Assembly (NCBI GenBank): GCA_013176395.1
Contig: JABMLP010000004.1
Location: 1,302,001 to 1,366,000 of the forward strand
Direction: 5' to 3'
DNA length: 64,000 nt
Source of the DNA: Venturia oleaginea
Taxonomy: Eukaryota > Ascomycota > Dothideomycetes > Venturiales > Venturiaceae
In this document: piece by piece, positions 1 through 64,000 of the stretch
Position numbering within the stretch: position 1 is the stretch's first letter
Layout: every line of letters starts with the position of its first letter
Program-made: the position numbers and the translations under genes
Notes under the pieces: model-generated
What the model saw: only the letters and a program-made list of their open reading frames with translations
What the model was told of the DNA's origin: nothing
The model's database searches: none

Positions 1-612
1 CCCATATATATACACGATTGAGGGGCTCGTGCTCAAGCTAGTACAAATGAGGTGAATGAAATGAGTTCATTTGACAGGCATCACGTCGAGAAAGTCATCC
101 ACCACGCGTAATTACATGCATATGCTCTCTGCAAAGCAATTTCCTTCCATCAAGGAGATCGGATCAAGCCGGCTGTATCATAGCATCTTCATACTCAGCT
201 TCCGTAGGCGCCTGCTGAAGCCTGATGGTATTATCATGAGTCTGAGTCTTGGAATTTCCACCATTTCCTTCCAATAAAGTCCCCGTGCCACGCATAGAGC
301 GTGGACAAAGACTCTCAATTTCATCAAAAACCACTTCTTGGTGGCTCACAAATTTTATAGTATACATTCTTATTCAAGTCGAGTAGAAGATCAACTGCTG
401 TTATTAAGTAAGATCCAAGGCTAGCACAATTCTCGACGCCTACCATTGGCTTTAGCCTCCCCGAATGCAAGAAGAATACTTGCACGGGATATCTTACAGC
501 TGGTTTGCCGTGCGCAACGACTTCAAGCTCGATAAATTCTTTATACTGGTGCCGGTTGTTATGGCCAACAGCCTGAACATCGGCATGCGCAAACGATGGC
601 GATCGGAGCGCT

Positions 613-1177
613 GTGGCGAGCTGGTATTGGGGATTATTTCCCTTTGCAATGGATGCCCATCTTGGCCAGATGGGCATAAGCCTAGCGACGAGAAGTACAA
701 GCAGCATACCAAGATCTGTTAGTTTTTGGGCCGTACAAACAGATGCGGGCTACAATTCCTCATGCGCAATGGTCACGAGCTGGGGATTGAGAACGAATGC
801 GACTACAGTAACAACAACATCTACCACGACTGCACCTCATCAATCGAATGGCCCAATCATAGCTCTGGGAATCATTATCCATATCCTGGTTTCCATGATT
901 TCGCTCCTTCTGTTTCTCCCCTACTGAAGAGAATTTCAGGCTCAGGACCGGTCTATCAAGCTATTATTCAACCCGGAAATCGGTCAGGGGCCAAACAGGT
1001 GACCACTTGGGTACGCAGCCAACTGCCGAGCCTCCGTATCTTCAACCTGAACGTCCACGTCCTTCCACTTCAAATACATCATTCCAAGCAAATCCACCTC
1101 CCACCACAGCGAGCTCTGGCCAAACCTCGGCCACGGCACAAATAGGACATTCGCAAACATCTTTGCTCACGGGTTGA
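613..1177 (+). pseudogene. Possible degenerate membrane protein gene (tentative)
   Basis: One frame (613-927) encodes a Thr-rich stalk (TTVTTTSTTTAP) followed by a strongly hydrophobic, membrane-spanning-like stretch, then stops. A second frame reads on as a Pro/Ser/Thr-rich, disordered-looking tail (PEPPYLQPERPRPSTS...) ending in TGA at 1175-1177. Stalk, one membrane segment and a low-complexity tail resemble small fungal cell-surface or sensor proteins, but no single frame or clear intron joins the parts. On the opposite strand, 324-707 also has protein-like composition. Strand and structure are both uncertain; I do not recognise a family. Confidence 0.2.
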
Positions 1178-1952
1178 GCTGCGCTTGTACTTTTAATGCA
1201 ATAGGCAATGAGAGGTGAAACTAGATTGATGCACCACATGAATTTCAAGGTTTCCATAATTCAGTACCGGATGTTAAACCATGGATTGCGCAAATCGGAG
1301 GCTATTGGTACGTACAAATTCCTTTAATAAACTGTATCTCATGCCTGCTTTAACCTCGAGTAGCCAGTCTCTATGATGGATATGTTGTTACCTACTTTCT
1401 TTTGGTCAATGCACCGAAGAATTCAGAACACACCAAGATTGGGGAGAAACAAATTAGTTGCACAATTGATTGAGGTTGAAGGAGACAACAACCCTACCAT
1501 GCTGTAAAGCATAATGTCATTAAAATTGATGGCGACTTCAGCTAATCACCTTCCAGATTATGGCCAAAGTAGATCAAACCAAGAGAGCTATTTTTCCAGC
1601 CACGCGTTAACTCGAGAGAGCTATCTGCATTTCCTCGAGGGTAAGTTATCTTTCCATGGCTCCCAATCACGTTATGTAATCACCAAAGAAGTCAAGCTTC
1701 CTCGATACGGTGATTTCGCAAATTCTGGCTCTACCGTTCGCCACCATAAAAGAACAGCACTATACCTTGTCTTCCATCGATACCAATCTTGATTCCAAAG
1801 TTGTTAGTATGTCTTAGCTATTTCTACAGCTGCAAAGGCACAGTGAGTTCGAGTCTGGCAACCTCACTAATGTTAACAAACATTATTCATCAGAATGTCG
1901 CTCCAAGTCCAGCTCAGAGTCCTACGAGAGAACTGCGGTGTCTAAAGCTAAT
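1178..1952. other. No supported gene
   Basis: This stretch holds only short open frames. The longest is 92 codons at 1514-1792 (+), without recognisable motif, leader or intron context. It ends at the 3' side of the acidic-protein gene on the minus strand. Confidence 0.4.
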
Positions 1953-3677
1953 CTAGTATCTATTTCCAATGTTTCCCATCCCGACAAGTGCGGCGATGTA
2001 TGGATTTTCATCTCCCGAGTACAATCCACCGCTGATATCCAACTCACCTTCATCTCCAAAATCATTTCCAACGTCCGTCTCAAAGTTGAGCTCTGCTTCT
2101 GTGCCGTATTCTGTCCCACCGACGAGCCATTCATCAAAGTTCTGAAGCAGGTTGTTGTCCTGTTGAATGAATCCAGCGCCGTGTGGCAAGTGATTGCTGT
2201 GGTTGAGTGACATCTCGACCTCTGGTGTCTCGTTTCTCCCAAAGTTCTCAACGTCTTCGACGTACTGCTGCTCACAGAAGTCCGAGAAGCTACCATCGGA
2301 TGGTTCTTGAACATCTGGAGTCTGGAGGTCCTCGACATACTCCTTCCCCGTATCGAACTGCTGAGGAGTGAATTCCGCGAAGTTGTCATCGAATGGCTCA
2401 TGGAGAGCTGCAGCCTGACTCTGCTCAACGTACTGCTCAGCGAATTCGGTGAAGTCGCCATCGAATGGCCCTTGGACATACTCCGCCCTCGCACCAAATT
2501 CCTGAGGAGGGAAAACCGAACCAGCAAGCCACGACTGTCCATCTTCCGCCACAACACCAGCCCCAACACCCTTAAAGCCTCCCACAACCTTCTGCCGCTT
2601 GGCAGATCCAACCACAACCACATCATCCTCTTCCAACTCCTGAATCGCACGCATGACCCCAGCCTTCGGTTTATTATCCAAGCAGCGCAACAACTTCAAC
2701 TTTTCCACCTCCGTCTTCACAAACACACCCGTTCGCTCATCAAATCCATGCTCATAAGTCCCATAACGGCTCCACTCTCCTTTCCAGGCCGCCTCACTCT
2801 TATGGAAGCCATATTGGGCCAGGCTATTTGTTACCTTGTCCCAGAAACGAGAGACGTTGTTGGATGGTGCGAAGTTCCGAACAACGGCAAAGAGGGCGTC
2901 TCGTTCTTCGGGGGCCATGCTGGATGGCTTTCTACGGTTACGGTAAGTGCATGGTGTTCCAAATCCGTATGGCGAGTGGGTCGGACGAGGAGTCGCAGGA
3001 GTGTGTGCGGGTGTGTGAACAGAAAAGAGAGTAGGCGAATATGCTGACTGGTTGTCCGACTGGGCGGATGATGGAGTAATTGCGGAGAATGAGGTTGAGG
3101 CCGTGCGTTTTCGGTTTACAGGAGTCATTGGTACGTTGTTTTCGTTTTCTTGAGCGTTGAGCTGAGGAGTCGAGATGGTTGGATACGATATATCCCACTG
3201 CTGGTTCTTATCCTGAACCTGTGAGTCCGGAGTCGATAGGTAGTTTAAGGACGAAGTAAGGATATGGACGACAAGCTCTCTATTACCCTTGGCAGAATCA
3301 AAGGCATAGCCGATATCCTCCGCGTGCCTATATCCAAAAGCCAACATCTGATCCACAAACTTCTGCCTCTGCTGCTGAATTGGAACGAGGGACGTAGTAG
3401 AGACCGAGGATGGTTTTACCTTTGTTGCATACATCGGCAGCGCCTGAATTTTCCTAATATCCCTTGAAACCTGCGAAAACTTCGCCGCCATAGTTCGAAA
3501 CATATCCCAAATCCTCTCATCCACCTCATTCGGCTGAACGGTAGCTATCTCCTTCACAGATTGATCGGCAAAGTCTTTGAGAAACGACCACTCCTTGGAC
3601 TGCATATCGAGCTGTGACTCAAAACTGCGTTTACCATCTTGGATCTGCTCTTGTGGGGAGACGTCTCGAGGAGACAT
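1953..3677 (-). CDS. Unrecognised 574-aa acidic, probably nuclear protein
   Basis: A single uninterrupted 574-codon frame, the longest non-transposon frame without an intron here. I do not recognise it as a named protein. Residues 105-145 (QKFVDQMLAFGYRHAEDIGY...) resemble a UBA-like three-helix fold. Residues 140-250 are Ser/Thr/Pro-rich with a basic NRKR patch. Residues 255-310 contain spaced tryptophans (RFWDKV, AAWKGEW) like a Myb/SANT-type module. At 347-357 an acidic run followed by VVVV fits a SUMO-interacting motif. The C-terminal third is very acidic and holds three diverged copies of a P-F/S-D-x-x-F-x-x-F unit near residues 403, 427 and 459, the sort of segment seen in activation or docking regions. 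A chromatin or ubiquitin/SUMO-linked role is inference only. The start is the first ATG of the frame. Confidence 0.75.
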   Translation of the reverse strand: MSPRDVSPQEQIQDGKRSFESQLDMQSKEWSFLKDFADQSVKEIATVQPNEVDERIWDMFRTMAAKFSQVSRDIRKIQALPMYATKVKPSSVSTTSLVPIQQQRQKFVDQMLAFGYRHAEDIGYAFDSAKGNRELVVHILTSSLNYLSTPDSQVQDKNQQWDISYPTISTPQLNAQENENNVPMTPVNRKRTASTSFSAITPSSAQSDNQSAYSPTLFSVHTPAHTPATPRPTHSPYGFGTPCTYRNRRKPSSMAPEERDALFAVVRNFAPSNNVSRFWDKVTNSLAQYGFHKSEAAWKGEWSRYGTYEHGFDERTGVFVKTEVEKLKLLRCLDNKPKAGVMRAIQELEEDDVVVVGSAKRQKVVGGFKGVGAGVVAEDGQSWLAGSVFPPQEFGARAEYVQGPFDGDFTEFAEQYVEQSQAAALHEPFDDNFAEFTPQQFDTGKEYVEDLQTPDVQEPSDGSFSDFCEQQYVEDVENFGRNETPEVEMSLNHSNHLPHGAGFIQQDNNLLQNFDEWLVGGTEYGTEAELNFETDVGNDFGDEGELDISGGLYSGDENPYIAALVGMGNIGNRY

Positions 3678-4384
3678 GGTGTCGGATTGTCGGATTGGGA
3701 AGTTGAAGGATTAGGTATTAAGAATACGAAGGACTGGCCTTGCTTTCGAAATGAGGGATTTTGAATGTAGAGATTAGGGAGGGAACGATGCATCGGTCAG
3801 AGTTGGAAGGAAAGGTTGAAGATAAGAAAAGATAACGTTGATGAGAAGGAAGCAGGAGGGAGTAGAGGGGGGAGAAGTTAAGTAAATGTTCATTTCTATT
3901 GTTTATTGTGACTTCTCTGGTCCTTATGTCTTTTTCGCAATTGTTGAGAGTTTGGGAGAGATGTATCGTGAGTTATTCTTTCTGCTATTCATGGAGGACA
4001 ATAGCAATGGAGGGTGAGATGTTTGTGGTATTTCATGTGTGGCTTGAATGCGGATTTGCGCCACAATGGTGTTGAGTTTTGGGAAGATAGTAGAATACGA
4101 AAAAGTCCATTGTAAGATACTTTGAGGCCGTAAATGGAAAGAAAGAGATCGAGAGCAGAGCAATGTCGTCTTGCAAGCTGTATGCATCAACACCATCAAC
4201 ACAGCAACTTTCTGTCAACTGGAAATGATTTGCGAAACTGGAAAATCGATTTCAAATTCAAAAAACGTGGTATCATGTCAATTATCGTACAAGCGTTCCA
4301 TCAATACATGTGTTTTTCCCTCTATAGCAAAACTCCGAGCTGATGCAAGTGGCGAAATTGGATGAGGCGACAGAATTGGCAAAT
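3678..4384. other. Intergenic: promoter of 574-aa gene and 3' side of alcohol dehydrogenase
   Basis: Both neighbours are on the minus strand, so this 0.7 kb holds the upstream region of the 574-aa gene and the transcript end of the dehydrogenase gene. Only short open frames of poor composition are present. I see no convincing TATA box for the downstream gene. Confidence 0.5.
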
Positions 4385-5374
4385 CTAGTTGACGAGAACA
4401 CCACGGTATCTCATATGTCCATCCTCGAGGTGCTTGAATGCTTTCTCAATTCCTTCAACGTCCATGGGGAATTCCTCGATCAACGGTTTGATTCCGTGCT
4501 GGCCAGCGAAAGCCAACATTTCCTTGTGGATTGCTCGTGGAGCGACGACACTGCCTTGGACTCTCAATGCGTACATGAGTAGACCCATTTGAGGGATGGC
4601 AAAGTCGATGTCGGCGACGGTGAGAGGGTAGATGGTTCCTCCTGGAGCCATGACAGGCATGTAGAGGTTCCAGTCTGGGTTGAAGGATGTCGTAACGAGC
4701 AAGTGGTCGATTTGCTTCGCGACCTTGATTTCTTTGAGGCCCTTGGTGGCGTAGAACTCCGAAGCGCCAAGCTTCAAGGCTTCTTCTTTCTTGCTATCAG
4801 TTGAAGAAAAGACGACAACTTCGCAACCCATCTTGGCAGCGAATTGGATAGCGAGATGTCCCAATCCACCAATACCCAAAACACCGACACGGTCAGTGCT
4901 GCGGACATTGTACATGCTCAAGACGTTCCACACGGTAGCACCTCCACACATCAATGGAGCAGCGTGTTTGTTCTCGATGTTGTCGGGGATCTTGAAAAGA
5001 AAGTTCTCATTCCAGATGGCAGCAGTTGCCATACTACCCTGGTCAAGGTCGCAGCCTCCAAACATTTGTCGTTCAGCGCAGAGGGTTTCAGTTCCGGTTA
5101 AACATTGCTTGCAGTGTCCGCAAGAGTTGTGCTGGTATCCCCATCCGACTCTGTCGCCCACTTTGAATAGAGATGCATTCTCGCCGAGTTGCTTGACGAT
5201 GCCGGCTCCTTCGTGTCCGAGTCCCATGTCAGCGCCCTTGTAATGGGCATCTGTGCCGCAAAGTCCGGAGTGAGTAACTTCGACCAGGACTTCGTGAGGT
5301 CCTACGGATTTGGTTGTGGTGGCCTTTTGAATGGCACCGCCTTTAGAGCCCTTGAAAACTGTGAAGTCGACCAT
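4385..5374 (-). CDS. Zinc-dependent NADP(H)-type alcohol dehydrogenase (CAD/ADH6-like MDR)
   Basis: A 329-aa medium-chain dehydrogenase/reductase, near the usual length for the cinnamyl-alcohol-dehydrogenase/ADH6 branch, which interconverts aldehydes and primary alcohols in the cytosol. Catalytic-zinc ligands are visible as Cys39 (GLCGTD), His54-Glu55 (GHEGAG) and Cys143 (LMCGGAT). The structural-zinc set is Cys85, Cys88, Cys91 and Cys99. The Rossmann motif GIGGLG lies at 167-172, and the following strand ends in Ser-Ser-Thr rather than Asp, which favours NADP over NAD. The C-terminus (RYRGVLVN) is typical of the family. All key residues are present and no intron is needed, so the gene looks functional. 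The start at 5374 is the first in-frame ATG, about 125 nt below a TATA-like element. The substrate cannot be told from sequence. Confidence 0.93.
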   Translation of the reverse strand: MVDFTVFKGSKGGAIQKATTTKSVGPHEVLVEVTHSGLCGTDAHYKGADMGLGHEGAGIVKQLGENASLFKVGDRVGWGYQHNSCGHCKQCLTGTETLCAERQMFGGCDLDQGSMATAAIWNENFLFKIPDNIENKHAAPLMCGGATVWNVLSMYNVRSTDRVGVLGIGGLGHLAIQFAAKMGCEVVVFSSTDSKKEEALKLGASEFYATKGLKEIKVAKQIDHLLVTTSFNPDWNLYMPVMAPGGTIYPLTVADIDFAIPQMGLLMYALRVQGSVVAPRAIHKEMLAFAGQHGIKPLIEEFPMDVEGIEKAFKHLEDGHMRYRGVLVN

Positions 5375-5497
5375 TTTAAATGAAGTTATGTTTGAGGTTG
5401 GTAAAGTGGAGGGTTTGAGTACGGTGATTGAAGTTTGTTAGAGAATGAGTTGTTGATTTTTGGAAGATAACTTCTCAAAGCGCACGTCTACGATCCC

Positions 5498-5504
5498 ATA
5501 TATA
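5498..5504 (-). promoter_or_regulatory. TATA-like element of the alcohol dehydrogenase gene
   Basis: TATATAT on the minus strand, 124 nt upstream of the dehydrogenase ATG, followed by a purine/pyrimidine-skewed leader. Spacing suits a fungal core promoter; no other site is claimed. Confidence 0.45.
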
Positions 5505-6934
5505 CCTTTTATTCCGTAACGGAAGTACCGTCATCAATATAGCGTCATTACTCCGGATAGCTCTGCGTAAAAGTGGATAGGCTCGTTCACAGTGGCCTTC
5601 GATAAGGCTCCATCGAAAGCGGCAGTTTTCATCCTGAAACGGCAATCTGCGTAGATTGAGTTGTTATGCACGTCACCAAAGAAGATTTTGATCCAGGATG
5701 GAGATGGAGGTGGATGTGGCTTGGTCAGGAATTGGCCAGCGTTATCCCGAAGTCGAACCGCCGTCTCTCGATTATTCCCTAGTGCCCTTCCTTTATCTGA
5801 ACAAGAACAAGCTTTCACGAATTTCCTAGTCGGAAAAGCTTCTTCATGTCGTAAAGCTCAGATGCGCGGTTGCTTGGTAACATCTCGATTTGAAAGGATG
5901 GACATTTGCCTGCCAGGATATGCCAGAACCACCAGAGAAAAGATCTCAAAGAGTCAGGAGAAATCTCGCATTTCGGTCGGCGACTCCGGCAGATCACAAA
6001 GCTATGCCTTATCGAGAGAATTTAACTGCAAGAAGAACACAGATTGTTCATCCTGCGCTCCATCAAGTGGCTAGATCTCCATATTTCCTTAGTAATTCAG
6101 GAGCATGATGTTGGATCCGTTTGATTCCGCCTCTCGTAGAGAATATCCACTGATTTCGCCTCTTTCTTTCACCTATTATGTATTTGCTGCGTTGGTAATC
6201 ACCATCTGGACGGTAGGGTTACTACTTTGGAAAAGTGACAGGCAAATCTTACTTATATTCATCACGCTGGTGGTTCTGATACTATTCACGTTGCTTCTGA
6301 AACCAAACTTCCTAGACAGACTTCCCACGTACACAGATCCTTGAACTTTCCCATCAATTCGTTCTTCAATTAGACGATTCCCGGACACCCGACCGTGGCA
6401 TGTCTAAATTTGAGACTTCAAATAGAGTTGCACGCCTGAACAGAATTCCTCCAGCAGATGCCAGGAAGGTTGAAGATCGAGAGTTTAGTCACACACAACC
6501 CCTTGGGAAACGGGCCAAATTTCATGAATCCAAAATTAATCGCATCTCTTCTTTTCACTGGTTTGGTCGTGAAAATCATGTGAAACTTGCTCGCAATATT
6601 ATATCCGTTCACGCACACATTCGACCAAGGTTTTGCCAGTAAATGCGATAGAGATTCGTATATTCTGAAGTGCTATAGCTGAGATCTGATAATTACTGCA
6701 ATATGGCCAAAAAATGGAGATCGAATACCACGGAATCGCGAACATTCTAATAAATTTTCTGGGCAAGTAAAAAACAGCTTCACCTGATCTCCAATGAAAT
6801 GGAAACAGGATGCATCGACCGTATCAAGCTAAGGAACAGACCTTAAAGGAGAGAGTCTGATGTAGATGTAACATCCTCGAAGATCTACCGGAAGTGATAA
6901 ATTCCGGTGATCAGAATCTCAATTTCGAGCAAAC
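5505..6934. other. Intergenic with one small membrane-type open frame (6105-6344, +)
   Basis: Mostly without supported genes. The frame 6105-6344 (+, 79 codons) encodes two hydrophobic stretches (YYVFAALVITIWTVGLLLW and QILLIFITLVVLILFTLL) separated by a KSDRQ turn, ending KPNFLDRL. This could be a small two-span membrane protein or the last exon of a longer gene, but no upstream exon is evident. The rest, including 6345-6934, shows nothing. Confidence 0.3.
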
Positions 6935-6939
6935 AAAAA
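6935..6939 (-). terminator. Pol III T-run terminator for tRNA-Pro
   Basis: Five A on the plus strand, that is TTTTT on the tRNA strand, about 40 nt past the tRNA 3' end. It is the first T-run of at least five downstream and so the likely Pol III stop, though the distance is on the long side. Confidence 0.4.
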
Positions 6940-6979
6940 GGGAGCACCTCCGTACACATGGAAGTGGAGAAGAGTGAAG

Positions 6980-7065
6980 GGCTCCACCGGGATTCGAACG
7001 CGGGGCCTCCTGCAGTTTAGACCGAACAACCCAAAGCAGGAATCATACCACTAGACCATAGAGCC
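6980..7065 (-). tRNA. tRNA-Pro (anticodon UGG) with 15-nt intron
   Basis: Read on the minus strand, an acceptor stem GGCTCTA pairs with TGGAGCC. It is followed by a D arm (TGGTCTAGTGGTATGA), an anticodon stem CCTGC/GCAGG and a T arm with TTCGAAT loop. The anticodon loop is TTTGGG...T, giving UGG at positions 34-36, proline. A 15-nt intron (7015-7029) sits between positions 37 and 38, the canonical nuclear site. The encoded mature tRNA is 71 nt before CCA addition. One oddity is in the T stem: position 52 is C opposite C62 where G-C is standard. That base also lies in the B-box promoter, so expression or stability may be reduced. Confidence 0.9.
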
Positions 7066-7975
7066 GCATTACACTTGATGGCTACGAAGTCGTTAATCTA
7101 GGTATATAATTCATCAATAAACTGGTGCATCTGTGGTGGTTTGAGTTTCGCGGTTGTGTCCGCATCTTTCCGAATCAAAGCGCTTCAGAATACTTACAAG
7201 TCATGTTCAGAAACCCTTAAAATCGAGTGTTCTACAGCCGGCTTGCAATTATGAGCCGTGAACTGTTCTGGGGATCTGCCTATGATTTCTATATGTTGGG
7301 AACTATTGTCACGAATCACTATTTCAGGTAGAGGTTGGGCTTCACGTGCTTCACATGGAATTTAAGGTTCGGCAATCGATCTCGGTAAGATCTCTTGGCA
7401 TTCAGCACCTCCTATTTCAGATCTCAGGATGTTAATCTTCGCACTATCATGAACGCAAGACCAATTTCTTGGGTCTGCTCACGTTCGACTAGGAAGGGAC
7501 ATGTCGCATTCTAAGAACAAAAAGAATACTTGCAGAGAACAGGGGTCGAAATTGCAGCAGCCGCTGTATTCACGCAGACCGCAATGCTCTACCCATCAAT
7601 CAAGCATCGGCTCAATGTTGGATTGCGACAGCAGCACATCCTTCGAACATGCCCAGCCAGCCAAGCTCAAAACGCCAGTACTCCTAGCAGAGAGCGACGA
7701 AGACCTACCATAACACACTTCAGCAGCCAACTGCTTTGGTCCCACTATACTCGACGCATACCGGACGACACCCCTCGTACACTGCTACGGCTGTGCTTCA
7801 GTCTGTGAGGAAGGAGTTTGTGCTTCCCTACAGTAGAGGTTTCCAAATGGAGCGACGATCTGTTTCACCTCTCATCCACTTAAACTCTCTTCAAGTTTCG
7901 AGTCTCAGTCAAGTTCAAATACATTGAGCAAGTGCTCTTGACCGCTCAATGTTTAGCGACGTCTTTCTTGCCGAT
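7066..7975. other. No supported gene
   Basis: Upstream flank of the tRNA, then the 3' side of the repeat-precursor gene. The open frames at 7501-7927 (+) are under 95 codons, overlap one another and have no recognisable domain. Confidence 0.4.
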
Positions 7976-8320
7976 TTAGGCACACGGCTCCCTCTTTTTA
8001 ACGTCGCTTTCGACGTAGGCATATGGCTCTCTTTTCTCGACGGCCCTGTCGACGTAGGCATACGGCTCTCTCTTCTCAACATCCCTCTCGACATAAGCAT
8101 AAGCCTCCCTCTTGTCGACATCCTTCTCGCCAATGCTGCCAATTGCCTCCTTCTCACCGACGGCTGAATCGCGTTTGGCATAAATGGTGGAATCGATTTC
8201 ATAAGGACCGCTGGCGACAGCAGCACGCTCGGCAATGGCGCTGGTTTCTTTGATGCAAATCGGAGTCCCCATGACCATTCCGACAGCTACTGCTGCAACA
8301 AGAAAGGACTTGGCGAGCAT
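7976..8320 (-). CDS. Kexin-processed repeat secretory precursor (putative dikaritin-type RiPP precursor)
   Basis: A 114-aa precursor. Residues 1-18 (MLAKSFLVAAVAVGMVMG) form a clear signal peptide, followed by a leader to about residue 50. Lys-Arg dibasic sites fall at 49-50, 70-71, 83-84, 96-97 and 109-110. Between the last four are three 13-residue repeats: EAYAYVERDVEKR, EPYAYVDRAVEKR and EPYAYVESDVKKR. A fourth starts EPCA and stops. Signal peptide plus Kex2-delimited repeats with an invariant core is the architecture of KEP proteins, including alpha-type pheromones and the UstA/PhomA-type precursors of dikaritins. The tyrosine-rich core (YAYV) and a UstYa-like gene divergently placed 1.2 kb away favour the dikaritin reading; core chemistry is inference. 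I chose ATG 8320 over an in-frame upstream ATG at 8479 because a TATAAAA box lies between them. The core has no Cys-rich pheromone look. Confidence 0.8.
   Translation of the reverse strand: MLAKSFLVAAVAVGMVMGTPICIKETSAIAERAAVASGPYEIDSTIYAKRDSAVGEKEAIGSIGEKDVDKREAYAYVERDVEKREPYAYVDRAVEKREPYAYVESDVKKREPCA
7979..8107 (-). repeat. 39-bp tandem repeats encoding the Kex2-delimited cores
   Basis: Three complete in-frame 39-bp units plus a partial fourth make up the 3' end of the precursor gene. In the fourth, the second core tyrosine codon TAC is replaced by TAA, which ends the protein. The first Tyr is TGT (Cys), so the last unit looks like a mutated copy of the same core. Confidence 0.85.
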
Positions 8321-8443
8321 GGTGTTAACTGAGGTGGGATCTTGGTGTGTTGCTTGTGCGAGCTTGGACTGATATGATGACTTTGATGAAAATGTCAGTA
8401 GATTCTGTTTGATGGCTACGAGGATGTGGAGTTTAAGGCTCAA

Positions 8444-8450
8444 TTTTATA
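8444..8450 (-). promoter_or_regulatory. TATA box of the repeat-precursor gene
   Basis: TATAAAA on the minus strand, 124 nt upstream of the chosen ATG at 8320. It is the best core-promoter match near this gene and decides the start codon, since the alternative ATG at 8479 would lie upstream of the box. Confidence 0.55.
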
Positions 8451-8479
8451 AGAAGATCTGAATGCAGAGAAAGCATCAT

Positions 8480-9484
8480 GCTATGAGATGGTTACCTCAC
8501 CCGTTCATTTGATCCGCCGCTGCTGAGCGCAAGGTCAGCCCCTGAGCAACATAGATCACGAACTACGAGCTCGCCATTTGTCACAAATGCAGCCCTCCCG
8601 TCAAAAATGGCAGAACTTCCACTCATGAGAGCAAGGTCGCTGACGACATACTGTGGTGCTCATGTAGTGCTCGAGACATTAATGAACCTAAAGCATCCCT
8701 TGATTAATATACGAGATTTTCAATAAAGCCATACTCTCTATGGTAGCTTGCAAACCCCTTGCGAGACTTTGAGTCGCATCCACGAGAACACCCACGAGTG
8801 ACCGCATGCAGGTCAGGGGAATAGTCTCCTGATTTCAGCATCGGATCGCCGATGCTCAAGAAGTTCGTCCTATGAAATGTTTCGACATATCAGCTGAACC
8901 ACTTGAGTAATAGCTTCCATTTCGCACAGAATCAGATGCTCCCTCTAAGACAAAGAGATGCTCATCACTAGTTGATTCTCGATAAACTAGAGAGCCCACT
9001 GTCTCCATGAAGACACGAGGGGTCTAAACGCCAGCCACGGACTAAGCCAGAGACCAAGTAGCAAAAATCGAACAGTACAAAAGTGCTTATGGTAAGAGTG
9101 TTCACGTCCATCATACGGTGAGCAGTTAGGCTTGCAGTGTGTCTTCAACAGTCCATGGAATGTACAACCAGGCCCAAAGGGCAGAATTTCTATCCACTCA
9201 ATGCAGATCGTCTCTTCCATCCTATCTCATGGTTCGACGTGCTAAAGAATTCAGGCGAATTCGTGTGCTCGCGACATATAGACCCAGGCCATTGGTGAAA
9301 GAATAAATAGCAACCAAGGCGAGAAGCGGGGTAGTCGTGCTTTCCCTTCAGCAGTTCATGTGGGTTATTTCAGACGACTGAAATCGCAAAAAGACTCGCA
9401 GTCTCGGCAGTCGATTGCATCGCCTACAATTTGTTTTACACTGGCGACTTCATCGATAAAGCCAACAGTGTACTCTTAAAACGA
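8480..9484. other. Divergent intergenic region between repeat precursor and UstYa-like remnant
   Basis: About 1 kb with no supported gene. The longest frame, 8987-9220 (-), is Cys/Trp-rich but has no HxxHC or other recognisable motif. If the flanking genes formed a cluster this would be their shared promoter region. Confidence 0.4.
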
Positions 9485-10337
9485 ATGCCCACAGCTTTGA
9501 AGAGGAAGAGTCTCTCAAACCGAGATACGAACAGCTTGGGCAGTCTAACAAGCAATCCAAGACATTAAAATTGCTCTTATCTGCCAACGTATGCCTACTC
9601 CTCGCTATTACAATCACACTCATCATTCTCGCAGTGGACATTGCCCAATCGAATAATACACCCGAATGCTTCGACGGTATATCTCATCTTCACCCAGATC
9701 TCAACCATTGGTTCTCTAACCGAAACTATACGGAAAAGTTACTCAACCCCCCAATTCAATGGGAGCAAAAAACATTTAACACTTCCATCGATGTCGCCAA
9801 AGGTTCCACATCAGACTGGTTCGATCCAGCCAGCCCCGAAGTCTCCGCAGACTGGTTTTCCAAACTCGAGATTGGACACATCGCCATCAGCGATGCGGAA
9901 GCACTCTGCCTTCCAACGGAAACGGCCCGTGACGAAAAGGGATATATAGGTGTTCTTGAAGTATTCCATCAACTCTATTGCTTGGTAAGTCCGTATCTCT
10001 TCAACCTTACCTTGCCTTCCCGAGACCCCAACTCATATACATACATGTGACGAAACTTACGCCATAGAATCTAGAATCATATCCGCCAACGCTTTTACAA
10101 CCTCACCACTTTCCATCAACACAGCGAGTCAACCCATCTCACTTCTTCCCACGATAAACATTGCTTTAATTATCTATGGTAGACTCTGTTGCTCACGTTG
10201 ACGTTGGTGTTTTGTCTTTGGCATGGAATGAAGAGTTGAAGGATTATATTACTGGTTTTGCGGTTGTGAAACGATGTCAGAATTTTGAGGTTGTGAAAGA
10301 GTGGGTGAAGGGGGTGGGGGGGGGGGGGGCGTTGTAG
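9485..10337 (+). pseudogene. UstYa/DUF3328-like oxidase, decayed
   Basis: UstYa-family proteins are membrane-anchored copper-type oxidases that cross-link or cyclise core peptides of fungal RiPPs. The reading frame shows a membrane anchor (LLLAITITLIILAV), the signature IGHIAISDAEALCLP, then YIGVLEVFHQLYC and, after a 90-nt phase-0 intron (9985-10074, GTAAGT...CTAG), NHIRQRFYNL and HDKHCFNYLW. These correspond to the two HxxHC motifs; the first has become HxxYC. Lesions: the ATG at 9485 is out of frame with the body, TAG at 10180 replaces the expected Gln after YLW, and a one-base shift near 10191 precedes HVDVGVLSLAWNEELK. The frame then reaches a G14 run and stops at 10337. Family assignment is from motif recognition; loss of function is well supported. 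Confidence 0.82.
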
Positions 10338-10979
10338 ATTTAGTTGATAGAGAATAGGGATAGAAGAGCGATATTGATGATTTTCTAGCGTTGAGATTTC
10401 TAGGAATCCATCCATGTCAATGTTGAATTAAGAGAATGCTATTTCTAATTAACGAAACGCGGCCGAGTTGTTAACTTCTCCTCCTTCTCCTGCCAACTGC
10501 TCCTCCTTCTTCTCCTGTCAACTTCTTCTTCTCCTCCCGTCGTCCTTGACTACTTTTAAATTCGAATGCAGTGCATTCCACACCATAAGGTTTGCTGTCG
10601 TGGATATTTGGCTTGACGTCATAGCTACAACAAGCCGATTTCTACAATTACCATTCTATTAATATTCTACTAGTTTTGATATTCGTTATAGCTAGGGGAT
10701 TAACTTACGCACCACCATTTAACTCTAGAATCGCATTGACCCCACGTCTTGCCCTCTTCATTGATGCATTCTTTTTGGTCGTTGTAACTCTTTACTAACA
10801 TTAGCTTAAGAGAGAGAGAGAGGGTAGAGAGACGTATATAGCAAGTTCTAATGTCTCTGTAGCAGCATTTTTTCGCGAGAGTACACTATATGTTGTATAT
10901 ATTAGTATACAGATCGTACAAAGTCATACAGGAAGAAGGGGTTCTTACGTATTCTGATGAGGCAACAAGGATAGGATAG
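10338..10979. other. No gene; CT-rich tract and GA microsatellite
   Basis: A pyrimidine-rich stretch (about 10475-10545) and a short (GA)n run near 10811-10822 are the only structure visible. The first bases after 10337 match the sequence after the second UstYa fragment near 11770, so this is the old 3' flank of the gene. Confidence 0.45.
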
Positions 10980-11155
10980 TATTACGGGACGGTAGCTGGA
11001 AAGACGCAGCATACTCGTAGCCAAAGATTGTTTAGATTCAGTTAAGGAGTGAAGGTATCTACGAACAGAGAACCTCAATGAGGTTCTGTCTCTCTATTAG
11101 GCTCAATCAGGCTTAGGCTCTTAGCCTATACCAACCATGGGCCATGCCCATAACA
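10980..11155 (-). mobile_element. Solo LTR of Gypsy-1
   Basis: A 176-bp copy of the Gypsy-1 LTR in minus orientation, running from TATTACGGGAC to CCCATAACA on the plus strand. It is flanked on both sides by the 5-bp target duplication GATAG (10975-10979 and 11156-11160). An intact duplication around a single LTR indicates insertion followed by LTR-LTR recombination. It differs from the full-length copies at a few bases. Confidence 0.92.
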
Positions 11156-11671
11156 GATAGAGGTGGAGGATAGTAGAAAAGATGATGGTAAGCTTCACGG
11201 TCGTTAGATTTGGATTGAAGTGTTCTGCGCCTGACGTTCTTCGTCGCCGTCCACCATACTTATATTACGTTCGCGGCGGGTTTATAAATATCTATCTAGC
11301 CTGTAAGATTGTACCACAGTAGTAACTATCGCAAGGATCCGCAAGGATATTTTTACTATCCGATATCGGGCTTTCTGATCCTTGCAAATTGGCAGCTAAG
11401 GCTGTTTTTACTCCAAATTACAGCAGAACGGGAGGGTGTCTCTTGAAAGACATTCACTTCTGACCGTGAAAGTTTTGGTGGACGATCTCCCGAGGGCCTA
11501 AAATCCGTTGAAAATTCCTGGCCAGACGCGTGTCAGATAAGGGATAAAGAGGATACGAGATACCTTTATAATATTGTAATCAAATCTAGAGATTTCATAA
11601 CATACCTTGTAGATAAGAAATTTAAGAAGCGTAATCGACAGGTCGACGATAAACGACGTGTTTAATTAGCA
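11156..11671. other. No supported gene
   Basis: AT-leaning sequence without long open frames, TIRs or LTR similarity that I can see. It separates the solo LTR from the second UstYa fragment. Confidence 0.4.
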
Positions 11672-11782
11672 AAGGATTATATTGCTGATTTCGTGGTTGT
11701 AAAACAATATAGGAATTTTGAGTTTTTGACCTCGGGAAGGAGTAGGCGCAGGCGAAGGGCAGGGAGGTGTAGATTTAGTTGA
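11672..11782 (+). pseudogene. 3' fragment of a second UstYa/DUF3328 paralogue
   Basis: Reads KDYIADFVVVKQYRNFEF, aligning with KDYITGFAVVKRCQNFE near the end of the first remnant; about four fifths of the bases match over 51 nt. The similarity extends past the coding end (GTAGATTTAGTTGAT...GAGAAT at 11768 and 10333), so it reflects duplication of a segment including 3' flank. Everything upstream of KDYI is missing and replaced by unrelated sequence. Too short to be functional. Confidence 0.65.
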
Positions 11783-12471
11783 TGGAGAATGGGGAATGGG
11801 AATGAGTGAGATAGATAAGATGGAAGATTTGCGTATTGTGCTTTCGAGGTTATTGAGGACATTTGGAACATGCAATCGAGTCTGAGAGCTACTATGTAGT
11901 AAGACAGCAGCAGATGAAGAATTTTACATTCATTGAAAAAACAATGGAAAGGGAGACAAGGAAATTAGGGCTGATAGTGCGCCGCTCGCCGCAGAAATGA
12001 AAGGAGACATCAGCATTATTTGAGAATTTTATGCAAGGCGTGCAAGGCGGTCGCTGAACTCCTCTTCACCCACCCAGGATCGGTTTTTGGCCCTTACATC
12101 GATCTCGGCCATGCACAAATAAATACTAGACGAGACTGGGCTGAATGCAGATTCTGGCAAAGATCGGACAAATAATGCGGGCGTTTCATTAATTCAGTGG
12201 CCTTACCAGTGTCTTGAAATCGGAGGCAGCGTTAGTTTAAGAGTCGCTTAACTCTAGATCAATATCGATAAATTTGGCAATTCCAAAGAAGAGGATCACC
12301 AGAATTTGATCGATATCGATCTCGAGTTGTGCGTGTTTATTTCGGTTTAGGTGTGCCATGAGCGGCACCGATTTGATGAAGCCACTGTGCGCTTAAATTA
12401 CTTCGAATGCTGATATAAGCCTGATCGACGATGCATCCTGGGCTAACGTAAAATTGTTGCGGTTGCTTTTG
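11783..12471. other. No supported gene
   Basis: Short frames only. It lies between the UstYa fragment and the 3' end of the decarboxylase-like pseudogene. Confidence 0.4.
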
Positions 12472-13949
12472 CTAATAAACCAAACATATCCCAGTACACC
12501 GAAGTCCAAACGCCAACCCAAATGTCAGTACATCGTCCTCCAAAACAGCCAAAGCAGAACAAACAGGAACATTGATATGTCCAAATGGTGCTTGTGGAAA
12601 AAATGTCAAGTTAACTTCCAGTCGGAAAATCAGGCAATGAGTCGATCCATCATAATGGAAACTGCCAATTTCATCACCTTTCGTCACATTCTGCCCCACC
12701 TTCACAAAAGCTTCGCAGCTGCTCACCTCGGCCATGAGTCCAATCCTCGGATCGTCCGCTTGTATGAAAATGAGAAGACGGGTCGCCTTCTGGCAAAGGT
12801 AGGCTTGCAAGTTATTCGGTGCAGCTGGATCGGGATTTGGTTTCCCTGCCGAGTCGAGGTTGGCGAATCCTTCAAAGGCATTTTGGAGGAAATATGTGCC
12901 TGATATGTGGAGGATCTTGACGATTTTGCCGGTGACTGGTGCGTGCCAGCGGTGATAACTGAGGGCGGGAGGAAAGCTTGGTAGACACCGCCACCGTCGA
13001 ATTGTCTTGCTAGAGGATCGTTGTCGAGCATTTCGAGGAGAGAGTATGGTTGACCTTTCAAATCGAAGCTATCGTGCTATTTCACCTTGGATGCTATTCG
13101 GTATGGGCTTGATTCGCATGCGTTGCAGATTATGCGGGCATCGTCTGGAGAAGCCGTGGGACGGACTCCGTCTCTCCATCTTCGGATGAAGAAGTCGTCC
13201 CAAGATTTGTAACCGTATGAGGGCAAGGTTGGGTCACAAATGAATGCTTGAGTAAAGGTCGTAGGCTTCGATGGTGTAGCATCCGTAACAACTCTTGCCA
13301 TAGCATCCAATACTTCTTCGCACAGCCATCCCTTGGGATTGTTGGTAAAGACTGGGGTGGAATCTCTCGAGTCTAAAAAGGTCGACCATGATCTAAGGAT
13401 ATTTTGAATATGGTGGTTGATGTCTGCTCGAGAAAAGAGATGGAGTCCAGCCACTGTAGCCATCAGATAAGCAAGGACTGCATTGAAGGGGAATCCAACC
13501 AATTCTTTCTGGCCGTCCGAAGTGTATTGCCAGATTGGAGCAGTCTTCATGAGATCGTCGAAGACGCGGAGCATCGATTGGTAATCGAGTACGATTAGCT
13601 GGTCGGTTGGATCTAAACTCTCCATGGACGATGTTTCTTCGAACATCTCATGAAACAGCTGAAAGACTTTCCAGTCACTTTCAATAAAGGTCTTGAATGC
13701 TTCTAGAGCTGGATGCAGTCGGGTGTGCTTTTCTCCTCTGTCACTAGTGGGCCATGGAGCCATGCTTCAAATCGACGTTTTGGAGTGGTGATAAAGATGA
13801 GAAGCAGGTGGGCAATACTCGCCATTGTGCTGGATTAGCGTGCGGGATTGGCCGGAAAGAAGTGGTATAAATGTATTGATTTCCAAAATCAACATGTCTG
13901 GATTTGAAAGGCATTTTAAAGTTCGAGGCATGCTCTGTGCAGTTATCAC
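12472..13949 (-). pseudogene. PsiD-like / phosphatidylserine-decarboxylase-family enzyme, decayed
   Basis: The PsiD-like branch of the PLP-independent, pyruvoyl-type decarboxylases acts on aromatic amino acids or related substrates. The N-terminal half reads RLHPALEAFKTFIESD, FHEMFEE, VGFPFNAVL, YGYKSWDDFFIRRW and GVRPTASPDDARII, then KGQPYSLLEML. After a frameshift it continues YHRWHAPVTGKIV, ARRALIF-like and GLMAEVSSCEAFVKVGQ, and finally the catalytic-region GSTHCLIFR. Breaks: TGA at 13767-13769, TAG at 13077-13079, a one-base frameshift near 12985, and an apparent loss of several residues between GLM and AEVSSCE. Both stops fit C-to-T change of CGA and CAG codons. Family identity is confident, the exact substrate class is not, and it is not functional as written. 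Confidence 0.82.
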
Positions 13950-14770
13950 CCTCCCCTTCCAAAAGCACGGTATAATATGATCAGTCTAGCGTCGTAAAGG
14001 GCTAGGCCATCCCTTGCTTTAACCTGACGGAGGCTGCCACCTTGCAACTCCCTGCGTGTGGTCCTAGATCTCTTCATCAATCCAATCGTGATCTCGAAAT
14101 TGAGAGTGTGATGCGAGGTCGATTACTTGGCAGTGTGATAGCGCTGGTAATTCCTTGGGAGTACGGAGGGAGAGTTCGTGGTATAGGCCCAATGGAAAGT
14201 CCACGACCGTATTTCTTGTAGAGATAAATTTGAGGTTGGTCAATTTTGATGTAGAGCTACTATTGATGCCTCCGAACCCAGACCTTCGATTTAGGTTCAT
14301 ACTCAATTGGGAAGGTTGCTTTCTCTGAAGTCGAGATTGATCGTAAAAATATAATAGGGCTTTTTTTTATTTTAAGTAATCTTTTGATATAGATTGAAAT
14401 TGATATTAATTCACGAACGGTTAATTCTCTTGACCTTTGATGGGGGCCATGAAGTGGAGGGTGGTGTCATGGGTTGGTTCTGCATACTGATTGATTCCGT
14501 GTCCCCCCTACTGCCTGCCTCCAGGACTCACGACATTAGCTTTGTATCTGAACACTTTTAACTCGAAATCAATATCGGCAAATCTCTGGCGGCCTTAGGA
14601 GAGAATCTCGCTAGAAAATCAACAACATCCATTTTTAACTAATGGCGTAAATTCGAATTTCAGGTGTTGTCGAAGGGCAGGGAATTGGTGAAGCCACCTT
14701 GCTCCTGAACCACCACCCCGACGTTAACAACATCAACATCTTCTTCTCTTCTTCTTCTTCAGCTGAAACA
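13950..14770. other. Intergenic with a gene-like C-terminal frame (14064-14306, -)
   Basis: The minus-strand frame 14064-14306 has convincing protein composition (FISTRNTVVDFPLGLYHELS, then HCQVIDLASHSQFRDHDWID) and ends in a normal stop. It looks like the last exon or fragment of a lost gene. I do not recognise the family and see no upstream exon. The rest has a T8 run near 14361 and a (TTC)n pyrimidine tract at 14740-14760 just before the next start codon. Confidence 0.3.
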
Positions 14771-15369
14771 ATGCAGGTAACGCCAACATTCGATGCCTCC
14801 TATAAAGGGAGGCTTCTAGAACATCAGCCCTTGGGAGAATACGGGAGCGGAGAAGCGAAACCAGGGAATGGGTAGCGTTCTCAATTGAATGAGGCAAATT
14901 ATTCAACGGCAAGGTGTCATATGTGAAGCAGGATGGGATACAGTAGATTGTGCTGCTTTGCGCGCTGCTTACTATCACCGGTACATCCATGTATTTCATT
15001 TCCTGGCCGTCATTCCAAGCGTGATATTGATGACTAACATAGGTATCGCGATTGACCTCTTCCTTGCCTCCCTAACCGTCGACATCTCTTTCGTCGCCGA
15101 TGAAGAATCACGATTGCAGAAGAAAGTAAACGGGCTTCCTTATGACGGATCGACCGATCTGACACTATATGCCGCGTCTTTCTCTCTTATGAATACTGTT
15201 ATGGCGGCGGCGACGTTATTTGGTCCGTTGAAGTCAAAAGCATGGGTGGTGGACTATGACTTCGATTTTGGGAGGCATTGTTCTCAGCGGTGCTGTTCCT
15301 TATCTACTCTTCACCCGCGGGTGGGAACCAGAAAAGTGGTGCCGAAAAGTCATGAAACCTGCTGCGTAA
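14771..15369 (+). pseudogene. Small membrane protein gene with frameshift (unrecognised)
   Basis: A TTC-rich leader precedes ATG at 14771, a typical fungal start context. The body frame (about 14960-15240) encodes a membrane-type segment (FLAVIPSVILMTNIGIAIDL) then a soluble DEESRLQKKVNGLPYDGSTD and a second hydrophobic stretch. A different frame supplies the natural-looking C-terminus (GWWTMTSILGGIVLSGAVPY...EPEKWCRKVMK) ending TAA at 15369. The two frames meet at an AAAA run near 15238, consistent with a one-base insertion. An intron near the start may also be needed. Family not recognised. Confidence 0.4.
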
Positions 15370-16744
15370 TGCTATGGCAGTGGGAGAGATGAATTCAGTA
15401 AAATCGGGTACAAATACAAATACAACCACCAGTTCTGCTATAAACCCGTAATCTTGAACTCCGCACTTTTCGCTCCAAGACCTCTAATACTCCTCCCCTT
15501 TTCCTTTCCCGTTTCTCCCGTCCCAACCAACCAGGCTTTGGCCTACGTGTTTGTTATATCCTTTCTCCTAGATCCCTACCGCGGGTCTAGAACGAAAAGT
15601 AACCAATCGCTCCTCTCACCAGGAAGAGCTGATGAACTACTCCAAATTCCCTGTGCCAAATATACCCAAATACAAAATTATCCAAAAAAAGAAAGAAAAC
15701 CCCTACCCTTCTCCATTGCACAAAAACGAAACCAATCAAAAAGAGGTAAATTAAATTACAATCCTCCAATCCAAGCCTTACAAAGATCCCTCCTCCAAAT
15801 CAGAAACAAAAGAACAAACTTCCCGTTTTCAAAAGGTTGAAAGATATCTATAATAAGGATATGTATAAACATCATCTCCACAATCCTCTCCAAAAAAGAG
15901 TAAACGCCAAAAAACCAAACTAAAAAGAACAATCTCCACAATCCCTACGAAAAGGCTCTAGGAATTTGTGACGGCTTGCTAGGCTACTGGAACAATCACA
16001 GTGTTCAAGCACCTAACAAGGCGCCACAGTACACGAGCCACAGCAAGACCTATAAGTAGGCCTTGCCCCCAGCGCCCATTTACATAGCTACCTGTAGTTC
16101 GCTATCACATTTAGTCCGTACCTGACTGCTGCTCACGCCTTTCATTAGTTACTACTAGCCGTGACAGAATTCATCGGGCACCTCATTCCACAATAAGAGA
16201 TCGAGAGACTCTATCCCAAATACGGTAGGATATCAGCGCCTTTTCTTCTCCTGATTACAGTACGATTGCCAACAAATAGTAACATCGATGCGAATCACCC
16301 GTCCATCAATTCCCAATCACCAGCGATGGATTTCCGGATTCCGAACTTCGCCAGAATCCCATCGATATCGATATCAATCTTGAATCGCGTGATGCAATTC
16401 CACTTCACAGCTTCCGCAGAAGCAATCAACAATTTTACAAATCTATACTCTTTTAAAAATCTATCGTACTACCCTCCATTTATAATTCTACACCCAAGTC
16501 CATGCTACTGCATTGCGGTTAAATATGCTGTCATCATAACCATGTTTCTGCTTCCATATGCAGATATTGAGAAGTGCCATTCTCATGTTCAAAGTTTCCC
16601 ATCCAGTATAGCGCCTGTCGCTGGTATCATTACAGAAAAAATCCCGAAAATCCCGAACGCCATATCCATCCCATTCACCCTCGTCATGAGAGTGTCAAAT
16701 ATCCTCCTCTGATTTTTGTGTCGTGTCGTGTGAGTTGTTGGTGC
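15370..16744. other. No supported gene; 3' side of SOG2-like gene
   Basis: A- and C-rich sequence with several overlapping frames of poor composition, including 15454-15840 and 16266-16712. It lies downstream of the SOG2-like stop codon and upstream of nothing on the plus strand. Confidence 0.4.
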
Positions 16745-19700
16745 CTAATAACGACGCTGTTGATTGCTGGCATAAGCGTCGTATCGAGTGTTGAACGAGC
16801 GATTACCGGCATTGGCACGAGGAGCAGCGGCTGCGGCTGCAGGACCCAATGCGGCCCCAAGTGGAGTGGTAGGGTATGCGCCTCCAGGTGTAGTCAGACC
16901 AGAATGCTCCTTCATGATCCAAGACCAAGAACTGTCCGTAAGCGCAGCAGTGACTTCCTTGCATGCGTTCAATATCTCCTTCATCTCCGTCTTGATGTCA
17001 GCAGGGAGAGAGTTCTTGTAATCTCGTGCTCCGGTGAGGACATCAGTGTAGGCATTAATGGTACCCTTGAGGAAAAAGAGAAAGTCTGGGTTCACGCGTG
17101 CTGGATCTATCGTGCCTGAGATATACCTGGAGACTTGATCGAGGTCACGGGCAAAATCCTGGCATTGCTTTCCAAGGCTATGGAAACGCTCTGGGGCTCG
17201 TGGGTCATTGGTCGGCTTGCTCATCGACTCTTGCTGTTTGCGGACGAAGAATTCACGGAGATTGGAGGCAAGACTGCCATTGCCACCGTGCTCTTCCAGA
17301 CAGAGGCGAGCGAGTTTGCGGGTATTCGCGATGATCCTCGAGAATTGTGCTTCTTCCGCTGGCGGACCCCGCTTAGAAATGCCCTGGGCGGCTGAGAAGT
17401 CACCGGAAGCCTGCGAGTCCACAGGAGAATTCGGGTATCGAGCAAGTGCGACATCTTGTGGCTCCAGGATGAGTGACGAGTTCAAAGAACTTGGAGGCGA
17501 CGAAAGGTAGTTGCCAATAGCTGGAGAGCTGCTACTGGCCAAGGCATTGCCAGCGAAAATACGTCGGTCGTCGCTACTGGCGATGGGAGTACCAGCGAAG
17601 GAGCGTCCAGCATCACTGCCAGCGAGAGTGCTTCCAACAAAGAATCGTCCAGTATCGCTACCAGCTAGAGTATTTCCAGCAAACGAGCGGCTTGGTCCTT
17701 GTGCGGTTGGAGGACGGGACGAGTCCGAGTCGATGGTGACACCTCTCGAAGTGTTAATGCGGCGTCTGGGAGGGTTTGCGACAGTGTTGACAGAATTGCC
17801 GACTGAAGTGACAAAATTCCCGATTGAAGTGGCAGGATTATGCATGGCAGTGGCCTGGTGTGGTGATGCTGCACCGGCATTCAATTGGAATGCATCAATG
17901 AGGTGGTGAAGGTTCATGCATTCGTCGCGAGCGTGCTGTAAAGCCCGAGAGTATTTGAGGTGGGAACTGTTACCTAGAATCTTGCCGATGATTTCTTGGT
18001 TGGCGCCTGTCAGTTGGTCGTCGCTCGCCTTTCCCAACTTGATGAGGTCTTGGTCATACTGGAACGCGTAGCCAGTGAGCCAGGGAACGGCTGAAAAGGC
18101 TCGAGCGATTGCCATGCCAAATTCTCTAACCTGAGTCTTTGGCATTGGTGGTGGAGACGGGCCTCCAAGATTGAGGTCCTTCATTGGCATGTACACCTTT
18201 TCGACGAGGTTGATGATAGAATTAGTCGCGATGCGCAGAGCTGTCTGGCGCTCCTCCGTCAACTCTTTGCAATCGTCAATCGCATTCCATACCCATTCAA
18301 GCGCAGAAATAAGCTGGTCGAAGTAGCCTAGGACCACTGCGAGGATAGTGGCCAGCTTTTCTTGCGACTCGCGGTCAACGAATGTGTCTGAGTACTCAGA
18401 GTTGCCCGGTTCGAATTGACGAATGACGCTGCCTTCAGTTCCCACCAAGTACGAGGTTTGCGGAGCCATGGCGGGTGGTGAGGATAGACCGCCGAGGAAA
18501 TGTGGTGTTGAAGATGGTAACGCTCTTGGTGTGAGGACACTTTGTTTGCGATGGTCAGACTTGTTGGTGGACTCGCCGTTCGTTGAGCCCATGTTGCTGC
18601 CTGGCGTCAAAAGGTCGGCTGGGCGCATGACTGGATCATAGGAGCCTCGTGACGCTAGTGGCCTGGAGAAAGAAGGGTTGTGGGAACGGATTCCTGGGTT
18701 TCTCATATTTTCTGGTCTGAAAATTTCGGGGATACCCGGCATTGGTGGCGCGTCTGACGGCGACGTGATAGCCGCATCGGAAACACTGCCTCCGTTGGAT
18801 GGGACGACTGGGAACCGATTTCTGCCTCCGCGATTTCTGGATGAAGCGCGAGGAGTTTCTGCAGAGTCAAGGCTGCTACAGAAGTCAGCGAATTTCAAAA
18901 TGCAAATAGAAAATGTGAAACTCACAAGCCATCTCGATCAAGAGTGGATTCTTTCGGCGTCTGAACTTTGTCTTTTCCAAATCCCAACTTTTCTCCAGCC
19001 TTTTCTCCAACGTTTTTAGCTTTCTTGCGGAGATACTTTTTGATCTCCATGGTCATCAAAGTCTCGTGCTCGTTAGGATTTGTGGGCTTCGAGGAATTGA
19101 CGTTGCTCCTTGCCGCAACGTAGGCTTCGGATGGTGGAAACACCAGGGGGTTCTCGTCGAATTTGAGCAATTGCAGACGTGGCAGATCCCCAAGAGATAA
19201 TGGCAGTCTTATAATTCTGTTGCGTCCAATGGCTAAAACCTTGAGTGCTTTCAACCTTCCAATCTCCTCTGGCAATATCTTGATGCGGTTGCGGCTCAGG
19301 TCCAGGATCTCCAGAGTCTCTAGTTTCAATATCTGCGAAACGCGGCGTCAGAGACCTGATGGAGGCAGGAGAATGAAGTTTGGGCGTGGCGATCAGCTAC
19401 TTACAGCCTGTGGTACTTCCTTCAGCGCGTTGTAACGAACGTTCAGATACCTCAATCGACTACACTCGGCGAGCTTGATCGGAAAGGTCACAAGACGGTT
19501 GTGAGAGATGGCTAATCTGTGGATGGGTAATAAGCTATGTGTAGCCAAGTGGCCACGGCAAGCCAAAAGGTGATGATAAAAAGATTGTTGTTGGTTCTTA
19601 TTGTTATAAGGGAGAAGTGATGTTGGGAGGATACATAGTTATGCAGCCTAGAGGGGTAGAGGTGGTCGTCGCCGGGGGTGAATATGAGAGAGTTGGACAC

Positions 19701-19948
19701 CAGATCTGGAGAGTGGGGCAGACTCACCTCTCGATCTCCATCTTCATCACGTCTATAGCCTCGTCTGGCAGCCTTGCGATGTTCTTGTGCGTAAGATCTA
19801 CAGTTACTCCTGGTTGCTGAAGACCGCCATCCTCGACTTTCCTGGTGGTCAGACGAGAACCCTCGATGGCAGCTCGCACCATGGCAGTGACCTCTGCATC
19901 AGAGGCCTGCGGAGGGACCACCGTCCCCGGAGCCAATTCCTCGCTCAT
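16745..19948 (-). CDS. SOG2-like leucine-rich-repeat protein of the RAM/NDR-kinase pathway
   Basis: SOG2-family proteins scaffold the Cbk1/COT1 NDR-kinase network that controls polarity, cell separation and hyphal morphology. Four exons join in frame: 19728-19948, 19405-19516, 18926-19332 and 16745-18875, giving 956 aa. Introns of 211, 72 and 50 nt all have GT(G/A)AGT donors and AG acceptors. The N-terminus carries about five LRRs (for example LETLEILDLSRNRIKILP and LKALKVLAIGRNRIIRLP). A Ser/Pro-rich linker leads to the SOG2 domain, roughly residues 415-905 (from QEKLATILAVVLGYFDQLIS to SSWSWIMKEH). The tail is low-complexity Ala/Gly/Asn and ends NQQRRY. I prefer ATG 19948; an in-frame ATG at 20062 would add 38 residues. 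No lesions seen. Confidence 0.9.
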
Positions 19949-20599
19949 GATGGCGATGAGGTGTCGTTTCTTTGATAATGCAGCGGGTACGGGTACAGGA
20001 GGAGGTTGGATGTTCAAGCGGCTCGCTTCCACGGTTTTGTCGACAGGGGCTGCAAGAGCCACATTTCAATCACAGCCGTGCTCCTGGTTACGCTTGTGCG
20101 ACAGGAGATGCATAATAGTGTCCAATAGATAGACAAGGTAGTGAATGTCTCCTCGATGCCTCTGTAAGTCGAGGGATTTTGGTGTGGCTATACATCGGAT
20201 GCTGAACCTGGCCTCGCTGGCCTGGTCTCCACATGTGCGCTTAGGACTGCCGAGTCAGTCTGCAACCCAAAGAGCACTTCAGGGCATACAACAGGGCTCC
20301 TACAAGACGTTGCTAGAGCAAAAGGAACGCCGCAGACATAAGAAATGCTCTTGAAAATGTCACTATCGAGCACAGTATGATGCCCCCTTTCGTGAGGAAA
20401 CCGCCATTGCTCGATTCGACCACCATGGCAGGACCTGCGCGCCGAATTACTCCATCCTGCCTTTCCACGCCTGCTCAAAACTCGACCACCTACCCAAGGA
20501 GGACTCGCTGGGTACAAGTCTTCCTGGCATCCCGAACGGTCGCGCGAAAGCTCCTTTGTGCGCCAGGAGTCGCCCAGCCTCTACGATTTTATCCTCACC
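19949..20599. other. Upstream region of SOG2-like gene; no other supported gene
   Basis: Promoter and 5' leader of the minus-strand SOG2-like gene. The plus-strand frames here (20145-20354, 20377-20622) are short and have no recognised motif. Confidence 0.4.
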
Positions 20600-21160
20600 C
20601 CTTCCATCAAAATCGACCCTAAAACACCACAGATGCGATTGCCAGCACTTTTACCCACCTCTGGCCAGCTTCCTGGATGCTACCAACCCTCCAGGAAGAT
20701 GCAACTGATCTTGCTTACCACCATAGAGACGATCTAGCGGCCCTGTCCGGGCATTAGGTGGGAGGGTAGCCATGGCAAGGGCTAAAAAGTACTGTCTCCA
20801 TCCATCGAGAACGACTTTGAAACACCACAAATGCGACTTGCAGCATCTCTACACACCTTTGACCAGCTTCATAACTTCTAATGATCCTCCAGGAAGGTAC
20901 AGCAGATTTTCCTCACCACCCTACAGATGATCTGGCGGCGCGAATGCCGCCTCCAAGCCGGCCATCTCCTTTCGAAACTGACCCGCACCTCCGCGCGAAT
21001 CATCTCCTCGAAAGCGTCTCCGAGAAGTTACAAATGCGACCGGCAGCACATCTATAGATATCTGGCCGGTCTCATGAATGCTACCGATACTACGAGAAGG
21101 TGTGGCAGATTTCCTCATCTTCATACAGATGGGCTGGTGCCGCCCTGCAGCCAGCGTACC
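20600..21160. repeat. Three diverged ~200-bp direct repeats
   Basis: Three units begin near 20624, 20821 and 21026. Each starts with a version of ACCACA(G/A)ATGCGA followed by a CAGCA-type block and, 40-60 nt later, CTCCAGGAAG or its relic, then AGATGATCTGGCG-like sequence. Read on the plus strand they give HHRCDCQHFYPPL, HHKCDLQHLYTPL and SYKCDRQHIYRYL, so a repeated peptide may once have been encoded. Frames are now interrupted. Identity between units is only moderate, so the duplication is old. Confidence 0.5.
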
Positions 21161-21231
21161 CTCCCGAAACGATCCCTACCTCCACGCCAAACCTGTCATG
21201 CACTGAGCCTCAACCTGCAAGACCACAATAA

Positions 21232-21786
21232 ATGGACCAGAATATTGAAGAGCAGGATATAAATCACAGGACAGCTACAAAGGTATATGAGTCTGAGGGC
21301 GTGGATAGACCATGGTTGCAGGCCACCGAAGGGATCTTCGCAACTCAACACCACTTATGGGTTGGGCCGCGAACTACCATCGCTGCAATACCGGCAATGG
21401 CTTGCGAATCACGGAAATTGCCACGTTACATCCGCTTACATCCTGAGCAAACGGCTTCGGAGAAAATATGCAGTCAAATCTGCCGATTGAATATGGAGGT
21501 TTCCGAACGGATACTCGAATACATTAGGCATGAGAGAACCAAGGAAAGGCTTTCAAGCTTTCTCACACGGCATAAACTCAAGCATCCCAGACTCATAGTT
21601 TTTGCTCGGCCTGCTATCAGAATAGCACATCGTTACAACCTGTTATGGTGGCTACGGCTGGAAAATGGCTTGGCAATTCCAATCGCGATTACCCTGTCTG
21701 TGGAAGGTCAGAGTGACCCGAAGAGCATCGTTTCGATGGCTGTATGCTTCTTTTTCAAGAGACGACTGTCTGAGTTCTCCCCTTGA
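21232..21786 (+). CDS. Hypothetical 184-aa open frame
   Basis: An uninterrupted 184-codon frame whose second half (ERILEYIRHERTKERLSSFL, then IVFARPAIRIAHRYN) has reasonable composition. I do not recognise a domain. No TATA box, intron or neighbour supports expression. It follows directly on the ~200-bp repeats and may be their downstream part or chance. Confidence 0.25.
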   Translation: MDQNIEEQDINHRTATKVYESEGVDRPWLQATEGIFATQHHLWVGPRTTIAAIPAMACESRKLPRYIRLHPEQTASEKICSQICRLNMEVSERILEYIRHERTKERLSSFLTRHKLKHPRLIVFARPAIRIAHRYNLLWWLRLENGLAIPIAITLSVEGQSDPKSIVSMAVCFFFKRRLSEFSP

Positions 21787-23353
21787 TCATTGGACGAAGA
21801 GCCATTTCTTTGTTACACTGGCCAGTGTATGCGGATGATTACCTCGTGGATATCCAGGCCTTCCACTGAAACCGAAGTGATGGACTCGGACTAATATGTC
21901 CTCGCTTCTCCTTAAAAGGGACTTATATTCGTCGGCCATAAAGCATGACAGCACTCGTATGGCTTCCAAGCGCTCGTCTCTTCAGGTCATGGCTTGAGGG
22001 CTGACAATCTTTTGCACCCTTCATCTGGATCTGGACCAAATGAGTATTCATCTTTCTTGACAGTAAAGAAAACGAATCAGATCAATTGAGATTCAATGAA
22101 AGAGCAAGGGATTGAGGTTGTACTTGGACGTACCGTTTAATCATGGGCGCACTGCATGACAAGCAACTGCAATTGCTAGACCCAGATTTATTTTAAATGC
22201 TATTTGCCATTCCCCGCCATCCGACAGGATGGGATAGGACTGCGATCGGAATGAAGAAGAAAGAGCGGTGAGTACAAAAGCAAGGAACTGACACGAAACG
22301 TCTATGGGCCATGGCACCCTCGATATTTTCTGAATGCACCACAAGAGCAAGGAAATGTATGGATCCTCCGAAGCTTGCTTGAAAACCACGCTCGGAAAAG
22401 AGCTTTGGTATCGTAAAAGCTGTCTTGCTATCGATCATGGACAGCTACGTTTCGAAAGTTAGCCTTTTTTCCCACTCACGCCTTCTGTACCTTTGGCGTG
22501 GAAGACCAGGAAACGTTCCGCGTTATGATGGCCATTGCAACAATTGCTTTACAATTCGAAGAAGAGGATTAGGAGCTCATTCTGACTAGTAAGTCTTCAG
22601 GAAATCGGGACCGTTTCAAGCGGGCTGGCATCTCTACGATGCGCAAGCTCCATTATTACATCCAACATCTTTTGGGTTTAACATACCTCTTCCATGGGTA
22701 CTGATACTCTTCTTGCGGACCAATTCATGTCCCGGAGGTCGACTGCGGGGCAAAAAGAATTGGACTCCGGGGTGTACTAGCCTGTGAGTCCGCTATGTCC
22801 ACTGTCTCTACCTGTTCCATGGGAGTAGATATGACAAAAGGCGTGATAACCCCCTCTTTTTTCGCTGCCTCAGAAAATAGTTAACAATACGAGGTTGCCG
22901 GAGCTGTACGAATTCACGACTCGGCTGTCGGATCTTATATAGACTTAGATAGCGCGTTGTGTTTCAAAGCTTCCAATACAGTAAGTGGCTAATTCGAATC
23001 ATGAGAAAGCTCAACCATACAAGCAGCTGTTGATTAGAGGTTTCATTCCCCAAAACCAGCAGCTTACAATTCCTTTTTTGCCTTTTTCGGAGGCTGGCTT
23101 TTTTTACTTGCTCAGAGGTTGGAGTTGAAAGGGGCGATAGGGAGTTCATTTTTGGCTGCGCTGGTGTTCGAATGGGCCTGTGAGATGTGGTGAGGAGAGA
23201 GGGATCTTATTTGCACGAGGCCTGGATTTTGAGGAGCACTTTTTCATGAGACTGTGAGGGGAAGTGTCCGATTTTTGGAAAGGCATCAGTTATGTATGAG
23301 GTGGGATTTCATGGCTCTTGAGCTGCTTTCATTGGAAATGTTGGAAATTGGAC
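21787..23353. other. No supported gene
   Basis: About 1.5 kb with only short frames (longest about 80 codons, 22141-22438, -). No terminal repeats or recognisable coding motif. Confidence 0.4.
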
Positions 23354-23361
23354 TATAAAAA
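23354..23361 (+). promoter_or_regulatory. TATA box followed by CT-rich leader
   Basis: TATAAAAA is followed 25-50 nt later by a CT-rich leader (CCTTCTTCTTTCTTACATCC) and by GTAAGTCTC near 23461, which could start a 5'-UTR intron. This is a good fungal promoter pattern, but the gene it served is unclear. A 51-codon frame (23622-23777) and the Swiss-Army-Knife remnant lie downstream. Confidence 0.4.
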
Positions 23362-24212
23362 GGCCTCCGCCCCTCGATCTCCTTCTTCTTTCTTACATCC
23401 AACAATAACATCCAGATTTCCTGGGTACAGGCCTTTGGCCATCCTCTTCACTTTGGGCTTGTAAGTCTCTCCTTCCTCTGCCTATCCCTACACTCCAATC
23501 CTTTCTAGCTGGCTTCATCGCTTGCGGAGAGTGGTCGCTGGAGTCGGCGGAGGTGATGATGGACTTTGACATCCATCATCGCCTTCGAAGGCTTCTGCGA
23601 CTTCATCATCAACGGCTTCATCCATGGCTTCCACTGTGGCAACAGCAGCTCGTCTGGCTTTGGCTGGGCTTGCTTGTTCGTCGCCGCCGCCGCCGCTGAT
23701 GGATTTGATGATGGCTACCTCCGCCTTTGATGAACTTTATCAGTCAGCTGTTGTACTTCCATCATCCATCACCCATTGATTTGACCAACTACTCATTTCA
23801 ACCCAGAGCCCAGGATCCGGCAGCAGCAGGACACCGAGAGAGCATCGAGAGCGGAGGGGAAGGGCCACCACAACGTCCTTCCTTCAACGCGGAGATTATA
23901 CAGTCTCTGCCGCGTTTGTCGAAGTACTCTCTCACGCCATCCCAAAAGCGATTAAATGGGGTTCGCGCGGCACACTGCGTTCGGAGTGCATTGTGTCGCG
24001 AGACCACTGACATCAAAGGCTACGTGCGACTGTGCGATTGTGCGGGTGCCCAGGTATGTTATCGCTGATACACGTCCAGATCATCTCCATCTCATCTCCA
24101 TCGTTTATAATTAGGTTGGTTGCTAACTTTTTTGTCATTCAGCACAGGCAGGTACGCACCTGGCGCGACGACAACAAATTGACGCAGTACGCAATGAACG
24201 AAACCATGCCGC

Positions 24213-25105
24213 CTCGCTGCTTCCCACGGCACATCCTCAAATACCACATATAAGCCTACAGCCCTCAAGCGTTGGTCATGCGACGAAGACCATCCTCTGC
24301 CTTCAGTCAACCAGATCAAAGCCATCCACATCTACGACTTCGATAATACATTCGTCGCCAGTTAGCAAGGCTACTCGCAATAATCCTGCCGATGCAAAGA
24401 AAGGAGCTAACACCAAGGCACCATCTGTCGCTTCAACAACCGAAAGCGAGGCACATGGATGCCCAAGAACAACATTAATGAATATGAAATTCGGCATTCT
24501 CTCGGAAAAGAGCAATGTCGCAACAAGTATGAAAAGTTCAAACTTCGCCACTCGCAGAACTTGGTGTTCATTAGCAAGCTTTGCGATCTCCTTCATACGC
24601 TTTCATACGCTTCGACTTTCATTATCATCATCACAGACTTTTAGCGACGCAAAGAAATCGAAGAGCAAGCCAAAGAGTTCGACTATAAGAAACTTGCCCA
24701 GGACTGACGTTCTCCTTCTGCGACACAACACATCTCACAACAATCTTATGCAACAAAAGTCCCAACTGCCTACTTCACAACACCGGTTGGGTGATCGGAT
24801 CCGCAGGTGGCTCTGATTATCAGCCACCAAGGTGGTTACAACCAAACCCAGCAGCAAGGTGGTGTCCAATGATATTGTGGGGGTCATACGACTCCCCAGC
24901 GATTGTGCGGTGCCTCTGCACCACCCACCCAGCAATTGAGCAATCTGCTCACGTGTTCAAGGTTAACGAGAAGGTGCAGGCTCGATGGAAGCGGCAGTAC
25001 CGACGGGACTCTCTCGCGCCTCCTGGGCAGGAGGTTAAAAGACCCATGCGGAGGGGAGTGTGTGGTAGAGGAGGCGGCAGTGGATATCAAGGTAAGTCGC
25101 TCAAG
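24213..25105 (+). pseudogene. Swiss-Army-Knife RNA-repair-like HAD protein, decayed
   Basis: The frame from 24213 reads SNTTYKPTALKRWSCDED and VNQIKAIHIYDFDNTFVAS, then TAG at 24363-24365. The IYDFDNT block is the HAD phosphatase motif I as found in the fungal HAD_SAK_1 family, and the preceding ALKRWSCDE block is typical of its N-terminus. Downstream, other frames supply pieces resembling the rest: RRKEIEEQAKEFDYKKLAQD, then a Gly/Gln-rich GGYNQTQQQGGVQ and VCGRGGGSGYQG, like the glycine-rich tail of these proteins. The central domain is missing. Only the N-terminal match is strong; the downstream limits are approximate. Confidence 0.55.
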
Positions 25106-25194
25106 TTTCCATTGTCTTTCACAAGCTAACTTTCTCCTCAGGGGGGGCGGTACTCCAATCTTCCATTCAAGATGTTGTGTCGGTTGTTCTTGTT

Positions 25195-25335
25195 TAGAGT
25201 CTTGGTTCTGCTTTTGCGTTTGTTTTTGCTTTCGTTTTTGGCATTGTGTTTGTACTTGTGCTTGTTCTTGCTTTAGTTCTTGCTTTAGTTTTTGGTCTTG
25301 TTTTGGTGCTTCCTTTCGTTTTTGCTTTCATGCGC
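25195..25335. repeat. Degenerate TTTTGC/CTTGCT low-complexity tract
   Basis: An imperfect pyrimidine/TTG-rich simple repeat. It produces artificial Lys-Thr-rich frames on the minus strand (KTKARTKARTSTSTNT) and Phe/Val/Leu-rich frames on the plus strand. Not considered coding. Confidence 0.6.
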
Positions 25336-26560
25336 ACGGCATCGTGCCAAAGATCAAGCCTGTCATCATGGAGCGCGAAGGAGATGGGGCCTAGGACCAG
25401 TCGCGCAGGAGAAGAAGAAACCGAAGACTTGGGTCGGCAATAGCAAGAAACCGGCCACGACCGGCATTCGTGTCGGAAACCTACTATTGTGCTTTGGGCA
25501 GTGGCGGAGGCTACCAGAGGATTCTTCCTCGGCGCTCTTCCATAGGCGAAGCGATAAGGTGATGGTGATAGTCTTCTGTTTATTTTTAGCAATTGTCTCT
25601 ACTATCAAGCTATGGTGTTTCTTCTTCTTTGTGACTTGATGCTCTGTTGATGCTCTTCTCTTAATCCAGATATCTTCGTGATTCCGTGATACGGTAGTCT
25701 TACATGGTGATATCTAGCTGGAGAGACGGGCGACCAATTTTCCAGTCGTCACCTTCCATAATCCACACCAATCGTCGAGGTCCTACAAATCTTCCAAAAT
25801 ACTTGTTATACGCCTGATCGCGATCAAAGGAGCTAGTTCACGCGAATCACTTCACTAAACACCTTGAAATCAAACAAGCGCAGCTATTAACCTTTCCATG
25901 AATCGAGATACCCTTTACCTCCAAACCCAGACCAATTCGGAAACAAAACAGGTCGTGGACGTCAAGACTCATATATTACACATCCAGTCTCCATATCTAC
26001 ATGAAGCCATAAAGAAAGAGCGAGGATTAAGATATTCACTTTCATAAAAAGCTTCACTCCAAGAATACCATCCACACATCCCCAAGCCCAACTTGGAAAA
26101 AGGAATACCAAAGATTCGCGTATCGTATCGTAAATGAAAAACCGTAGTGAGCCTCGATGATCTTTCTTTTCCCCAGACGTGGAGATAGCGAATAATAAAG
26201 ACTGCGAGATTCTAAATCCATGAATCCAGATAATAGTAGGTTATACCCAAATCCAAACCATTCCCACACCCAATAAAAACACCAACCGAGCTCTACATCG
26301 AAAGCGAAGAAAAGAACATTCGGTGTAGAATCCTGAGCACTCAACCCAAGACCATTCATTCCCCAGGTCCTCCTCGGTGAAAGTCATACCTCAATATACC
26401 CTCAAAATCCACCATCAAGATCGACAAAATCTCACAACAATCATCCAACTTTACCACAAAAAAACTCCCACCAATCTCACCCCGACGAGTCAAGAACCGA
26501 AAAATCTCATCAGCAATATTACATTTATAAGTTTTCAAATCATCGTAAATATCCCGTCTA
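25336..26560. other. No supported gene
   Basis: Short overlapping frames on both strands, none with recognisable features, up to the TA target of the Fot1-like deletion element. Confidence 0.4.
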
Positions 26561-26601
26561 TAACGTATTCCACCACCGAGCCGGCCACTTTTCCTTGGCA
26601 C
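26561..26601 (+). repeat. Left terminal inverted repeat of Fot1-like element
   Basis: 41 bp, identical to the reverse complement of 27561-27601, with TA at 26559-26560 outside it. Confidence 0.93.
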
Positions 26602-27560
26602 AGCCCTTATCCTCTTCAACGCGCAATGTCTCAACAACGCAACGCGATAGCCGTTCAAGAAGAAGGCAGAATTGATCTCTCTTTTCAGGCCTATACCTCT
26701 GGCCAATTTCAAAGCCTACGGCGCACTGCTGCAGCCTTCAACATCAAACACCAAAGGCCCTCTGATCACCTCATTCATCGCATATCCTCCAGCCGCTTGA
26801 TGTGGTCTGCTTCTCGCCGTTGAAGTGCAAGTACTCTCAACGAGTTCGAGACTTGGCACGCCGACGCGTCTACCATATCAACAAAGAAGGCTTCCTCCCG
26901 GCCTTCAAAGACGCGTTTTTCAACGTGTTTACAGAAGAGAACTGTCGAAAGGCTCTTGAGATGGTAGGGCTAGTCCCTATTAACGCGGAGGTGGTATTGG
27001 ATCGCCTTAAGTACAGCTACGTACCCCACCAGCACCCCCACCGCAGGAGACGCCGTGGCAGTCGAAGACTCCAAGCAATACTCAAGAATTTGGATCTCAA
27101 TCAAAGCTTGTACGCGAATCTTTCACTCGGTCACCAGTTACTGCGCAGACTGGCTTCTCTCAGCTTGTCAAGGGCGCTGAATTAATACTGCACCAGAACG
27201 CTCTACTTATTGCACGAAACCACGAGCTTGAAGAGCAATTGGCAGTAATGACGAAGCGAAAATCGCGCAAAAGGAAGTGGATCCAGCAAGGTGGTACTAT
27301 AGATTAAGGGACTGCAGCAGCCGCAGGTAGCTGCTGAGGCGTCTGTTGCGCCTCAGAAATCAAAGAAGGCCCGTGGTAGTGGTGATCAAGAAACAGCCCG
27401 GCCAGCTTTACGGCGCTGTGGGAACTGCGGCGCGACTGGGCACAATCCGCGAACGTGTAAAAAGGATATTGAGATATCTTCTGAATCAGACAGCAGCACG
27501 ACAGACTTGGAATCTATTGTTGATAGCGATAAAATTGAAGAGGCGTAATATGAGTTGGTC

Positions 27561-27601
27561 GTGCCAAGGAAAAGTGGCCGGCTCGGTGGTGGAATACGTT
27601 A
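27561..27601 (-). repeat. Right terminal inverted repeat of Fot1-like element
   Basis: 41 bp, perfect inverse of the left repeat, with TA at 27602-27603 outside it. Confidence 0.93.
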
Positions 27602-27733
27602 TACTAAAATTATCGTAAATATAGTATAGGAGGGTATATCTGTAACAAAATCCTTTCTTTCCACGACAACGTATACAGAATCCATGCCGAAACCTCTCCA
27701 AAACTATACTACGATTGCAGGCCAAAAGAAAGT

Positions 27734-27774
27734 TAGAGAGAGAGATACACACACACACACAGAGAGAGAGAGAG
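27734..27774. repeat. Compound (GA)n-(CA)n-(GA)n microsatellite
   Basis: AG dinucleotides, then about eight AC, then AG again, in the 3' flank of the Zn2Cys6 gene. No gene is seen between 27604 and 27902. Confidence 0.85.
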
Positions 27775-27902
27775 CCTGCAACCGCAGTAAAGATAAACTC
27801 TATCAAAAACGCAGCAATACTTACGTACAAAATTTCAAAGGTAAATACTTTTCCATCATGAAACCACACCGTAAAATCCTCGCAAAAGTCCGGCGGTGGC
27901 GA

Positions 27903-28390
27903 TTAATCCATTTGTCCCCCACCCTGCTGCATATTTTCCGGCGGAAGAAAGCAATGAGCCTCGAATGGATAGTTTCTGTACTCATCATTCCTGAACCTGA
28001 ACTCATCTTGGACGATTGCGTCGGAGATGGGAATGGGCGTATTTGTATTGATGTTGTAGAAAGGTGGTCCTAACCCATCGAACGACCAAGAGACCGATTG
28101 ATTCGGGTCCATGAGTAGCACTGGTGAATTATAGGTCGCCTGTGGAATTGTTGGATCCGGGAAATATGAGGTGAAAGGCTGGGAGTTCATATCTAGCGTC
28201 CAAGGAGTTGACATATCAGATGCTGAAGTATGTGGCATGATTTGGGAATAGTACATAGTCCCGAACATAGGGTTCTCTCGTATATGTAGAGGGAGTTTCT
28301 TAGCATCTTGTGATTGCGATCCGTTCATCGTGGAGTCCAATGCTGGATTACAGACCGCGGAAGATTTGTTGTTGCTGTTGTTGTTGTCAC

Positions 28391-28441
<51 letters not shown>

Positions 28442-30872
28442 CGCTGTTGCTGTTGGTCCCCGACCTAGGCTTCTCTGGTATATGAAGAGAGACCTTCTTG
28501 GCAGGTAGTGGTTGCGATCCGTCTATCGTGGAGCCCAATGCTGGATTACAGACCGTGGAAGATTTGAGACAGGTCGGCTGAGCGAGATTATGAGCTTGAA
28601 TTTGTTGCGGCGATTTCTTGAGCTCATAACCCAGTTGCATGAGTCCGAGCTCCGCAGCACGTCCGCAAATAATTCTAACGCAACGAATGGCAAAATAGTG
28701 GTTATCAGACATCTCAGCAAGATATCCTAGAATCTGGCGAATGTTTCGAAGAGCATGTTGGTTGGCGTCGGTAAAGTCCTTGGACGGTGTATCTTTTGCA
28801 GGAAGATCAAGAAGAAGAAGAGTTCCCGAGCTAAGAAGTACATGAGTCCAGAAGAGGACCACAGTTGTTGTTGGAAACAGTCTCTTATAGTCGGCCGAGA
28901 TCTTGACCACTTGTTCCGCAGCTTCGATGGCGACCTCGCGGCAATGGATTAACGGTAAACCATCGTCCAGCTCCAGTCTAATCAAGGGACGGAATAAATG
29001 GATTATGCATGTCCAGTAATACATACTTTGAATGATCAGCTAAATCCCCCAACCAGGTTTGAAATGACTAACTGCAAGATGTAGATGTGCGGTGGTGCAT
29101 GGTCAGAGAGTTGTAGAGATGGTGGCAGTTTCTTGTGCCACCTTTCCAATTGTTGGTAAAATGATCGAACTCGTCCGCTGGTCATCCGAGTCTTCGGTGA
29201 TGGCGAATAGAACATGGTTATCAACTCGGCAATGATCACACTCAATTTCGCAAAATGGTGTAACATTCGAGCGTCGTCGCAGCGTAATATCGACGTTCGG
29301 ATGAACCTTGAATCATCATTGATAGCTTTCCATGTGTCGCTACTAGGGACATCTCCGGGCAAGTCATATGCAATAGCTTCTCTGGGCAATTGAGAGACTC
29401 TGCCAATGCAGACTGACCAGGCTCTATACAATGTTAGAATTCTGTAATATCATGAGGAGTACCTCGGGGTTTGCCATTCATCTAATAACTGGAGGCAGTT
29501 TGTCATTCACCATTCGAGATCAAGATTACTAGAAATCTGGCAATTTTGACTCCTGCAGTTGCCAGAAAGTTGTCGATCTCGATCTCGAATTCGGGCTTCT
29601 GGTCTGATATGCAACTTCGAAGACAGTGCATGGCAGGGACCAGGATTGGGAATGGACTTACGTCTCAAGTATGAACATAACCCATGTTGTCTCTTTCTTG
29701 AGGCAATCATCTGCCGTTGACTGTCTGTCGTGTTTAAGATGCATGCCCAACTCAAGAGTCATACGAATTGCCCTTCCGTATAACTTGTAGCCACTGCTAT
29801 CCCTGCCAGAAGACGCTTCACGAAGGCTCATGACAGCTAAAGCCTGGATTGTTGTGAAGTGTGATGCCTCGCCGCTGTCGCATAAAAGCTCTTTGGCCCT
29901 TTTGAAAAAATGATCACCAGCAGTTCTCGGATTACTGGGATCTGTTTTCGCAGCCGGGTTGCCTGTGAAATGACACGCGTATGAGCAAATGGCATTCACA
30001 AGCATAGGGCTGCAATATTCCGTTCGAGATCGGGCAAAGTCGTGATAGAATTCTTTCTCTTTAATGAGTGGGAAGAACTTGTTGCTACAAACAGTTAGAA
30101 AAACAAGCATCAAAAGCACCGTTCGCAAGCTTACCTCCAGGTGAAATATAGTTGCAGAAGATATTTGATGAAGTCAAAATCAGCCGTGACGTCCGTCCAG
30201 GTGGTAGACATATCTCTTGCATCGGGTCTGAGTGGAGCCTTTTGGGGATTGTATTCGGTACCTTTTTCTGCAACTCCAAGTTGGGAAGTGTGGCCATAGC
30301 AGAATGTTTGGCCTGCAGATGAATCACCACTGATTTGAGTAGAGCTGGCTGTTTCGACCACTACAGGGTCAGGCCATTTTGTTTTTTGGCTGATATACCG
30401 AAGGGCCTCGGCCTCCGCTACAGCGTCATCTTGCTCCGTTCGAATCAGCTGCAATAGATGCTGGGCTTCTTGTTCTGGAAGTAAGCGCAGCCCTGAAAGA
30501 AGATGTCCGAGAGTCCGATATGATAGAGCAGAGCTATCTCTCTCCGTGCGAGTTGTTTTACGGCGTGCAACTTCATTCAAATACTTGTTGTCATAGCTGC
30601 ATTCTGTGCGGTATACCGCAGTACATGTAGCACACCTGGGCATTCCTCCGTCACACTTGTGTGGAGCTGATTAGTTGAAGGTGGTGATGTATTTGGGAGA
30701 GTAATACCTTTGATTTCCTCTTCCGACAAGGAATACAGGCTGTGGAAACACATCTTCGTTTGCTGGTTTGGGTATCAGCCGTATCTGAATCGTCCATTAT
30801 CGTGGATGGCGAGGCTCCGCGGACTTCGAGCTTGGGCATCAGTGGTCGTCCTCCAGATTGATCAGACTTCAT
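27903..30872 (-). CDS. Zn2Cys6 fungal-specific transcription factor
   Basis: Five exons join in frame to 860 aa: 30708-30872, 30135-30655, 29662-30084, 29073-29423 and 27903-29025. Introns are 52, 50, 238 and 47 nt. The binuclear zinc cluster has Cys46, 49, 56, 63, 66 and 74 (CX2CX6CX6CX2CX7C), split by intron 1 just before Cys56, a common position. The fungal-specific (middle homology) domain follows (NKFFPLIKEKEFY, then YKLYGRAIRMTLELGMHL, WVMFILE...SVCIGRVSQLP, YILHMYYWTCIIHLFRP). The C-terminal part has a 16-Asn run flanked by two copies of a ~37-residue unit (VCNPAL.ST..GSQ), then an acidic, Met/Pro-rich end. All splice phases agree, so the gene looks functional. The 238-nt intron is unusually long and its exact ends are the weakest part. 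Regulated genes unknown. Confidence 0.88.
28379..28450. repeat. (GTT)n / (AAC)n microsatellite coding poly-Asn
   Basis: An in-frame trinucleotide array in the last exon of the Zn2Cys6 gene encodes 16 consecutive Asn and nearby Ser/Asp interruptions. Length polymorphism would not disturb the frame. Confidence 0.9.
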
Positions 30873-30911
30873 TGTCGATCGTAGTTAGCGATGGTCGGCA
30901 AAGTCGTCTGG

Positions 30912-31147
30912 CTGGCTGCCGCAAGTTGAGCTTCAAGGCGGGGCGTTGGATCATCCACCTGCAATAAAGATTTATACTGGAGCGGTTGAAGGAGGCCGAA
31001 GAGAAAATGGTACATGCAGGACCGTTCAACTGGCTGCCATAAGTTGAGCTTCAAGGCGGGGCGTTGGATCATCCACCGGCAACAAAGATTTATACTGGAG
31101 CGGTTGAAGGAGGCCGAAGAGAAAATGGTGCATGCAGGACCGTTCAA
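30912..31147. repeat. 118-bp tandem duplication upstream of the Zn2Cys6 gene
   Basis: Two adjacent units, 30912-30029+1000 (that is 30912 to 31029) and 31030-31147, differ at only a few bases (GCCGCAAG/GCCATAAG, CACCTGCAAT/CACCGGCAAC, GGTACATG/GGTGCATG). They begin 40 bp upstream of the start codon, so they occupy the 5' leader or core promoter and would double any binding site within them. Confidence 0.93.
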
Positions 31148-31783
31148 CTGTCTACCGAGATGCAATTTTTAATTAGATGGTCGCCATGCGGTCCTAGATT
31201 CGAAGTCTCGACTGACTCTGATGGTAACCAAGGAAGGAACCTGCTCGCTATCTTAGCTGGGCTGAGGGATATTGTCAACGCAAGAACGATGTGCAATCGC
31301 AAACCTCAAAGGAGCTACGACCTCTTCAGAACATTCATGCGAAGCGAGGAATATCAAAACTTCAAAAGTACTCACACACCTCTCTTATCGATGCACAATA
31401 AAACATACACCATTCTCAAAAAGCGAGATGGCTCGAAACTGAGCCGCCGACAGCCTCGAATCTGCATACCAAACTTTTAGACGATCAAGTATTATATGGT
31501 CGAGCCGTTGTTGGTACCACTTAGGGTGGTTGATGAAATAACGTGCACGTATGAAATAAGCATTGAGAAATGAGTTCTGGTGATTGATGTCTGGTCTATC
31601 TACAATATGACACAGATTCCTCAAGTCCGACTTGCCAAGGGATCACGTGATATAAACAGCCGTTGTGTTACGCAGCACTGTTGTGACATTCCAACCTCCA
31701 CTAGATCGATATCCATAGATTTCTGGACCCTGAAACGCGGTGGAAGGGTTTAGCGGCACTATGAGAGAGAAAATCTCTAGATA
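31148..31783. other. No supported gene
   Basis: Distal upstream region of the Zn2Cys6 gene. Frames crossing it (31064-31480 +, 31385-31624 -) have no recognisable motif. It ends at the TA target of the next Fot1-like element. Confidence 0.4.
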
Positions 31784-33024
31784 TAACGTAATCCACTATC
31801 GAGCGGTACACACCACCGAGCGGTACACATTTTCGTATCCTCATCGATTAACCCACAATGCCACCACAACTAGTCAATACAAAGGCCCAGAAAGAGGGTC
31901 AACTACTCCTTGCTCATGACGCTTATTTGAAAGGCCATTTTCCAAGTATTCGAAAGGCCGCTGATGCCTATTCTGTCCCATTTACATCCCTTGCCTCCCG
32001 CCTTCGCGGGCGCGCTTCACGCGTCGATTCGCGCCCAAATTGCCAAAAGCTTACGGATACGGAAGAGGAGGTCGTTGAGCATTGGATACTATCTATGGAC
32101 GAAAGAGGTTATCCATTGACCGTTACTGGGGTACGCGATGCGGCAAAAATCGTACTCGAGCAGCGTGTAGGCTCAGATTGCAAAATCGGTGTCAATTGGC
32201 CTCAGCGATACATCAACCGCCGCCCTAGCCTCAAATCGCGATATTCACGCAGCTACGATAATCAAAGGGCAAGATGCGAAGATCCAGCCCTTATTGGGGC
32301 CTGGTTTCGGCTTGTACAAAACACAATCGCTAAATACGGCATCCTCAATAACGATATCTACAACTTCGACGAAACTGGCTTTGCAATGGGCCTTGCAAGT
32401 ACCTCACGCGTAGTTACTGCCTCAGATAGGCGTGGCAGACCCCCTCAATTACAGCCTGGCGATCGCGAATGGGTCACGGCAATCGAATCGATCAATGCGC
32501 TGGGTTGGAGCCTCCCGCCGATGGTGATCTTCAAAGGCAAGGTACATATATCATCTTGGTACGAAAACAACAATCTACCGCCTGATTGGACAATCGCTTT
32601 TAGTACAAATGGATAGACTAATGACAAGCTTGGATTACATTGGTTAAAAGAGGTTTTCGAGCCAAATACAGCTGCAAGAAAGGTTGGTAGTTATCGACTA
32701 CTAAGTCTGAATGGCCACGGCAGCCACACAACGCCAGAATTTGATCAATTTTGTGCAGACCGGATGATTATTACTCTTTGTATGCCACGGCATTCATTAC
32801 ATCTTCTTCAACCCCTCGATATTGGTTGTTTTTCGGTCCTCTAGCGTACCTACGGCCACCAAGCCTCGGAATATATGAGGCTTGGCATAAATCATATCGA
32901 CAAAATTGAGTTCCTTCACGCCTTTAAAATTGCTCGAATTACTAATAATGATCGGGTTTTTACGTGGTATGTAATGGCGTATGTGCCGTGTGCCCACAAT
33001 CTCTATCTACAATTGCAAAAACCC
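31784..33024 (+). mobile_element. Fot1/pogo-like element, stop-riddled, 3' end cut by LINE
   Basis: It starts TAACGTAATCCAC next to a TA dinucleotide; this terminus is related to the TIR of the deletion element at 26561. A CGAGCGGTACACA block is tandemly repeated inside the end. The transposase begins at 31858. The element stops abruptly at about 33024, where the LINE 3' end begins, so its right terminus is absent. Confidence 0.8.
31858..33023 (+). pseudogene. Fot1/pogo-like transposase pseudogene
   Basis: An N-terminal psq-type helix-turn-helix (AYLKGHFPSIRKAADAYSVP), a CENP-B-type DNA-binding region and the first part of a DDE domain (IYNFDETGFAMGL; motif I Asp in DETGF). Motif II follows as LNGHGSHTTPEFDQFC, then CMPRHSLHLLQPLDIGCF. 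In-frame TAG codons lie at 32614-32616 (after AFSTNG, where Trp is expected) and 32842-32844. A frameshift near 32950 puts the late SGFYV-like motif in another frame. Both stops fit G-to-A or C-to-T change. Inactive. Confidence 0.85.
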
Positions 33025-33619
33025 AACTCTCTGGGATAAAAAAGCCTTTCGTCACTTTCCAAACCGCGCCCCGTCCATGGACCGGCGCCGTCGAACTATG
33101 CCCCCCCGTTCACTACCCGAGTCATCTATACTGTGGTCAGTATAGGACACCCTCCGGTCCTAATGCTCCCAATCCTCTGTTCCGGGCCGGTGTTGTCCAG
33201 TTTCCGAGTTGGCCATTGTTGTTGTAAATCCAGGGTCCCGGATTTTTACAACACCAGGATTCAATATGCCAAGCATCGTGAGGACCCAAACATTGCGAGT
33301 CCAGGTGAGGGCGTGGTAACGGACACGGCGCGCTCTGGTAACGCGCCGTTAATAAATAAACAACTTCCACCCAATCTCTCCTCCCTCCTTCACCTCACAG
33401 CAATCTTCAGTCCACACCTCCCCTTCTCTCCTCGGTCCCTCCTCAAGACCCTAATCGCACCTTCAGCTCTCTAACGCTTTCTCCTGGTTGGTTGGAGTTC
33501 GTACTGATGGACAGTGTTTGTACCGTCCATGGCTCGGGAATTCCACTCATTTCTCACTTCAGCTTCTCCTCCTTCCCGTCCGTAGTCTCTGCTCGTCCCC
33601 CCTTCTACTCTGTGTCTTC

Positions 33620-36280
33620 TTACTCAATTCTCCCCACCAGCCGCGGTGCCGCGGAGAAGTTTGACCTGTCCTCCTTTTGTGCATTGTTTGCCACGGTAAG
33701 ATAGAGCAGGATATTATTGTCGAGCATCCACCTAGCAGCAGCCCTGCATCCCTTGCTGGTATTGAGTGCCGTACGTATCGATGTTGTACCAGTTTCGCTC
33801 CTCAGATGGTCTCTATTGTATCTGGGGCAGAAGTCGAATACATGAATTAGTGTCTGGTGTCGCCATCCACACGCGCATTCCGGGGTTATCCCTGGCACAT
33901 GTATTGCTGCCAGCCAGGACCGGAGTCCCAATACCTCTGTTCTCATCAAAAAAACCGCTGTAGCTTCAAGTTTCGTGAGGCCATCGTACAGTCCCAGTGT
34001 CTCGTCCTCCCACTCCTTAGACCAAGTCGTACCGGCCTTGTTCCTTCTCTTCTCCTCCCACCTTGCCCTCCATATCTCCTCCAGCAGCGCGGAGATTTTG
34101 GAGGGCAGCCTATATTTATGTAGGTTTCCCCCCCTTCGAGCTCTTCTTCTCCTATTTTCGGCTCCCGGTTCCTCAGCGTCGGGCCTTCCTCGCTCCCTTC
34201 TCGTCCTAGCAATGGCCCGTCTCTGGTTGTAGGGTTCCACTTCATGTGTAGGTCTCCCTAGCGTTGGTCTTGGTGACGGGAGGTTGGGGTTATTCCTAAC
34301 AATATGAATGGGTCGTCGACCCGGTCTTGGCTCTGGCTCCGGTCCTCCATAGTATAAGTTGAGTAGCTCTGCGGGAGCATACTGAGGCATTTCGTTGGAC
34401 CGCGTCTCCCGTAGTGCTAGTCTAGCAGCTCCCATCTCCGCCGGTGTCTCCGGTCGCCGGGGGAGTACCCTGGGTCTTCCTCTCCTTTTTCTCCCCCTTG
34501 GTGGTGGGGGGACAGCTTCCACGTCCCTCCACATGAGTTCAACTGTGTGTTGTATCTCTTTTTCCACCGGGTGGTCCTTTACCGCTCCTACTCGTTCCAG
34601 GACGAGCTGCTCCACGTATAGATCCATCGGCTGGACCGACGTCTCCCTTTCCAGCGCAACAACGGGGGTTCGCCTATAGCCCCCGGTTACCTTCCTAAGG
34701 CAGTCCCTCTGGACTCTTGCCAATCGCTCCATGTACGGTGCCCGCGTAATACCTCCAGCTCGGTCATTGCATCCCCACGCCTGGATCCCATATAGGAGTG
34801 TAGGTCTTACCACTGCTATATAAATGAGTCTGAACTTCCGCAATGATGGTCCAAATATTCCGGCTACCAGCCGCCCCATTGCTCCCATAGCTGCCCTGGC
34901 CTTGCCGATGGCTCTGTTCATATGAGACTCCCAACTCAACGACGGATCGAACCAGACCCCGAGCATCCTGATCTCCTTCTTCATTACCTTTACTGGAGTC
35001 CCATCAACCACTACTGTAGAGTCCATGTCCTCTGGCTGGGCCTCCGTCCGTTTGGCCTGCTTGAAGTGCATTAGTTGGTACTTTGTGGGGTTAAATGTCG
35101 CCCCATGTCTCTTTGCCCAAGCGATACATCTGTCATGTGCAACGGTTAGTCTCCGGCAGTTATCTGCGGCCGATACCCCCCAAGCAATCAAGTTTGTGTC
35201 GTCCACGAAGCCAAAGCCGACCAGCCCATCGTTTGGTGTCTGGAATTCTTCGAGTAGCTCCGAGATAAAGAAGAGGAAGAGTATCGGTGAGAAGTTGGAC
35301 CCCTGCGATATCCCGGTCCTGGCTGAAGTCCACTCGCTCGTAAATCCGGTAAAGGACACCTTGGTTCGCCTCCCTTCCAAGAAACTTTCAATAAATCTCA
35401 GAATCCATGCCGGCACTCCCTTGCTCCATAGTATGTGCATTAACCTCCTGTGCGATACATGGTCGAAAGCCCCTTTGAGGTCAAGACTTAACATGGTTAG
35501 AATCTTTTTAGCGGTTGATTTCCATGACGTGTGTATACTGCTGCGCAGGAACGTTACCGCGGAGAGGGTGGACCTCTGCTTCCTCCCGCCAAACTGGTTC
35601 CACGGCAGTGCGCCGCTTTTCTCAGCAAAAGCTGTGAGTTGCTGCGCGACCACCTTCTCCACCAGCTTCGCAAGTGTATTTTCCAATTGGATGGGCCGGT
35701 ACGCTCCCGGGTCAGTGTAGTCGCCCTTGCCCTCCTTCTTCAGGACGCACGTGATGGATTCCTTAAATGACGGCGGGAGGCCTCCAGTCTCAAGCATGGT
35801 CTGTAGCGCTTCCGCAACCGGCTTCTTAATGTCCTTCACCAGCAGCTTGATAGCCTCGTTCTGGATCTCGTCCGGCTCTGGGGCTTTCCTATTGGGCATT
35901 TCCAAGATAACCGTCTCGATCATCTCCTCTGTGATATCCGGCACTTCTTCGCCCTCGACCCGTACGGCCCACGGCCGGTCTGATCCTGGTCCCCCTTCGA
36001 TGTCGCTGAGATCAGCCTCCTGCTGCGCGGGAAAGAATTTCTCCGCCAGTATCCGCGCTATATCGGCCATGTCCTTGCTTTTCCTGCCTGTTCTCGGATC
36101 GACCAGATCGGGCATTTGGGGGAGACCGGGTGCTCCTTTGTGGCTCCATTTTGACATTGTCCATAGCCCTTTGTTGTGTGGTACGGCGGGGTCATTGGTA
36201 AACTCATCTAGGAAGGTCCTCCAATTGTCCCTAGAGAGTCTCCGAATTTCCCGATCTAGGGCTTTGGTGGCCGTCCGCAA
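33620..36280 (-). CDS. LINE reverse transcriptase (Tad1-like ORF2, C-terminal part)
   Basis: An 886-codon frame containing the non-LTR RT core: NRKAPEPDEIQNEAIK, GAYRPIQLENTLAKLVEKV, LSLDLKGAFDHVSHRRL, GISQGSNFSPILFLFFIS and the catalytic FVDDTNLIAWG (F-V-D-D box). Near the end is a Cys/His knuckle (CACGWRHQTLIHVFDFC), as in fungal LINEs. No RNase H domain seen. Its 5' end overlaps the endonuclease frame by 25 nt in another frame. The two were one ORF, separated by loss of one A from an A run near 36313. Confidence 0.9.
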   Translation of the reverse strand: MRTATKALDREIRRLSRDNWRTFLDEFTNDPAVPHNKGLWTMSKWSHKGAPGLPQMPDLVDPRTGRKSKDMADIARILAEKFFPAQQEADLSDIEGGPGSDRPWAVRVEGEEVPDITEEMIETVILEMPNRKAPEPDEIQNEAIKLLVKDIKKPVAEALQTMLETGGLPPSFKESITCVLKKEGKGDYTDPGAYRPIQLENTLAKLVEKVVAQQLTAFAEKSGALPWNQFGGRKQRSTLSAVTFLRSSIHTSWKSTAKKILTMLSLDLKGAFDHVSHRRLMHILWSKGVPAWILRFIESFLEGRRTKVSFTGFTSEWTSARTGISQGSNFSPILFLFFISELLEEFQTPNDGLVGFGFVDDTNLIAWGVSAADNCRRLTVAHDRCIAWAKRHGATFNPTKYQLMHFKQAKRTEAQPEDMDSTVVVDGTPVKVMKKEIRMLGVWFDPSLSWESHMNRAIGKARAAMGAMGRLVAGIFGPSLRKFRLIYIAVVRPTLLYGIQAWGCNDRAGGITRAPYMERLARVQRDCLRKVTGGYRRTPVVALERETSVQPMDLYVEQLVLERVGAVKDHPVEKEIQHTVELMWRDVEAVPPPPRGRKRRGRPRVLPRRPETPAEMGAARLALRETRSNEMPQYAPAELLNLYYGGPEPEPRPGRRPIHIVRNNPNLPSPRPTLGRPTHEVEPYNQRRAIARTRRERGRPDAEEPGAENRRRRARRGGNLHKYRLPSKISALLEEIWRARWEEKRRNKAGTTWSKEWEDETLGLYDGLTKLEATAVFLMRTEVLGLRSWLAAIHVPGITPECACGWRHQTLIHVFDFCPRYNRDHLRSETGTTSIRTALNTSKGCRAAARWMLDNNILLYLTVANNAQKEDRSNFSAAPRLVGRIE

Positions 36281-37140
36281 CCTTTCCCCATCTCTGGCCG
36301 CAAGCTCCTTTTGTAGTCCCGACGGGCATCATCCTTCTCCTTGACCAGTTCTGCAGCGCGGGGGGACCACCCTTTCCTCTCTTTCCTTCCTGGTTTAATC
36401 CTGGGGCACAGTTCCACCAGGGCTTGGTGTATGGCCTCCTGTAGCGCCACCATTCTATCTCCGGAACTTTGCCATCCGGAGGCCGCGACTCTCTCTCTGA
36501 ACTCTTGCGAATCCATCCTGTCGGTATTAAATCTCCCCAGCCCCGTGGCCCTTGTTGTTTCTGCTTGTAAAACTATCCGGATAGGGTGGTGGTCTTTGAG
36601 GTCCCTCCACCCTGGTTCCGGGAGACAGGACACGGTCCTGGCGTGTACCCCCTCAGTCCCGAACGTGAGATCGATCGTCGATTTGTCTCCATTCCTTTCC
36701 CAAGTCGGCTCCCCTCTCTTCGTAAGCATATACAGGTTGTACGCTTCCACCTTCTCCCAGAGATGATCGGCTTGGCGAGTCGCCCTCGCGCCAATGCCGC
36801 CCCATCTCGGGTGCGTTGCATTCATGTCCCCTAGGACCATGTAGTTCTCCTTCGCCTCCCCTATCGCTGTCCGTATTTGTGGCCATGTGGTCATTCGTAC
36901 TTCGTTCGTGATAGGATTGTAAACATTGATAAGTGTAACGGGCCAGCCGTCGAGATTAATGTCGAGCGCCGCGACCCATGGGCCATCGTAGCGGACCGCC
37001 CATGTTCCGGGCTCGATCTCCTTGCTAATTAAAAATGCCACCTTCGTCGCTCTCACCCTCTCCCCCCTTGGTTCAAACGCCAACGTGTACCCCGGGGGGC
37101 AGTACGTGGTGCCTCTCTTCTCCACTGGTTCCTGCAGCAC
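36256..37140 (-). pseudogene. LINE AP-endonuclease domain, truncated and frameshifted
   Basis: Carries the central and C-terminal parts of an exonuclease-endonuclease-phosphatase fold: INVYNPITN, MVLGDMNATHPRWGG (catalytic GD-N), STIDLTFGTEG and a DHHPIRI end motif. The start of the fold is lost at the Gypsy-1 boundary (37142). Past RRDYK the frame runs out of phase with the RT. A single extra A in TACAAAAGGAG would restore continuity, so this copy is dead. Confidence 0.85.
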
Positions 37141-37141
37141 T

Positions 37142-37317
37142 TATTACGGGACGGTAGCTGGAAAGACGCAGCATACTCGTAGCCAAAGATTGTTTAGATT
37201 CAGTTAAGGAGTGAAGGTATCTACAAACAGAGAACCTCAATGAGGTTCTTTCTCTATACTAGGCTCAATCAGGCTTAGGCTCTTAGCCTATACCAACCAT
37301 GGGCCATGCCCATAACA
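37142..37317 (-). repeat. 3' LTR of Gypsy-1 (minus copy)
   Basis: 176 bp, reading TGTTATGGGC...CCGTAATA on the element strand. It abuts the truncated LINE endonuclease. Confidence 0.95.
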
Positions 37318-37329
37318 TTACCCCCCTCC

Positions 37330-39354
37330 TTACCGGGTGTGCAGGACTAAAGAGGGTGTGGTAGGTGGGATAATCAAACAGACAAACGCCATACATCGCT
37401 TCTGCCAGCTTGTAGCAGATTCGAAGGCGCTGGCCACCGCTACTCGGTTTCTTCGGGCCCCTGTTTGAGCTCCTATATCTTCGCCCACACCGTCGCCCTT
37501 GCCATACTCTGCCTCGAAGCGGTCTAAGTCCTCGACTTCTGTGAATAATGAACGTGGCTGCCAATCGGGATCTGCATAGCCTTTCCATTTGATTAATAAC
37601 TGACGAACCCAGCCTCGCCCAACCCGTTTCTTCTCTGCGCGAAGTATACGTTCTACTTCAAACTCAGCCTCTGTTTCTTCGGTTTGAGGCACTAATGGTG
37701 GCGGCTGGGTATCATCGGATTCTTGTGAGGGCAGTGTGTCGGTTGCGGCTCGGCGGAGTAGGTCAACGTGGAAACGGTTATGGATACCACTTGGCAGGTC
37801 AGCCAGCTCGTATACCATCGGGGAGATCTGGTTCTCGACAGTGTATTTGGCTTGCGTCCACGACAGTTTCTTTGATAGCTGCGGAGTATTGATATTCCTA
37901 AGGTTCAACCAGACTTTGTCGCCCTTTTTTAACGTTTCGGCAGCTTGACGTGACCTGTTGGCGTCGTTCTCCATCTTCTGCTGGGACCAGGCCATCGCTG
38001 CCTGTGCATATTCTTGTGCCTCTTCTATTCGTTGCACAAAGGTCTCGGCATCGGCTGTTGGTGAGTTACTGGGTGAGATTCGTTGTACTTTCTGGATTGG
38101 TTCCGCATGGTAGCCGTGGGTTAGATAGAATGGACTCATCCCTGTGACTGAAGAGTCACGATTGTTCAGTGCTAACATAGCCGTAGGTAGTAGCGTTGGC
38201 CAGTCTAGTTGGGAGTATGCGATGAAGGCGCGGAGATAGCGTAGAACTTCCTGGTTCATACGCTCGGTCGCGCCATCGGTCTGTGGATGAAAGGCTGTAG
38301 AGAGTCTCTGCTCAATCTTTGTAAGTTCGCAAAGCTTCCTCCAAAAACGACCTGTCCAATTGCTGCCTCTGTCCGACGTCAATGCCATGGGAAATCCGTG
38401 GTAGCGATAGTGGCATTGTAAGAACCTTTTCGCGCACTCTTTGGCGCTCATTGTAGTCATAGCCTCCAACGTAACACTTTTGAGGAGGCGATCTGTGATA
38501 ACCATGAGGTATTTTGGGCCGTTTTCCTCCGCGGGCAAATCAGTCATGAAATCGATTGATAGCTCGCTGTGGAAGCGGGCCGGGATTGGAAGTGGTTTCA
38601 GAAGACCTCGCTTCTTATCACGCCATATTCCTGTTCTCCCACATACGTCGCAATTACGTACAAACTGCCGGACTGTCTTGTATTGTTGGGGCCAAAAGAA
38701 ACTTCTGGATAGAATCGCAAGCGTGCTATCTCTCCCTGGGTGTCCAGTAACATGGGAATCGTGAGTTTGTTGGACCAGCGTTGTTCGCAGCGGTTCCCAA
38801 TCTGGTACCCATAGGATCCCTCTTCTCGTGACCGCGCCGTGGTCGTCTACTTCGCATTCGGGTAGCTGTACCGACAACTTGAGCTCTGGAGGAAAGGAAC
38901 GTTCGCCAGTAACTATAGCCGTATGAATAGCTTCGTAGGATTGGTCCTCTGCTATTGCGCGATCCCAGAGAAGTTGTAACTCTGGTTTCTCGAAAAGATC
39001 GCATCCTTTTGCAACTGACCGGTTTTGACCGTACCTAGTAGTGGACCGGTGTTGACCGTTTTCGGCAGTCAGCTGGTGTCGACCGTCCAGTCCAGTATTT
39101 TGCTGGGGCTCCCGTATAACGTCCCATGTACCATTGGATGTATTCGGTGTATTGACTGGGCAGATAAGGGCTTGTATTGCGATTGTTTCGGTCGTCCTCT
39201 CGGAAAGAGGAGGAAGCCATTCGTCCTTGATCAACTGGGCCACTCGCCCTTGTAGTCTCTCGTCGTTCTTGTCATGTGGCATATCTTGATGTCTTCTTGA
39301 TAGTGCGTCTGGTCTTTGCGCTAGTTTTCCGGCGCGAAATTCCAGCTGGAATTG
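37330..39354 (-). CDS. Gypsy-1 integrase and chromodomain (downstream of in-frame stop)
   Basis: Continues the pol frame after TAA at 39355-39357. It holds an HHCC zinc-binding domain (HDSHVTGHPGR...NCDVCGRTG) and the integrase core with its acidic triad (LSIDFMTDLP, LTSDRGSNW, TERMNQEVLRYLR). A GPY-type segment (KGDKVWLNLRNIN) follows. A chromodomain (EFEVERILRAEKKRVGRGWV...IKWKGYADPDWQP) completes it. Chromodomain integrases direct insertion toward marked chromatin. All catalytic residues are present; only the upstream stop separates it from RT. Confidence 0.92.
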   Translation of the reverse strand, partial: QFQLEFRAGKLAQRPDALSRRHQDMPHDKNDERLQGRVAQLIKDEWLPPLSERTTETIAIQALICPVNTPNTSNGTWDVIREPQQNTGLDGRHQLTAENGQHRSTTRYGQNRSVAKGCDLFEKPELQLLWDRAIAEDQSYEAIHTAIVTGERSFPPELKLSVQLPECEVDDHGAVTRRGILWVPDWEPLRTTLVQQTHDSHVTGHPGRDSTLAILSRSFFWPQQYKTVRQFVRNCDVCGRTGIWRDKKRGLLKPLPIPARFHSELSIDFMTDLPAEENGPKYLMVITDRLLKSVTLEAMTTMSAKECAKRFLQCHYRYHGFPMALTSDRGSNWTGRFWRKLCELTKIEQRLSTAFHPQTDGATERMNQEVLRYLRAFIAYSQLDWPTLLPTAMLALNNRDSSVTGMSPFYLTHGYHAEPIQKVQRISPSNSPTADAETFVQRIEEAQEYAQAAMAWSQQKMENDANRSRQAAETLKKGDKVWLNLRNINTPQLSKKLSWTQAKYTVENQISPMVYELADLPSGIHNRFHVDLLRRAATDTLPSQESDDTQPPPLVPQTEETEAEFEVERILRAEKKRVGRGWVRQLLIKWKGYADPDWQPRSLFTEVEDLDRFEAEYGKGDGVGEDIGAQTGARRNRVAVASAFESATSWQKRCMAFVCLIIPPTTPSLVLHTR

Positions 39355-41406
39355 TTACTCAGATAGAATTAGCGACCATCTTGCTTGTCTCTCTGACAAA
39401 CGCTGCGCTGTCATAAAGTAGCGGAGATTCTTGTGATCGGTAAGGACTTTGAAAGGTGCTGCAACACTGCGTAGTTCTCCTCTCCAGTGTTCAATGGACT
39501 TGATTACTGCCAGTAATTCTTTATCGTGGATCTCGTAGTTACATTCAGCCGCAGTGAGCTTGCGGGAGAAGTATGCTACTGGTCGTAGTTTTCCTTTCAT
39601 ATCCTTCTGCGACAACGTGCCTCCCAGCGCGTAGCCAGAGCAGTCGCACTCGAGTACCGTATCCAGGTCTGGATTCCAGTGAGCCAGTATTGGGGCGGAG
39701 ATGAATAGCTCCTTCAAGACTTGAAAGGCGTTCTCATGTTCTTTGTTCCAGACAAAAGCGACGGCCTTCCGTGTTAACTTGATTAAGGGGTCGGAGAGCT
39801 CTGAGAAGTTGTCGATGAAGTCTCGGTAGAAATTTGCAAAGCCTAGGAAGGAGCGTACGCCTGTGACATTGACTGGAGCCTCCCATTCTTTAATCGCGGC
39901 AACTTTCTCTGGGTCGACTTTGATCCCTTCTCCTGCAGTGATAATGAACCCCAGATATTTGACCTCCTGAACAGCAAACTCGCACTTGCTTAAGTCTAGC
40001 CGAAGTCCAGCAGTCTTGAGCTTGGCAAGAATTTGGTTAACCTTAACCATGTGATCCAGATAGTCGCCGTCGCTCCATATCAAGACATCGTCCATGTAGG
40101 CTGAACAGCAGATATCTAGGGATTCCCGTAGGACTCCGTTGATGTATCGTTGAAAGCTCGCGGGTGCGCCAGCTAGTCCGAAGGGGGTAACTAGCCATTC
40201 GAATAGTCCAAATCGAGTGCGAAAAGCCGTTTTCCACTCATCGCCGTGCTTGATGCGGAGCCGATGAAATGCCGCTCTGACGTCAAGTTTGGTGTACCAA
40301 CGCGCTGTTGCTAGATTTCGTAGGGTTTCTCGGATTAGTGGCAATGGGTAGCGGTCCGATCGAGTGATTCGATTCAGTGCCCGATAGTCTACACACATCC
40401 GAATGCCTCCACCTGGTTTCCTTACAAATAAGACTGGGGCTGCCGCTGGTGAGTTGCTGGCGCGTATCCAGCCCTTGTCCATATAGTCCGAAAGTGTTTT
40501 TCGTAGGACTAATAGCTCTTCCCTCGACATGCCGTATAATGGGCCCCAAGGAACTTCTGCCTCGCGACCTTGTTCATCTCGTATCAATTCGATAACGTGA
40601 TCGCGACCCTCTTGATGGGGCGCGATCTCTCCGTCTTCGTCGTCGAGAAAGGCATCAGCATGCTCTGCTATTTCTTCTGGTATCTCTTGTCGCATTTCTT
40701 CCTCAGTCTTTCTCTGTTTTCTTTCTGCTAACTTGCTTAGGGCCTTGTTGATATCCGACATCGAGATAGCCAGCACTTGTGTACCATCCGGTCCATCTCT
40801 TCTCAACCGTCGCTGGGCCCTTCCAACAATAGCTGCAAATACAGATCCTGACACTAGACAAGCCGCCCGCACGTGAGCGAGCCGGTCTCGCGCTTTGGTG
40901 TTCTGTTCTAGCCACCCCTTTTCTCTTACTGTGATGCGCTGGGATCCTTGACCAATAAGCAGCTTTCTCTTAGCTGCTATATATCGCACCCAGTTTCTCT
41001 CTGCCCATGCCTTGCCTAGGATAATAGGGAAGCTCAATCCTTTCACTATATACCCATAGACTCGCTCTGCTCGACCATCAATGTCGATCGTAGCGTAGGT
41101 CATGTGCGTAATACGGAGGTCTTCTCCGTTCTCGTGGCTCTCTTTAGCCAGTGCCAATTGTTTGGTGTCAATTGGGATGCGCGGTAGACGATGTGTTTGG
41201 ACACTCTTCTCGCTGAAAGCAGCATAAGGGAGGCAGCCGTTATCAAAGAAGGATTCGGTGAAAGAAGTTCCGTTGATCAAGGTATCTATCAAGAAGGGTG
41301 TACTTTCCATCCTATCCTTTGCTGCTTTGATTTCTCTTATGCCTGGTAGCTTTGTAATGTCTTCGCCATGTACATCTACTTCAGACCCTCGTGCGCGACG
41401 ATGCAC
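39355..41406 (-). CDS. Gypsy-1 pol: protease-RT-RNase H (ends at in-frame TAA)
   Basis: An aspartic protease-like region reads SFFDNGCLPYAAF, with D-N-G where D-S/T-G is usual. RT follows (GWIRASNSPAAAPVLFVRK, CVDYRALNRIT, TPFGLAGAPASFQ and catalytic YMDDVLIWS), then RNase H (LECDCSGYALGG, NYEIHDKELLAV). The frame ends in TAA right after RWSLILSE, where relatives have Tyr or Phe, and continues in the same frame as integrase. It lies one frame back from gag, so a -1 shift or reinitiation would be needed. Confidence 0.92.
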   Translation of the reverse strand: MHRRARGSEVDVHGEDITKLPGIREIKAAKDRMESTPFLIDTLINGTSFTESFFDNGCLPYAAFSEKSVQTHRLPRIPIDTKQLALAKESHENGEDLRITHMTYATIDIDGRAERVYGYIVKGLSFPIILGKAWAERNWVRYIAAKRKLLIGQGSQRITVREKGWLEQNTKARDRLAHVRAACLVSGSVFAAIVGRAQRRLRRDGPDGTQVLAISMSDINKALSKLAERKQRKTEEEMRQEIPEEIAEHADAFLDDEDGEIAPHQEGRDHVIELIRDEQGREAEVPWGPLYGMSREELLVLRKTLSDYMDKGWIRASNSPAAAPVLFVRKPGGGIRMCVDYRALNRITRSDRYPLPLIRETLRNLATARWYTKLDVRAAFHRLRIKHGDEWKTAFRTRFGLFEWLVTPFGLAGAPASFQRYINGVLRESLDICCSAYMDDVLIWSDGDYLDHMVKVNQILAKLKTAGLRLDLSKCEFAVQEVKYLGFIITAGEGIKVDPEKVAAIKEWEAPVNVTGVRSFLGFANFYRDFIDNFSELSDPLIKLTRKAVAFVWNKEHENAFQVLKELFISAPILAHWNPDLDTVLECDCSGYALGGTLSQKDMKGKLRPVAYFSRKLTAAECNYEIHDKELLAVIKSIEHWRGELRSVAAPFKVLTDHKNLRYFMTAQRLSERQARWSLILSE

Positions 41407-41414
41407 AAGGGTAG

Positions 41415-42518
41415 CTAGTTTTCCGACTCTGATGAGGCTTCCTGTAGGGAGTCATCGGTATGCTGTGTGATTACCGCAGTGACCTGAGTCTTTGGACGTG
41501 TTGCTGGTCGGAATTCGCATACGTTCGGGTGGTGCTTGGGCTTCTTACAGCGCCCGCATTTGCCCGCTTGTATAAGTGCCAAGAACTCTGTTTGGGATCG
41601 CCATTTCGCTCTAGGTCGTCGGTCCTTCTTCGCATCCTTTCCGAGTGTATCGACCCGAGCTATCAGTGCTGCGATCTGCGCTGAAAGGGCGTTGATGCCA
41701 GTCATTTCGACATCGCCTTCTGCGTCACGACTGACTGTTTGGGGTGATTGTGGCCTCCCTCGAGTCGTTGGCGTCTCCTTATCCGTACTTGGATAGCGGC
41801 GTTGGTGGAATAGAGCCTCTGTCTTCGTCGCGAAGTACTGTACATCTTTTACGTAAGTGTCGTAGTCGTCCCTGGACAATCGCACTGATTTCAAGGTCTG
41901 TTGGAGGGAGTAGTTGAGCGCGTTGTTCATGATAGTGATCTTTGAGGCTCTTTGCGGCGCTAGGGATCCAGCTTGCGATGTCAGTTGTTCGAACTGCTGG
42001 CGGAAGTCTTCGAACGGTTGTCTGCTGCCTTGGCTAATCTTGTTCAGCTCGTCGAGAGCTTTAGCTTCCGCTTCATGATCTAAGAACTTGTCGTCCATAT
42101 GCTTGATAAAGGACTCGGGTTCGTAGTTGTCATGTTGCTCTCCATTGCTTAGCCATTGGATGACGCGTTGTTGTTTCTCTGTCGGAAGCCCGTTGAAGAT
42201 GTTCGCGCATATTCCTTGATTGCTTCCAAGCTTCCCATTTTCAACAGTGATTTTTGTCTTGATCTGCCATCTGAACAGCGTGTAGTTGTCTCTTTTCCCG
42301 TCCCATTTAGGCCATGCAATAGCTTTTGCACCGGTGTTCCCATCAACACTGACTGCGGTCAGAGCTGCCACCAATTGTTGTACGGTGTCAGGCGAATTTG
42401 CTCGAGCCATTGAGAGTTTGTCGATTCCTTGCGTAATGCTCGCGATTGGGTCGTCGTCGGTAGTAGGGGTGTAGGTTGTAGGAGTCGATAGGGTACTGTT
42501 GCTACGCATCAAGTACAC
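41415..42518 (-). CDS. Gypsy-1 gag
   Basis: A 367-aa nucleocapsid/capsid protein. The capsid-like central part (FRWQIKTKITVENGK, HMDDKFLDHEAEAKALDEL) resembles the retrotransposon gag fold, and a CCHC knuckle near residue 320 (CGRCKKPKHHPNVC, CX2CX4HX4C) binds RNA. It ends SSESEN and TAG just before pol, which is in the -1 frame. Confidence 0.9.
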   Translation of the reverse strand: MYLMRSNSTLSTPTTYTPTTDDDPIASITQGIDKLSMARANSPDTVQQLVAALTAVSVDGNTGAKAIAWPKWDGKRDNYTLFRWQIKTKITVENGKLGSNQGICANIFNGLPTEKQQRVIQWLSNGEQHDNYEPESFIKHMDDKFLDHEAEAKALDELNKISQGSRQPFEDFRQQFEQLTSQAGSLAPQRASKITIMNNALNYSLQQTLKSVRLSRDDYDTYVKDVQYFATKTEALFHQRRYPSTDKETPTTRGRPQSPQTVSRDAEGDVEMTGINALSAQIAALIARVDTLGKDAKKDRRPRAKWRSQTEFLALIQAGKCGRCKKPKHHPNVCEFRPATRPKTQVTAVITQHTDDSLQEASSESEN

Positions 42519-42543
42519 CTAGGTTTGTAAAGAACTGAATCTA

Positions 42544-42719
42544 TATTACGGGACGGTAGCTGGAAAGACGCAGCATACTCGTAGCCAAAGATTGTTTAGA
42601 TTCAGTTAAAGAGTGAAGGTATCTACAAACAGAGAACCTCAATGAGGTTCTTTCTCTATACTAGGCTCAATCAGGCTTAGGCTCTTAGCCTATACCAACC
42701 ATGGGCCATGCCCATAACA
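42544..42719 (-). repeat. 5' LTR of Gypsy-1 (minus copy)
   Basis: 176 bp, one base different from its partner at 37142-37317. Confidence 0.95.
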
Positions 42720-42861
42720 GTATAACTATTTAAAATCGTTAGCAGGTCAGCTCTGTTAATAAGTACAGAGCCCTAGAGATGCCAAGGAGCTCTTTGGAAG
42801 GGATTTCTGATGCTGGTGCAATATAACGATGCCCAAGACGTCGTCGAGGCCAGCGGTGTAC

Positions 42862-43092
42862 TTGAAAAGTCTGTCGAGAAGCGGTGAACGGCTAAGCGCG
42901 GCGCGCGCAGCGGCGGGAAAGACTCGTAGGACGATAAGGAGAATATCGGGATGAAGGACGAGTCCTACAACAACAATCTAGATACAAGACGAGCCTCAGA
43001 GGGCTCAGAAGTCGTGCGATATGCGAGATCGCCATGTTGTTGTTGTCGCTTGGTCGGACTAGGCCCTTGCTCCACCAGATAGACACTAGCAT
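42862..43092 (-). mobile_element. 5' terminal fragment of element D (tyrosine-recombinase retrotransposon)
   Basis: About 230 bp matching, in reverse, the first part of element D at 52966-53194 (from AGTGTCTATCTGG to CGACAGACTTTTCAA). Only this leader or terminal-repeat segment is present and no coding part follows, so it is either a solo terminal repeat or a truncated copy. The 142 bp between it and Gypsy-1 (42720-42861) show nothing. Confidence 0.75.
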
Positions 43093-43813
43093 ATGAAACG
43101 ACTTTCCTCACCAAAATCAATAGCATGAGAGATTCTTCGTCCACCATAACGCTAGAAATAAAAAATCCGAAGAGATAGATCGGAAGATTATGTTGATAGT
43201 ATGACGGTTTCAGAAGAAGAATAAAGCAAATGAGTCTCAGAATATATTTGCTATCAATGGCCACACAGAAAGAAGATCGGACGAGATCTCTATCTGTGTG
43301 TAACGTAATCCACCACCGAGCGGTACACATTTTCGTATCCTCATCAATTACTCTATTATGCACCAATAAATCTCTCATTTTTAAATATTCCTATCTATAT
43401 TTCTGACAGTTGATTGCAAAATGGTCACCACTGCGACAAATAAAACAAGTAGTGTTACGCTGAACGAGCAAAACAGAGTTATTCGGAAGTAGATTCAACA
43501 CGAACTTAACGATAGGAGCCAATGAGCAGAACGAGTGTCACCCTGTGACTTGACTGTATTGACTGAGGAGGTTATCGTACACCGTAGCATCTGCATTGAT
43601 TGATTGATTGATTGATTGATTTTATCCTACTCGGTTGCAGCCGCTTAATCACGCAGCTATGTCCGGTTAGGAGGACTTCATCAGACAGCCGACACGTGAT
43701 AGATTATATAATCCACCGCACCCCACTTCGCCCCGTTCACTGAAACAAGACCAGCTGTCCCCTCGGTCCTCCCCCTTTTCCCCTAACCAGTATCTCCAGA
43801 TGCCCGCGGGCTC
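43093..43813. other. Transposon debris: Fot1-like terminus, (ATTG)n tract, hairpin
   Basis: From 43301 a 50-bp stretch (TAACGTAATCCACC...TTTTCGTATCC) matches the 5' terminus of the Fot1-like element at 31784, without transposase. At 43594-43620 is an (ATTG)n microsatellite. At 43785-43795 and 43818-43828 an 11-bp perfect inverted repeat (AACCAGTATCT) encloses GCCCGCGGGC. The rest, 43093-43300, is featureless. Confidence 0.6.
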
Positions 43814-44122
43814 TTGCAGATACTGGTTACTCTGCTAGTATATCTGTGCTATGTAGACTCAAGAGGCAATGCCTCGTATTTCGCTATCCTTCTACCTACA
43901 GTCTCCCTCTTATGCTCAGCTTTGTCTATCTGTTTCGCCTTATCCCTCAAGGCCAATGGGTTCCCTAAGTATGTTTCTGCTTGTGAACGTTGCCTTGCAC
44001 CAGATTCCTATGCGGCAGTGTATTTGGTTGTGTGATGCTGGAGACAATAGTAACCATCGTAGTCGTGATTTCGCTGCTTGGGTGTGATACTCCGGGTATG
44101 CCCGTGGACGAGGCTGTGTGGT

Positions 44123-44828
44123 AGCTGCCGTATTGTATGGCGCCGATCGTGCTATAGACCTGCCGTCTTATAGTCGGAGCCTACCTGCTGCTAGTCGCTC
44201 TCCCTGCTTGCTATATCGCGCTCCTACTCTTGCCAATGCCATAACTGGGACGCAACAGTCTGGGGAGAGGCTCAAGGCTACGTCTGCTGGCTTGTAGGGA
44301 GGGGATTTGCCGCCAATAAGCTCCTTCTATACGTCTTTACTGCTTACTGTGTTGCGCATCTACTCTTGCCAATGCCATAACTGGGACGCAACAGTTTGGA
44401 GAGAGGCTCAAGGCTCTGGACATCAGCTTGCAGCAGGACGGTTTGCGGAGACGATAGTAGATGAGGTTCTCTAGCAGCTGCCGTATCGTGTCGCACCGAT
44501 TGTGTTGTAGACCTGTCGTCTTATAGTCGGAGCCTATCTGCTGCTAGTCGCTCTCCCTGCTTGCTATATCGCGCACCTACTCTTGCCACTGCCATAACTG
44601 GGACGCAACAGTCTGGGGAGAGGCTCAAGGCTACGTCTGCTAGCTTACAGGGAGGGGATTTGCCGCCAATAGGCTCCTTCTATGCGTCCTTACTACTTAC
44701 TGTGTCGCGCACCTACTCTTGCCAATGCCATAACTGGGAGGCAGCAGTTTGGGGAGAGACTCAAGGCTCTGGGCAACAGCTTGTAGCAGGACGGTTTGCC
44801 AAGACGTTGGGAGAGGTTGTCTAGTCGT
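44123..44828. repeat. Two tandem 353-bp units, each with internal repeats
   Basis: Units start at 44123 and 44476 (AGCTGCCGTAT). Inside each, TTGCCAATGCCATAACTGGG-like sequence occurs twice. A degenerate third start follows at about 44829. Plus-strand reading gives fragments such as SCQCHNWDATVWGEAQG, interrupted by stops. No protein family recognised. From 43814 to 44122 the sequence seems to belong to the same unknown repeat. Confidence 0.75.
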
Positions 44829-45307
44829 TGCAGTGGTGTGTGGTGCCGATTGTTGCACACCGGGCGTCTGGTGTTTGAGTTGTGTTGAAGGTATTGCCGT
44901 TCTAGCAGTGGCTCGTCGACTCGGAGCGTTGCAGTGTCATCTGGGGTGATGGACTAGCCGGGAGATAGCGACTAGATGGTTGCTGTTGTCTTTGGTGGAG
45001 GCATCGTTCGTGTAGCTTGCTCATGTATTCGTCTGCTTGCTCTGCCGTGGCCGCGACGGCGACTCTAGAGGTATCTCATCGACGCTGAGGGACGCGCGAT
45101 GGCCTCTAGAGGCCGGAGCGGCCACTGGCAGAGGTGTTCTGATGATCTTTAGATGATACTTCTGTAAATTCCAAAAATTGAGTTCTCGCTGTGTGTGCTG
45201 TTTTTCCGTAGCATCTGCATGCATATATATGCATGTCAATGCATTCCTTGGCATCTATCACGTGCACTACGCCTGAGGTATCAAGGACTGGCATGCCACT
45301 GTTCAAC
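44829..45307. other. No supported gene; two long palindromes
   Basis: Contains GGCCTCTAGAGGCC (45101-45114) and an 18-bp palindrome built on ATGCATATATATGCAT (45218-45235). No coding frames of note. It ends at the LINE copy 2 boundary. Confidence 0.5.
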
Positions 45308-47014
45308 AACTCTCTGGGATAAAAAAGCCTTTCGTCACTTTCCAGACCGCGCCCCGTCCATGGACCGGCGCCGTCGAACTATGCCCCCCCGTTCACTACC
45401 CGAGTCATCTATACTGTGGTCAGTATAGGACACCCTCCGGTCCTAATGCTCCCAATCCTCTGTTCCGGGCCGGTGTTGTCCAGTTTCCGAGTTGGCCATT
45501 GTTGTTGTAAATCCAGGGTCCCGGATTTTTACAACACCAGGATTCAATATGCCAAGCATCGTGAGGACCCAAACATTGCGAGTCCAGGTGAGGGCGTGGT
45601 AACGGACACGGCGCGCTCTGGTAACGCGCCGTTAATAAATAAACAACTTCCACCCAATCTCTCCTCCCTCCTTCACCTCACAGCAATCTTCAGTCCACAC
45701 CTCCCCTTCTCTCCTCGGTCCCTCCTCAAGACCCTAATCGCACCTTCAGCTCTCTAACGCTTTCTCCTGGTTGGTTGGAGTTCGTACTGATGGACAGTGT
45801 TTGTACCGTCCATGGCTCGGGAATTCCACTCATTTCTCACTTCAGCTTCTCCTCCTTCCCGTCCGTAGTCTCTGCTCGTCCCCCCTTCTACTCTGTGTCT
45901 TCTTACTCAATTCTCCCCACCAGCCGCGGTGCCGCGGAGAAGTTTGACCTGTCCTCCTTTTGTGCATTGTTTGCCACGGTAAGATAGAGCAGGATATTAT
46001 TGTCGAGCATCCACCTAGCAGCAGCCCTGCATCCCTTGCTGGTATTGAGTGCCGTACGTATCGATGTTGTACCAGTTTCGCTCCTCAGATGGTCTCTATT
46101 GTATCTGGGGCAGAAGTCGAATACATGAATTAGTGTCTGGTGTCGCCATCCACACGCGCATTCCGGGGTTATCCCTGGCACATGTATTGCTGCCAGCCAG
46201 GACCGGAGTCCCAATACCTCTGTTCTCATCAAAAAAACCGCTGTAGCTTCAAGTTTCGTGAGGCCATCGTACAGTCCCAGTGTCTCGTCCTCCCACTCCT
46301 TAGACCAAGTCGTACCGGCCTTGTTCCTTCTCTTCTCCTCCCACCTTGCCCTCCATATCTCCTCCAGCAGCGCGGAGATTTTGGAGGGCAGCCTATATTT
46401 ATGTAGGTTTCCCCCCCTTCGAGCTCTTCTTCTCCTATTTTCGGCTCCCGGTTCCTCAGCGTCGGGCCTTCCTCGCTCCCTTCTCGTCCTAGCAATGGCC
46501 CGTCTCTGGTTGTAGGGTTCCACTTCATGTGTAGGTCTCCCTAGCGTTGGTCTTGGTGACGAGAGGTTGGGGTTATTCCTAACAATATGAATGGGTCGTC
46601 GACCCGGTCTTGGCTCTGGCTCCGGTCCTCCATAGTATAAGTTGAGTAGCTCTGCGAGAGCATACTGAGGCATTTCGTTGGACCGCCGTAGTGCTAGTCT
46701 AGCAGCTCCCATCTCCGCCGGTGTCTCCGGTCGCCGGGGGAGTACCCTGGGTCTTCCTCTCCTTTTTCTCCCCCTTGGTGGTGGGGGGACAGCTTCCACG
46801 TCCCTCCACATGAGTTCAACTGTGTGTTGTATCTCTTTTTCCACCGGGTGGTCCTTTACCGCTCCTACTCGTTCCAGGACGAGCTGCTCCACGTATAGAT
46901 CCATCGGCTGGACCGACGTCTCCCTTTCCAGCGCAACAACGGGGGTTCGCCTATAGCCCCCGGTTACCTTCCTAAGGCAGTCCCTCTGGACTCTTGCCAA
47001 TCGCTCCATGTACG
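45308..47014 (-). mobile_element. Tad1-like LINE, copy 2 (5' truncated by Gypsy-2)
   Basis: Matches 33025-34740 almost base for base, including the whole 3' untranslated region, with a 6-bp deletion near 46685 and a few substitutions. It stops at 47014 (CCATGTACG) where the Gypsy-2 LTR begins. The remainder of the LINE does not resume on the far side of Gypsy-2. Confidence 0.9.
45903..47009 (-). pseudogene. LINE ORF2 C-terminal fragment
   Basis: The last 368 codons of the LINE RT protein, after the catalytic RT motifs, including the Cys/His knuckle. Two residues shorter than copy 1 at the RRSNEMPQYA region because of the 6-bp deletion. It has no RT active site and cannot be functional. Confidence 0.88.
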
Positions 47015-47219
47015 TGTCATGATCGAACTATGTTGGTATTCGAATGCAGTTAAACGTAGTTAAATGTGGTGGTTCTGCTCGATCAGGTCTAGCGCGAGAC
47101 TGGTCGCAAGTACTTAGACTCGTCTCTACCTCTTAGTTAGCTCCTCATCCTTACAACTTCCCACATCCCATAGAATTCAAGTCATGCTTCCAAGTCAAGT
47201 CCAAGGTCAAACGTGACAG
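47015..47219 (+). repeat. 5' LTR of Gypsy-2 (inferred end)
   Basis: The start is certain from the repeat at 52927. The end at 47219 is inferred because TGTCA at the start is mirrored by TGACA there, giving a 205-bp LTR. It cannot be confirmed, since the 3' LTR is truncated. Confidence 0.6.
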
Positions 47220-47290
47220 TTTGTAAGGATCCCTTTTCACGATAAAAGTCGGGCTGCTATTGTCTACGCAGCTGACAAACCTCACCAACT

Positions 47291-48865
47291 ATGCCCCGAA
47301 TTCTCGACCTTCCCTCCCTTGCGGACGATACTACCACCCTCGAAAACAGTACTCTCGAAAACCCCCTAGCCTTCTACGACTTCTTTATAACCCCTAGACT
47401 CGCAGCAACCCTTACTCAGAAAATCCAAGCTACCTTTGCAACCCCGGCGGACGAAGCCTCAGTCAACAAAAATGAATACGTCCCAGTCTCACACGTTACT
47501 CTCGACCGCGCTTCGGCGCTCCCACTCCTCCAGCTTTTAGCTACCATCTCCCATATGTTCAACACAGCCCAGCGAGACCAGGATACCATGTCCCGTTCAA
47601 TTCAAGAACTCAAGCTCGAAGCCTCTGAGAACGAAGCTCGCGCCCTTCGAGCAGAACTCCAGGGCGTTACTTCTCGCGAAATCTCCGCCCCTCGACCAAT
47701 CCAAGGCGACATCTCTATCTTTGAAGGAGATAAAAAAAACTACAAGAGCTGGCTCTTAGACCTCCGGATAAAACTCAGCGCAGACTCCAAAGCATTCCCT
47801 TCAGTAAACTCACAAGTTACTTACGCCTTCAATCGACTTGACGACAAGTGCAAATCCACAATTCGCCCATACTACAACGAAACTACGAATTCATGGCCTT
47901 TTGAATCCCTCGACGAATTTATCTCAAAACTCAACGACAGCTACGCTCCTCGTTTCGATATTCAAGATGCTATGAATAAGCTGCAGAACCACAAGATGGC
48001 AAACCGAACATTTGCTACTTACGCCGCAGACTTCCGACGCCTACTCCAAGAAGCCGGAATCACCCTCCCTCACGTCTCAGAACCCGCAAACCCCTTGGAA
48101 CAACTTATGATTGTCAACTTTCGCAACGGCCTGAGCGCAGAACTCAGCGGAGCAATGATTCACGTCCCTACGACAAAGAAACTGGAGGAGTTAATCGATC
48201 TGTGCCACAACTGCGAAGCCAATATGAAACAATTCGAGAAAATCTCTCGAGCTCGAAAAGCTCCCGTATTCTCAGGATCATCTACATCAGCTACCGCTCC
48301 CTCTGCATCCCAACGCGCATTCCTAGTCTCCCCCGCCACTTCTCACGCTTTCGGAGATGCCATGGACATTTCAGTTATGAACCTCAACGGTAGTGCCGGC
48401 GCCGACATAGGTACCTGCCTCCCGTCTCTCCAGATGAAACCAATTGCATCCTGGACCCTGGAAGAGAAAGCCGCCAATATCCAATGGCGAAAGACCAACA
48501 ACCGTTGCGGATACTGCGGAGAGCCCGTAGTAATTATGCCTAATGGTCAGAAGCACATCGCCGCCGTATGCCCTAAGAAAGCCCAGCGTGGACGCCCCTC
48601 CAATCAGTTCACTACTCCCAACCAGTTCGCCAGTGACCCCATGCAGTTTGGCAACTCCGGAGCTCGAAACTTCATTCCCCCTATGAGCTTTAGCAATATG
48701 AGTATGTCAGGAGCATCGGGAGCGTATCCACAGAACGTCCAGACTTCCCGGATCACTCAAGGCCCTGAAGAACGCTCAGGTTCTACCGCCTCTTCTAGCA
48801 CCACAAGCTACGGCTTCGGATCAGCCCCATACACCCCGAGTTCGGAAAACTCACAGTCTCGTTGA
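47291..48865 (+). CDS. Gypsy-2 gag
   Basis: 524 aa. A coiled N-terminal region (residues ~80-130) is followed by the capsid-like core (FEGDKKNYKSWLLDLRIKL, FATYAADFRRLLQEAGI). Near residue 405 is an atypical zinc knuckle in which CGYC and HIAAVC are 12 residues apart (CX2CX12HX4C instead of X4). The Ser/Asn-rich tail overlaps pol by 4 nt, pol being in the -1 frame. Confidence 0.88.
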   Translation: MPRILDLPSLADDTTTLENSTLENPLAFYDFFITPRLAATLTQKIQATFATPADEASVNKNEYVPVSHVTLDRASALPLLQLLATISHMFNTAQRDQDTMSRSIQELKLEASENEARALRAELQGVTSREISAPRPIQGDISIFEGDKKNYKSWLLDLRIKLSADSKAFPSVNSQVTYAFNRLDDKCKSTIRPYYNETTNSWPFESLDEFISKLNDSYAPRFDIQDAMNKLQNHKMANRTFATYAADFRRLLQEAGITLPHVSEPANPLEQLMIVNFRNGLSAELSGAMIHVPTTKKLEELIDLCHNCEANMKQFEKISRARKAPVFSGSSTSATAPSASQRAFLVSPATSHAFGDAMDISVMNLNGSAGADIGTCLPSLQMKPIASWTLEEKAANIQWRKTNNRCGYCGEPVVIMPNGQKHIAAVCPKKAQRGRPSNQFTTPNQFASDPMQFGNSGARNFIPPMSFSNMSMSGASGAYPQNVQTSRITQGPEERSGSTASSSTTSYGFGSAPYTPSSENSQSR

Positions 48866-51591
48866 AAAGACGTTCATCGAGACACGACAACAAATCGAAA
48901 CGACATGTTCTTCACATCAGTTCGGCAGTTCTAGGTTACTCAGAGAAATCAACAGGAGAAATTGATGGACCAGTAGACTCTAGACCAATCATAGTCCCAA
49001 TTACACTTAATGAATCGATCAAAACCCTCGCCGTTACTGATTCCTTTGCCACAGGAAGTTTCATAGAACTCGATTTTGCGCAATCCCACGGCTTTCCCTT
49101 TATTCGCCTCGAAAACCCCCGCCGCCTCAAAGCCTTTGACGGCGAACAGGCATCCTCTGCACCCTCTTACGTTACTCACGAAATCCACGTCTCCGTCAGA
49201 ACCGGAGAACACCACCTCGAAACCACGAAATTCTTTGTTACCCGTCTCGGCTCCGCAGCAGTCATCTTTGGCACTCCCTGGATGAACCTCCACGGTGTGA
49301 AACTCGATTTTGAGAATCGTAGTATTCACTTCGGTACCCACTGTTCTAAGAAATGTCTTCAGGGCCACAAGGGCTCTGTTGAGTATATCCCGCTCCCGTT
49401 TGGTGCCCGCGCACCCCCTCAAGAAACCCCGGACTCTCCTCGCGATTGGAAGATTGTCAACTCTCACGCTTTTCAATGGAATTCTAAGCAGCCCAATGCT
49501 CAAATCTACGCAATCAGTATTCAAGATATCGATAAATTTCTGGCGAAGAAACCAGATTACAAAGACCCTCGCCCCCAGTTACCCAAAGACCTTCACGACC
49601 TCGCGCACGCTTTTAATAGAAAAGCTGCTGATTCACTGCCCCCTTCACGCCTCGTCGACCACAAAATCGAAATTCAAGAAGACAAGAAAGACCAGTTACC
49701 CAACGCTCCTCTCTACGGTATGTCCCAGAACGAACTCAAATGCCTCCGGAAATGGCTGGAGGAGAATTTGGGAAAAGGTTTTATCAGAAAAAGCCAGTCC
49801 GACGTCAGTTCCCCATGTATCTTTGTTAAAAAACCAGGTGGTGGTCTGCGATTCTGCGTAGACTACCGAAAACTCAACGCGATTACTCGAAAAAACCGAT
49901 ACCCTATTCCCTTACTCCGCGAAACCCTAGACAAACTCAGCAAAGCCAAGTACTTCACGAAGATCGATATTATCTCAGCATTCAACGCACTCCGAGTCCA
50001 CCCCGACAGCGTTCCTCTTACTGCATTCAGAACCCGCTTCGGTCTGTTCGAATCTCTAGTTATGAACTTCGGCCTCTGCAATGCCCCGGCGACCTGGCAG
50101 TCGTATATTAACGAACAACTTAAAGACTTCCTCGACGTTTTCTGCACCGCGTACCTCGACGACATCCTAATCTACAGCGAAACTCTCGAAGAGCATAAAA
50201 TTCAAGTGCGGCAGGTTATCGAACGAATGCACGCAGCAGGACTCAACATCGACATCGACAAATGCGAATTCTACCAGACAGAAGTCAAATTTCTCGGTTT
50301 AATTATCACAGACCACGGAATCCGGATGGACTCGGACAAAGTCAAAACAATCATTGATTGGCAATACTGTACCACTCGCCATGACGTCCAATCCTTCCTC
50401 GGTTTTGCCAATTTCTACCGCCGTTTTATTTTCAATTACTCCTCCACCGCGAAACCTCTTACCGACTTACTGAAAAAAGACAAGCCGTTCTACTTCGGCC
50501 CAAAACAGCGCGCCGCTTTTGATAAGCTCCAAGAAGCCTTCATCTCCGCACCAATCCTCGCACATTTCGACCCTACAAAGAAGTGTATTGTCGAAACAGA
50601 CGCCTCCGACTGGGTAGGCGCTGGAGTACTCTCACAAATCGGCAATGACGGTTTGCTACACCCCGTCGCCTTCTTCTCTCACAAGTTCACACCCCAGGAG
50701 TGTAATTACGAAATCTACGACAAAGAACTCCTAGCAATCATTCGCGCATTTGAAGAGTGGCGAGGAGAGCTCGAAGGAACTGAAGACCCGATCGAAGTTA
50801 TTACAGACCACCGAAACCTCGAATACTACATGTCAACCAAAAAACTCACTCGCCGACAAGCCCGTTGGGCCGAATTCCTCTCCCAATTCCACTTCGAAAT
50901 CAAATGGAGACCAGGAAAAGATACTACGAAACCCGACGCCTTGACCCGCCGCTCCCAAGACCTCCCCTCAAACGTATTCGACCCGCGTATCCAGCACCAG
51001 TCACAGGTTATGCTTAAACCCCACACACTTGACCCTAAGATTCGAAAAGAACTAGCGCTCCAAGTCCACAATCTTTCATTATGCCCAGTTACGCTTCGTG
51101 ACCACTCCTCTCCACAAGACTTCGAGAAAAACCCAGACTACCGCGACTCTTCCGAAAATGACGGGGACGAATCCCTTGAGCCCCTCAACGATATATGGAA
51201 CAAACCTAGCAACGACGCAGTAGCTGAAGAACAAACCCCAACCACCCCGTTCTCCCCTCCGGACATATTCATCCCTTCGCAAGACCCAGACGACGAAGAG
51301 CTTATTTGGGACGAAGACAAGTTTGAAGAACTCTACGCTAGAGCGTTGACTAAAGACAAAGAACCACGCGAAGTCTTGAAAAAACTACGCGACGGCAAAA
51401 CCCACCACCGAACGTTGCGGATGCAGGACTGCGAAGAACGCGACGGCCGCCTTTGGTATAAAAAGTGTCTATTTATTCCCCAAGACGATACACTACAAGC
51501 ATACATTCTGAAAGCGAACCACGACTGTAATGTCGCAGGTCACCCGGGTAAAGCTAACAACTTCCTCAAACTCCGCAAGTTCTACTACTAG
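48862..51591 (+). CDS. Gypsy-2 pol: protease-RT-RNase H (ends at TAG)
   Basis: The protease-like region reads AVTDSFATGSFIE, with D-S-F at the position of the catalytic D-S/T-G. RT has CVDYRKLNAIT, NFGLCNAPATWQ and YLDDILIYS. RNase H has ETDASDWVGAGVL and NYEIYDKELLAI. The integrase HHCC begins (HDCNVAGHPGK) but the frame ends in TAG at 51589-51591 after KFYY, where relatives have Trp-x-Gly-Met; HGM follows directly. A TGG to TAG change explains it. Confidence 0.9.
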   Translation: MKRRSSRHDNKSKRHVLHISSAVLGYSEKSTGEIDGPVDSRPIIVPITLNESIKTLAVTDSFATGSFIELDFAQSHGFPFIRLENPRRLKAFDGEQASSAPSYVTHEIHVSVRTGEHHLETTKFFVTRLGSAAVIFGTPWMNLHGVKLDFENRSIHFGTHCSKKCLQGHKGSVEYIPLPFGARAPPQETPDSPRDWKIVNSHAFQWNSKQPNAQIYAISIQDIDKFLAKKPDYKDPRPQLPKDLHDLAHAFNRKAADSLPPSRLVDHKIEIQEDKKDQLPNAPLYGMSQNELKCLRKWLEENLGKGFIRKSQSDVSSPCIFVKKPGGGLRFCVDYRKLNAITRKNRYPIPLLRETLDKLSKAKYFTKIDIISAFNALRVHPDSVPLTAFRTRFGLFESLVMNFGLCNAPATWQSYINEQLKDFLDVFCTAYLDDILIYSETLEEHKIQVRQVIERMHAAGLNIDIDKCEFYQTEVKFLGLIITDHGIRMDSDKVKTIIDWQYCTTRHDVQSFLGFANFYRRFIFNYSSTAKPLTDLLKKDKPFYFGPKQRAAFDKLQEAFISAPILAHFDPTKKCIVETDASDWVGAGVLSQIGNDGLLHPVAFFSHKFTPQECNYEIYDKELLAIIRAFEEWRGELEGTEDPIEVITDHRNLEYYMSTKKLTRRQARWAEFLSQFHFEIKWRPGKDTTKPDALTRRSQDLPSNVFDPRIQHQSQVMLKPHTLDPKIRKELALQVHNLSLCPVTLRDHSSPQDFEKNPDYRDSSENDGDESLEPLNDIWNKPSNDAVAEEQTPTTPFSPPDIFIPSQDPDDEELIWDEDKFEELYARALTKDKEPREVLKKLRDGKTHHRTLRMQDCEERDGRLWYKKCLFIPQDDTLQAYILKANHDCNVAGHPGKANNFLKLRKFYY

Positions 51592-52842
51592 CATGGCATG
51601 CACGCCACCTCGGACAAATGGGTCTCACGATGCGACGCCTGTCGACGCGCAAAACCGAGCAACCTAATGTACCAAGGACCCCTCAACACTCTCGAAGCCC
51701 CTCAACGAAGATGGGAAGACATCCAGATGGACTTCATTACCGATTTACCTGCTACACGCAAAGGAGGTAATACCTGCCTCTTAGTAATTGTCGATCGCCT
51801 CACCAAAATCAAGCACCTTATCCCCTGCCAAAAACTCCCAGAAGCCCGCGAATGCGCCTTACTCTTTCTCCAACACGTCTACCGCCTCCACGGCTTACCT
51901 CGAAGCATTGTCTCCGACCGAGGATCCCAATTCGTTGCTATCCTCTGGAAAGTACTCTGCAAACGCCTCGGAATCCGAATCCGCCTCTCTACCAGTTTCC
52001 ACCCCGAGACAGATAGCGGGACCGAGCGAGCGAATGCCCAAGTCGAAATCTACATCCGTGCTTACTGCAATTATCAACAAGATAATTGGGACGAATGGTT
52101 ACCACTCTGCGAATTCGTGATCAACAACACACCCTCCAATGCAACAAAACTCACACCATTTTTTGCCGCCTACGGCTACGATCCACGCTCCGGATTGGAA
52201 GCGCCAATTCAACCAGACCGTAACGCCTCTCGCCACGAAATTACCGAGACACGAAAAGCTAATTCCATGGCTGACTTCATGGCAAACCTTGAGATGATTT
52301 GCTACAACGAGATCCGCCACGCCAGCGCTACCTACGAATATTTCAAGAACAAACATCGGCTTGGTTCTCCAAACTACAAAGTTGGTGACTGGGTTTGGCT
52401 AAACCTCAAGAATATCAAGACCACGCGCCCATCCAAAAAGTTCGACTGCAAGTTCGCCGGCAAATTCAAGATTCTACAAGCCCTAGACCACGACGCTTAC
52501 AAACTCGAGCTCCCTACTTCTATGCATTGCCATCCCGTCTTTTATACAAATCTACTGCTCCCTGCCTACCCCCCTTCCGACAGGATGTTTCCAAACCAGA
52601 ATGACTCGCAACCTCCTCCCGTCGATGTTGAAGAAAACGATGGAATCTACACCCTGGATGAAGTCGTTGATTCACGATTCAACAAAGCTACGAAGAGATT
52701 TGACTACAAGGTTAAATGGGAAGGCTATTACTTACCGACATGGGAACCCCTTCAATTCTTGCACAACGCAAAGAGCGCGGTTGATGAATTTCGCCAGAGA
52801 TATCCAAGAAAACCAAAACCAACCGGGTACAGGCCTGGTTAG
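51592..52842 (+). pseudogene. Gypsy-2 integrase and chromodomain, cut off by in-frame stop
   Basis: Same frame as the upstream pol. It reads SRCDACRRAK (second half of HHCC), MDFITDLP, SDRGSQFV and TERANAQVEIYIRAY (acidic triad), then a GPY-type segment (VGDWVWLNLKNIKT) and chromodomain (YTLDEVVDSRFNKATKRFDY...KVKWEGYYLPTWEP). Motifs are intact, but without readthrough of TAG 51589 no full integrase can form. Confidence 0.88.
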
Positions 52843-52926
52843 GATTCGATCATGCTTCAAGTTTGTCAGTCACCTCGCCAAATAGTTCAGTTTGAACCAT
52901 TGCGCCTCGGCCTTGTTGGGGGGTAC

Positions 52927-52965
52927 TGTCATGATCGAACTATGTTGGTATTCGAATGCAGTTAA
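52927..52965 (+). repeat. 3' LTR of Gypsy-2, 39-bp remnant
   Basis: Matches 47015-47053 exactly, then diverges at GTTAA, where element D sequence begins. Confidence 0.88.
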
Positions 52966-53216
52966 TGCCAGTGTCTATCTGGTGGAGCAAGGGCCTCGTC
53001 CGACCAAGCGACAACAACAACATGGCGATCTCGCATATCGCACGACTTCTGAGCCCTCTGAGGCTCGTCTTGTATCTAGATTGTTGTTGTAGGACTCGTC
53101 CTTCATCCCGATATTCTCCTTATCGTCCTACGAGTCTTTCCCGCCGCTGCGCGCGCCGCGCTTAGCCGTTCACCGCTTCTCGACAGACTTTTCAATTCAA
53201 TTATACCGCTTTCTTT

Positions 53217-53556
53217 ATGCCTCCGAAGAAGGATATCACCGCGTCGGTTCCTATCAACTTATCCCTACCACCGGGTCACTCTACTCGCTCCTCTCGTACC
53301 CGATCCCCCTCTATTGTCTTCGAGACCCAGAGGTCATCTTCACGGTCGCGATCAACAATGCCCAGGCCGCTGAGGCTCGCGCCGTAGAGGCTCACAGGCT
53401 AAGGATGGACCGCGAAAAGGAGGAGCGCGACCTCCAGATGCAGGTCAAACGCGAAGAAGCGGCGGCGCGCCTTGCAAAAATTGGGGAGGGCTCTTTACTA
53501 GAACTACCGCATGGCACCAGTCGTCCGGGGGCGACTGAGCCGGATAACAGTACGGA
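53217..53556 (+). pseudogene. Element D gag remnant (two deletions)
   Basis: Begins MPPKKDITASVPINLSLPPG, identical to copy 2 at 62267. It lacks 97 bp (copy 2 positions 62398-62494), bounded by GGTC on both sides, which shifts the frame. It then jumps from 62702 to about 63644 of copy 2, losing the whole zinc-finger half of gag and the gag/RT junction. Non-functional. Confidence 0.88.
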
Positions 53557-55077
53557 CTCACGTACGGCGCCTCCATCGGGATCCGCGAGCCTCATACGAT
53601 TCGCGTACGCGGCGTTTCGAACAACTACTTCTCCGACGAGGCGACCGCAGCCGAAGCTACGGGCTACGTTGCGAAGGAGCTGGCCGCCGGCCGATTGGCT
53701 ATCTCTACAGACCCGGGCCTGTTTATCGCTCCTCTTGGGATGGTCCCAAAACAAGACGGAACCTTACGCCGGATCCACGACCTCTCTTGGCCGCCCCAAA
53801 CTTCAGTCAACGACGCCATTCCACGCGTGTTTGGCAAGCTACAGTACACCAGAGTCGACAGAATTGTTCAGCACGTCCTTCGTACAGGCCGGGGCTGTCT
53901 TCTAATGAAACGCGACATTGCGCACGCTTTTCGCAACATCCCTGTGGATCTCATTTCGTCCCGGTATCTTGGGTTTTGCCTCAACGGCGTCAATTATCAA
54001 GAACTCTGCCTCCCTTTCGGTCTCAGGACTGCGCCATTTATCTTCAATCTCTTTGCGGAAGGTCTCCATTGGGCTCTCGACGAGCAGGCCGGCACGCGCA
54101 GTATCCCTACCGCGATCGAGCACTACCTTGATGATTTTATGTTTGTGTGTACGTCTCAAGAAATTTCGGACCGCGTTTCGGAACTCTGGATCAAGACCAC
54201 CGATCGACTTGGGATTCCTCGCAAGGATGCCAAAGACGTGGTCGGCACGGCCGTCGAGATATTAGGTCTTCTGGTTGATACGGTACGCTTGGAACTGCGT
54301 CTCTCCGACGAGAAGAGAGATTCTTTGATCCAGGCTATCCGTGATCACCTCTCCGAGACAAGGCCGCGGCTCCGGGATACGAAGTCCCTCGCCGGGCGGC
54401 TCAGTTGGGCCAGTGCCGTCATCCGCCTTGGCCGGGTTTACACTCGATCGATCTGGGACTACCTGAGCGGAGCATACGGAGAAGTCAATCGGCACTTTCG
54501 CCGAGCCCTGACTAGCGGTGTACGAGACGACCTTCTCTGGTGGCTCCGTGCGCTCGAGCTAACCAACGGGGTCTACTTCTTCGATTATCGAAAGCGCCGT
54601 TGTTTCCACCTTTACACTGATGCCTCCGGACAACAAAGCCTCGGCGGCTTCTTTTTCGAGTCCTCTGAGACCGATGTCTCTTGGGGGGATTACACCAATA
54701 GTATCGCAATCGAGCATGCTTTTATTGCTGAACCGTCCAATCGTTCGGCGTTTATCAACCCTAAGGAGATGGAGGCTGTTGCCGTCGCATTCCTCCGTTG
54801 GGGACCGTCTCTCTGGGCACATAATCGGGTTGTTATCCACTGTGACAACTCTACGGCCGTGGCCGGGTTGACGAAGGAGGCTGTTCGTGGTGAGAGCAAC
54901 ACCCATCTCCGCACTATTGTTACTCAGGCCGCTGCCTGCGATATTGTTATCGAAGCCCGCTGGCTTCCATCTACGGCTAACGGCCTGGCCGATGCCCTCT
55001 CTCGAGTCCAGTTTGATCGTATCGCCTGGCTCTGCCCCCAATGGGGCTCACCGCTTTCGATCTCACAGTTCCGCTGA
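53557..55077 (+). CDS. Element D reverse transcriptase-RNase H (5' partial)
   Basis: Open for 506 codons from the deletion junction. DIRS-type RT: GLFIAPLGMVPKQDGTLRRI, LMKRDIAHAFRNIPVD, LCLPFGLRTAPFIFN and catalytic YLDDFMFV. RNase H: HLYTDASGQQSLGGFF, IHCDNSTAVAGLTKE and ANGLADALSR supply the Asp residues. It ends with WGSPLSISQFR and a stop, immediately followed by the tandem array copied from its own 3' part. The normal start is lost in this copy. Confidence 0.87.
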   Translation, partial: LTYGASIGIREPHTIRVRGVSNNYFSDEATAAEATGYVAKELAAGRLAISTDPGLFIAPLGMVPKQDGTLRRIHDLSWPPQTSVNDAIPRVFGKLQYTRVDRIVQHVLRTGRGCLLMKRDIAHAFRNIPVDLISSRYLGFCLNGVNYQELCLPFGLRTAPFIFNLFAEGLHWALDEQAGTRSIPTAIEHYLDDFMFVCTSQEISDRVSELWIKTTDRLGIPRKDAKDVVGTAVEILGLLVDTVRLELRLSDEKRDSLIQAIRDHLSETRPRLRDTKSLAGRLSWASAVIRLGRVYTRSIWDYLSGAYGEVNRHFRRALTSGVRDDLLWWLRALELTNGVYFFDYRKRRCFHLYTDASGQQSLGGFFFESSETDVSWGDYTNSIAIEHAFIAEPSNRSAFINPKEMEAVAVAFLRWGPSLWAHNRVVIHCDNSTAVAGLTKEAVRGESNTHLRTIVTQAAACDIVIEARWLPSTANGLADALSRVQFDRIAWLCPQWGSPLSISQFR

Positions 55078-56283
55078 ACTATTGTTGAACCGTCCGATCG
55101 TTCGGCCTTTATTAACCCTAAAGAGATGGAGGCCGTTGCCGTTGCCGTTGCATTCCTCCGTTGGGGACCATCTCTATAGGCATATCCGGCCGACGCCCTC
55201 TCTCGAGTCTAGTTTTCGATCGTATCGTCTAGCTGCCTCCGATGGGGCTCACCTTTTTTCGATCTCAGTTCCGCTGAACTATTGGTGAACCGTCCGATCG
55301 TTCGGCGTTTATCAACCCTAAAGAGATGGAGGCCGTTGCCGTTGCCGTTGCATTCCTCCGTTGGGGACCATCTCTATAGGTACATCCGGCCGACGCCGTC
55401 TCTCGAGTCTAGTTTCGATCGTATCGTCTAGCTCTGCCTCCGATGGGGCTCACCGCTTTCGATCTTATAGTTCCGTTGAACTATTGGTGAACCGTCCGAT
55501 CGTTCGGCGTTTATCAACCCTAAAGAGATGGAGGCCGTTGCCGTTGCCGTTGCATTCCTCCGTTGGGGACCATCTCTATAGGTACATCCGGCCGACGCCC
55601 TCTCTCGAGTCTAGTTTCGATCGTATCGTCTAGCTCTGCCTCCGATGGGGCTCACCGTTTTCGATCTCACAGTTCCGCTGAACTATTGGTGAACCGTCCG
55701 ATCGTTCGGCGTTTATCAACCCTAAAGAGATGGAGGCCGTTGCCGTTGCCGTTGCATTCCTCCGTTGGGGACCATCTCTATAGGTACATCTGGCCGACGC
55801 CCTCGCGAGTCTAGTTTCGATCGTATCGTCTAGCTCTGCCTCCGATGGGGCTCACCGTTTTCGATCTCACAGTTCCGCTGAACTATTGGTGAACCGTCCG
55901 ATCGTTCGGCGTTTATCAACCCTAAAGAGATGGAGGCCGTTGCCGTTGCCGTTGCATTCCTCCGTTGGGGACCATCTCTATAGGTACATCCGGCCGACGC
56001 CGTCTCTCGAGTCTAGTTTCGATCGTATCGTCTAGCTCTGCCTCCGATGGGGCTCACCGCTTTCGATCTTACAGTTCCGTTGAACTATTGTTGAGCCGTC
56101 CGATCGTTCGGCGTTTATCAACCCTAAGAGATGGAGGCCGTTGCCGTTGCCGTTGCATTCCTCCGTTGGGGACCATCTCTATAGGTACATCTGGCCGACG
56201 CCCTCGCGAGTCTAGTTTCGATCGTATCGTCTGGCTCTGCCTCCGATGGGGCTCTCCGCTATCGTCCTTACAGTTCCGTTGAA
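55075..56283. repeat. Six ~201-bp tandem units derived from the element's own RNase H region
   Basis: The marker GAACCGTCCGATCG recurs at about 55087, 55287, 55489, 55691, 55891 and 56093, a period of 200-202 bp. Each unit equals RT-RNase H bases 54722-54825 joined to about 54990-55075, with about 165 bp between them removed and an added GCCGTT expansion. Frames in the units are broken (TCTATAGG), so the array is not coding. Confidence 0.92.
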
Positions 56284-56419
56284 TTCTTGCTATCCCGGGG
56301 ATTGCAACTTTGGGCTTGGCGCGCTGTTCGTGGCAGCCGTTCTTTGCAGGCTCATCGGCTTAAGCGCCATGCTACTCTGCTATCGCCGACGTTCGGCAGA
56401 TACCCTGGTCGGACTCCGG

Positions 56420-56676
56420 TACTCGTACAAAGCTTGCTAACGTGCTTCGTCCAGCACCTAGCCTCGAGTATACTTCCTACGATAGCGAGCTCCTCCCTAC
56501 AGTTCATAGGTTCTTCCTCCGTACCCTTCGCGAGCGAAACCTTGGCCTCTCTGATGAGTATATTACCCTCTTATGGTACGGCTTGGCCCAGAACACGCGC
56601 AACACGTACGGCGCGGGTATCAAGAGCTGGGAGAGGTTCTGTACGCTGGAGGGCTGTGAAGACTATCCCGCAGAAC
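56420..56676 (+). pseudogene. Element D tyrosine recombinase, N-terminal fragment
   Basis: Reads LLPTVHRFFLRTLRERNLGL and WYGLAQNTRNTYGAGIKSWE, then RFCTLEGCEDYPAELLW. The helix with Asn-Thr-x-x-x-Tyr is typical of the SAM-like core-binding domain of phage-integrase-type recombinases. The catalytic R-H-R-Y part is absent because the Gypsy-1 LTR starts at 56677. The last residues of the open frame come from the LTR. Confidence 0.72.
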
Positions 56677-56852
56677 TGTTATGGGCATTGGCCATGGTTG
56701 GTATAGGCTAAGAGCCTAAGCCTGATTGAGCCTAGTATAGAGAAAGAACCTCATTGAGGTTCTCTGTTTGTAGATACCTTCACTCTTTAACTGAATCTAA
56801 ACAATCTTTGGCTACGAGTATGCTGCGTCTTTCCAGCTACCGTCCCGTAATA
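56677..56852 (+). repeat. 5' LTR of Gypsy-1 (plus copy)
   Basis: 176 bp. It differs from its partner in the GGGCATTGGCCATGG block, where the other three full-element LTRs read GGGCATGGCCCATGG. Confidence 0.95.
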
Positions 56853-56877
56853 TAGATTCAGTTCTTTACAAACCTAG

Positions 56878-57981
56878 GTGTACTTGATGCGTAGCAACAG
56901 TACCCTATCGACTCCTACAACCTACACCCCTACTACCGACGACGACCCAATCGCGAGCATTACGCAAGGAATCGACAAACTCTCAATGGCTCGAGCAAAT
57001 TCGCCTGACACCGTACAACAATTGGTGGCAGCTCTGACCGCAGTCAGTGTTGATGGGAACACCGGTGCAAAAGCTATTGCATGGCCTAAATGGGACGGGA
57101 AAAGAGACAACTACACGCTGTTCAGATGGCAGATCAAGACAAAAATCACTGTTGAAAATGGGAAGCTTGGAAGCAATCAAGGAATATGCGCGAACATCTT
57201 CAACGGGCTTCCGACAGAGAAACAACAACGCGTCATCCAATGGCTAAGCAATGGAGAGCAACATGACAACTACGAACCCGAGTCCTTTATCAAGCATATG
57301 GACGACAAGTTCTTAGATCATGAAGCGGAAGCTAAAGCTCTCGACGAGCTGAACAAGATTAGCCAAGGCAGCAGACAACCGTTCGAAGACTTCCGCCAGC
57401 AGTTCGAACAACTGACATCGCAAGCTGGATCCCTAGCGCCGCAAAGAGCCTCAAAGATCACTATCATGAACAACGCGCTCAACTACTCCCTCCAACAGAC
57501 CTTGAAATCAGTGCGATTGTCCAGGGACGACTACGACACTTACGTAAAAGATGTACAGTACTTCGCGACGAAGACAGAGGCTCTATTCCACCAACGCCGC
57601 TATCCAAGTACGGATAAGGAGACGCCAACGACTCGAGGGAGGCCACAATCACCCCAAACAGTCAGTCGTGACGCAGAAGGCGATGTCGAAATGACTGGCA
57701 TCAACGCCCTTTCAGCGCAGATCGCAGCACTGATAGCTCGGGTCGATACACTCGGAAAGGATGCGAAGAAGGACCGACGACCTAGAGCGAAATGGCGATC
57801 CCAAACAGAGTTCTTGGCACTTATACAAGCGGGCAAATGCGGGCGCTGTAAGAAGCCCAAGCACCACCCGAACGTATGCGAATTCCGACCAGCAACACGT
57901 CCAAAGACTCAGGTCACTGCGGTAATCACACAGCATACCGATGACTCCCTACAGGAAGCCTCATCAGAGTCGGAAAACTAG
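56878..57981 (+). CDS. Gypsy-1 gag (plus copy)
   Basis: 367 aa, identical to the minus-copy gag. CX2CX4HX4C knuckle near the C-terminus. Ends TAG before pol, which is in the -1 frame. Confidence 0.9.
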   Translation: MYLMRSNSTLSTPTTYTPTTDDDPIASITQGIDKLSMARANSPDTVQQLVAALTAVSVDGNTGAKAIAWPKWDGKRDNYTLFRWQIKTKITVENGKLGSNQGICANIFNGLPTEKQQRVIQWLSNGEQHDNYEPESFIKHMDDKFLDHEAEAKALDELNKISQGSRQPFEDFRQQFEQLTSQAGSLAPQRASKITIMNNALNYSLQQTLKSVRLSRDDYDTYVKDVQYFATKTEALFHQRRYPSTDKETPTTRGRPQSPQTVSRDAEGDVEMTGINALSAQIAALIARVDTLGKDAKKDRRPRAKWRSQTEFLALIQAGKCGRCKKPKHHPNVCEFRPATRPKTQVTAVITQHTDDSLQEASSESEN

Positions 57982-57989
57982 CTACCCTT

Positions 57990-60041
57990 GTGCATCGTCG
58001 CGCACGAGGGTCTGAAGTAGATGTACATGGCGAAGACATTACAAAGCTACCAGGCATAAGAGAAATCAAAGCAGCAAAGGATAGGATGGAAAGTACACCC
58101 TTCTTGATAGATACCTTGATCAACGGAACTTCTTTCACCGAATCCTTCTTTGATAACGGCTGCCTCCCTTATGCTGCTTTCAGCGAGAAGAGTGTCCAAA
58201 CACATCGTCTACCGCGCATCCCAATTGACACCAAACAATTGGCACTGGCTAAAGAGAGCCACGAGAACGGAGAAGACCTCCGTATTACGCACATGACCTA
58301 CGCTACGATCGACATTGATGGTCGAGCAGAGCGAGTCTATGGGTATATAGTGAAAGGATTGAGCTTCCCTATTATCCTAGGCAAGGCATGGGCAGAGAGA
58401 AACTGGGTGCGATATATAGCAGCTAAGAGAAAGCTGCTTATTGGTCAAGGATCCCAGCGCATCACAGTAAGAGAAAAGGGGTGGCTAGAACAGAACACCA
58501 AAGCGCGAGACCGGCTCGCTCACGTGCGGGCGGCTTGTCTAGTGTCAGGATCTGTATTTGCAGCTATTGTTGGAAGGGCCCAGCGACGGTTGAGAAGAGA
58601 TGGACCGGATGGTACACAAGTGCTGGCTATCTCGATGTCGGATATCAACAAGGCCCTAAGCAAGTTAGCAGAAAGAAAACAGAGAAAGACTGAGGAAGAA
58701 ATGCGACAAGAGATACCAGAAGAAATAGCAGAGCATGCTGATGCCTTTCTCGACGACGAAGACGGAGAGATCGCGCCCCATCAAGAGGGTCGCGATCACG
58801 TTATCGAATTGATACGAGATGAACAAGGTCGCGAGGCAGAAGTTCCTTGGGGCCCATTATACGGCATGTCGAGGGAAGAGCTATTAGTCCTACGAAAAAC
58901 ACTTTCGGACTATATGGACAAGGGCTGGATACGCGCCAGCAACTCACCAGCGGCAGCCCCAGTCTTATTTGTAAGGAAACCAGGTGGAGGCATTCGGATG
59001 TGTGTAGACTATCGGGCACTGAATCGAATCACTCGATCGGACCGCTACCCATTGCCACTAATCCGAGAAACCCTACGAAATCTAGCAACAGCGCGTTGGT
59101 ACACCAAACTTGACGTCAGAGCGGCATTTCATCGGCTCCGCATCAAGCACGGCGATGAGTGGAAAACGGCTTTTCGCACTCGATTTGGACTATTCGAATG
59201 GCTAGTTACCCCCTTCGGACTAGCTGGCGCACCCGCGAGCTTTCAACGATACATCAACGGAGTCCTACGGGAATCCCTAGATATCTGCTGTTCAGCCTAC
59301 ATGGACGATGTCTTGATATGGAGCGACGGCGACTATCTGGATCACATGGTTAAGGTTAACCAAATTCTTGCCAAGCTCAAGACTGCTGGACTTCGGCTAG
59401 ACTTAAGCAAGTGCGAGTTTGCTGTTCAGGAGGTCAAATATCTGGGGTTCATTATCACTGCAGGAGAAGGGATCAAAGTCGACCCAGAGAAAGTTGCCGC
59501 GATTAAAGAATGGGAGGCTCCAGTCAATGTCACAGGCGTACGCTCCTTCCTAGGCTTTGCAAATTTCTACCGAGACTTCATCGACAACTTCTCAGAGCTC
59601 TCCGACCCCTTAATCAAGTTAACACGGAAGGCCGTCGCTTTTGTCTGGAACAAAGAACATGAGAACGCCTTTCAAGTCTTGAAGGAGCTATTCATCTCCG
59701 CCCCAATACTGGCTCACTGGAATCCAGACCTGGATACGGTACTCGAGTGCGACTGCTCTGGCTACGCGCTGGGAGGCACGTTGTCGCAGAAGGATATGAA
59801 AGGAAAACTACGACCAGTAGCATACTTCTCCCGCAAGCTCACTGCGGCTGAATGTAACTACGAGATCCACGATAAAGAATTACTGGCAGTAATCAAGTCC
59901 ATTGAACACTGGAGAGGAGAACTACGCAGTGTTGCAGCACCTTTCAAAGTCCTTACCGATCACAAGAATCTCCGCTACTTTATGACAGCGCAGCGTTTGT
60001 CAGAGAGACAAGCAAGATGGTCGCTAATTCTATCTGAGTAA
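57990..60041 (+). CDS. Gypsy-1 pol: protease-RT-RNase H (plus copy)
   Basis: 683 codons identical to the minus copy, including the D-N-G protease motif, YMDD and the same in-frame TAA after RWSLILSE (60039-60041). The frame is open a little upstream of 57990 into the gag end, so the pol start is not a true initiation codon. Confidence 0.92.
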   Translation: MHRRARGSEVDVHGEDITKLPGIREIKAAKDRMESTPFLIDTLINGTSFTESFFDNGCLPYAAFSEKSVQTHRLPRIPIDTKQLALAKESHENGEDLRITHMTYATIDIDGRAERVYGYIVKGLSFPIILGKAWAERNWVRYIAAKRKLLIGQGSQRITVREKGWLEQNTKARDRLAHVRAACLVSGSVFAAIVGRAQRRLRRDGPDGTQVLAISMSDINKALSKLAERKQRKTEEEMRQEIPEEIAEHADAFLDDEDGEIAPHQEGRDHVIELIRDEQGREAEVPWGPLYGMSREELLVLRKTLSDYMDKGWIRASNSPAAAPVLFVRKPGGGIRMCVDYRALNRITRSDRYPLPLIRETLRNLATARWYTKLDVRAAFHRLRIKHGDEWKTAFRTRFGLFEWLVTPFGLAGAPASFQRYINGVLRESLDICCSAYMDDVLIWSDGDYLDHMVKVNQILAKLKTAGLRLDLSKCEFAVQEVKYLGFIITAGEGIKVDPEKVAAIKEWEAPVNVTGVRSFLGFANFYRDFIDNFSELSDPLIKLTRKAVAFVWNKEHENAFQVLKELFISAPILAHWNPDLDTVLECDCSGYALGGTLSQKDMKGKLRPVAYFSRKLTAAECNYEIHDKELLAVIKSIEHWRGELRSVAAPFKVLTDHKNLRYFMTAQRLSERQARWSLILSE

Positions 60042-62066
60042 CAATTCCAGCTGGAATTTCGCGCCGGAAAACTAGCGCAAAGACCAGACGCACTATCAAG
60101 AAGACATCAAGATATGCCACATGACAAGAACGACGAGAGACTACAAGGGCGAGTGGCCCAGTTGATCAAGGACGAATGGCTTCCTCCTCTTTCCGAGAGG
60201 ACGACCGAAACAATCGCAATACAAGCCCTTATCTGCCCAGTCAATACACCGAATACATCCAATGGTACATGGGACGTTATACGGGAGCCCCAGCAAAATA
60301 CTGGACTGGACGGTCGACACCAGCTGACTGCCGAAAACGGTCAACACCGGTCCACTACTAGGTACGGTCAAAACCGGTCAGTTGCAAAAGGATGCGATCT
60401 TTTCGAGAAACCAGAGTTACAACTTCTCTGGGATCGCGCAATAGCAGAGGACCAATCCTACGAAGCTATTCATACGGCTATAGTTACTGGCGAACGTTCC
60501 TTTCCTCCAGAGCTCAAGTTGTCGGTACAGCTACCCGAATGCGAAGTAGACGACCACGGCGCGGTCACGAGAAGAGGGATCCTATGGGTACCAGATTGGG
60601 AACCGCTGCGAACAACGCTGGTCCAACAAACTCACGATTCCCATGTTACTGGACACCCAGGGAGAGATAGCACGCTTGCGATTCTATCCAGAAGTTTCTT
60701 TTGGCCCCAACAATACAAGACAGTCCGGCAGTTTGTACGTAATTGCGACGTATGTGGGAGAACAGGAATATGGCGTGATAAGAAGCGAGGTCTTCTGAAA
60801 CCACTTCCAATCCCGGCCCGCTTCCACAGCGAGCTATCAATCGATTTCATGACTGATTTGCCCGCGGAGGAAAACGGCCCAAAATACCTCATGGTTATCA
60901 CAGATCGCCTCCTCAAAAGTGTTACGTTGGAGGCTATGACTACAATGAGCGCCAAAGAGTGCGCGAAAAGGTTCTTACAATGCCACTATCGCTACCACGG
61001 ATTTCCCATGGCATTGACGTCGGACAGAGGCAGCAATTGGACAGGTCGTTTTTGGAGGAAGCTTTGCGAACTTACAAAGATTGAGCAGAGACTCTCTACA
61101 GCCTTTCATCCACAGACCGATGGCGCGACCGAGCGTATGAACCAGGAAGTTCTACGCTATCTCCGCGCCTTCATCGCATACTCCCAACTAGACTGGCCAA
61201 CGCTACTACCTACGGCTATGTTAGCACTGAACAATCGTGACTCTTCAGTCACAGGGATGAGTCCATTCTATCTAACCCACGGCTACCATGCGGAACCAAT
61301 CCAGAAAGTACAACGAATCTCACCCAGTAACTCACCAACAGCCGATGCCGAGACCTTTGTGCAACGAATAGAAGAGGCACAAGAATATGCACAGGCAGCG
61401 ATGGCCTGGTCCCAGCAGAAGATGGAGAACGACGCCAACAGGTCACGTCAAGCTGCCGAAACGTTAAAAAAGGGCGACAAAGTCTGGTTGAACCTTAGGA
61501 ATATCAATACTCCGCAGCTATCAAAGAAACTGTCGTGGACGCAAGCCAAATACACTGTCGAGAACCAGATCTCCCCGATGGTATACGAGCTGGCTGACCT
61601 GCCAAGTGGTATCCATAACCGTTTCCACGTTGACCTACTCCGCCGAGCCGCAACCGACACACTGCCCTCACAAGAATCCGATGATACCCAGCCGCCACCA
61701 TTAGTGCCTCAAACCGAAGAAACAGAGGCTGAGTTTGAAGTAGAACGTATACTTCGCGCAGAGAAGAAACGGGTTGGGCGAGGCTGGGTTCGTCAGTTAT
61801 TAATCAAATGGAAAGGCTATGCAGATCCCGATTGGCAGCCACGTTCATTATTCACAGAAGTCGAGGACTTAGACCGCTTCGAGGCAGAGTATGGCAAGGG
61901 CGACGGTGTGGGCGAAGATATAGGAGCTCAAACAGGGGCCCGAAGAAACCGAGTAGCGGTGGCCAGCGCCTTCGAATCTGCTACAAGCTGGCAGAAGCGA
62001 TGTATGGCGTTTGTCTGTTTGATTATCCCACCTACCACACCCTCTTTAGTCCTGCACACCCGGTAA
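60042..62066 (+). CDS. Gypsy-1 integrase and chromodomain (plus copy)
   Basis: Same frame as the upstream pol and identical to the minus copy: HHCC, DDE core, GPY-like segment, chromodomain. Separated from RNase H only by the TAA codon at 60039. Confidence 0.92.
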   Translation, partial: QFQLEFRAGKLAQRPDALSRRHQDMPHDKNDERLQGRVAQLIKDEWLPPLSERTTETIAIQALICPVNTPNTSNGTWDVIREPQQNTGLDGRHQLTAENGQHRSTTRYGQNRSVAKGCDLFEKPELQLLWDRAIAEDQSYEAIHTAIVTGERSFPPELKLSVQLPECEVDDHGAVTRRGILWVPDWEPLRTTLVQQTHDSHVTGHPGRDSTLAILSRSFFWPQQYKTVRQFVRNCDVCGRTGIWRDKKRGLLKPLPIPARFHSELSIDFMTDLPAEENGPKYLMVITDRLLKSVTLEAMTTMSAKECAKRFLQCHYRYHGFPMALTSDRGSNWTGRFWRKLCELTKIEQRLSTAFHPQTDGATERMNQEVLRYLRAFIAYSQLDWPTLLPTAMLALNNRDSSVTGMSPFYLTHGYHAEPIQKVQRISPSNSPTADAETFVQRIEEAQEYAQAAMAWSQQKMENDANRSRQAAETLKKGDKVWLNLRNINTPQLSKKLSWTQAKYTVENQISPMVYELADLPSGIHNRFHVDLLRRAATDTLPSQESDDTQPPPLVPQTEETEAEFEVERILRAEKKRVGRGWVRQLLIKWKGYADPDWQPRSLFTEVEDLDRFEAEYGKGDGVGEDIGAQTGARRNRVAVASAFESATSWQKRCMAFVCLIIPPTTPSLVLHTR

Positions 62067-62078
62067 GGAGGGGGGTAA

Positions 62079-62254
62079 TGTTATGGGCATGGCCCATGGT
62101 TGGTATAGGCTAAGAGCCTAAGCCTGATTGAGCCTAGTATAGAGAAAGAACCTCATTGAGGTTCTCTGTTTGTAGATACCTTCACTCTTTAACTGAATCT
62201 AAACAATCTTTGGCTACGAGTATGCTGCGTCTTTCCAGCTACCGTCCCGTAATA
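62079..62254 (+). repeat. 3' LTR of Gypsy-1 (plus copy)
   Basis: 176 bp, preceded by AAGGAGGGGGGTAA. Followed directly by ACCGCTTTCTTT, the leader of element D gag. Confidence 0.95.
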
Positions 62255-62266
62255 ACCGCTTTCTTT

Positions 62267-63478
62267 ATGCCTCCGAAGAAGGATATCACCGCGTCGGTTC
62301 CTATCAACTTATCCCTACCACCGGGTCACTCTACTCGCTCCTCTCGTACCCGATCCCCCTCTATTGTCTTCGGGACCCAGAGGTCATCTTCACGGTCTCT
62401 TACACCCATTGGCGGCGGGATGACACCTACTCAACCTCAGCCCACGTTAGCCCCGCCACGGGCACCGCCTCTAGCTCTGACCCTCGAACAGGTCGCGATC
62501 AACAATGCCCAGGCCGCTGAGGCTCGCGCCGTAGAGGCTCACAGGCTAAGGATGGACCGCGAAAAGGAGGAGCACGACCTCCAGATGCAGGTCAAACGCG
62601 AAGAAGCGGCGGCGCGCCTTGCGAAAATTAGGGAGGGCTCTTTACTCGAACTACCGCATGGCACCAGTCGTCCGGGGGCGACTGAGCCGGATAACAGTAC
62701 GGGTAAGTCCCTCGATAACCAGCTGGTTTCGACACTTCGTATGCGTTTCCCTGCCCTACCCATTCACCTTGCGGAGAGCGTCAAGAATGGCACTTTTGAG
62801 CCAATAAACCTCGTACGTTTACGCTTGACGGACCCGGTACCATCTGCATCTCCGGGAGAAGATCGTTTCCGGTTCGACGTCTCTACTGGCACGGCGAATC
62901 TCGTCAAAATCAAAGCAACAGCATCGTACGAGGACTATCCAGCACCACGCTTCTGGCTCGAGGCATTCACCTACTACGTTAGCCTCCTCTATATTCTCTT
63001 CCCTACTTTGAGCGCTGCAACGTACGAAGCCATCAATACCTTTCGCGCCAAGGCCGAGGCTTTGTGCCTACACTACGACTGGGCCTCCGTGCGCCTCTTG
63101 GTCTTCACATTCCACGCCGAAGTAATCCAGCGCGGTATTACGACGGCGAGCCACTGGAACCTCAGCTATGCCTTTCAGGATCGCTTCTGCAATCCACTTA
63201 CGTCGAAGGCTCATCTCGAGGCTCAACAATTAATGGCAAAGCTTCAGTCGGCAGCTGCTCGTACAGCTTCGAAGAGCTCTGAGAAGCGAAAGCGCAGCGA
63301 CTCGTCCCTCAAAAACGAGACCTGCCTTAGCTATAACAGAGGAGCATGTACATGGGGTGAGTCGTGCAAGCGCTCCCATGTCTGTACCACTTGCAAGCAA
63401 AACCACCCCGCCACCGCTTGTCCGAAGAAGGCTTCAAGGCCTAAGGCGGAGACCGACCCTCTCAAGGTCGCCAAATAG
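62267..63478 (+). CDS. Element D gag-like protein with CCCH and CCHC fingers
   Basis: 403 aa from ATG 62267; the frame is also open back into the Gypsy-1 LTR, but MPPKKD is shared with copy 1. A Pro/Ser-rich N-terminus (residues ~1-80) precedes a charged coiled-coil-like stretch (MDREKEEHDLQMQVKREEAA) and a helical core (EAFTYYVSLLYILFPTLSAA). A CCCH finger (CX7CX5CX3H: CLSYNRGACTWGESCKRSH) is followed by a CX2CX3HX4C knuckle (CTTCKQNHPATAC). It probably coats element RNA. It ends TAG, and RT follows in the same frame. Confidence 0.85.
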   Translation: MPPKKDITASVPINLSLPPGHSTRSSRTRSPSIVFGTQRSSSRSLTPIGGGMTPTQPQPTLAPPRAPPLALTLEQVAINNAQAAEARAVEAHRLRMDREKEEHDLQMQVKREEAAARLAKIREGSLLELPHGTSRPGATEPDNSTGKSLDNQLVSTLRMRFPALPIHLAESVKNGTFEPINLVRLRLTDPVPSASPGEDRFRFDVSTGTANLVKIKATASYEDYPAPRFWLEAFTYYVSLLYILFPTLSAATYEAINTFRAKAEALCLHYDWASVRLLVFTFHAEVIQRGITTASHWNLSYAFQDRFCNPLTSKAHLEAQQLMAKLQSAAARTASKSSEKRKRSDSSLKNETCLSYNRGACTWGESCKRSHVCTTCKQNHPATACPKKASRPKAETDPLKVAK

Positions 63479-64000
63479 CAGCCAAAGGACGAGTTCCGGT
63501 CGAATACGGAGCCCTTGTTTGCTGTATTCCAACCCGATGGCCCGCCGCTGCCTGAGAATAGGTCGCCTTTCAAGCCTCTTGGCTGGATAAGCCTCCTCTC
63601 AGGATATCCAGAGCGCACACTGGTGACTAACCTAGTTGGTATTCTCACGTACGGCGCCTCCATCGGTATCTGCGAGCCTCATACGATTCGCGTACGCGGC
63701 TTTTCGAACAACTACTTCTCCGACGAGGCGACCGTAGCCGAAGCTACGGGCTACGTTGCGAAGGAGCTGGCCGCCGGCCGATTGGCTATCTCTACAGACC
63801 CGGGCCTGTTTATCGCTCCTCTTGGGATGGTCCCAAAACAAGACGGAACCTTACGCCGGATCCACGACCTCTCTTGGCCGCCCCAAACTTCAGTCAACGA
63901 CGCCATTCCACGCGTGTTTGGCAAGCTACAGTACACCAGAGTCGACAGAATTGTTCAGCACGTCCTTCGTACAGGCCGGGGCTGTCTTCTAATGAAACGC
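63479..64000 (+). CDS. Element D RT, 5' part (incomplete at window edge)
   Basis: In frame with gag after TAG 63476-63478 and open to the window end. It reads QPKDEFRSNTEPLFAVFQ, GWISLLSGYPERTLVTNLV, YVAKELAAGRLAISTDPG and GLFIAPLGMVPKQDGT, matching the copy 1 RT. There is no ATG near the junction, so expression would need stop readthrough or a downstream start such as the Met before VPKQDG. Confidence 0.82.

What the first reader, a model, noticed from the sequence alone, without database searches (positions are those of the whole stretch)
7976..11782. Remnant of a dikaritin-type (UstYa-dependent) RiPP locus with an apparently intact precursor
A signal-peptide precursor with Kex2-delimited YAYV repeats lies divergently beside a UstYa/DUF3328 gene and a fragment of a second one. 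Known dikaritin systems (ustiloxin, phomopsin, asperipin) pair a Kex2-processed, Tyr-core precursor with one or more UstYa-type oxidases. Here both oxidases are broken while the precursor frame is open, suggesting a pathway lost in this strain that may be whole in relatives. The YAYV core is not one I know as a described product.
Basis: partly seen in the sequence, partly recalled or inferred. Interest (0 to 1): 0.88.

Follow-up and report, generated by a model that had tools for sequence, protein, structure and literature searches.

The report
Decayed fungal cyclic-peptide gene cluster
A fungus related to the scab fungi keeps an open gene for a repeating secreted peptide (core YAYV) next to broken copies of the enzyme gene that normally ties such peptides into rings, so a known kind of natural-product pathway seems to have been lost here.

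Summary
At 7976-8320 (-) lies an open 114-codon frame with a signal-like N-terminus, three 13-residue Kex2-delimited units (KRExYAYV + spacer) and a truncated fourth unit. Head-to-head lies a UstYa/DUF3328 gene (9475-10310, +) that passes Pfam's cut-off but is broken: no in-frame ATG, His to Tyr in the first HxxHC motif, a stop at 10180-10182, and its C-terminus in another frame. A second UstYa tail remains at 11672-11749. The one homologue found is an intact V. effusa protein; other matches to it in this genome are only 29-42% identical.

Of 14 other UstYa loci in this assembly, 3 carry Kex2-repeat frames by a strict scan and 6 by a looser one. V. inaequalis is published to have nine dikaritin clusters, so the kind is known. 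New are this member, its YAYV/YGYV core (not met in my literature searches; supplements unread) and its decay. A neighbouring PsiD/PSD-like gene is broken too.

Reading: a dikaritin cluster that lost its cyclase(s). Not shown: a working cluster with this precursor in a relative, expression, or a product. Most novel open reading: the precursor is still used, linear or modified in trans.

The parts
7976..8320 (-). Dikaritin-type precursor frame, 114 aa: signal-like N-terminus, leader, three YAYV units and one truncated unit
   Evidence: homologues P0001 and P0002
8267..8320 (-). Putative signal peptide MLAKSFLVAAVAVGMVMG
   Evidence: read by eye (hydrophobic core, small residue at -1); MLAKSFLV invariant in both homologues; no signal-peptide program was available
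8075..8113 (-). Unit 1 KREAYAYVERDVE
8036..8074 (-). Unit 2 KREPYAYVDRAVE
7997..8035 (-). Unit 3 KREPYAYVESDVK
7976..7996 (-). Truncated unit 4 KREPCA followed by the stop codon
9475..9984 (+). UstYa pseudogene, first exon: membrane helix (by eye), domain, first motif reads HQLYC instead of HQLHC; no ATG in its frame upstream of the helix
9985..10074 (+). Probable intron (gtaagt...ctag) right after HQLYCL
   Evidence: read by eye; homology resumes at about 10075
10075..10182 (+). UstYa pseudogene, second exon up to the stop at 10180-10182; holds the second motif HDKHC
10188..10310 (+). UstYa pseudogene, C-terminal part, in a different frame
10980..11155 (.). 176-nt solo LTR of the Ty3-type element also seen at 37142-42722 and 56675-62254, flanked by 5-bp direct repeats GATAG
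   Evidence: flanking repeats read
11672..11795 (+). Tail of a second UstYa copy (coding homology to about 11749) plus duplicated 3' flank
12550..13766 (-). Neighbouring PsiD/PSD-like decarboxylase gene, also broken (in-frame stop and a change of frame); membership in the cluster not shown
   Evidence: its middle piece alone gave no Pfam match
4388..5437 (-). Open zinc-type alcohol dehydrogenase gene on the other flank; not known to belong to the cluster

Best explanation
This is the remnant of a dikaritin (UstYa-dependent RiPP) gene cluster of a Venturia-like fungus. Originally a secreted precursor was cut by Kex2 at KR, and probably trimmed of the EA/EP dipeptide. The YAYV-containing pieces would then have been oxidatively cross-linked through tyrosine by one or two UstYa-type membrane oxidases encoded head-to-head with the precursor. 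In this strain both oxidase genes look dead, so no cyclised product should come from the cluster's own enzymes. Shown: the frames, repeats, family membership and lesions. Inferred: Kex2 cutting, dipeptide trimming, tyrosine cross-linking, and that the precursor was the substrate of these oxidases.
For: PF11807 over cut-off on two pieces of the gene. Clear relative of intact V. effusa FKW77_005690 (P0003): 55% identity for the first exon and 66% for the C-terminal part. In this genome the 9 other places that match P0003 are 29-42% identical, so no close intact copy is held. Precursor homologues keep signal, leader and KREPY: P0001 with KREPYGYV, P0002 with KREPY. Across the three units, the 8 codons of KRExYAYV show 1 nonsynonymous and 4 synonymous variable codons, against 4 and 1 in the 5 spacer codons; 0.05% of 20,000 neutral simulations kept the core as conserved. 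Of 14 other UstYa loci in the genome, 3 (strict) or 6 (looser) carry Kex2-repeat frames. Nine published dikaritin clusters in V. inaequalis (PMC9632046, passages). DUF3328 genes peak at the position next to Kex2-repeat genes, and Tyr is enriched in repeats that have a DUF3328 gene near, 65.6% against 38.2% (PMC7329392, passages).
Against: No genome was seen in which a YAYV-type precursor lies beside an intact UstYa gene. No expression data and no product. 5 of 14 other UstYa loci had no frame in the looser scan within about 5 kb and 2 more only noise-like ones, so UstYa genes also occur without a recognisable precursor. The precursor searches found no V. effusa protein, although V. effusa has the intact oxidase; the gene may be unannotated or absent there. 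No random-region control was obtained.
Confidence: 0.8

Rival explanations
1. The precursor is a live Kex2-repeat protein whose peptides work unmodified (linear, like yeast alpha-factor with KR-EA trimming) or are cross-linked in trans by another UstYa protein of the genome; the loss of the neighbouring oxidase changed the product rather than ending it.
For: Frame open, good ATG context (CACCATG, read), leader and KR sites conserved in homologues, core conserved among units. 14 other UstYa loci exist in the genome. Of 7878 Kex2-repeat genes in a published survey 6120 (78%) have no DUF3328 gene within 15 genes (PMC7329392, passages).
Against: Fourth unit is degenerate. The constraint seen among units is historical and may predate the oxidase loss. 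The other UstYa matches are only 29-42% identical to the lost one's intact relative.
Confidence: 0.15
2. The oxidase only looks broken because of assembly errors.
For: Lesions include a change of frame, and a long G run lies just behind it (10310-10329); the neighbouring decarboxylase is broken too; only one assembly was available.
Against: Four lesions in one gene, among them a His to Tyr change in a motif and a stop, plus a second copy reduced to its tail. The dehydrogenase nearby and long transposon frames in the same window are open.
Confidence: 0.05
3. Chance neighbours: a Kex2-repeat gene and an unrelated UstYa pseudogene.
For: 5 of 14 other UstYa loci show no repeat frame in the looser scan.
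Against: Head-to-head, 1.15 kb between the precursor ATG and the start of the oxidase homology; Tyr-bearing core; the strict scan found no other repeat frame in the window.
Confidence: 0.07

Closest known systems
Dikaritin clusters of Venturia inaequalis (nine reported, including Cin3 in the dikaritin-2 cluster; PMC9632046, passages read)
   Same: DUF3328 gene close to a precursor with N-terminal signal and tandem repeats of at least 10 residues with kexin sites; probably related host group
   Different: Oxidases are broken here. Whether one of the nine has a YAYV-type core is in supplements that I could not read
Ustiloxin, phomopsin and asperipin-2a pathways (cores YVIG/YAIG and YVIP from PMC7329392 passages)
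   Same: Kex2-cut, Tyr-containing repeat precursor paired with DUF3328 (UstYa-type) proteins; YAIG starts with the same YA as YAYV
   Different: No tyrosinase match among the 30 stretches of the window given to Pfam (one search lists 68 frames of 130 aa or more, so not all were scanned); core has a second Tyr; oxidases dead
UstYa-type protein FKW77_005690 of Venturia effusa (P0003)
   Same: The one homologue found for the broken oxidase, 55% and 66% identity by piece
   Different: Both HxxHC motifs and the frame are intact there; its neighbourhood was not readable
Linear Kex2-repeat peptides such as yeast alpha-factor
   Same: KR-EA/EP processing pattern (recalled)

Membership tests
Dikaritin (UstYa-dependent RiPP) cluster | Precursor with N-terminal signal peptide | tested here: inconclusive
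   Hydrophobic residues 1-18 read by eye, MLAKSFLV invariant in both homologues; no signal-peptide program run
Dikaritin (UstYa-dependent RiPP) cluster | Tandem repeats of at least 10 residues separated by kexin sites | tested here: met
   Three 13-residue units, each starting KR, plus a truncated fourth
Dikaritin (UstYa-dependent RiPP) cluster | DUF3328/UstYa gene close to the precursor gene | tested here: met
   PF11807 at 9571-9984 and 10170-10334, 1.15 kb from the precursor ATG
Dikaritin (UstYa-dependent RiPP) cluster | Working oxidase gene | tested here: not met
   No in-frame ATG, motif change, stop, change of frame; second copy only a tail. It is a remnant, not a working cluster
Dikaritin (UstYa-dependent RiPP) cluster | Cyclised peptide product | not testable with these tools
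   needs mass spectrometry
Dikaritin (UstYa-dependent RiPP) cluster | Same precursor-oxidase pair in other genomes | not testable with these tools
   Homologues P0001 and P0002 lie on unnamed contigs of 927 and 2293 nt; V. effusa neighbourhood not held
UstYa/DUF3328 family (Pfam PF11807) | Score over Pfam's gathering cut-off | tested here: met
   48.6 and 26.1 bits on separate pieces, cut-off 25; 63.8 bits
UstYa/DUF3328 family (Pfam PF11807) | Two HxxHC motifs (recalled as characteristic; both present in P0003) | tested here: not met
   First reads HQLYC, second HDKHC is kept; consistent with a dead member

The most novel reading that the evidence does not exclude
The precursor outlived its cyclase: the YAYV repeat protein is still made and used, as a linear secreted peptide or as a substrate of another UstYa protein in trans. 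That would be a natural case of a RiPP turning back into (or switching to) another peptide product after losing its cluster enzyme.
Probability: 0.15. Interest if true: 0.6.

Novelty: new member of a known kind. Interest (0 to 1): 0.36.

Why it matters
It adds a YAYV/YGYV core to the sequence space of fungal cyclic peptides and gives a natural loss-of-cyclase case. In such a case one can ask whether precursor genes decay with their oxidases or are kept for another use. Dikaritins as such, and their presence in Venturia, are already known.

Tried and rejected
Precursor search by single sequence and by profile gave the same two homologues, both unnamed. PDB search with the intact relative gave no match up to E 1. 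Rfam at gathering threshold gave no match in 6500-13000. RIP as the cause of the decay: the composite index over the oxidase (-0.46) is close to that of the whole window (-0.44), and only the stretch between the two copies is RIP-like (0.12), so RIP of the oxidase is not supported. The solo LTR as the cause: it lies between the two copies and outside the homology of the first, so it cannot explain the lesions of the first. A second genomic copy of the locus: none found (only itself plus one chance-level match, E 4.5, 22% identity; only itself). Literature: YAYV with UstYa, 0 papers; 'PYAYV', 'PYGYV', 'KREPY' each 0 in the 9 papers listed of 10 that hold at least two of five terms; 'YAY' absent from the main text of PMC7329392 and PMC12048977; Venturia with dikaritin, 2 papers; Venturia with ustiloxin, 6 papers, listing only; broader searches, listings only. 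PMC5412055: passages on Cin3 only.

Dropped from the repeat counts: in the strict scan, a lysine-rich run in L020 and opposite-frame shadows in L011 and L024; in the looser scan, L017 and L019 as noise-like, L025 because the repeats lie inside the oxidase, and extra frames in L011 and L024.
Full report
What was checked. The window lies at G000:C34:1302001-1366000 of a 46.08-Mb, 61-contig genome. The only homologue found for the oxidase is a Venturia effusa protein (1 hit among 127 candidates), so I take the host to be a member of Venturiales; that is an inference from one protein.

Precursor. The frame 7976-8320 (-) reads MLAKSFLVAAVAVGMVMG..., then a leader with a KR site, then three 13-residue units that begin KRE(A/P)YAYV, then a cut fourth unit KREPCA and the stop. 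A strict scan for dibasic-linked repeats found only this frame in the window and none in 10 shuffled windows. A looser scan also flagged three frames in the transposon-rich part and 3 frames over 10 block-shuffled windows. Among the units, variation in KRExYAYV is mainly synonymous (4 synonymous, 1 nonsynonymous variable codons of 8), whereas in the spacer it is mainly nonsynonymous (1 and 4 of 5). Neutral simulation reached the observed core conservation in 0.05% of 20,000 runs. This is a small sample and speaks of past selection, not of the present.

Homologues. In the 5.8-billion-protein search only two relatives appear at E up to 10: P0001 (88 aa, units KREPYGYVNRDV) and P0002 (89 aa, degenerate units after KREPY). 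Both are from unnamed contigs (927 and 2293 nt), and a profile search found no more. P0001 may be cut by its contig's end. Invariant in all three are the first eight residues, much of the leader (IAxRAAxAS, KRDS) and EKxVxKRExY. No V. effusa protein was among them.

Oxidase. PF11807 (UstYa) is matched on two separate pieces over Pfam's cut-off. Against the intact V. effusa protein P0003 the first exon is 55% and the C-terminal part 66% identical. Lesions, read: no ATG in the frame upstream of the membrane helix; HQLYC for HQLHC; a stop at 10180-10182 after the second motif HDKHC; and the C-terminus in another frame. A probable intron with gt..ag ends (9985-10074) is still recognisable. A search of the whole genome with P0003 gives 11 matches: the two pieces here (61% and 64%) and 9 others at 29-42% identity. 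The second copy survives only as its last coding stretch and 3' flank at 11672-11795. Between the copies sits a 176-nt solo LTR (10980-11155; 97.7% identical to the LTR at 37142-37317 of a Ty3-type element in the window; GATAG on both sides). It is one of many in the genome: one search shows 44 such rows beside the self match, and only 40 of 454 candidates were scored. It did not break the first copy.

Surroundings. A PSDC/PSD-like decarboxylase gene (12550-13766, -) on one side is also broken, with a stop and a change of frame relative to an open paralogue elsewhere in the genome (38% and 49% identity). One of its pieces alone had no Pfam match. A zinc-type alcohol dehydrogenase (4388-5437, -) on the other side is open. 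From about 32 kb on, the frames given to Pfam are mostly transposon frames. Whether the decarboxylase belonged to the cluster is unknown; its shared fate is suggestive only.

Linkage in the same genome. The UstYa search listed 23 matches that I group into the window and 14 other loci. About 10 kb (16 kb for one locus) was read around each. The strict scan finds clear repeat frames at 3 of 14 (L011, L014, L024) and a lysine-rich run, taken as noise, at a fourth (L020). By my reading of the looser scan, 6 of 14 carry Kex2-repeat frames: GMSYY units (L011); GKNSIFF, two copies (L013); YEDIIRDVSDRETGGV units (L014); YAWYNFKR, two copies (L016, about 4 kb from the UstYa match); AEAYQGFNN-like units (L023); and PLFAKV units (L024). 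The two-copy cases are weaker. In 1 of 14 (L025) the repeats lie inside the oxidase itself. In 2 of 14 (L017, L019) the hits look like noise. In 5 of 14 (L015, L018, L020, L021, L022) there was none.

What is known. Passages of PMC9632046 state that nine dikaritin clusters were found in V. inaequalis, including the gene Cin3, with four of ten precursor candidates peaking in mid-late infection. Passages of PMC7329392 give 22% of Kex2-repeat genes with a DUF3328 gene near, at an average of 3.09 genes, and more Tyr in such repeats. I found no paper naming a YAYV core in the searches, which do not reach supplements.

Mechanism. Most likely the precursor entered the secretory path, was cut at KR by Kex2 and was trimmed of EA/EP. 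Its YAYV pieces would have been cross-linked through Tyr by the UstYa proteins. These steps are inferred from the family. With both oxidases dead the cluster should not work by itself. Whether the precursor is a fossil or still in use cannot be decided from sequence; the cut fourth unit leans to decay, the open frame and kept leader to use or recent loss.

Verdict. Observation confirmed, interpretation supported with the caveat that no relative with the whole pair was seen. It is a decayed new member of a known kind; interest is moderate.

Noticed in passing
L025, about 4385-5322 (G000:C2, about 792384-793321): A UstYa gene whose loop between HQLHC and HYLHC is 86 residues long (23-37 in the 10 other frames matched by the same motif pattern in the UstYa loci, not all certainly UstYa) and holds about three 14-residue tandem units ENGEDLFGV + RRKR-like dibasic runs (42-nt period, 2.9 copies). 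It looks like an oxidase carrying its own Kex2-type repeat cassette; no other match in the genome at E up to 1. Gene ends and intron read by eye.
   Followed up: partly
L011:7296-8096, L014:1536-2075, L024:3505-3669 and 3897-4139, L016:9300-9497, L023:6754-6954, L013:1825-2352: Further Kex2-repeat precursor-like frames near UstYa matches in the same genome, with units such as GMSYY, YEDIIRDVSD, PLFAKV, YAWYNF, AYQGFNN and NSIFF.
   Followed up: partly
window 12550-13766 (-): PsiD/PSD-like decarboxylase pseudogene next to the decayed cluster; an open relative lies at G000:C8:508084 region (L026).
   Followed up: yes
window 37141-42721 and 56675-62255: Two copies of a Ty3-type element in inverted orientation, 99.95% identical over 5581 bases, with LTRs of about 179 nt: very recent transposition or duplication.
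   Followed up: partly
window 54987-56289: Tandem array of about 200-nt units, matches between shifted copies 88-95% identical, overlapping the end of a reverse-transcriptase frame (53548-55074).
   Followed up: no
window 6979-7065 (-): tRNA-Ser (gct) about 0.9 kb from the end of the precursor gene.
   Followed up: no
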